Virus record (IMG/VR): IMGVR_UViG_3300036766_000092
Coordinates: 1-26,307 of that record
Strand: one strand, 5' to 3'
Length of the DNA: 26,307 bases
DNA from: a virus
The translations under genes and the position numbers were made by a program. Shown piece by piece: positions 1 to 26,307 of the stretch. The notes under the pieces were generated by a model. That model did not search any database and had not been told where the DNA came from. It saw only the letters and a program-made list of their open reading frames with translations. Numbering within the stretch: the first letter of the stretch is position 1; every line of letters begins with the position of its first letter.

Positions 1-205
1 GCCGCGTGGATGAGTCGCTGACCTGCTCGGTGAGTTGGTAGTCGCTGACAAGGTGGTGGACAATCCTAATCCACTCAAATGGCCGCAGGCCACCAACATT
101 GGCCGGGTGGTCAAGGGCCAAGTTGATGGTGTCCAGCACGCCCAAATTTGGGTTGAGCGGGTTGGTGTTGATGCGCAGGGCACCGTGAAAAGCCACAAAA
201 GTCAT
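1..205 (-). CDS. Tail-associated protein, 3' end outside window (partial)
   Basis: The first 68 codons of a gene that runs off the left edge. It starts MTFVAFHGALRINTNPLNPN and stays open to base 1. The ATG at 205 overlaps the TGA of the upstream tail-tip gene as ATGA, the commonest junction in this genome, so the start is well supported. I do not recognise a domain in the visible part. By position it follows the tape measure and the large tail-tip protein, so a tail-tip, hub or fibre-associated role is likely. That is inference from gene order only. Confidence 0.7.
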   Translation of the reverse strand, partial: MTFVAFHGALRINTNPLNPNLGVLDTINLALDHPANVGGLRPFEWIRIVHHLVSDYQLTEQVSDSSTR

Positions 206-3200
206 GCAATCTCCAAGTCAATGGTATCATCTTTGAGCGAATAGTTGACCGACAGGATGCGCCCTGTGGCTGACACTGGGCCCGCGTATGCGTCAATGCC
301 CCGCGCCAAATAGGTCACAATGTCCAGCACCTTGAGGGGCTGGTTGTTGTAAACGCTGAAGGGGTCACGCACCTTGATGCGGGCTGATGGGCGCGGAATC
401 AGGAACTCATACGCGGCCAAGTTTGCGATGAGCTTCATCATGGAGCGGGTGAACACAAAGGGATTTTTGATTGCAAGCTGGCCCACGCCAGCGTATCTCA
501 GGCTGACTACCTGATAGAGCACGCCGTTGAAAAAAAAGCGCTGATCATTTTTGACCGGGGGGTAGAGCGGGGCATCCTGTGCGTCAAGCAAGGTTTCATT
601 TTCAACAGAGATGGAGCCATAGGTGACAATCCATGGTGCCGAGTTGGCGGTCATCGCAAACTCACGCAGGTCAAAAGTTGGGTCACCTGTCGGCACCCTT
701 GACCTGATGAAGATGGTGGGCTTGGGTTGGTATGTCTCAGGGCTGGTGGTCATGTCCTGATCTGGCCCGCTGGTGGCAATCTGGTGCGGAATCTGGGCCA
801 GTTGGGTCATGGCGGTGGAACAGCTCAGCCCGTCAAAGTCAGCCACCTTGATCACGCCGCCAAAGCGGTCACTGAACACATAATCCTCAGTGACGGTGCC
901 CACCAGAATTGAATCAGTGCCGGTGGGGTAGGGCACGGTGCGGCCAGCCGCGCCCATGGGGATGTCAATGGGGCCAGTGAGCCATGCCATTGGGGCCACC
1001 CGCTTAATGACAGGCGGCACCTGATTTTGAGACAGCAGCGGCAGATTATCTTCATTGGCGTTGAAGCTGGGCTGGTCAATGACGGTGTTGAATGCCTGCA
1101 CTGCGGTCAGCGTGCCAGCGCCAGCGTTCCAAGACAGCGTGATGCGATATAGCACCCCGCCGTTGACGATGTAGAGCCTGTTGCGGGATTTGTCAATGAA
1201 CGCATGGCTGAAGTCCGCCTTGGCGAGATTTGGGAATCCCACCAGCGTGCCGCGCTTCATGGTTGCGCCATTCCAATACCACAGGCGCACTTGGCCTTCC
1301 GGCTTGATGATTTGGAAATATTCCGAAATTATACCGCCTGTGTTGGTTTCAACAGTGGTGATGTTTACATCGCTGTTGACGGATGCCACAGTGAATGTAT
1401 CGGGCAGCAGCGGTGCATGATAGGCAAAAAAGATTTTGTCACCGGGCTTGATGTTTTTAAGGAATCCCGCGCCGGTGATGGTGTTGGAGCCCGCGCCCAT
1501 GCTGGCAATCTGTGGGTAGTCTGTCTTGCTTGCAGCCTGATCTTCAAAGTAGAAGACATTAGTGCCGTCAAAGACAGCCCCAGAGCGGTTGCCCGCGTTG
1601 GTAGCGTAGTCAGTCCCATCTTGAAATTGCACCAGAGCGGGCCCAAGGGTTGCTGGGTCTTCAACATCGGATGCATTGAAGCGCCACATAGGCTTTTGCC
1701 GCCCGCCGTCCGTGATGATATACAGGAATCCACCCGCCACGGGGAACTGATGGAAGCTGCCCTGCGCGAATGGGTCAAAGACAGGGGAGCCATCGTTGAA
1801 GTCAGCTTCACTGTAGAGCTGGGGGTCAATATCAATGTATTGTGTCGTCAATGGCTTTGTGCCCCATGACATGCCCAAGTCTGTCGTCTGAAGCAGGGAC
1901 AGCTTGAATCCCTGCCGGGTGGCAAGGGCAAAGTCAGGGAATCCGGGGCTCCCTGAAGCGATTGCAGCGCCAGATACAATGTCATAGGTGTCCAGCACAT
2001 AGGCGTATTTTGTCGCGCCCAGCCCGTAGGATGACGGAATCACGGACATCAGTGACTCAATCTTCCCACCACCCCCGGCACCAACCCCAACCAGTTGCAC
2101 AAGGCCGGGGCCAACATAATGAATCTCTTGGAAGATGGAGGGCATCTGTGCCTTGTCCGGTGGGGGAATTAACCCAGCCAGCGCAGGGGCTGGGTTGGGA
2201 AATTTATATGGAAACGGGCCGGGAATGGAGTAAGCAGTCGCGCCGCCGCCGATTGCTCCGGGGCCAACGACAACGGGGGGGATGGCAAGGAAAAGTGAGT
2301 TGCTGAATGGCCGGTCTGTCACAGCAGGGTCTTGCAGGAAGTCCGGCTTGTTGTATCCAGAATACCCTCCACCATGCAGCAGCGCACGGGCTGCTCCATC
2401 AGCCGCCCAAGCAATCCCTGTTGACAGAGCGGGTGGCGTAAAAGTCAACGGAAGATTGAAGTCATCGATCAAGTCCAGCGCGGAGTTGCCCAGCAGCCCA
2501 CTGTAAATATCCTGCACAAGCTGGAGCGCATCGGGATAGCCCGCAGCCGCCAGTGCGGAGTTTGTTTCAGCCACCAGCAGGCTCAACAGCTCATCAGCCC
2601 TCCTGTAGTGATACCACGGATTCATGTGTTGCAGCGTAGCTGCGCCAGCAAGCAGGGTCAGATCAGAGGGCCTGACTGTGACCAAGATGATCAGGTCATT
2701 GCCCTGTGGCAACACGCTCTCAACCACCAGATCATCTTGGCTGATGGTGGTTAAGTCCATCTCCTCAAAGAAAGCTGCCGGGGCCACGCGCTCCACCGCA
2801 ACAAACTTATCATCGGGGAGAATCGGCAGGGTGGATGCCAGCGGGATTGCCGTTGTGTTGTGAAGCAAAAATGCCTTGCTGTCCTGTCCAGAGATTGTAT
2901 AGCCCACACCGGGAAATGTATAGGTGGGGCCACCCCACGGAGCTGTGATCTGAGCCGCGCCATCACTGGTGACACCGGCGATGGTGGCTGAGTCTGCTCC
3001 GATTTTGATGGTGTTTCCCGGCACCAGCTCCTGTGTAAACAGGGTGAAGTTGCCATTTAGCGTCTGTGACAGATTGGCGATGAACACAGCGCCGGTGCCG
3101 ACATGCGCCGGTCTTGCTGCTGGTGTCGTTAAGTCATAGCCCAGCAGCAGGTAGGGCTTGGGTGCTGAGATGTTGGAGAATCTGTGCACGCGCTCTGCGT

Positions 3201-3615
3201 TGCCGCGCTCCATCATTTTGGCCGGTGAGTAAACAGTCACGCCAATGACACCATTGTCATTGTCAATGCGCACTGAGCGCGGGTCAACAAAGCCAATGGC
3301 GTTGCGGTAGTTGGTCTGCCCAAACTCACGGTCAGCAATGTAGAAAAATCCATAGTGCAGCAGCGGGGCCCGCAGGTTGGTGGGGTCAGTGCCTTGGATT
3401 TTGTCCAGATCAAACAGCTCATCCAGTCGCCTGTCATAATTCTGGAATGTGAGCATGAAGTCGCCATACACCAGAATGTTGGGAGTCTCACGCCGCTGGA
3501 TGGCCTGCTTGATCTGGGGCACCGCCTCAACCATCAGCCGGTCTGTCAGGTCATAGAGGCCGGGGGCCAGCTCAGGGAGCCAGTTGGGCCTGAAAAATAC
3601 GCGGAACTCACTCAC
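202..3615 (-). CDS. Large tail-tip/baseplate-like protein
   Basis: A 1137-aa protein encoded directly after the tape measure, the usual place for tail-tip, hub or receptor-binding proteins in siphoviruses. The start is GTG and overlaps the tape-measure stop as GTGA. The N-terminal 150 residues and the last 200 (ending near VNYSLKDDTIDLEI) look like the framework of the protein. The middle, roughly residues 400-900, is rich in Gly, Pro and beta-strand patterns. It contains TTDLGMSW, which resembles an Asp-box (SxDxGxxW) of sialidase-type beta-propellers, followed by repeated blade-like segments such as NRLYIVNGGVLYRITL. I therefore infer a beta-propeller or carbohydrate-binding insertion. No catalytic residues can be assigned. 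The tail role is fairly sure, the exact position in the tail tip is not. Confidence 0.75.
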   Translation of the reverse strand: MSEFRVFFRPNWLPELAPGLYDLTDRLMVEAVPQIKQAIQRRETPNILVYGDFMLTFQNYDRRLDELFDLDKIQGTDPTNLRAPLLHYGFFYIADREFGQTNYRNAIGFVDPRSVRIDNDNGVIGVTVYSPAKMMERGNAERVHRFSNISAPKPYLLLGYDLTTPAARPAHVGTGAVFIANLSQTLNGNFTLFTQELVPGNTIKIGADSATIAGVTSDGAAQITAPWGGPTYTFPGVGYTISGQDSKAFLLHNTTAIPLASTLPILPDDKFVAVERVAPAAFFEEMDLTTISQDDLVVESVLPQGNDLIILVTVRPSDLTLLAGAATLQHMNPWYHYRRADELLSLLVAETNSALAAAGYPDALQLVQDIYSGLLGNSALDLIDDFNLPLTFTPPALSTGIAWAADGAARALLHGGGYSGYNKPDFLQDPAVTDRPFSNSLFLAIPPVVVGPGAIGGGATAYSIPGPFPYKFPNPAPALAGLIPPPDKAQMPSIFQEIHYVGPGLVQLVGVGAGGGGKIESLMSVIPSSYGLGATKYAYVLDTYDIVSGAAIASGSPGFPDFALATRQGFKLSLLQTTDLGMSWGTKPLTTQYIDIDPQLYSEADFNDGSPVFDPFAQGSFHQFPVAGGFLYIITDGGRQKPMWRFNASDVEDPATLGPALVQFQDGTDYATNAGNRSGAVFDGTNVFYFEDQAASKTDYPQIASMGAGSNTITGAGFLKNIKPGDKIFFAYHAPLLPDTFTVASVNSDVNITTVETNTGGIISEYFQIIKPEGQVRLWYWNGATMKRGTLVGFPNLAKADFSHAFIDKSRNRLYIVNGGVLYRITLSWNAGAGTLTAVQAFNTVIDQPSFNANEDNLPLLSQNQVPPVIKRVAPMAWLTGPIDIPMGAAGRTVPYPTGTDSILVGTVTEDYVFSDRFGGVIKVADFDGLSCSTAMTQLAQIPHQIATSGPDQDMTTSPETYQPKPTIFIRSRVPTGDPTFDLREFAMTANSAPWIVTYGSISVENETLLDAQDAPLYPPVKNDQRFFFNGVLYQVVSLRYAGVGQLAIKNPFVFTRSMMKLIANLAAYEFLIPRPSARIKVRDPFSVYNNQPLKVLDIVTYLARGIDAYAGPVSATGRILSVNYSLKDDTIDLEIA

Positions 3616-5687
3616 CTGACATCCCGCTCACCATCAAGGTTGATGTATGTCCTGATGCCGCTGGCCAGCTCGCGCATCATCTGGTCTTTGCCGGTGTCCA
3701 CCAGCGGCACCGCGCCAACATTCACATTGGTGGTGCGCACCGTCTGGCCGGGCTGATACTGATGGTAGTTATTAGTGGTGCCACCACCACCGCCCAGCTC
3801 ATCCTCCATTCCCTTCATGGCGCGGGAGCCGAATTTTTTGGTGAAGTCTTTGGCCCAGCGTGCGCCACCAATTTCAGCCGCCAGATCATTTTGCGGGTCA
3901 TCAAAGCCTGAGCCCTTGCTGGGGTCTTGAGATTGAATCTCTTTAACCTGCATCAAGCCGCCAGCGACAGTCAGCGCCGCGATGACTGCCGACATGGGAA
4001 ATTGGTAGTCTGCAAAGGCCCGCGCAGCGCCCTCATAGGTATTCATTATGGCAGCAGCAATGGCCAGCTCTTTGTTTTCCTTGAACATCCCCGCCGCAAC
4101 ATTGATGGCATCAGCCGCGCCCTCGCGGTTGGATTTTTTTGACGCTTTGGCCAGCGCCGCCTCAACCTTGCCCAGCTCTTTGAGTAGCTTTTCCTTCTCT
4201 TTGATGGAGCCCTTAAAGTTTTTTAAGTCAGCCGCATAGCCCGCTTTCAACTCTTTGAGCCGTGCGATGTCTTTATTTTTGATTGCTGAGTCGGCGCTGA
4301 TGATGGCCTTGGCCTTGGCCTTGTCAGCGTCATCCTCCATCTTTTTCTCAAGCTGTTTTTTTTGCAGCAACAGCTTGTAGCGCTCATCATCATTGTCAGC
4401 GTAGAGGAGAATCCGGGCATCAAGGATTTTCAGCAGCTCTTTGTTGTAATCCTCCTCACTCTTGGACATATACTCCATCATTATCCGCTTGGACTCCAGC
4501 ACCGCCTCATTTTTCTTTAGCTCCTCATCAGCCCAGCTCTTGCCATTCTCGATGCCCATGTCAGCGGAGCCCAGATTGACTTTAACCTTGTCATCATCAC
4601 CTTTTTCTTTTTTGCCATGGCCCGGCTTGAATTTGTCAGCCGCTGCACCGCCCATCTTGCCGGTCATCTTGTCAAACGAATTGCTGACGGCATCAATGGA
4701 ATCACCCACAGCCTCCAGATCAGCCATGAAGCTGTCTTTAATTTCCTCCATGCCCTTCTGTGCGTGCTTGCCAGCCTCTGCAAATTGGCCAGTGAAGACC
4801 ATGGTGGCCACTTCACCAAACAGCTTGATGGCTTTCATCTCTGCCATGAACCCACTGCCCAGCAGTTTGAGCACGCCCACCACGCCAGCAATGGCCATGG
4901 CCACCCACTTGAGCGCGGGCATCAGGGTCATCACAATGCCCTGCACCATCCCGCCAATGGCCTCCTTGGCGTTGTCCCACTGGATTTTGCTGCGCTCAAC
5001 CTGCATGGCAGCGGTGTCAACCGCCTGCCCCGCATCACCATAGCGGGTGTTCAATTCCTTGATGGCACCATCCAGCGAGCCCGTCTTTTCCTTCAGGTTG
5101 AGGAGCACTTTCCCAAATGCCTGCTTTTTGGGAATCACGCCAGTCTCAAGCGCCATGGCCAAGATGCGGGCATTGCCCTCCAGCGTGCCCAGCCCGCGTG
5201 CGGCAGCGCCCGCAGAGATGCGCACGCCCTCTTGAGCCTGCTCCAGATTCTCGGTGGATGCGGCCAGCTCATTGAGCGCCGGGGCCAGCCGGTCTTTGTC
5301 AATGCCGCTGGCCAGCTCAGCCGCGTCAAGCATTTTGACAGTGGCCTCAGCCTGCTCCAGTGTGGCGCTGGTGAGCGCCTGCATGTTGCCAATGATCTGG
5401 GAGTTGGTCTTCTGCTCTTGCAGGGCCTTGTGGAATGAATCCCCAACATAGCTGATGGCAGCGCTCAGCGCAATGTATTGCGTGATCATGCCGGTGATCT
5501 GGCCCTTCAGGTCACCCAGTGCCGCACTCTGCTCTTTGAAGGGCTCACCGCCACCCTTTTTTGAACCATCACCCAGACCCTTGGCAGCATCCTCACCGGC
5601 TTTCTTTGCGTCATCTACAAACTTTTTGACGCTTTCATTGGAGAGAAGCGCCTCAATCAGTAGTGCAACTTTCTCCTCATCGGCCAT
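3612..5687 (-). CDS. Tail tape measure protein
   Basis: This 691-aa protein sets tail length, fills the tail tube during assembly and is ejected with the DNA. It shows the expected architecture. A charged N-terminus is followed by long Ala/Lys/Glu-rich helical stretches with coiled-coil pattern, hydrophobic segments in the middle (around WVAMAIAGVVGVLKLLGSGF), and a C-terminal helical hydrophobic block (AIAAAIMNTYEGAARAFADY, then FPMSAVIAALTVAGG) that is typical of tape measures. It lies four bases after the tail chaperone gene and before the tail-tip gene, as in HK97-like genomes. By the usual rule of about 1.5 angstrom per residue, the tail would be about 100 nm. A one-mismatch copy of the dispersed 12-mer sits at codons encoding DGSKK. 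Confidence 0.92.
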   Translation of the reverse strand: MADEEKVALLIEALLSNESVKKFVDDAKKAGEDAAKGLGDGSKKGGGEPFKEQSAALGDLKGQITGMITQYIALSAAISYVGDSFHKALQEQKTNSQIIGNMQALTSATLEQAEATVKMLDAAELASGIDKDRLAPALNELAASTENLEQAQEGVRISAGAAARGLGTLEGNARILAMALETGVIPKKQAFGKVLLNLKEKTGSLDGAIKELNTRYGDAGQAVDTAAMQVERSKIQWDNAKEAIGGMVQGIVMTLMPALKWVAMAIAGVVGVLKLLGSGFMAEMKAIKLFGEVATMVFTGQFAEAGKHAQKGMEEIKDSFMADLEAVGDSIDAVSNSFDKMTGKMGGAAADKFKPGHGKKEKGDDDKVKVNLGSADMGIENGKSWADEELKKNEAVLESKRIMMEYMSKSEEDYNKELLKILDARILLYADNDDERYKLLLQKKQLEKKMEDDADKAKAKAIISADSAIKNKDIARLKELKAGYAADLKNFKGSIKEKEKLLKELGKVEAALAKASKKSNREGAADAINVAAGMFKENKELAIAAAIMNTYEGAARAFADYQFPMSAVIAALTVAGGLMQVKEIQSQDPSKGSGFDDPQNDLAAEIGGARWAKDFTKKFGSRAMKGMEDELGGGGGTTNNYHQYQPGQTVRTTNVNVGAVPLVDTGKDQMMRELASGIRTYINLDGERDVR
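5558..5569 (-). repeat. Dispersed 12-mer, near copy (ATGGTTCAAAAA)
   Basis: Differs from ATGGTTCAAAAT at the last base. It lies in the tape-measure gene in the GSK frame (DGSKK) and is the leftmost copy. Chance is more plausible here than for the exact copies. Confidence 0.4.
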
Positions 5688-5691
5688 GGTG

Positions 5692-6381
5692 TTATCCCTG
5701 CTCCCGCTCTTTGTCAGCGATGTCGGCCAAGTCCTTCATCCAGTCTGGTGCGGTGTCATGGGTGTATTGCTTTGCGCCGCCCATCATGGATGTCATGGCC
5801 TGCACAAAGCTGCCGTGCGGCATTTTGCCAGCGCCCTTGAGCCGTCTGTATTCATCATGCAGCGCCAGCAGGGCATCCATGCAGAATTCCAGCCGCTGGT
5901 CAAGGAACTCCATGACACTCATGTGGGAGCGCTCAGCACACGCCGCTGCCACCGCGTAGAAGACCGTGCGCTCACCACCGGGGCCCGGTGCGTCTTCAGC
6001 CTCATCACCGGGGTCATTGCGCAGCTCACGCACCAGCTTCACGCGCTCCCAGTCCTGTTGCCCGTAAAAGTCAATGATGGCTGCGATGGTCTGCGCATCC
6101 ACAGCCGCGATGTCATCCGGGTGCATCAAGATCATGGGGCACAGCGCCTTGGCCAGCTCCATGATCAGCTTCGCGTAGGTGTAGGGCTTTGAGCCGTCAG
6201 CCAGCGCCACCTTGAGCGGGCCCAGAAGTGGCTCAACTTCCACCGCATCCATCAGAGACAGGGTGCGCATGGTGTAGAAGTTTTTGCCAACTTTCAGCCT
6301 GATCTTTTCGTGCCGCCAGTTGTAGCCGGGGGGAGCCGCACCAGCCTTGGGCACTGGTGCGGCCTGCGGATTTTGAACCAT
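5692..6381 (-). CDS. Tail assembly chaperone (single-ORF form)
   Basis: A 229-aa protein between the tail tube and tape-measure genes, the position of the gpG/gpGT-type chaperones that bind the tape measure and recruit tail tube subunits. Residues 20-130 (NWRHEKIRLKVGKNFYTMRT onward) fit the G-like part. The rest (MEFLDQRLEFCMDALLALHD, GSFVQAMTSMMGG) fits the T-like part. I see no separate short T ORF, so both parts may be fused in one frame without the usual programmed frameshift. The start codon is the first base triplet of an exact copy of the dispersed 12-mer, giving MVQN as the first four residues. The upstream Shine-Dalgarno match is poor (ACGGTG). Confidence 0.75.
   Translation of the reverse strand: MVQNPQAAPVPKAGAAPPGYNWRHEKIRLKVGKNFYTMRTLSLMDAVEVEPLLGPLKVALADGSKPYTYAKLIMELAKALCPMILMHPDDIAAVDAQTIAAIIDFYGQQDWERVKLVRELRNDPGDEAEDAPGPGGERTVFYAVAAACAERSHMSVMEFLDQRLEFCMDALLALHDEYRRLKGAGKMPHGSFVQAMTSMMGGAKQYTHDTAPDWMKDLADIADKEREQG
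6370..6381 (-). repeat. Dispersed 12-mer ATGGTTCAAAAT, exact; forms a gene start
   Basis: An exact copy whose ATG is the initiation codon of the tail chaperone gene, so it encodes MVQN. It is flanked by A upstream and C downstream on the coding strand, matching the extended consensus R-ATGGTTCAAAAT-S. Confidence 0.9.
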
Positions 6382-6390
6382 TGCGCACCG

Positions 6391-7032
6391 TTAAGGGACA
6401 ATGGTTTCCATGGTGCCAATGCGGTTGGCCCCAGCCACGCTCATGTCAGCAAAGCACTTGAGTGTGCACTGCATGGTGGCGTATCCCGTCTTGGTGAACT
6501 TGATGGGCCCATGCGTGGTGATGGCCGCTTTGTAGGCGCGGAAGAAGGCATATCCGGCCTTGGGCACGGTGTTGAAGTTGAGGCCGGGGCTGGGGAACTG
6601 GAAAGCCCATGCGCCGTAATTGGCCTCCACCAGAGGGGCATCGGTGGCGCTGGTGACATCAAAGGGCTCACCGAATGACACGCGCCCGGTGGCCGAATCA
6701 GGCAGGTCATACGGGTCATTGGGCAGGCCCAAGAAAAGACCCATCATGTCCTGACGCAGATGATGGATGGTGAACTTGATGTCCAGCTCCTGCTTGGTCA
6801 GCGCGGCGCTGAGCGCATAGGTGAGCTGCTGCACTTCACTGAGCGCATAGGTCACCTTGTGATCAAACTCAATGCCGTCATTGGACAGGATGCCCATGGA
6901 GATGAAAGATGACGCAGGGGAAACATTGCCCCCCAGCGTCACATATGGGGCACGGAAAAGCTTGACCGGGCCAATGACCTGTTGTGTGTCTTCTGATGTC
7001 CACGCCGGGAAGTCTTGCAATACAAAAGCCAT
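6391..7032 (-). CDS. Major tail tube protein
   Basis: This 213-aa protein forms the stacked rings of the tail tube. I chose the start MAFVLQDFPAW because GGAGAATCACC precedes it at good spacing. The same leader, GGAGAATCACCATG, precedes the major capsid gene, as would suit two highly expressed structural proteins. An upstream in-frame extension has no ribosome-binding site and would run across the leader. The body is beta-rich with Gly, Thr and aromatic residues (GNVSPASSFISMGILSNDGI, TKTGYATMQCTLKCFADMSV), as in tail tube proteins. Gene order (terminator, tube, chaperone, tape measure) is the main support. The length is within the usual range. Confidence 0.82.
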   Translation of the reverse strand: MAFVLQDFPAWTSEDTQQVIGPVKLFRAPYVTLGGNVSPASSFISMGILSNDGIEFDHKVTYALSEVQQLTYALSAALTKQELDIKFTIHHLRQDMMGLFLGLPNDPYDLPDSATGRVSFGEPFDVTSATDAPLVEANYGAWAFQFPSPGLNFNTVPKAGYAFFRAYKAAITTHGPIKFTKTGYATMQCTLKCFADMSVAGANRIGTMETIVP

Positions 7033-7051
7033 GGTGATTCTCCTGTGCCGC

Positions 7052-7552
7052 TCACGCGGCGGGTAAAGTTGTTGGCCCGAGTGAGTTGGTGAGTTTGAAT
7101 GACAATTCGCCGCCCGGATAACCTGCGCCGTCAAGTGACCACCAGAAATCTTCCCAGCGGGACACGGACAGATCAACCTGCGCTGACAAGTATGGCGAAT
7201 TTGGAGCGGCTGTGCCAGTGGCGGTCTGGAGCGCGGCCACGCCGCTCTGGGCGGTCAGCAGCTTGTCACGCAGCGCCCAGAGCGCCTTGAATCCGCCAAA
7301 CTGGTCATCAAATGCGCTGTCGCTGGGCAGCACCCACAGGAGGATTTTGATTGTCTCACCCTCCTCAATGGTCTGGGGCCCGGTGTCCAGCGCCTTGAGT
7401 GAGCCGCCATCAGGAATGATTGCGGCCACTGGAAATTCACAATTTCCCAGCGCCTCACGGGTGGGGTCAATCCAGCCAAAGCGCACGGTGGCAATCCCGT
7501 TGTCTTTGAGCCACTGCCGGATGGCCCCCATGTAATCAATTCTTGAAGGCAC
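7052..7552 (-). CDS. Tail terminator/completion protein
   Basis: A 166-aa protein preceding the tail tube gene, where HK97- and lambda-like phages encode the gpU-type terminator that caps the tail tube and joins it to the head. The sequence MGAIRQWLKDNGIATVRFGW, then FPVAAIIPDGG, alternates helix and strand as in that family, but similarity is weak and the call rests on order. Start choice is open. GTG at 7552 has GGGAG at good spacing and overlaps the upstream gene by 17 bases. ATG at 7531 gives MGAIRQW, leaves a four-base gap and has no clear Shine-Dalgarno. I report the GTG. Confidence 0.6.
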   Translation of the reverse strand: MPSRIDYMGAIRQWLKDNGIATVRFGWIDPTREALGNCEFPVAAIIPDGGSLKALDTGPQTIEEGETIKILLWVLPSDSAFDDQFGGFKALWALRDKLLTAQSGVAALQTATGTAAPNSPYLSAQVDLSVSRWEDFWWSLDGAGYPGGELSFKLTNSLGPTTLPAA

Positions 7553-8123
7553 TGATCAGCTCCCTGAGCAAGTATTTTTTGACCTTGGGCTGGACATCCT
7601 GCGCCACATTCCTGATGTAGTGGGTGGCCTTGATGGTCACCTCCTGCTTGAGCACGAAGAAAGCCTTGAGGCCCTTTTTGGTGTCACGCACGCCAATGAT
7701 TTTGTTGCCCGCGTGGGACTTGAACACAAAGACTTTCTTGGCCCCAAACTCAGCCTTGAGCATGGCCACTGAGGCATACCGGGCCACCTTGGCCTTGCCG
7801 GTGAGATTGTCAAGGATGGGGATGGTGAGCGCCTTGGCCTTGACGGGCACAATTTTGCCGCCATATTCATGGATGCGCCAGTATGGGGCGGAGGAGACAA
7901 TCCCGGCAGACACGCCATCTGGGGTGATCTTGGTGGCAGTCTGCTGCCATGACCGCGCCAGATTGCCCGTCCGAGCGAACAGGGGGCCCCTGTGGGATGC
8001 CGCACGCAGTCCGTTGAGGGCCAAGTCCACCCCGCGCCTGACGGCCATCTGCGCCGCCGCCTTGGCCTTGGCTGACATGGTTTCAGAGTAGCCCGTGGGG
8101 AATCTGAAGGTGGCCTTAAACAT
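7536..8123 (-). CDS. HK97 gp10-like / virion morphogenesis neck protein
   Basis: A 195-aa basic protein starting MFKATFRFPTGY. The ATG overlaps the end of the connector gene by eight bases. It contains TGNLARSW followed about 30 residues later by YWRIHEYGG, a pairing typical of HK97 gp10-like and Mu virion-morphogenesis-like proteins, which complete the neck or tail. The C-terminal half is Lys-rich and includes HYIRNVAQDVQPKVKKYLL, a helix also seen at the end of this family. The gene lies between the connector and tail terminator, as expected. A longer in-frame reading upstream is not credible because it is the out-of-frame shadow of the connector gene. Confidence 0.75.
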   Translation of the reverse strand: MFKATFRFPTGYSETMSAKAKAAAQMAVRRGVDLALNGLRAASHRGPLFARTGNLARSWQQTATKITPDGVSAGIVSSAPYWRIHEYGGKIVPVKAKALTIPILDNLTGKAKVARYASVAMLKAEFGAKKVFVFKSHAGNKIIGVRDTKKGLKAFFVLKQEVTIKATHYIRNVAQDVQPKVKKYLLRELISAFKN

Positions 8124-8976
8124 ACAGGCCCACCCTGCGCCGGTTGTTGATGGCGGTCTGCTGGGGCCACGGCAGGTCACGGAAATATTTTGTGTTGGAC
8201 TCACCCACGCCCAGAGTCTCAAGTCCAATGCGGTCACGCTCACGGAACAGCAAGCCGCTGAGATACACAAAGACTTCAAACAGGTCACTGGGCAGCACCG
8301 CAAAGCCTGCGGTGTAGGTCAGAAAATATGAGCCATATCCGTCACGCCAGGGGATGCTGTCCAGCCAGAGGGAGTCACCATCCGGCATGATGGCAATGTT
8401 GGCGTTGCCCAGTTGGACATCCTTCATGGAGCCCACGGTCAGCGCGGTGGTGTTGTTGGTGGCGCTGATGATGGACTGCACTGGGTGGTGCCGTGGCATG
8501 ATGCGCTTGGTAAAAGATTTTGTTGCCAGCACTTCATCAGTGAACTGCGGCACGCCACAGGTGCCGGGCTCAATGGGGCACCCCGTCCACTCTGAAATAA
8601 ATCGCAGGGATGAGTCTGCCACTGAGTTAAGGTAGTCCACCGTGCAGGCCTTGAGCTGGTCATAGGGCAGGCGCTTCATCAGGTCAAGTGCATTGGGCAG
8701 CGATGAGATAAACATGGTGACCAGCAGCACCGAGATGGGCCCGGCCACTGGGGTTGCGGTGACCGAAAAAGAGTAGGTGCCACACGCCGCAGTGATGACT
8801 CCACTGAGTTTCCCAGTCACAGGGTCAATGACAAGTCCAGCCGGGGGCGGGGTGATGTCTGGGTCAAGGGTAAACACGCGCACCGGGGCCACCGAATACT
8901 GGACTCCCGCAGGGGCATAATCCATCCCAGTCCTGCCGGGTGGTGGGTTGGTGGGGCCAGTGATTGAGGGGGGCAT
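8116..8976 (-). CDS. Head-tail connector with N-terminal Ig-like domain
   Basis: A 286-aa protein. Residues about 25-95 resemble a putative Ig (He_PIG/cadherin-like) domain, with PAGLVIDPVTGKLSG followed by GTYSFSVTATPV, the usual pattern of these surface domains. The remainder looks like the gp6-type head-tail connector: helical SLPNALDLMKRLPYDQLK, a beta-rich middle, and a C-terminus with YTAGFAVLPSDLFEVFVYL and a final basic NNRRRVGLYV. Connector proteins are usually about 100-200 aa, so the Ig part is an addition. It probably protrudes at the neck or decorates the capsid vertex. The start overlaps the upstream stop as TGATG. Confidence 0.7.
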   Translation of the reverse strand: MPPSITGPTNPPPGRTGMDYAPAGVQYSVAPVRVFTLDPDITPPPAGLVIDPVTGKLSGVITAACGTYSFSVTATPVAGPISVLLVTMFISSLPNALDLMKRLPYDQLKACTVDYLNSVADSSLRFISEWTGCPIEPGTCGVPQFTDEVLATKSFTKRIMPRHHPVQSIISATNNTTALTVGSMKDVQLGNANIAIMPDGDSLWLDSIPWRDGYGSYFLTYTAGFAVLPSDLFEVFVYLSGLLFRERDRIGLETLGVGESNTKYFRDLPWPQQTAINNRRRVGLYV

Positions 8977-9290
8977 CAGCGCTGCTTTTTATTTTTCTTT
9001 GAGTGCTGGAACAGGCCCGCCACCCCACGGGGCTCATTTTGAACCATCGCCGGGGCGGGCTCAGGCTCTGGGGTGCTGGCAGAGTCCATCGCCGGGTCTG
9101 GATTTTGAACCATCTGGGGTGCCGGGTCGAGGATGTCGCGCTCACCCTCATTGCTGGCCCCACGGTGCAGGAGGGCAATGGCCACTGGAGTGCTCACCCA
9201 TTCCGGCTGGCCATCAGTGAAGATCACGCCCTCCATCCCAACATTGATGCTGGTGATGTGGCTGGGTGGTCTGATCAGGTGTTGCTTCAT
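8976..9290 (-). CDS. Small head protein of unknown function
   Basis: A 104-aa protein between the major capsid and connector genes. I chose MKQHLIRPPSHITSINVG as the start, with AGGA nine bases upstream. An alternative ATG at 9317 is the first codon of a dispersed 12-mer. Residues 1-45 have the look of a short beta domain (HITSINVGMEGVIFTDGQPE). The rest is a Pro/Glu/Ala-rich linker with a basic tail ending KKNKKQR. The linker carries two exact 12-mer copies, each read as MVQN in an Ala/Pro context (APQMVQNPDP, APAMVQNEPR). Genes here often encode decoration or head-completion proteins, but I see nothing specific. Confidence 0.65.
   Translation of the reverse strand: MKQHLIRPPSHITSINVGMEGVIFTDGQPEWVSTPVAIALLHRGASNEGERDILDPAPQMVQNPDPAMDSASTPEPEPAPAMVQNEPRGVAGLFQHSKKNKKQR
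9036..9047 (-). repeat. Dispersed 12-mer ATGGTTCAAAAT, exact
   Basis: In the MVQN frame in the C-terminal linker of the 104-aa gene, 66 bp from the next copy. Confidence 0.92.
9102..9113 (-). repeat. Dispersed 12-mer ATGGTTCAAAAT, exact
   Basis: The second copy in the linker of the 104-aa gene, also in the MVQN frame. Three exact copies fall within 282 bp here, the densest cluster in the window. Confidence 0.92.
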
Positions 9291-9305
9291 GTGTGGTGTC
9301 CTGTG

Positions 9306-9317
9306 ATTTTGAACCAT
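9306..9317 (-). repeat. Dispersed 12-mer ATGGTTCAAAAT, exact, intergenic
   Basis: Non-coding copy in the 82-bp gap after the major capsid gene. It lies about eight bases downstream, in the transcript, of an 11-bp perfect hairpin and just before the AGGA of the next gene. Confidence 0.92.
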
Positions 9318-9325
9318 TTGGCGGG

Positions 9326-9357
9326 ACTGGGGCAGGTGCGTGGAATCCTGCCCCAGT
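9326..9357 (-). terminator. Strong hairpin after the major capsid gene
   Basis: ACTGGGGCAGG (9326-9336) pairs perfectly with CCTGCCCCAGT (9347-9357) around a 10-base loop. It lies 15 bases past the capsid stop codon. No T-run follows on the transcribed strand, so it is not a textbook intrinsic terminator. It could be a partial terminator or an mRNA-stabilising hairpin that separates the abundant capsid message from the genes that follow. A 12-mer copy lies just downstream. Confidence 0.6.
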
Positions 9358-9372
9358 GGGGTGCACCCAGAC

Positions 9373-10920
9373 TCAGGTGGTGAATCCGACAATCTCCGCG
9401 CACGCACGGGGCCAAGTCAGGATGGTGGCACCAATGGAGCTGATGCCCCACGGGCCGGGCTCAGCCACATCCTCGGTCTTGGCGAAGAACACCTGCCGCG
9501 CTTGCTCATTGAAAAAGTGGGTCAGGTTGGTGCCGGTGTTGTTGTTTTCGTAGGGCAGGTCTGCGGTGTAGAAGATCATCTTGCCCTTGGGCTGGAGCGG
9601 GTGGATGACCACATCCAGCACATCGCGGGAATACTGGTTTTTGATCTGCTCCACAACCACGCCAGCGGCCACGCGGGCACCAGCGCCCGCATCCACATTG
9701 ACACGGTAGTTTTGGGCAGTGCTGGTGGTCAGCAGGGCACTGATGCTCTGCCAGTCCTGCGAGTTGACAAACACGCACTTGGGTGAGACACCGCGCACGC
9801 GGAACAGGAACTCCAGCACATTCTCAATCTGAGAGATGCCAGAGCCACCCGTGGTGGTGGTCAGCGGGGTGGCGTTGAGGGCCAGCACATAGCCCGGCAC
9901 TTCCGGGTCAAGCGCAATCTGGGACTCAAGCCCGTCATAGCCCACGGTCTTGCCGCTGGAGCCAAACTGGCTGGCATTGACGGTGGGGGCCAGCGGTGCG
10001 GCAGAGATGGTGAAGCCGTTGAACAGCAGGTTGGTGGCGGTGAACGCAGGCGCAAACGCCAGCCCCACCAGAAAGTCACTCACGCCGTCATTGAGATAGA
10101 TGGCGTAGCCCCACGCAGAGGCCACATTGCCCCAAGAGATTGCGATGGAGCCAGTGGGGCCAACAACCGCCACACCAGCAGAGACGGTGGCGATGGTTTC
10201 AGAGGGGCGGGCACCGGCAGCAAGCACCGGCAGATCACCCACAGCCTGAGCCGCAGCAAAGCGCCGCTGGCCCCAGTAGTTGAGGGCTGACACCTTGACA
10301 TCATAGGTGCCGGTGGCGAGGGTGCCGCCTGATGCTGACGGGGTGGCCACAATGCCGCTGGGGTTGGCAATGGTGCCCCTGCGGGAGAACAGGAAGTGCT
10401 GCTCCTGCAAGATTTTGTGCTCCGCGATGCTGGCGATGGTCTGCTGTGCGTAAGCACGCAGAGCCCCCGACAACTGAGCCAGCTCACGGGAGACTTTCTT
10501 CTCATTCATGATCTTGCTGAAGAATTTTTCCCGGCTGAGGGTGGTGGTGCTGAAGGTTGCGCCACGGCCAGTCTGGGTGTCGCTGGCCTCCAGCGCAATG
10601 CCGTCAAGGTTGGTGGCGTTGATGTCGGTGATGGCGCGGTATTTCCGGCTGTCACCAACCTGCCCGCCAGTCATCCCGATCAGGCCCATGTTGAGTGCGG
10701 GGGTCTGGATGGGATAGACATGCTTGACCAGCGTGTCAAGATTAATTTCCTCCAAGTTGCTGGACAGCGTGGTGGTGCCGCTGGTGTCCAGTGACTTGGT
10801 GATCGCGTTGGTGAGTGCGCCTTTGACCAGATCAGGATTGCCACGCGCTCCTGCATTTTTCAGCAGCGTGTCAAAGTCCTGAATCTGGGCAACATCGCGC
10901 AAAAGTGCGCCTCTGCTCAT
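9373..10920 (-). CDS. Major capsid protein (HK97-fold) with inserted domain
   Basis: A 515-aa protein forming the icosahedral shell. The N-terminal 180 residues carry an arm, then LDTLVKHVYPIQTPALNMGL, the E-loop-like region, and a long helical part (SRELAQLSGALRAYAQQTIA). The C-terminal part from about residue 320 (LESQIALDPEVPGYVLALNA; NVLEFLFRVRGVSPKCVFVN) fits the P- and A-domains. Residues about 195-310 look like an inserted fibronectin-III-like domain: ATGTYDVKVSALNYWGQRRF, then SIAISWGNVASAWGYAIYLN. The start has CACACCGGAGAATCACC upstream, the same leader as the tail tube gene. It follows the protease and scaffold genes, as expected for a head operon. Confidence 0.87.
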   Translation of the reverse strand: MSRGALLRDVAQIQDFDTLLKNAGARGNPDLVKGALTNAITKSLDTSGTTTLSSNLEEINLDTLVKHVYPIQTPALNMGLIGMTGGQVGDSRKYRAITDINATNLDGIALEASDTQTGRGATFSTTTLSREKFFSKIMNEKKVSRELAQLSGALRAYAQQTIASIAEHKILQEQHFLFSRRGTIANPSGIVATPSASGGTLATGTYDVKVSALNYWGQRRFAAAQAVGDLPVLAAGARPSETIATVSAGVAVVGPTGSIAISWGNVASAWGYAIYLNDGVSDFLVGLAFAPAFTATNLLFNGFTISAAPLAPTVNASQFGSSGKTVGYDGLESQIALDPEVPGYVLALNATPLTTTTGGSGISQIENVLEFLFRVRGVSPKCVFVNSQDWQSISALLTTSTAQNYRVNVDAGAGARVAAGVVVEQIKNQYSRDVLDVVIHPLQPKGKMIFYTADLPYENNNTGTNLTHFFNEQARQVFFAKTEDVAEPGPWGISSIGATILTWPRACAEIVGFTT

Positions 10921-10977
10921 GGTGATTCTCCGGTGTGTTGATGATCAAATTTCAGTGGGTTGCCGTTGTTTTTTGAA

Positions 10978-11997
10978 TCAGCGCCGCTTGCCCATGGCCT
11001 TGCCAATGATGCCCTCAAACGCAGATGACAGCACGCTGCGGCTGACTGCATCGCGGTCACGCGGCTGCATGTTTTTGATGATCTGGTCGGGGTCTTCAAG
11101 TCCATCAGTCATGGCTGACATGAACCGTGCGGGGGCGTTGGCGTAGTCGGGCTGCGCTTCCACCTTTGCCAGTCTTGTCTCCATTGACTTGATGATTTTG
11201 TTGGCCTCTGCCAGAGCCTTGGTCATTTCAATGTTGTCACCCTCTTTGGTGACGCTGGTGCCATCAGCCGGGGCGGTCTTCACCGCAGTGCCGTCAGCGG
11301 GGGCGGTCTTGGTCATCTCCACGCTGTCACCCTCTTTGGCCACGCCCTCATGGAGCGCCGCCGCTTTCAGGTGATACGCTTTTTCAGCGGAGCCCTCAGC
11401 GTGCTCCTCAGCCATGGCCTTGTGCTCAGCAGCGGCCTGCTCATGCAGGTTGTTGCCGCCACCGGGGGCCACGCCAACACCGGCTGCGCCGCCGCCACCA
11501 GCACCAGCAGCTTCACCTCCGCCGCCAGCGGCAGGGGGTGAGGCAATCCCACCGGGGCCACCGCCGCCAATGGGGGGGCCAACAGGGGGCGGCCCAAGCG
11601 CCTTTTCAGCGGGAGGGCCAGCAGGCTTGACGGCCTCGCTGGGATTGAGCGGTGACTCTTGGCCCAGCCCTTTGTCAGCCGGGGGCGGGACAGCGGGGGC
11701 CTCATCACCGTCAGGCTCAGCGTGGACAGCCGCGCCAGTGGCGGTGTCAGCGACATGCTCAGCCAGCACCTGCTCCAGCAGCTCAACTTCAGCCAGCACA
11801 TCAGCCAAGATTGCCGCCTGATCTTCAGGTGCCGCTTTCTCCTCGGTGCCTGCGCCGCCAATGTCCTTGATGGCCTTGCAATGCTCCAGCGCGGCCTTGG
11901 CCATCTGGGATGAGTCACCGGCATGGTAGGAGCTGGAGGCATATTTTGCCTTCATCTCACTGCGTGCCTTGTCATGGGATTCTCTGTTTGCATTCAT
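10978..11997 (-). CDS. Probable scaffolding / capsid-assembly protein
   Basis: A 339-aa low-complexity protein encoded immediately before the major capsid gene, where scaffolds are usually found. The N-terminus (HDKARSEMKAKYASSSYHAG) and a central block (LHEQAAAEHKAMAEEHAEGS) are charged, helical and partly coiled-coil. Between them is a long Pro/Gly/Ala linker. Around residues 220-260 there is an internal repeat, KEGDSVEMTK...TAPADGT...KEGDNIEMTK. The C-terminal 80 residues are helical and basic, ending IIGKAMGKRR, like the capsid-binding tails of scaffolds. The start has AGGAG nine bases upstream. The scaffold role is inferred from position and composition. It could also be a minor head protein. 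Confidence 0.6.
   Translation of the reverse strand: MNANRESHDKARSEMKAKYASSSYHAGDSSQMAKAALEHCKAIKDIGGAGTEEKAAPEDQAAILADVLAEVELLEQVLAEHVADTATGAAVHAEPDGDEAPAVPPPADKGLGQESPLNPSEAVKPAGPPAEKALGPPPVGPPIGGGGPGGIASPPAAGGGGEAAGAGGGGAAGVGVAPGGGNNLHEQAAAEHKAMAEEHAEGSAEKAYHLKAAALHEGVAKEGDSVEMTKTAPADGTAVKTAPADGTSVTKEGDNIEMTKALAEANKIIKSMETRLAKVEAQPDYANAPARFMSAMTDGLEDPDQIIKNMQPRDRDAVSRSVLSSAFEGIIGKAMGKRR
11221..11340 (-). repeat. Imperfect nested tandem repeat in the scaffold-like gene
   Basis: Two 30-bp units at 11221-11250 and 11311-11340 share the segment encoding KEGD(S/N)(V/I)EMTK. Between them lie two copies of a shorter unit encoding TAPADGT. The result is an A-B-B-A arrangement within one reading frame, probably from slippage or unequal recombination. 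Confidence 0.75.
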
Positions 11998-12035
11998 GTG
12001 GTTGCTCCTGATGGCCTGTGGCCTGTGGTTGGTGA

Positions 12036-12839
12036 TTATTTTTTGTGAAATGCGTCACGATAGTGTGCCTGCGCTGCGGTGCGGTGTGATTCTGCCGCCT
12101 GATGGTGTGCCCGTCCCTGAGATTCACCCTTGCCGCCACGGATGTTGTCAAAGTTGGAGTGTGCGGCCTCACGGTGCGCCTTCTCTGCGTTCATGTGTTG
12201 GTTGTATGCCTCAGCGCTGAGCCGCTTCTGGTCATCCCTGTTTGATGAATTTCTTGCAGCGGTTGTTGCCGCGTTAGCTTTTTCAGATGCCGTCCGCGCT
12301 GCGTTGGTTGCCGCGCCCGCACTCTCATGCTTGGCCGCTGCATCCCTGCGCCCGGTTGCCGCAGTGTCCTTGCCGGATTGCCGCCGCGTCAGCTCTTGCT
12401 GATAAGTTGATGCCTCATCAGCTTTGCGGCCAGCATAGGCCCCATTGCCGGGGATGGTGTCGGCAGAGCGGGCTGCATTGCGTGCATCTGTGATGGAGCT
12501 GCGCAGGGCCTCATCTGACATCTGGTGCGCCCTCTCCTCCCAGTTTTTGAAGTCACCAGCGGTGGCGTGCTCACTGGTGCGGCCAACCTGCGGGCCCTCA
12601 TCATGGTGCCCAGAGCCGCCGCTGGGGTGAGCACCACTGCCTGCCGCATATCGGCCAGAGCCCTTGCCACCCTTGGCCACGCTGGGAATCAAGGATTTTG
12701 AACCCTCGCCAGCGGGGGGCTTGCCGGGCTCAATGCCCCAGCCAGCGGCGGGGTCAACGGGGCCCTTGCCCTGAGCCTCCCGCATTTCCGGGCTGTCAAC
12801 TTCAGCTTGGTTGAATTCAGATTCAGCGTAGGTGGTCAT
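12036..12839 (-). CDS. Low-complexity head-region protein with GGxGSGRY motif
   Basis: A 267-aa protein between the protease fusion and the scaffold-like gene. The N-terminal 55 residues are disordered. Then comes SKSLIPSVAKGGKGSGRYAA, a Gly-rich motif closely matching one in the upstream protease protein. Residues 95-267 are Ala/His/Glu-rich and strongly helical, with repeated patterns such as HHQAAESHRTAAQAHYRDAF, probably coiled coil. The function is unknown. Its location and the shared motif suggest a capsid-internal or assembly protein. The motif encoding GSKS is a one-mismatch copy of the dispersed 12-mer. The start ATG has AAGAGA at Shine-Dalgarno distance. Confidence 0.6.
   Translation of the reverse strand: MTTYAESEFNQAEVDSPEMREAQGKGPVDPAAGWGIEPGKPPAGEGSKSLIPSVAKGGKGSGRYAAGSGAHPSGGSGHHDEGPQVGRTSEHATAGDFKNWEERAHQMSDEALRSSITDARNAARSADTIPGNGAYAGRKADEASTYQQELTRRQSGKDTAATGRRDAAAKHESAGAATNAARTASEKANAATTAARNSSNRDDQKRLSAEAYNQHMNAEKAHREAAHSNFDNIRGGKGESQGRAHHQAAESHRTAAQAHYRDAFHKK
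12695..12706 (-). repeat. Dispersed 12-mer, near copy (AGGGTTCAAAAT)
   Basis: One mismatch at position 2; the core GGTTCAAAAT is intact. It is in the GSK frame (EGSKS) immediately before the SLIP-GSGRY module. Confidence 0.6.
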
Positions 12840-12848
12840 GTGTGTCTC

Positions 12849-14468
12849 TTAAAAGCGCCCCTTGAATGTGCCGTTGGTCACGCGGTGAAAAATTTTCATC
12901 ACATGGGAATCATACACCTTGCCAGAGCGGATGCCGCCAATGGTTTCAGCCACAAACTCATGGCCATCGCTGGTGGCATACCAACTGACATGCCGGGCGA
13001 TGTGTTCCTTCTCCTCTGGTGTGATGCGCTGCCTGCCCATGCCCCTCCAGCCCTGCGGGTCAGCCCGCCAGTGTGCCTCATGGCCCAGCTCATGCGCCAT
13101 CGGGTTGCCCTGTGCCCAGAATCCAGAGGCCAGCGCCTTATCCCTTTCGGCAATATACGCCCGTGGGCCATACTTGCCGTTGGCAACAATGTGACTGTCT
13201 GGGCCCATCTTCTGGTGAAAGTGCGCCTGAGCAGCTTTGCCAAAGCCACGCGGCATCTTGCCTGAGCTGAATCCACCGGGGGGAATTGGGTCACCGTTGG
13301 CCATGGCGGTGGCGATGGCCCGGTCTGCATCAGCACGGACATGCGGGGCCACATTCTCTGTCAGCTTGTGGGCAGCGTCCAGATGCTCTTGGGTGGGCTG
13401 CTTGCTGGGCAGTGAGCCACCAGCAGGGTCTGCGGGCCCCAGTCCTGCTGGCACTGGGCTGCTGACACCACCGGGGATGATTGATGGCTCCCGCGTGCCG
13501 GGGGCCGGTGCGTTGACAGGTGGTGATGGCGCAGGAGTAGGCTCTGGGGGCGGTGGCGGTGCCGGTGGGGGCGCTGGGGCGGGAGTTGGGGCTGGAGTTG
13601 GTGCCGGTGGCTTGGGGGTCTTCCCAGCCTCTGCATCGCGCTTGGCACGCCGCGCCGCTGATCTGCCGGGCCTGCCGCCTGAGCCGGGTGGGTAGCGGCC
13701 TGAGCCAGCGCCGCCGTGCTCAATCGCAACTTCAGGGACAAGGGACTTGAAGACCATCTGGCCTTGATTTTGAACCATTCCCACATGCTGGGGGACAAGG
13801 GACTTGGTGACCGGCTTGGGGGGTGATGAGATGGCCCCGGCTGCGCCGCCCTTGACCACCTGCGCAACTCTGGGGATGAGCATGGCCCCGCCAACATTTT
13901 TGAAGATGCCAAAGCTGGCCACGGCAGCGCTCAGGGACTTGGCCACTGCGTGCTGAATCTTGCCAACTTCACTGGGGGCATATGCGGCATCCATGGGGCG
14001 GGTGAACGCCACATGCTCGAAGTTGCCGCTGAGCAAGTAGCGTGTGGCACCGCCAGCCTGCGGGTCATAGCGCAGCTCTGTCACAGGCTTTTGATTGAGC
14101 CCAATGGAGCACTGGGCCTCATAGCCCTTGCCAACTTGGCTGATGACCATGCCTGTCAGCGGGTGCTGGGTGTCCAGCCAGAAGTCCACATACAGCTCAC
14201 GCCCTGCGGGTGTGCTGACAATTTCGCCGTCAAATGAGTTGCCCATGGGGAATGAGCTGTGATGATTTTCCAGCAGCATCACCTTGCCAGAGCGGGCCTG
14301 CTCAAGCATTGAGTCAAGCAAGTCATCAGCAATCCGGTCACCAACCTGATCACGCTGGGTGCCGCTGACATGCAGGCGAATTGTCGGGGCCCCGTCATGC
14401 GGGGTGGACTTTGTGATCTTGCCTGACGGGCAGGCAATCAGAGTGATGCGCATGTCGGGGGAAATCAT
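12849..14468 (-). CDS. Prohead protease fused to an HExxH zincin-like domain
   Basis: A 539-aa protein with two apparent protease domains. Residues 1-175 resemble HK97-type (S78-like) prohead proteases: ENHHSSFPMG supplies a candidate His70 and EAQCSIGL a candidate Ser121, and the block ends near LSGNFEHVAFTRP. These proteases process scaffold and capsid proteins inside the prohead. Residues 215-370 are a disordered linker with KSLVP twice, HGGAGSGRYPPGSG and a long Pro/Ala tract. The C-terminal domain has MAHELGHEAH (His459, Glu460, His463) and, 41-45 residues on, EFVAET (Glu504 and Glu508), a layout like gluzincin or anthrax-lethal-factor-type metallopeptidases. Its substrate is unknown. 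The start ATG overlaps a small upstream ORF as ATGA; ATG at 14453 is an alternative. Neither has a strong ribosome-binding site. Confidence 0.75.
   Translation of the reverse strand: MISPDMRITLIACPSGKITKSTPHDGAPTIRLHVSGTQRDQVGDRIADDLLDSMLEQARSGKVMLLENHHSSFPMGNSFDGEIVSTPAGRELYVDFWLDTQHPLTGMVISQVGKGYEAQCSIGLNQKPVTELRYDPQAGGATRYLLSGNFEHVAFTRPMDAAYAPSEVGKIQHAVAKSLSAAVASFGIFKNVGGAMLIPRVAQVVKGGAAGAISSPPKPVTKSLVPQHVGMVQNQGQMVFKSLVPEVAIEHGGAGSGRYPPGSGGRPGRSAARRAKRDAEAGKTPKPPAPTPAPTPAPAPPPAPPPPPEPTPAPSPPVNAPAPGTREPSIIPGGVSSPVPAGLGPADPAGGSLPSKQPTQEHLDAAHKLTENVAPHVRADADRAIATAMANGDPIPPGGFSSGKMPRGFGKAAQAHFHQKMGPDSHIVANGKYGPRAYIAERDKALASGFWAQGNPMAHELGHEAHWRADPQGWRGMGRQRITPEEKEHIARHVSWYATSDGHEFVAETIGGIRSGKVYDSHVMKIFHRVTNGTFKGRF
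13735..13806 (-). repeat. 15-bp direct repeats flanking a 12-mer copy
   Basis: GGGACAAGGGACTTG on the plus strand occurs at 13735-13749 and 13792-13806, 57 bp (19 codons) apart and in frame. Each copy encodes KSLVP. The 12-mer at 13767-13778 sits between them. This could be the scar of a short tandem duplication. Confidence 0.85.
13767..13778 (-). repeat. Dispersed 12-mer ATGGTTCAAAAT, exact
   Basis: MVQN frame in the linker of the protease-zincin fusion, between the two KSLVP direct repeats. Confidence 0.92.
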
Positions 14469-14698
14469 AGCATGATCATCAGAGCACCACTACCTGTAGT
14501 GGCATCGGCACGCGCACCACTACCGGTAGTGCCACTACAGGTAGTGGCATTGGTCACCACCCCCTGCATCTTGCGTCTTGACAGAGTTGCTGGACAGGAG
14601 CCACAATTCTCATCTGGGCTGGGCCGGGGCGCGGGGCCGGTGAACCGGCTGACGGCATCAGGCATCAGGCGGGTGGATGGGTGGTCACTCAGTGTCAT
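14465..14698 (-). CDS. Small ORF with palindrome-encoded TTGSGA repeats
   Basis: A 77-codon ORF, MTLSDHPSTRLMPDAV..., filling what would otherwise be a 216-bp gap between the MuF-like and protease genes. Its ATG overlaps the end of the MuF-like gene by 14 bases, and its TGA overlaps the protease ATG as ATGA. That overlap fits the gene-coupling style of this genome and is the main reason to believe it. The C-terminal third is Thr/Gly/Ser repeats (TTGSGA), which result from three DNA palindromes. It has a CGSC motif but no recognisable domain. The alternative is a non-coding structured spacer. Confidence 0.45.
   Translation of the reverse strand: MTLSDHPSTRLMPDAVSRFTGPAPRPSPDENCGSCPATLSRRKMQGVVTNATTCSGTTGSGARADATTGSGALMIML
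14487..14548. repeat. Three-palindrome array CCACTACnnGTAGTGG
   Basis: Three related dyads: 14487-14502 (centre CT), 14518-14531 (a perfect 14-bp palindrome, centre CGG/CCG region) and 14531-14548 (8-bp arms, centre AG). Their centres are 30 and 15 bp apart. The first and third are also inverted copies of one another, so a 16-bp stem could form between them. The array lies about 20-80 bp before the protease start codon. It could be an operator cluster for a dimeric repressor, an RNA structure controlling protease translation, or a recombination site. Confidence 0.85.
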
Positions 14699-15290
14699 CA
14701 CCAAAGTCATCCTCCAGATCACTGCCCACATCGGACTCGAGCCCGTCTGGGTCACCCTCACCGGCCTCCTCATCGCCCTCATATGCTTCAGGGTAGCAGC
14801 GGCAGTTGGGGTGCTGCACGGGATTGTCCATGAAGTCACTGATGTCCATGATCTCACCGTCCAGCTCGAGGCACTCATCACAGGCATCCAGTGCCGCCAT
14901 CCAGCGGATTTTGTCCCAGCCATTGCTGCCCAGCTTGGCCGCTATGGAGCTGTTCATCAGGTTGGCTGTCTCGGTGCGGGCAATGCGCAGCGCACGCATC
15001 GCGCCAAACTCAGGGAACAGCAGCTCCTGCAAGTCACTGACCTTGCGTGTGTCACCGGCCATGGCCATCCACTCATTGACCAGCTCAGCCACCTTTGACC
15101 GGGCCTCTGGGGAACTGATGGTCATGTCCTGCAACTGCTTGGCCTGCAATCTGGCAGTGCGCCGCAGCGATTGCTCAACATCCTCTGGCAGCTCTGCCAT
15201 GGGCACTTCACCGCTCATCTCATCAGCAAAGTCCATGCCCTCCCTGATGGCATCATAGTAATACTGCTCCAGCAGCAGGTCAGCGGGCAT
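14685..15290 (-). CDS. MuF-like minor head protein
   Basis: A 201-aa protein of the phage Mu gpF / SPP1 gp7 family, minor capsid proteins that act with the portal during head assembly and DNA ejection. The family signature is clear: ARTETAN (about residues 104-110), then WMAALDACDECLELDG with a CxxC pair (C137, C140), then HPNCRC (H160, C163, C165), which probably completes a metal site. The C-terminus is very acidic. I chose the ATG at 15290 (MPADLLLEQYYY) because it overlaps the upstream stop as TGATG and has GGTGAG upstream. A 12-residue extension is possible but would overlap the previous gene. No toxin domain is attached. Confidence 0.88.
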   Translation of the reverse strand: MPADLLLEQYYYDAIREGMDFADEMSGEVPMAELPEDVEQSLRRTARLQAKQLQDMTISSPEARSKVAELVNEWMAMAGDTRKVSDLQELLFPEFGAMRALRIARTETANLMNSSIAAKLGSNGWDKIRWMAALDACDECLELDGEIMDISDFMDNPVQHPNCRCYPEAYEGDEEAGEGDPDGLESDVGSDLEDDFGDDTE

Positions 15291-15505
15291 CAGCTCACCG
15301 CGTGCCTGATGAGTGCATAGAAGCATGGCTCACAATACGGGCCAGCGCCACGGAAGTGAGCGGTGCAATTATTCTGCGGCTGATCACACAGGATGCAGTT
15401 GAACGCCGTGCGCTTCACCGGGTCATGTGGCCCTTGCACGGTGCTGGACAGGCCGGGGACTTTCTCCCATGCCTCAAGCGCCGCAGTGAGCTGATCAGTG
15501 TGCAC
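15290..15505 (-). CDS. Small zinc-knuckle protein between portal and MuF
   Basis: A 71-aa protein, GTG start, overlapping the portal gene by 11 bases and the MuF-like gene by one base (TGATG). It contains CILCDQPQNNCTAHFRGAGP followed by YCEPC, two CxxC-type pairs that suggest one bound zinc. The N-terminal 30 residues are helical. The function is unknown, but the tight position inside the portal-MuF pair suggests a role in head assembly or a regulator co-expressed with it. Confidence 0.7.
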   Translation of the reverse strand: MHTDQLTAALEAWEKVPGLSSTVQGPHDPVKRTAFNCILCDQPQNNCTAHFRGAGPYCEPCFYALIRHAVS

Positions 15506-17144
15506 CAGTCACCTTGAGGCCCCTGCGCTGGGCCTGCTCCACAGCCTCTTTGATCACGCGGGCCCGCTCACGCTGGAGCATGGGCTGGACTCCCTTGATC
15601 ATCTTGGCCGCAACTCTGGACTTGGCGCTGACTGACTTGAGCGCGATGGTCTTGCGATTTGCGGCAGAGGGCAGCGCCAGCGGGGCACCAGCCGGGGCCA
15701 TCTTGAGCTGTTTGTCCGGGCGTTGATTTTGAACCATTCCAGCGGCACCGGCAGGCTTGGCCGCAACACCGGGAATGATCTGGGCATCAGCGACCTTGCC
15801 GGGGGTGGTGTCATCGGCCTCTGGCTCACCCTCCTCCTCAGTCTCAATGCCTAGCTCTTTGCGCCCCTCCTCCCAGCTCATCAGCGCCTTGCCGTCTGGA
15901 GTTGCGGTGGTGCACAGCAGCAGCACGCCCTTGGTGGCTTTCTCTGAATAATCACGGGGCTGACGGAAGACCATCTTGAACTCAGGCGCACCAGCCGCAC
16001 GCAGCAATTCCTTCCACATGCCCTCAATGGCAGTGAGCGTGCCCCTGAAATTTTTGTTGGCAAGGATGGACAGCTCCTCTGCGGTGGCCCGGTTTGTCTC
16101 GGTGACAAAGAGTGACGGGGGCACGCCGAACTGCACGCACAGCAGGCGCACCAGCCACTCAGGCAGCTCACGGTTGAATGAGTAGGACTTGACCGGCTTG
16201 ACATCCTTGATGCCGGGGGGCATCTGGAAGATGCGCCGCCGCGCTGCGGTCATGCCGGTGATCTCATCCAACATGATCTGATACTGGGCAATCTGTTCCT
16301 CTTTTTTGCCCTTGACATAATCGGTATCCATCAGCGCCACAGACTCAGGGATATTGCCCTCGCTGAACCACAGCTGCTCATATGCGTTGGTGGAGCTGAG
16401 CCGCGCCATGGTGGACAGAATCTCCTCCACCCTGCTTTCACCATAGCTGCACCAGACACGCGGCCTGAATGGGTAATACACCAGCTCACTCTGCGCCAGC
16501 GCCGCGTATGGCCTGCCGTGGATGTATTGGATGTAGGCCACATCAGGGGGCATTGGCCTGCCGCCCTTGATGCCGATGATGGGCTTGATGGTCTGCCCGT
16601 CAATGAGCTGCCACGCGATGAAGTCACCGCCCTTGCTGAAAAGCGGGAACACGCTGGTGGCATCGGTCACCACCATCTCACGCAACTGGGCACGCATCCA
16701 CTGCCGCCAGCCCCAGCCCACAGTGGGGTCAGGGACATCCATCAGCCTGCGGAATTTGTCCAGCTTGATCTGGTCATAGCTGCCCTTGTGCTCATCCTCA
16801 ATCACCAGCTCATATGGCGTGGCAAGGATGTCTTCAATGAACTGGTTGGAGGCAATGCGGGCCTCATCATTGAGATTGAAGAAAGCATGGAGATGGAAGA
16901 AAGTGGGCAGATAGTTGAACTCGGTGCGGGGTTGGAAGTTGGCGTTGAGATTGTATTCATAATCAAATAGGCGGGGATTTTCAGCCGCCGTGTCAGGCAT
17001 CACCACGGGCCTGCCGGGGCCCGGCATCTGGTCGCCGTCAAACTGCTTGGAAGTCTCAGTGGGTGCGGTGCGCTGCTCTGGGTGGCGGGCCAGCAGCAGA
17101 CGCGCCCGGTCAAGCAATGAGATGGCTGAGTCACGCAGGGTCAT
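15495..17144 (-). CDS. Portal protein
   Basis: A 549-aa protein forming the dodecameric ring at the capsid vertex through which DNA enters and leaves. I chose MTLRDSAISLLDRARLLL, since GGAG precedes it by seven bases and it overlaps the terminase gene by 14 bases. Characteristic portal segments are visible: PYELVIEDEHKGSYDQIKLD, WRQWMRAQLREMVVTDATSV, ELVYYPFRPRVWCSYGESRV and LLCVQFGVPPSLFVTETNRA. The C-terminal 110 residues are an acidic then Ala/Pro-rich linker, including one 12-mer-encoded MVQN, followed by a basic helical tail (VQPMLQRERARVIKEAVEQA). Position between large terminase and MuF is canonical. Confidence 0.92.
   Translation of the reverse strand: MTLRDSAISLLDRARLLLARHPEQRTAPTETSKQFDGDQMPGPGRPVVMPDTAAENPRLFDYEYNLNANFQPRTEFNYLPTFFHLHAFFNLNDEARIASNQFIEDILATPYELVIEDEHKGSYDQIKLDKFRRLMDVPDPTVGWGWRQWMRAQLREMVVTDATSVFPLFSKGGDFIAWQLIDGQTIKPIIGIKGGRPMPPDVAYIQYIHGRPYAALAQSELVYYPFRPRVWCSYGESRVEEILSTMARLSSTNAYEQLWFSEGNIPESVALMDTDYVKGKKEEQIAQYQIMLDEITGMTAARRRIFQMPPGIKDVKPVKSYSFNRELPEWLVRLLCVQFGVPPSLFVTETNRATAEELSILANKNFRGTLTAIEGMWKELLRAAGAPEFKMVFRQPRDYSEKATKGVLLLCTTATPDGKALMSWEEGRKELGIETEEEGEPEADDTTPGKVADAQIIPGVAAKPAGAAGMVQNQRPDKQLKMAPAGAPLALPSAANRKTIALKSVSAKSRVAAKMIKGVQPMLQRERARVIKEAVEQAQRRGLKVTGAH
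15726..15737 (-). repeat. Dispersed 12-mer ATGGTTCAAAAT, exact
   Basis: MVQN frame in the low-complexity C-terminal linker of the portal protein. Its flanks (GA before, CA after) are identical to those of the copy in the protease fusion. Confidence 0.92.
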
Positions 17145-18660
17145 TTGGGGCTCCAGTTTTGTGTGCTGCTTCACGCAGAATTTTAGCATAGAGCGCCGGG
17201 TCAAAGTCATTGAGCGCGGGCACGCAGGTCAGCACCACGGCATCACCAGAGTCAGGTGACCGGCCAATGCGCTTGTGGATGTCAGCCTTGGACTCAATGA
17301 AGATGCGCCCACCACGCGCCTCAAACTTGGGTGAAGTCAGGTCTGTGAATAGCTCAGGGTCAGGTGGAATCTCTGGGGGCTCCTCACCGTCAGCCAGCTC
17401 ACGGTCTGGGTCAAGCAGCTCCCTGAAGCGCCAGTATGCCAGCGCCCTGATGTTGCCAAAGCCCATGCTGCCGCTCATGTCGGTCTCATCAGTGCCCTCA
17501 CTGAATGTGATGCCGTGCACCAGACTGCGCACGCCAGCCGCGTCTGCGGCCTCCAGCGTTGCAAGGCCCACGCCGATGGCATCAACATTGGCGTTGAATC
17601 CCTTGGCCAGCCATGGCAGGAATTGCTTGAGGCAGTCTTTGCCAGTGGGGGTCTGTGCGCCCGGGGTCTTGTCCAGCTCATCAAACCAGTTGCCGTGCCG
17701 CCGCGCCACCACCGTCTGGTCACGCCCGCCAGCAGCCACATCCACACCCAGTTGGCCAGCGCCCAGATCACCAGTGCGGGGTTTCCACCTGTCCATGGCG
17801 GCACGCAGCCAGCGCCGGGGGATGACTTGGTATGCGTCCTCAATCAGGCCCACTTTCCAGTCACCGTGAAGTTGCTGTGACCTGAAGGGCTCAGACAGCG
17901 CCTGAAGTTGCGCCCGGTAGAGCTTGCTCACATGCGGGTTGTCACTGACCTGTGCCGGGATGTAGGTGCGGGACAGGGGCAGCAGCACTTCACCGTCATG
18001 GTCAACAGGCTCAGGGCCCGGCACTTCAGTGTCTTTGTCATTGATGCGAACATACCACCGCAGCTCACCGGGCTTGGCCGGGTTGGGGTGGGACTCATTC
18101 AACCACGCGCCCCAGCGCTCCATCACCCAGTCATTGCCCAGCCCACCGGGGTTGGTGCACGCCACAGACCGGCAGCGCTGGTTGTTGCCAGAGCGCAGTG
18201 AGCGCCTGAGCCCCAGATACTGGCCCAGCGTGAACTGGGTGACCTCATCAAAGCCTATCAGGTCATATTCCGTGGACAGGTAGATGCCGATGGAGTCTTC
18301 ATGCTGCACATGGCCAAACTGGAAGACCTGCCCATCTGGCCAGCGCCATGCGTGGTCAGAGCGGTTGAAGTATTTGTGCGCCTGCCCAAAGCGCTCAATG
18401 CTGCGCTCAATCAGCGTGGTCTTGAGCATGGCGTAGGTGCGCCGCACCGCCAGCGTGCGCCTGTGCTTGCGCCTGCCCATGGCCAGCAGCAGCTCGGACT
18501 TGCCACCACCCGCAGCGCCGCCATACAGCAGCTCATCAGCCTCAGACTCCATGGCCTGCCTCTGCCGGGGGGTGGGCTCCCAGTCTGGCAGTGCCGCTGA
18601 TTTGCCCGTCACAATCTGGCCAATGTCTTTGAAGAAAGTCACCCGCAGGTCATCGGCCAT
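17131..18660 (-). CDS. terL: Terminase large subunit
   Basis: The 509-aa packaging motor and nuclease. The Walker A loop is YGGAAGGGKS (Lys54). An adenine- or arginine-finger-like RRTYAMLKTT follows. Walker B with the catalytic acid is YDLIGFDE (Asp138, Glu139). The C-terminal RNase-H-like nuclease domain starts at LGVDVAAGGRDQTVV, with further acidic residues near the end (SGDAVVL). The length is normal. It overlaps the small terminase stop as TGATG and the portal start by 14 bases, so terS-terL-portal is a single translational chain. Confidence 0.96.
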   Translation of the reverse strand: MADDLRVTFFKDIGQIVTGKSAALPDWEPTPRQRQAMESEADELLYGGAAGGGKSELLLAMGRRKHRRTLAVRRTYAMLKTTLIERSIERFGQAHKYFNRSDHAWRWPDGQVFQFGHVQHEDSIGIYLSTEYDLIGFDEVTQFTLGQYLGLRRSLRSGNNQRCRSVACTNPGGLGNDWVMERWGAWLNESHPNPAKPGELRWYVRINDKDTEVPGPEPVDHDGEVLLPLSRTYIPAQVSDNPHVSKLYRAQLQALSEPFRSQQLHGDWKVGLIEDAYQVIPRRWLRAAMDRWKPRTGDLGAGQLGVDVAAGGRDQTVVARRHGNWFDELDKTPGAQTPTGKDCLKQFLPWLAKGFNANVDAIGVGLATLEAADAAGVRSLVHGITFSEGTDETDMSGSMGFGNIRALAYWRFRELLDPDRELADGEEPPEIPPDPELFTDLTSPKFEARGGRIFIESKADIHKRIGRSPDSGDAVVLTCVPALNDFDPALYAKILREAAHKTGAPNDPA

Positions 18661-19295
18661 CAGTTGATTGCCTCTGGTGTTGCCATCATGCGCTCCAGCT
18701 CGGTGGCGATGCGCTCACGGGCAGCGGGGTCAGTCACTTCACGCCTGATCAGGTTGCCGATGCGCACAGCCATTGCGCCCAGCTCATCCGGCCTGATGGC
18801 CTGTGACAGCTCAAGGGTGCGCTTGTGCTCATGGGTGGCTTGGTCACGCCGGTCTTTGACCACATCACGCAGCTCACGCCATGCCTGTTCCTCATCAACT
18901 CCAGAGTTGATGACCTCACCGATGATGTCCAGCGCCTTGGCCAGCCGGGTCATGTCTTGGGCCTCGCGCGCCTCAAGCATGGCCTGCCACTCAGCCTTGA
19001 GCCGCATCCAGAGCCGGGTGCTGCCGCCCTCATCCAGCCGCTCCACCAGCTTGTCCAGCCGGGCATCCAGCAGCGCCAGATCACGCCTGTGGCTCAGCAC
19101 CTGTGGGTCAGAGTCACCAGCCTTGATGCGCTCCCTGATGTAGTCGGGCACCGCCTTGGAATAGTAGCCTGTTTTCCATCTGGGGTGCGTGGGCCCAGCC
19201 GCTGGTGATTTGCCGCCGTGGATTCTGCACCGGCCATTGGGCATAGCGGGGGCCCTGCACAGGGTGCCATTCCGCCTCTTTGCGCCGCAATCCAT
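18660..19295 (-). CDS. terS: Terminase small subunit-like protein
   Basis: A 211-aa protein immediately before terL. The N-terminus CGAKRRNGTLCRAPAMPNGR...CRIHGGKS is the Cys-rich HGG motif common in phage small terminases and terminase-adjacent proteins; C3, C13, C23 and H26 could bind zinc. AGPTHPRWKTGYYSKAVPDY follows. The remainder is helical and charged, with a C-terminus (IRREVTDPAARERIATELER) that could oligomerise or contact TerL. Its role would be recognising the phage genome for packaging. Assignment rests on the motif and on the adjacent terL. Confidence 0.75.
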   Translation of the reverse strand: MDCGAKRRNGTLCRAPAMPNGRCRIHGGKSPAAGPTHPRWKTGYYSKAVPDYIRERIKAGDSDPQVLSHRRDLALLDARLDKLVERLDEGGSTRLWMRLKAEWQAMLEAREAQDMTRLAKALDIIGEVINSGVDEEQAWRELRDVVKDRRDQATHEHKRTLELSQAIRPDELGAMAVRIGNLIRREVTDPAARERIATELERMMATPEAIN

Positions 19296-19305
19296 GGGGG
19301 TTGCC

Positions 19306-19623
19306 TCAGTCCTTGGGGCTTGCTGCGGGTTTGCTTGCCGCTTGCTTGCCCTTTGTCACATGGGCCTGCCAGCCAGAGTGTGCCGCATTGATGCCCAGCA
19401 GCACTGTGACAAGCGCGGTGAGGCCATCTGGCAGGTGGAGCTGGGTGATCACGCCAGCGCTGTCCTTGAGGGGCAGCATGGTCTGGATGATGGCCCAGCA
19501 GCATGTCAGCACCAGTGTGGAGATACAGAAGTTTTTGCCGGGGGCCAGCCATTCAATGATTGAGCCGCCCTTCTGGGCCCAGCCCCATGGAAGCTGGTCG
19601 TGTCTTGTGGTGTGTGAAGTCAT
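19306..19623 (-). CDS. Small membrane protein, holin-like
   Basis: A 105-aa protein with two hydrophobic segments, NFCISTLVLTCCWAIIQTML (about 31-50) and PDGLTALVTVLLGINAAHSG (about 65-84), then a Lys/Ala/Ser-rich tail. This is the topology of a class II holin with a charged C-terminus. It precedes the small terminase and is separated from the endolysin, so it could instead be an antiholin or an unrelated membrane protein. AGGAG lies eight bases before the ATG. That AGGAG can pair with CTCCTG upstream, placing the only inverted copy of the dispersed 12-mer in the loop. Confidence 0.65.
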   Translation of the reverse strand: MTSHTTRHDQLPWGWAQKGGSIIEWLAPGKNFCISTLVLTCCWAIIQTMLPLKDSAGVITQLHLPDGLTALVTVLLGINAAHSGWQAHVTKGKQAASKPAASPKD

Positions 19624-19630
19624 CTGACTG

Positions 19631-19657
19631 CTCCTGTGGATGGTTCAAAATCAGGAG
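19631..19657 (-). promoter_or_regulatory. Potential RBS-masking hairpin in the leader of the holin-like gene
   Basis: In the transcript CTCCTG (19657-19652) can pair with CAGGAG (19636-19631), which contains the Shine-Dalgarno of the gene starting at 19623. The 15-base loop contains the inverted 12-mer. Closing the six-base-pair stem would hide the ribosome-binding site. A 6-bp stem with a 15-base loop is only moderately stable, so it could plausibly be switched by a protein or a pairing RNA. Confidence 0.5.
19640..19651 (+). repeat. Dispersed 12-mer ATGGTTCAAAAT, exact; only inverted copy
   Basis: The single exact copy on the plus strand, opposite to transcription, in a 40-bp gap. The mRNA here reads AUUUUGAACCAU, the exact complement of the other copies. 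Confidence 0.92.
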
Positions 19658-19663
19658 GGGGGT

Positions 19664-19876
19664 TTATCGGACTCCTCCCGGTGAGTGCCCATCCGGCCTG
19701 CTTGGGTTGCCGGGACTGGAGCCCCACCCACACATTTTGAACCATTCGCCGGGGGTTGGGGGGGCCTTGGCCTTCAAGTCGCACTTGGCGCAACTCCAGC
19801 TGCCCCTCACCCGGTCAACCAGTGACAGGCGCTCAAGGCAGTCCAGACAGTGCGTGAACCTGATCTGGGCAGTCAT
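19664..19876 (-). CDS. Small zinc-ribbon protein
   Basis: A 70-aa protein, MTAQIRFTHCLDCLERL..., with two CxxC pairs (CLDC and CAKC) 20 residues apart, as in a zinc ribbon. A Gly/Pro/Ser-rich tail follows. No Shine-Dalgarno precedes the ATG at 19876, and a GATAAT sequence ends about eight bases before it, so the gene may be leaderless or weakly translated. A longer version from a GTG at 19957 would cover part of the intergenic region and looks less natural. An exact 12-mer lies in the tail in the WFK frame. The function is unknown. Confidence 0.55.
   Translation of the reverse strand: MTAQIRFTHCLDCLERLSLVDRVRGSWSCAKCDLKAKAPPTPGEWFKMCGWGSSPGNPSRPDGHSPGGVR
19734..19745 (-). repeat. Dispersed 12-mer ATGGTTCAAAAT, exact
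   Basis: Read as E-WFK-M in the zinc-ribbon gene. This is the only exact copy in this frame, and it shows that the conserved element is the DNA and not a peptide. Confidence 0.92.
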
Positions 19877-19964
19877 GGCATAATTATCCGGGCCCGCTGG
19901 GAGTCTCTGGTGCCAGCTTTCCAGCAGACAGGGTTGCAACCACCCAACCGGGCCCACATCATTT
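19877..19964. other. Part of the longest confidently non-coding gap
   Basis: With the adjoining repeats this forms a 120-bp gap between the holin-like gene and the zinc-ribbon gene. It holds two CCGGGCCC copies (19888-19895, 19948-19955), a 10-bp palindrome GGTTGCAACC (19932-19941) and, on the minus strand, GATAAT just before the next ATG. I see no good -35 element, so a promoter is possible but unproven. Confidence 0.45.
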
Positions 19965-19997
19965 TGCTTGAATCTTGCTTGAGCATTGCTTGACCGT
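19965..19997. repeat. Iteron-like array II: three tandem 11-mers
   Basis: TGCTTGAATCT, TGCTTGAGCAT and TGCTTGACCGT follow one another with no gap on the plus strand, an 11-bp period close to one helical turn. The first unit with its flanks (19961-19980) is identical over 20 bp to part of the array in the replication gene at 25107-25126. This implies a shared binding protein. The array is intergenic except for its last base. Confidence 0.8.
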
Positions 19998-20200
19998 CAG
20001 TGGTTGAGCCTCTTGATCTCCCGCCGCAGCAGCCAGATGCGCCCCAGCAGGTAGCCGATGCACGCGCCCGGTGCCCACGGCTTGAACCAGCCCAGCGTGG
20101 CCATCAGGTAGGCGCTGCACCCAGCCGCCACATCCCATGTGAACGGGTGGCCCAGCGAATACGCCCAGACCGCCTTGAGGATTGCCATAATTTTTTTCAT
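19997..20200 (-). CDS. Small membrane protein, holin candidate
   Basis: A 67-aa protein, MKKIMAILKAVWAYSL..., whose ATG overlaps the upstream stop as ATGA, with CACAGGAG nine bases before the ATG. It has a hydrophobic stretch around WDVAAGCSAYLMATLGWF, a second around GACIGYLLGRIWLL, and a basic C-terminus (RREIKRLNH). The pairing with the preceding XhlA-like gene suggests a two-component holin. Topology and context are the only evidence. Confidence 0.6.
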   Translation of the reverse strand: MKKIMAILKAVWAYSLGHPFTWDVAAGCSAYLMATLGWFKPWAPGACIGYLLGRIWLLRREIKRLNH

Positions 20201-20499
20201 TGCTTTGCTCCTGTGATTAAATTCCACAGCTCATTGCCCTTGGACAGCACGCCGGTCACGCCAGCGCCCACTACAGCGCTCAGGCCCAGCACGCGCCACT
20301 TCAGTGCGTCATGCTTTTTGCTCAGGTCATCCAGCGCACGCAGCACGGCCTCATTGTTGGTCTTGTTGATGGCGGTGTGCTCATCCATCTTGCCGGTGAG
20401 ATGGGTGAGCCCTACTTCCACGCGCACCAGCCGCTCAGCGTCTTCAATCTGACGCAGCAGTGCACGGGAGTCACGCAGGTTGGGCTTGGGGCTTGGCAT
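20197..20499 (-). CDS. XhlA-like membrane-anchored coiled-coil protein
   Basis: A 100-aa protein with a charged helical N-terminus (RDSRALLRQIEDAERLVRVE; VLRALDDLSKKHDALKWR) and one C-terminal membrane segment (VLGLSAVVGAGVTGVL). This is the layout of XhlA/haemolysin-type proteins, which assist holins. Its ATG is overlapped by an exact 12-mer (ATGGTTCAAA-ATG), which takes the place of the usual CACAGGAG ribosome-binding site. It is coupled to the next small membrane protein by ATGA. Confidence 0.6.
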   Translation of the reverse strand: MPSPKPNLRDSRALLRQIEDAERLVRVEVGLTHLTGKMDEHTAINKTNNEAVLRALDDLSKKHDALKWRVLGLSAVVGAGVTGVLSKGNELWNLITGAKQ

Positions 20500-20509
20500 T
20501 TTGAACCAT
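20498..20509 (-). repeat. Dispersed 12-mer ATGGTTCAAAAT, exact, on a start codon
   Basis: Lies between the thaumatin-like stop and the XhlA-like start; the last two bases of the copy are the first two of the ATG. The leader reads GGATGGTTCAAAATG, nearly the same as at the 82-aa zinc-ribbon gene near 23848. Confidence 0.92.
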
Positions 20510-20514
20510 CCAGC

Positions 20515-21117
20515 TCAGCGCAGGAACATCTGGACAGCAGAGCCGCCGCCCATCACGCTGCCCTGCCACTGGCACGGCACCTTGGGGTGATACTGGTCTG
20601 GGCCAGCCTTGCACCCGGTCTTGCCCGGTGTCATGCCGCACGGTGGCCGCTGACGCGCCACACAGATGTCACAGCCCATGGGGTAGAGCCCAAACACCCG
20701 CTCATTGCCCATGGGGCCTCTGGGTGGGCCCAGCTTGGTGGCCCCAATGTCAATTTCAATTTTGTTGGAGTATCCATCCACCAGACTGACATCAGCGATG
20801 TCATACCAGTTGGGATTGTTGAGATTGACTTCAGCCTTGGTGGTGTTGCAGGTCACCGGGGCCCCAAAGCTGATGGTGGCATTGAGATACTGCCCCAGCA
20901 GCGGCATTGCCTGCGTGGCACCAGCGGCCAGTGGGAACTGGCAGTTGAGCCGGGTGGTGGTGGGACAGAATGACCAGTTGGTGATTGCCGAGTCAGCGCC
21001 AAACGCGATGAAGACCACCGTGGGGGATTTTGAACCATTGGTGATGGACAGGGTGCTGGTGCCAGCCTTGGTCATGGTGGCGGTCAGCAGCAGGGACAGC
21101 AGCAGGGCTTTGAACAT
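20515..21117 (-). CDS. Secreted thaumatin-like protein
   Basis: A 200-aa protein with a clear signal peptide, MFKALLLSLLLTATMTKA, followed by a thaumatin-like domain. The match is in pattern. The N-terminal strand TLSITNGSKSPTVVFIAF corresponds to the opening strand of thaumatins. TKAEVNLN followed by YDIADVSLVDGY corresponds to their family signature (F-D-x-S-x-V-D-G-[FY]). There are eight cysteines (51, 59, 90, 149, 152, 160, 169, 182), which could form four disulfides in the periplasm. Plant members bind or cut beta-glucans and act in defence; phage members are uncommon. I chose the ATG at 21117 because AGGAG lies seven bases upstream. ATG at 21132, overlapping the previous stop as ATGA, would add five residues. 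It sits in the lysis region, so an envelope role is likely. Confidence 0.65.
   Translation of the reverse strand: MFKALLLSLLLTATMTKAGTSTLSITNGSKSPTVVFIAFGADSAITNWSFCPTTTRLNCQFPLAAGATQAMPLLGQYLNATISFGAPVTCNTTKAEVNLNNPNWYDIADVSLVDGYSNKIEIDIGATKLGPPRGPMGNERVFGLYPMGCDICVARQRPPCGMTPGKTGCKAGPDQYHPKVPCQWQGSVMGGGSAVQMFLR
21027..21038 (-). repeat. Dispersed 12-mer ATGGTTCAAAAT, exact
   Basis: GSK frame (NGSKS) in the first strand of the mature thaumatin-like protein. Confidence 0.92.
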
Positions 21118-21128
21118 TGAAGGGCTCC

Positions 21129-21395
21129 TCATTTGGCGCAGGGTGTGAATTGCTTTCTCAGTTGCTGATTCTCGCCAATGAGTTGGTCAACCGTGTTGAC
21201 ATAGCACCGAGCCACATCCGCGTCTGGTGCGTCAGCAGGCAGCGTCTGGATGCACAGGATGACTTGGGGTGGCAGCGGGCCACATGCAGCCACCGCGCCC
21301 ACAGTGGTGATGGGCTTTTTGCCGCAGCCAAAGGCCAGCAGCCACAGCGTGGCCATCAGCCAAGTCTTGCCGGTGCGGAAGCGGGTTAGCCTCAT
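21129..21395 (-). CDS. Small lipoprotein, o-spanin candidate
   Basis: An 88-aa protein. The start MRLTRFRTGKTWLM overlaps the preceding tiny gene as ATGA. A basic N-region and hydrophobic stretch lead to the lipobox LLAFGC (lipidated Cys24). The mature part has a Pro-containing segment (CGPLPPQVILC) and a helical end (TVDQLIGENQQLRKQF). Outer-membrane spanin subunits are short lipoproteins, and an i-spanin candidate lies 430 bp upstream. Most Rz1-like genes are nested in or overlap Rz, so the separation is unusual and the function is tentative. It is coupled by ATGA overlap to a possible start of the thaumatin-like gene. Confidence 0.6.
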   Translation of the reverse strand: MRLTRFRTGKTWLMATLWLLAFGCGKKPITTVGAVAACGPLPPQVILCIQTLPADAPDADVARCYVNTVDQLIGENQQLRKQFTPCAK

Positions 21396-21505
21396 CGCAC
21401 CACCGCAAAATCCTTCCAGCAGGCCGGACAGGCCCAGCGCAATGACCAAGCATTGCCCCAAGCTCGAAGGTCTCTGGTTTCCTTACCACACCCACCACAG
21501 ATCAC
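21392..21505 (-). CDS. 37-aa zinc-finger micro-protein
   Basis: A tiny ORF beginning GTG-ATC-TGT: MICGGCGKETRDLRAWGNAW then SLRWACPACWKDFAVVR. Two CxxC pairs (CGGC, CPAC) 20 residues apart make a convincing single zinc ribbon. The GTG overlaps the upstream stop as GTGA and the TGA overlaps the downstream start as ATGA, so both ends match the junction style of this genome. Function unknown; DNA, RNA or protein binding is possible. Confidence 0.7.
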   Translation of the reverse strand: MICGGCGKETRDLRAWGNAWSLRWACPACWKDFAVVR

Positions 21506-21714
21506 TGGAAAATCTCCGCCTCAGTCTGAGGGCCAAAGCCAAGCGCCGCACGCAGCCTGTTGCGCCTGTCCACCGTGATGAATCTGTTGCCCTGATCAAC
21601 AAACACGCTGCGATGACTTTTTGCCTTTGCGCCGCGCCGCACTCTGGCCTTCGCCCGATTAAATCGGCGTGGCCTGTGTAGGTCGTAGATTGAATACGGG
21701 TAGCTCTGCTTCAC
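21502..21714 (-). CDS. Small basic protein
   Basis: A 70-aa protein with a GTG start overlapping the previous stop as GTGA; AGGAGG lies eight bases upstream. It is very basic (FNRAKARVRRGAKAKSHRSV) with a short strand pattern (RFITVDRRNRLRAAL) and an acidic end. The composition suggests nucleic-acid binding, but I recognise no family. Confidence 0.65.
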   Translation of the reverse strand: MKQSYPYSIYDLHRPRRFNRAKARVRRGAKAKSHRSVFVDQGNRFITVDRRNRLRAALGFGPQTEAEIFQ

Positions 21715-21830
21715 TGGAAGACCTCCTGCTTGCGATGAGACACCATCACCGGCACCCGCTGATCTTCAGCCCATTTCTGAGCGCACTCCCAAGCCATGAA
21801 GTCGCTCTGCTTGTCATCAAATTCACTCAT
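21711..21830 (-). CDS. 39-aa micro-protein
   Basis: MSEFDDKQSDFMAWECAQKW then AEDQRVPVMVSHRKQEVFQ. Both ends overlap neighbours (ATGA with the i-spanin candidate, GTGA with the basic protein), and its last codons carry the AGGAGG of the next gene. It is soluble and acidic in the N-terminal half. No function is recognised. Confidence 0.65.
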   Translation of the reverse strand: MSEFDDKQSDFMAWECAQKWAEDQRVPVMVSHRKQEVFQ

Positions 21831-22168
21831 TGAATCACCTGTGTCCTGTGCGCACTCAGGATGGGGGCACGCGCACGCTGAAAGTTGATGGCAGAGTCAC
21901 AACCGGGTGCAATGACAGCAGCATTGGTGTCGCGCATCCAGTTGGTGACCACCGTGGGCACCTTGGCCGCAGCCGCCTGCGCCAGATCACGCTGCTTTTT
22001 GAAGTCGTCTTGTTGCGCCTTGACTTCAGCCAGCACCGCCTCATCGGCCTTGATGCTGGCCTCCAGACTGCCGATTTTTTCAGCGTCTGCAACAGCCTGC
22101 ACATGCCGCCCGCCAAGGAACACGGCCAGCAGCAGCAAGATGGGGCCACCGATTTTGAGCCAGAGCAT
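21827..22168 (-). CDS. i-spanin (Rz-like) candidate
   Basis: A 113-aa protein with an N-terminal membrane anchor (LWLKIGGPILLLLAVFLGG) and a periplasmic coiled coil (KIGSLEASIKADEAVLAEVK, then AQQDDFKKQRDLAQAAAAKV). The C-terminal part has APGCDSAINFQRAR. Inner-membrane spanins have just this design and connect to an outer-membrane lipoprotein to fuse the membranes at lysis. Length is slightly short for Rz but acceptable. The start overlaps the previous stop as TAATG. Confidence 0.7.
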   Translation of the reverse strand: MLWLKIGGPILLLLAVFLGGRHVQAVADAEKIGSLEASIKADEAVLAEVKAQQDDFKKQRDLAQAAAAKVPTVVTNWMRDTNAAVIAPGCDSAINFQRARAPILSAHRTQVIQ

Positions 22169-22518
22169 TACAGCCTGACAATGATGCCCAGCGTCATCAG
22201 CATATCGCCAGTGGTGCCGCTGAATCTTGCAGCGGTGACGGGCAGATTGTTGAGGTTGCTGGTGTCAATCGCCTGACCGCTGATGGTGGTGAGGGGGTGG
22301 TAATCAGCCGTGCCATCATTGACCTGATCAATGGATGCCGTGGTCACTTCCACCGCCAGCGTGTCTTCCACCGTGCGGTTGACAACAATGGCATCAAACG
22401 GCCTGCCACCGGGGGCAATCCACACCAGCCAGTCATTCGCCGCAGCCGCGCCATCAAAGTATTGGATGCCGGGTGTGCCTGAGCTGGGGCGTGCGGGCAA
22501 GATTGTGGGTGCAGTCAT
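22168..22518 (-). CDS. Unknown 116-aa protein in the lysis region
   Basis: Starts MTAPTILPARPSSGTPGIQY with CACAGGAGACTCACCATG, a strong ribosome-binding site very like that of the capsid and tail tube genes, so expression may be high. The sequence is beta-rich and neutral (WLVWIAPGGRPFDAIVVNRT; SNLNNLPVTAARFSGTTGDM). No signal peptide or membrane segment is visible. It could be a small virion or envelope-related protein. I do not recognise it. Confidence 0.65.
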   Translation of the reverse strand: MTAPTILPARPSSGTPGIQYFDGAAAANDWLVWIAPGGRPFDAIVVNRTVEDTLAVEVTTASIDQVNDGTADYHPLTTISGQAIDTSNLNNLPVTAARFSGTTGDMLMTLGIIVRL

Positions 22519-22539
22519 GGTGAGTCTCCTGTGGTCAGT

Positions 22540-23010
22540 TTACAGCACGCGCACATATGTCATGGTGCCGTCAGATTGCCGGGTGGCACGCAGCGCCTGC
22601 CCACATTTTGAACCATCGCGGAAGGGTGCGCCCAGTGACAGGTGAATCCAGTCGGGCCTGCCCTCCAGAATCACCTGACCGAACAGGAGCCCGCTGTCCA
22701 GCCGCACCCAGTCAAAGACCGCCTCAAGGCCCACGCCAACCACATGAAAGTCAGCAGCCTCGCCCAGCAGGTGCTGACTGCTTGGCTGGCCTCCAACAAT
22801 TTTGTTGAGCGCCGGGGAGCGGTAGGCGGAATGAACAATCACAGGGGCGTTGAAGTGGTCGCGCACTGGCTCCAGCATGGTCATGGCCAGCGCCCGCAGT
22901 GCGTGCAGCACCTGATTGCTGCCACCAGCGGCCTGCTCATTGAGCACTTGCAGGGGCCTGACATCGGTGCGGGACAGCTCCTGCAAGCTGAAGTGGGGGC
23001 TGATCTGCAT
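22540..23010 (-). CDS. Endolysin, M15-type D,D/L,D-peptidase
   Basis: A 156-aa peptidoglycan peptidase of the VanY/peptidase M15A type that cuts peptide crosslinks in the cell wall at lysis. The zinc-binding pattern is visible: SAYRSPALN, then SSQHLLGEAADFHV (His80, Asp87, spaced H-x6-D) and DWIHLSL (His123). The N-terminal FSLQELSRTDVRP and LEPVRDHFNAPVIVHSAYRS match single-domain phage M15 enzymes. There is no signal peptide, so it needs a holin for export. An exact 12-mer near the C-terminus is read as DGSKC, after the last metal ligand. Confidence 0.9.
   Translation of the reverse strand: MQISPHFSLQELSRTDVRPLQVLNEQAAGGSNQVLHALRALAMTMLEPVRDHFNAPVIVHSAYRSPALNKIVGGQPSSQHLLGEAADFHVVGVGLEAVFDWVRLDSGLLFGQVILEGRPDWIHLSLGAPFRDGSKCGQALRATRQSDGTMTYVRVL
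22605..22616 (-). repeat. Dispersed 12-mer ATGGTTCAAAAT, exact
   Basis: GSK frame (DGSKC) near the C-terminus of the endolysin, beyond the catalytic core. Confidence 0.92.
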
Positions 23011-23019
23011 GGCGGGATT

Positions 23020-23142
23020 TTACACCCTGTTGGCGGTCAGATACCAGACCAGCAGCACCAGCGCCGCAAACAGCAGCAGGGCCCGTGGCCTGATCAGCCC
23101 CAGCACCAGCCCCCGGTATCCGATGAAAGCGATGAGTCTCAT
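23020..23142 (-). CDS. 40-aa membrane micro-protein
   Basis: MRLIAFIGYRGLVLGLIRPR then ALLLFAALVLLVWYLTANRV. One strongly hydrophobic span (about 21-35) with basic residues on the N-terminal side. The ATG overlaps the nuclease stop as ATGA and the gene ends ten bases before the endolysin start. Directly upstream of an endolysin, a peptide like this could be a pinholin, holin regulator or anchor. That is inference from position. Confidence 0.65.
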   Translation of the reverse strand: MRLIAFIGYRGLVLGLIRPRALLLFAALVLLVWYLTANRV

Positions 23143-23603
23143 TTTTTGTATAACCTGATCTCCTGCTCATGCAGCGCCGCAAAGAGTTTGTATGCCAAAT
23201 GCTGGGCAGAGTGCCTGTCCACCCAGCCCTTGGTGTCAGCGTATATGTGCTCCCACACACCGCCTGACACCAGCTCATCAAACTCAAAGTCCAGCCGGGG
23301 GGCGTATATGCGGCACCATTTTGAACCACCCGGCAGCTCACCCATGCAGCCGCACCAGCCACCGTCTGCTCTGGCATAGAGCTGGTGGGTGACCTGCCGC
23401 TGGATGTTTTGCACACGCCCGGCACGCTCCAGCAGGTGCAGGTCATCACAGGTGCCAGCCTCCATGCGGCTGTCATGCTTGTGGCCCTGCGCACAGGTGC
23501 AGGATTTTGTCAGCGATGAGCGCAACTGCGTGCCGGTCTTTGCCATCCAGCTCAGTTGCCGGGTGACCGCAGAGCGCTTGATCTGGGCCCTGCGCCTGAT
23601 CAT
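23139..23603 (-). CDS. DUF1064-like PDDEXK nuclease candidate
   Basis: A 154-aa protein. The core GHKHDSRMEAGTCDDLHLLE, then GRVQNIQRQVTHQLYA, IYAPRLDFEF and HIYADTKGW, has the order of DUF1064 proteins, which carry a PDDEXK nuclease fold like Holliday-junction resolvases. Candidate catalytic residues are Glu48, Asp105, Asp123 and Lys125. A Cys-rich insert (CTCAQGH, WCGCMG) adds possible zinc ligands. It probably processes recombination or replication intermediates, and it lies in the DNA-metabolism block. The start overlaps the previous stop as ATGA; Met20 (MAKTGTQ) is an alternative. Confidence 0.6.
   Translation of the reverse strand: MIRRRAQIKRSAVTRQLSWMAKTGTQLRSSLTKSCTCAQGHKHDSRMEAGTCDDLHLLERAGRVQNIQRQVTHQLYARADGGWCGCMGELPGGSKWCRIYAPRLDFEFDELVSGGVWEHIYADTKGWVDRHSAQHLAYKLFAALHEQEIRLYKK
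23318..23329 (-). repeat. Dispersed 12-mer, near copy (GTGGTTCAAAAT)
   Basis: Mismatch only at position 1, in the nuclease gene, GSK frame (GGSKW). Confidence 0.6.
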
Positions 23604-23848
23604 ATTGGCGCTCCACAGCCACGGCAGTTGGAAAGCTGGAGCGGGCCATGGTCATGCCGCCTGCCGCAATACTCGCACCACCGCTCCAGAGTCTTGACAT
23701 CGGTGACACCCGTGGCCCAGATCAGCCTGCGCCGGGGGATGATGCCCGCCATTGAATCAACCTCACCCTGCCACGCGCTGATCTGGGCCAGTCGCTGGGC
23801 GGACACAACCATCTCCACCGCCATCAGGGCAATCTGGTGGGGCATCAT
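23600..23848 (-). CDS. 82-aa zinc-ribbon protein
   Basis: Helical N-terminus (MMPHQIALMAVEMVVSAQRL), then ERWCEYCGRRHDHG and SNCRGCGAPI, two CxxC pairs forming a zinc ribbon of a type common in small phage proteins. Two adjacent ATGs follow an exact 12-mer, which overlaps both the upstream stop (ATGA) and this start. The 12-mer replaces the usual CACAGGAG leader. Function unknown; DNA or protein binding is likely. Confidence 0.65.
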   Translation of the reverse strand: MMPHQIALMAVEMVVSAQRLAQISAWQGEVDSMAGIIPRRRLIWATGVTDVKTLERWCEYCGRRHDHGPLQLSNCRGCGAPI

Positions 23849-24456
23849 TTTGAACCATCCCCGAACAGCCCGCCCTGAATGTCCCTGAAGCTGTGCTCAT
23901 GGCATCTGGGGCAGGTCTTGGTGCTGTGGTGCCGTCTCTGCGCCCTGTCACCATGGGTGGGTCTGGGGATGTGCTCGGTCAGATACCACGGCCTTGCTTT
24001 GTATTTTGAACCAGCCACCGGGACATCAGCCACACCGGGGCCCACGGCATTGGCATCCCGCAGTGCACCCAGAGCGCTGGCCACTTGCTGCTCCTCAGCG
24101 CCGGTCAACAGCCGCAGCTCCTCTGCCGTGGCCCCAGAGGGCCCCAACTTGGTCAGGGCCTCCAACACCCGCGCACGGACATCCAGCCGCGCCGTGGTGG
24201 CTCCCTGAGCCTCTGGGGGCCCATCGGGTGGAGTTGAGGGAGGGCCTGATGGCATCAGGTGATATTTTGCCACCCGCGCCACCGTGCCCTCCCGGCAGGT
24301 CACATCCACCATCTCAGTCCTGATCTGGTGGCCCTGTTCCTTCAGGTCAAAGACCGCAGCGGCCAGCCGCATGATGCCCAGCTTATTCAGGCACTCCAGC
24401 GGTGTCAGTGGCCCGCGCCGCAGCTCATTCAGCACTTTGTCATTACGCTTGCCCAT
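23845..24456 (-). CDS. Winged-helix DNA-binding protein with zinc-binding C-terminus
   Basis: A 203-aa protein. Residues about 3-50 (KVLNELRRGPLTPLECLNKL, GIMRLAAAVFDLKEQGHQI) match a helix-turn-helix module widespread in phages. A second winged-helix-like part lies at about 95-135 (RVLEALTKLGPSGATAEELR). The C-terminus has CPRCHEH. ATG at 24456 (MGKRNDK) was chosen, with GAGGG at good spacing. A possible TTG two codons earlier is less likely. It could be a replication accessory protein or transcription regulator. Its gene carries one near copy and one exact copy of the 12-mer, the latter at its stop codon. Confidence 0.65.
   Translation of the reverse strand: MGKRNDKVLNELRRGPLTPLECLNKLGIMRLAAAVFDLKEQGHQIRTEMVDVTCREGTVARVAKYHLMPSGPPSTPPDGPPEAQGATTARLDVRARVLEALTKLGPSGATAEELRLLTGAEEQQVASALGALRDANAVGPGVADVPVAGSKYKARPWYLTEHIPRPTHGDRAQRRHHSTKTCPRCHEHSFRDIQGGLFGDGSK
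23847..23858 (-). repeat. Dispersed 12-mer ATGGTTCAAAAT, exact, at a stop/start junction
   Basis: Encodes the last residues (DGSK) of the winged-helix protein; its final AT begins the ATG of the next gene. Confidence 0.92.
24003..24014 (-). repeat. Dispersed 12-mer, near copy (CTGGTTCAAAAT)
   Basis: Mismatch only at position 1, GSK frame (AGSKY). The rightmost copy; none is seen in the SSB/replication block to its right. Confidence 0.6.
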
Positions 24457-24467
24457 GGTCAAGCCCT

Positions 24468-24716
24468 CTAGATTTTGTCAGCCAGCTCTGACTGGATTGC
24501 ACGCGCCCGCTCTGGTGTCACCGCCAGCGGGTGCTGGCCGGGTGAGGGCACTGTGACTTTTTTGCGTGACTCTGGCACGCGCATTGGTTTACCACAGCAA
24601 CATGATGCACGCAGGCAGATCAGCCGCGCCTCAAGCACCTGCCGGTCACCCCTGTTGATCAGCGTGGCCTGCTTGTGCCAGCTCATTGAATGGCCGCAGC
24701 CATCACACCAGCTCAT
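24468..24716 (-). CDS. 82-aa zinc-finger protein
   Basis: Starts MSWCDGCGHSMSWHKQATLI, overlapping the replication gene stop as ATGA. CDGC plus CLRASCCCGKP gives two pairs of potential zinc ligands. The C-terminal half is basic then helical (PERARAIQSELADKI). Function unknown. Position next to the replication initiator suggests a DNA-metabolism role. Confidence 0.65.
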   Translation of the reverse strand: MSWCDGCGHSMSWHKQATLINRGDRQVLEARLICLRASCCCGKPMRVPESRKKVTVPSPGQHPLAVTPERARAIQSELADKI

Positions 24717-25471
24717 CTGCGGAATCTCCTCTGCGGGCGCTCAGCCGGGGTGAAGTAGTTGATACGCCTCACCCAGTTGCGCCATGCAGCGTGCCAGTCA
24801 ATCATGGGAGTCTTGCCGCCAACCTTCCAGCCATTTGATCTGAAGTGGTCAAGGAACTCATTGACATGCCCCAGCGCCGCATCACTCACGGTGACCACAC
24901 CCAGCTCAGCTTTGCAGAATTCCACCACATCAGACTCCTCTGGAGGGATGAATGAGCTGACAGCCCTGCGGCGGGATTTTGCGGGGGGTGACTGCGCAGC
25001 AGTCGGGGGCCCCTCTTTATCCGGGGAAGCAGAATCAGAATCAGAATCAGAATAAGAATCAGAAGGGTTGAGTTTTGGTTGACCACCTGCTTGACCATTT
25101 GCTTGAATTTTGCTTGAATCTTGCTTCGCTCTTGCTGATGCCGCTCCACCTATTTTCCCGGCCTCTGCTCGGTGCAGTCTCAGGGCATCCCACTCCTGCT
25201 TGATCTCCCAGCCTCTGGAGTTGAGCCGGTGATTTTGAAACACAGGGAACAGGTGCTCCACTTCAGACCATGCCGCCTCAATGCCAGCCGGGTTGCCGAT
25301 GAGTGGGGCAATCTTGTGGAAAGCATCGGGCAGCGGGCCAGTGTCCCACTGGAGCAACAGCAGGCGCACAAAGAGGCCCTGCCCTGCCAGTGACAGCCCG
25401 TTGACTGTCCTGCTGCTGAACCAGTCGCCAAAGTAGAGTGGCATGAAGGGCATCTTTTTGATCTTGGTCAT
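24713..25471 (-). CDS. Replication initiation protein (DUF1376-like, lambda O-like role)
   Basis: A 252-aa protein beginning MTKIKKMPFMPLYFGDWFSS; the ATG overlaps the upstream stop as ATGA with CACAGGAGGGAG nearby. The N-terminal 90 residues resemble DUF1376 (LSLAGQGLFVRLLLLQWDTG, then PLPD), common in phage replication proteins. The C-terminal segment LDHFRSNGWKVGGKTPMIDW...AWRNWVRR is the helicase-loader-binding motif seen in many phage initiators. The low-complexity middle (SDSYSDSDSDSAS) is encoded by repeats that look like an origin. This mirrors phage lambda O, where iterons lie within the gene of the protein that binds them. Confidence 0.8.
   Translation of the reverse strand: MTKIKKMPFMPLYFGDWFSSRTVNGLSLAGQGLFVRLLLLQWDTGPLPDAFHKIAPLIGNPAGIEAAWSEVEHLFPVFQNHRLNSRGWEIKQEWDALRLHRAEAGKIGGAASARAKQDSSKIQANGQAGGQPKLNPSDSYSDSDSDSASPDKEGPPTAAQSPPAKSRRRAVSSFIPPEESDVVEFCKAELGVVTVSDAALGHVNEFLDHFRSNGWKVGGKTPMIDWHAAWRNWVRRINYFTPAERPQRRFRR
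25031..25060 (-). repeat. Hexamer repeat beside the iterons
   Basis: Five consecutive AGAATC-type units on the plus strand (one is AGAATA), encoding the Ser/Asp repeats. The stretch is AT-richer than its surroundings, so it could serve as the unwinding element of an origin, though a simple coding microsatellite is possible. Confidence 0.75.
25076..25132. repeat. Iteron-like array I, putative replication origin
   Basis: Five tandem imperfect units on the plus strand: TGGTTGACCACC, TGCTTGACCATT, TGCTTGAATTT, TGCTTGAATCT and TGCTTCGCTCT, with a period of 11-12 bp. They lie in the middle of the replication initiator gene next to the hexamer repeat, in an AT-richer patch. By analogy with lambda ori I infer the initiator-binding site. 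The core TGCTTGA recurs in the intergenic array at 19965-19997. Confidence 0.75.
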
Positions 25472-25725
25472 GGCCTCCCTCCTGTGATCTTGAGATGCTG
25501 GCTGAAGTCTTTGCCGCCAGCGCGGTGGGTCTTGAGCAAAAGTTTGTAGAGCCACTGGGTGGACTCACTGGGCACCGTCTCAGCCCTGTCCCAGCGCCCG
25601 ATGGTTTGCCAGTGCACGCCGATGATGGCCCCCAGCTCTGTCTGGGACAGCCCCAACTCCCGCCTGATGAACCACCACCGCGCTGGCTTTTTGACGCGCC
25701 GGGTGGGCCTAGAACGGGATGTCAT
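25468..25725 (-). CDS. Small helix-turn-helix regulator
   Basis: An 85-aa protein with a basic N-terminus and an XRE/Cro-type helix-turn-helix: RRELGLSQTELGAIIGVHWQ then TIGRWDRAET (about residues 21-50). The start ATG has GGAG six bases upstream and overlaps the SSB gene by 17 bases. It ends ATGA into the replication gene. Small proteins of this type are found as phage repressors, Cro-like proteins and antitoxin-like regulators. Here it is inside the replication operon and is one candidate ligand for the dispersed 12-mer or the iteron-like arrays. Confidence 0.75.
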   Translation of the reverse strand: MTSRSRPTRRVKKPARWWFIRRELGLSQTELGAIIGVHWQTIGRWDRAETVPSESTQWLYKLLLKTHRAGGKDFSQHLKITGGRP

Positions 25726-26122
25726 TGGTGCTCCATGTCTCAGTGTCACCCTCTGCCGCCGCCGCGCCCTGCGCTGATCTGGTGCCCTCTGGGGCCCGTC
25801 CCAGCATCACCATCCGGTCAGCCCTAATCTCAAAGCTGCCTTTGTTGATGCCCTGCTTGTCCACATATTTGCGGGAGCGGATAGAGCCCTCAATGTAAAC
25901 GGGGGAGCCCTTGATCAAGTGCTTGGCCGCAATTTCAGCCACCTTGCCCCAGAGACTGATCTGGTGCCACTCGGTGTGCTCCTGCGGTTGGCCTCCCTTG
26001 GGTGTCCACTTTTCAGTGGTGGCCATGGTGAAGTTGCAGACAGCCGCGCCGTCCGGGGTGTATCGCAGCTCTGGGTCTTTGCCCAGATTGCCGATGAGTT
26101 GCACGCGATTGAGTGAGCCCAT
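25709..26122 (-). CDS. ssb: Single-stranded DNA-binding protein
   Basis: A 137-aa SSB that coats single-stranded DNA during replication and recombination. The OB fold is plain: SLNRVQLIGNLGKDPELRYT, then FTMATTEKWT, EWHQISLWGKVAEIAAKHLI, KGSPVYIEGSIRSRKY and FEIRADRMVMLG. A short linker leads to the acidic C-terminal tip ending DIPF, which recruits partner proteins. AGGAG lies six bases upstream of the ATG. The length is somewhat shorter than E. coli SSB, as is common in phages. Confidence 0.96.
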   Translation of the reverse strand: MGSLNRVQLIGNLGKDPELRYTPDGAAVCNFTMATTEKWTPKGGQPQEHTEWHQISLWGKVAEIAAKHLIKGSPVYIEGSIRSRKYVDKQGINKGSFEIRADRMVMLGRAPEGTRSAQGAAAAEGDTETWSTNDIPF

Positions 26123-26123
26123 G

Positions 26124-26307
26124 TCATTCTCCTGTTGAGCGGGCTGGCCGCTCTGTCAGTTTTGTGTAGGATGAAGTGATCACGCCACCAGCCTTGCGCA
26201 CATCCTCAAGCACCGCGTCAACCAACTTGCCAATTCCCTTGATCTGGGGGTCAGAGTCTTTGATGGCCTTCTTGACCAGCTCCTTGCTGCTGCTCAGGGT
26301 GGATTTT
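26124..26307 (-). CDS. Unknown protein, 5' end outside window (partial)
   Basis: The last 60 codons of a gene entering from the right edge: KSTLSSSKELVKKAIKDSDP, QIKGIGKLVDAVLEDVRKAG, then GVITSSYTKLTERPARSTGE. The end is helical and Lys-rich and carries the AGGAG of the SSB gene. It could be a recombination or DNA-annealing protein by neighbourhood, but nothing visible proves it. Confidence 0.65.
   Translation of the reverse strand, partial: KSTLSSSKELVKKAIKDSDPQIKGIGKLVDAVLEDVRKAGGVITSSYTKLTERPARSTGE

Follow-up and report, generated by a model that had tools for sequence, protein, structure and literature searches.

We find that a viral stretch of 26,307 nt (IMG/VR record IMGVR_UViG_3300036766_000092, positions 1-26,307, hereafter called the window) encodes an exported protein of the thaumatin superfamily, and that this protein belongs to a family present in 12 viral lineages. 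The phage proteins are a new subfamily of a known fold, missing from the libraries searched. The most likely reading of their role, which we put forward tentatively, is that the protein is produced late, exported and anchored in the envelope, and that it acts on the envelope of its own host at the time of lysis or shortly before.

The gene occupies the minus strand, with an ATG start at 21117 and a stop codon at 20517-20515 (ORF 20515-21117, 200 aa); a second in-frame ATG is located at 21132. The initial annotation, which gave no strand, had proposed a secreted thaumatin-like protein here on the grounds of a signal peptide, eight cysteines and a thaumatin signature, and all three are present in this ORF. 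The protein begins with the signal peptide MFKALLLSLLLTATMTKAG, which lacks a lipobox, carries the signature YDIADVSLVDGY (also given as TTKAEVNLNNPNWYDIADVSLVDGY) and contains cysteines C51, C59, C90, C149, C152, C160, C169 and C182. Since 11 other viral lineages keep the reading frame and all eight cysteines at 44-58% identity to the window protein, the ORF is beyond chance and the gene is real. Its features are as follows:

20515..21117 (stop codon included), minus strand: thaumatin-fold exported protein, 200 aa (sub-threshold Pfam Thaumatin match at 16.8 bits; 11 viral homologue lineages; AlphaFold2 model; fold search)
21061..21117, minus strand: predicted Sec (type I) signal peptide, residues ~1-19, no lipobox (sequence; lipobox scan)
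20763..20842, minus strand: signature TKAEVNLNNPNWYDIADVSLVDGYSN with invariant E96, D109 and D114 (family alignment; profile-profile comparison)
20569..20673, minus strand: C-terminal Cys-rich segment GCDICVARQRPPCG...GCKAG...VPCQ, conserved in the family (family alignment; low model confidence in this part)

Taken alone, the window protein stays below the Pfam Thaumatin cut-off of 27.4 bits, and because scores of 16-17 bits also crop up sporadically in whole bacterial genomes, the single-sequence evidence is weak. Used directly as a query, it had no match among GenBank phages or among IMG/VR or GTDB contigs, and its plasmid matches were at chance level only. The family was found by scanning IMG/VR with degenerate DNA patterns back-translated from D[VI]SLVDG[YF]; degenerate DNA for this DVSLVDG motif worked where a mixed thaumatin alignment (A1) used as a query had not. 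The scan returned 18 stretches, 11 of them close homologues, and a follow-up profile search added one further homologue contig plus duplicates. Another of the 18 (L109 7440-8288, on a 152-kb contig classed as viral) encodes a thaumatin-like lipoprotein of the classical type, long and with 17 cysteines, whose subfamily is not that of the window protein.

With near-identical pairs counted once, the family comprises 12 lineages including the window; the viral status of several large contigs among them is that of IMG/VR classing, not of hallmark genes. Pairwise identity between members is 40-63% (mean, 51%). All eight cysteines and residues E96, D109 and D114 are invariant in 12/12 lineages, the sole exception being C182, absent from one sequence that is ended by a contig edge. 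Eleven of the 12 members match Pfam PF00314 weakly (best E 6.6e-5). Relatives in phages, which the initial annotation suggested seeking by profile search, are thus those of the 11 other IMG/VR viral lineages. PHROGs gave nothing for the window protein and weak scattered matches for the other members (best E 0.038), and neither two different family members nor thaumatin itself, used as queries, matched any of 50,697 GenBank phages. Weak Burkholderiales matches (several with internal stops) and two PF00314 matches at 16-17 bits were set aside collectively as noise.

An AlphaFold2 model built with a 12-row alignment reached a pLDDT of 73 and a pTM of 0.71; confidence was mostly good across residues 21-130 and poor in the C-terminal Cys-rich segment. 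A single-sequence model (pLDDT 32) was discarded. All 27 Foldseek matches to the PDB at E<0.001 (27/27) are thaumatin folds. Upon structural re-alignment, 29 thaumatin-like entries scored Z 10.3-12.6, while the next fold, that of GH64 glucanases, scored 8.4 and below. An aegerolysin-like fold (Z ~7.4), well below the thaumatin block, was set aside. Profile-profile comparison (hhalign) with four known thaumatin-like proteins (TLPs) gave 96.3% with an E-value of 1.6e-9, and the family profile run against PDB sequences matched only plant TLPs (best E 0.0034). The agreement of the model, the PDB fold matches, the profile-profile comparison and the PDB profile matches makes the assignment to the thaumatin superfamily sound, and the fold originally proposed is borne out.

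The family departs from its known relatives in several respects. Compared with PF00314 TLPs (plant PR-5, TLXI 3g7m, bacterial 7p22), the fold is shared over the mature phage protein (Z 12.6 with TLXI and 12.3 with 7p22), as are the T..E..LN...D.S..DG signature, the E and D positions and, by prediction, export with disulfides. Both the predicted thaumatin beta-sandwich (domain I) and sequence homology to known TLPs are found, but the classical cysteine framework is not. Conserved cysteines typically number 16 in the thaumatin family and 10 in small TLPs (PMC3048497); the phage family has 8 invariant ones, none of them at the thaumatin Cys9/Cys204 positions, so that the Cys9-Cys204 pair has no counterpart, and the CxTGDCGG loop is absent. 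It has a C-terminal Cys-rich segment of its own, is 12-19% identical to PF00314 TLPs in structural alignment, and the window protein does not reach the PF00314 gathering cut-off. The three invariant residues E96, D109 and D114 are of the acidic-cleft type; in the profile alignment they stand opposite E89, D101 and K106 of thaumatin I, and the Arg and the fifth (last) Asp of the REDDD acidic-cleft set were not found in the family alignment. We conclude that, insofar as the predicted structure holds, the window protein is soundly placed in the thaumatin superfamily, yet it is atypical of PF00314, with a different number of cysteines, a different N-C pair and an incomplete REDDD set.

GH64 beta-1,3-glucanases (3gd0, 7vtk), the next fold matches, share a related beta-sandwich core with the phage protein (Z 7.2-8.4). 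Together with the invariance of E96, D109 and D114, this would suit a glycan hydrolase of the beta-1,3-glucanase type that cuts exopolysaccharide or an envelope glycan. Such an activity seems quite unlikely to us: part of the REDDD set is missing, the domain is short and without the additional parts of the much larger GH64 enzymes (~370 residues), with which the family has no convincing sequence match, and Pfam GH64 matches are weak and limited to two members (best E 0.009). Catalysis is possible but unsupported, and a binding role is the likelier one.

Thaumatin-like proteins have been described in plants, fungi and animals, as well as in some bacteria and some large viruses of eukaryotes. 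The known viral thaumatins in BFVD come from viruses of eukaryotes, and literature searches on phage or viral thaumatins returned no report of a phage thaumatin among the papers listed. The proteins of Feldmannia species virus, Tupanvirus and Satyrvirus are virus-encoded thaumatin folds, as here, but their hosts differ, they are longer, and identity is 12-16%. No family match was observed in 398 Pseudomonadota genomes or in 247 genomes from the phylum to which an acidobacterial record belongs. Remote bacterial relatives were detected in 3/297 genomes of one phylum (L136, L137 and L138); their identity to phage members averages 27% and does not exceed 33%, versus a mean of 51% within the phage family, with which they have in common the E and D residues as well as a GV[FY]PxG...C segment. 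The proteins with the related domain are encoded at L136 1453-2352, L138 1468-2190 and L137 1-1662; two of the three are lipoproteins, and one has DxDxDG repeats before the domain. Judged by sequence, they may belong to a broader bacterial group of thaumatin-like envelope proteins. Given the limited whole-genome sampling, bacterial copies of the phage family may exist as well.

The existence of remote bacterial lipoprotein relatives implies that phages could have acquired a host envelope gene. The family might then be a moron serving lysogeny or surface modification, with expression outside lysis and an effect on the host envelope, and its homologues in very large contigs do sit among unrelated small genes. 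However, in the window and in lineages G811 and G813 the gene and its surroundings run in the direction of the structural and lysis genes, and we hold a moron to be unlikely.

Where the protein is located in the cell can be judged from its N-terminus. A lipobox scan was positive for 10 of the 12 members, and Asp was found at position +2 in none of them. By the E. coli lipoprotein sorting rule, lipoproteins without Asp at +2 are directed to the outer membrane, and these 10 members should therefore reach it. The two members without a lipobox are L111 and the window copy, which has an ordinary signal peptide and in this respect counts against an envelope-anchored lysis accessory. Possession of a signal peptide speaks against a part of the virion.

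The same prediction bears on the earlier suggestion that the protein is released and acts on eukaryotes of the same habitat, in the manner of plant PR-5 proteins, whose targets are fungi. This analogy draws on the fold only, along with the fact that the window copy would be soluble once its signal is cleaved. Against such an action, most members are predicted lipoproteins and would be held on the producing cell by their lipid anchor, neither the classical cysteine framework nor a full REDDD set is present, and the gene lies among lysis or tail genes. We consider it very improbable.

The surroundings of the gene in the window include the following features:

22540..23010, minus strand: M15-type endolysin (Pfam Peptidase_M15_3 2.6e-18; PHROG endolysin 6.8e-33)
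21827..22168, minus strand: Rz-like (i-spanin-like) protein with one N-terminal TM (weak PHROG Rz-like spanin match, E 0.049; hydrophobic segment 1-28)
21129..21395, minus strand: small lipoprotein (lipobox AFGC), possible o-spanin (sequence; no family match in Pfam or PHROG)
20197..20499, minus strand: 100-aa protein downstream of the thaumatin-fold gene, role uncertain ('hemolysin'-type PHROG match at E 0.18 only)
19997..20227, minus strand: 76-aa protein, called holin-type in the initial annotation, a label unsupported by family match or hydropathy
17131..18660, minus strand: terminase large subunit (PHROG terminase 8.8e-42; phage tblastn matches)

The terminase large subunit identifies the contig as that of a tailed phage; its relatives were too short or too distant to reveal a syntenic gene, and the window major capsid, used as a query, found no relatives. 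The genes follow the order M15 endolysin, Rz-like protein, small lipoprotein, thaumatin-fold gene, with the endolysin ~1.4 kb upstream. The 'lysis region' label given at first is therefore right, given the endolysin and, more weakly, the Rz-like protein just upstream. Of the more specific placement between a lipoprotein and holin-type genes, the upstream lipoprotein stands and the holin label is weak, since neither downstream product (100 and 76 aa) has a clear hydrophobic segment or a convincing family match.

The link to lysis genes is backed by neighbourhoods in other phages. In G811, the thaumatin-fold gene is preceded by an endolysin (PG-binding and M15 matches) that ends 1 nt ahead of it, and is followed by a small membrane protein. 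In G813 (L118/L133/L135, ~38.3 kb), the order is a CHAP-like endolysin (Pfam CHAP 20.5 bits, below its 26-bit cut-off), a single-TM 94-aa protein (1-nt overlap with the next gene), the thaumatin-fold gene and an 84-aa membrane protein; an exact 105-bp terminal repeat makes this genome read as complete and circular, with the record cut inside the thaumatin-fold gene. In G816, a GH25 endolysin lies ~1.2 kb upstream. Thus, an endolysin is located within ~1.5 kb of the gene in four lineages (window, G811, G813 and G816). For 4/7 readable cases, the rough probability of such proximity under uniform placement is ~0.001, a post hoc figure, with 3/7 not searched for an endolysin elsewhere. A family with an invariant core in 12 viral lineages, found near varied endolysins in four of them, points to a common late envelope step. 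Of the initial interpretation as a whole, the fold and the lysis-gene link are supported, glycan binding or cutting is conjectural, and action on eukaryotes is disfavoured.

Other neighbourhoods differ. The gene directly upstream encodes a BppU_N baseplate protein in G814, where a major head protein lies further on, and a patatin-like phospholipase in G815, where tail genes (tail fibre) surround it; no endolysin was seen near the thaumatin-fold gene in either. On L120, a patatin-like phospholipase gene (9099-9953) overlaps the thaumatin-fold gene start, and tail genes and a homing endonuclease adjoin. The larger contigs G807, G808, G812 and G818 showed no lysis link around the gene. The copies beside tail genes and the large contigs count against a role in lysis, as does the presence in the window of separate Rz-like and lipoprotein candidates.

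The main rival is an outer-membrane lipoprotein for superinfection exclusion or receptor masking. By analogy with T5 Llp and T1 Cor, such a protein would bind a receptor protein or surface glycan, block the phage's own receptor and keep progeny off debris. The genes llp and cor sit beside tail or receptor-binding genes (PMC9586334, PMC13164509), as the thaumatin-fold genes of G814 and G815 do, 10 of the 12 members carry a lipoprotein signal, and the variable neighbourhood suits a mobile accessory gene. On the other hand, Llp and Cor, likewise phage lipoproteins encoded near tail or late genes, are smaller and not described as thaumatin folds, which sets them apart from the phage family by description; the action of Cor falls early in infection; four lineages have endolysins as the closest neighbours; and no lipoprotein signal is predicted for the window copy. 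We regard superinfection exclusion as a real if lesser possibility. A lysis accessory is slightly favoured over it because the endolysin neighbours recur with three chemistries (M15, CHAP and GH25).

According to the favoured lysis-accessory reading, the protein would be made late, together with the lysis genes, and exported to the periplasm or outer membrane, where it would fold with its disulfides. Its conserved face may bind an envelope component, probably a glycan, and this binding would help to weaken the outer envelope and let the progeny out. A bolder version, to which we give a rather low probability, is that the lipoprotein members are a new outer-envelope lysis factor, taking the o-spanin slot by the endolysin (G813, G811) and breaching the outer membrane or a surface glycan layer through a mechanism that differs from that of known spanins. 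Like Rz1-type o-spanins, which are lysis-cassette lipoproteins, the G813 protein is encoded after a single-TM protein, a position that fits this slot; its domain, however, is much larger, globular and disulfide-rich, and the window copy has no lipobox and lies next to separate spanin candidates. A survey found no spanin in 91/677 phages (PMC6139136), and how the outer membrane is opened in spanin-less phages is a question that this family could help to test.

The window also contains a dispersed 12-bp sequence, ATGGTTCAAAAT (coding sense), with 16 occurrences at ≤1 mismatch versus 0.07 expected, 15 of them in the same orientation. The sites span positions 5558 to 24014 (e.g. 6370-6381, 9036-9047, 20498-20509 and 21027-21038) and fall in each of the three reading frames (MVQN, xGSK, WFKM) as well as at gene starts; one copy is located inside the thaumatin-fold gene, with no indel relative to homologues. 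No enrichment of the sequence was seen among 200 genomes from the family to which one Comamonadaceae genome belongs. The element is asymmetric and dispersed, and may be a site of the stoperator-like or promoter-like kind.
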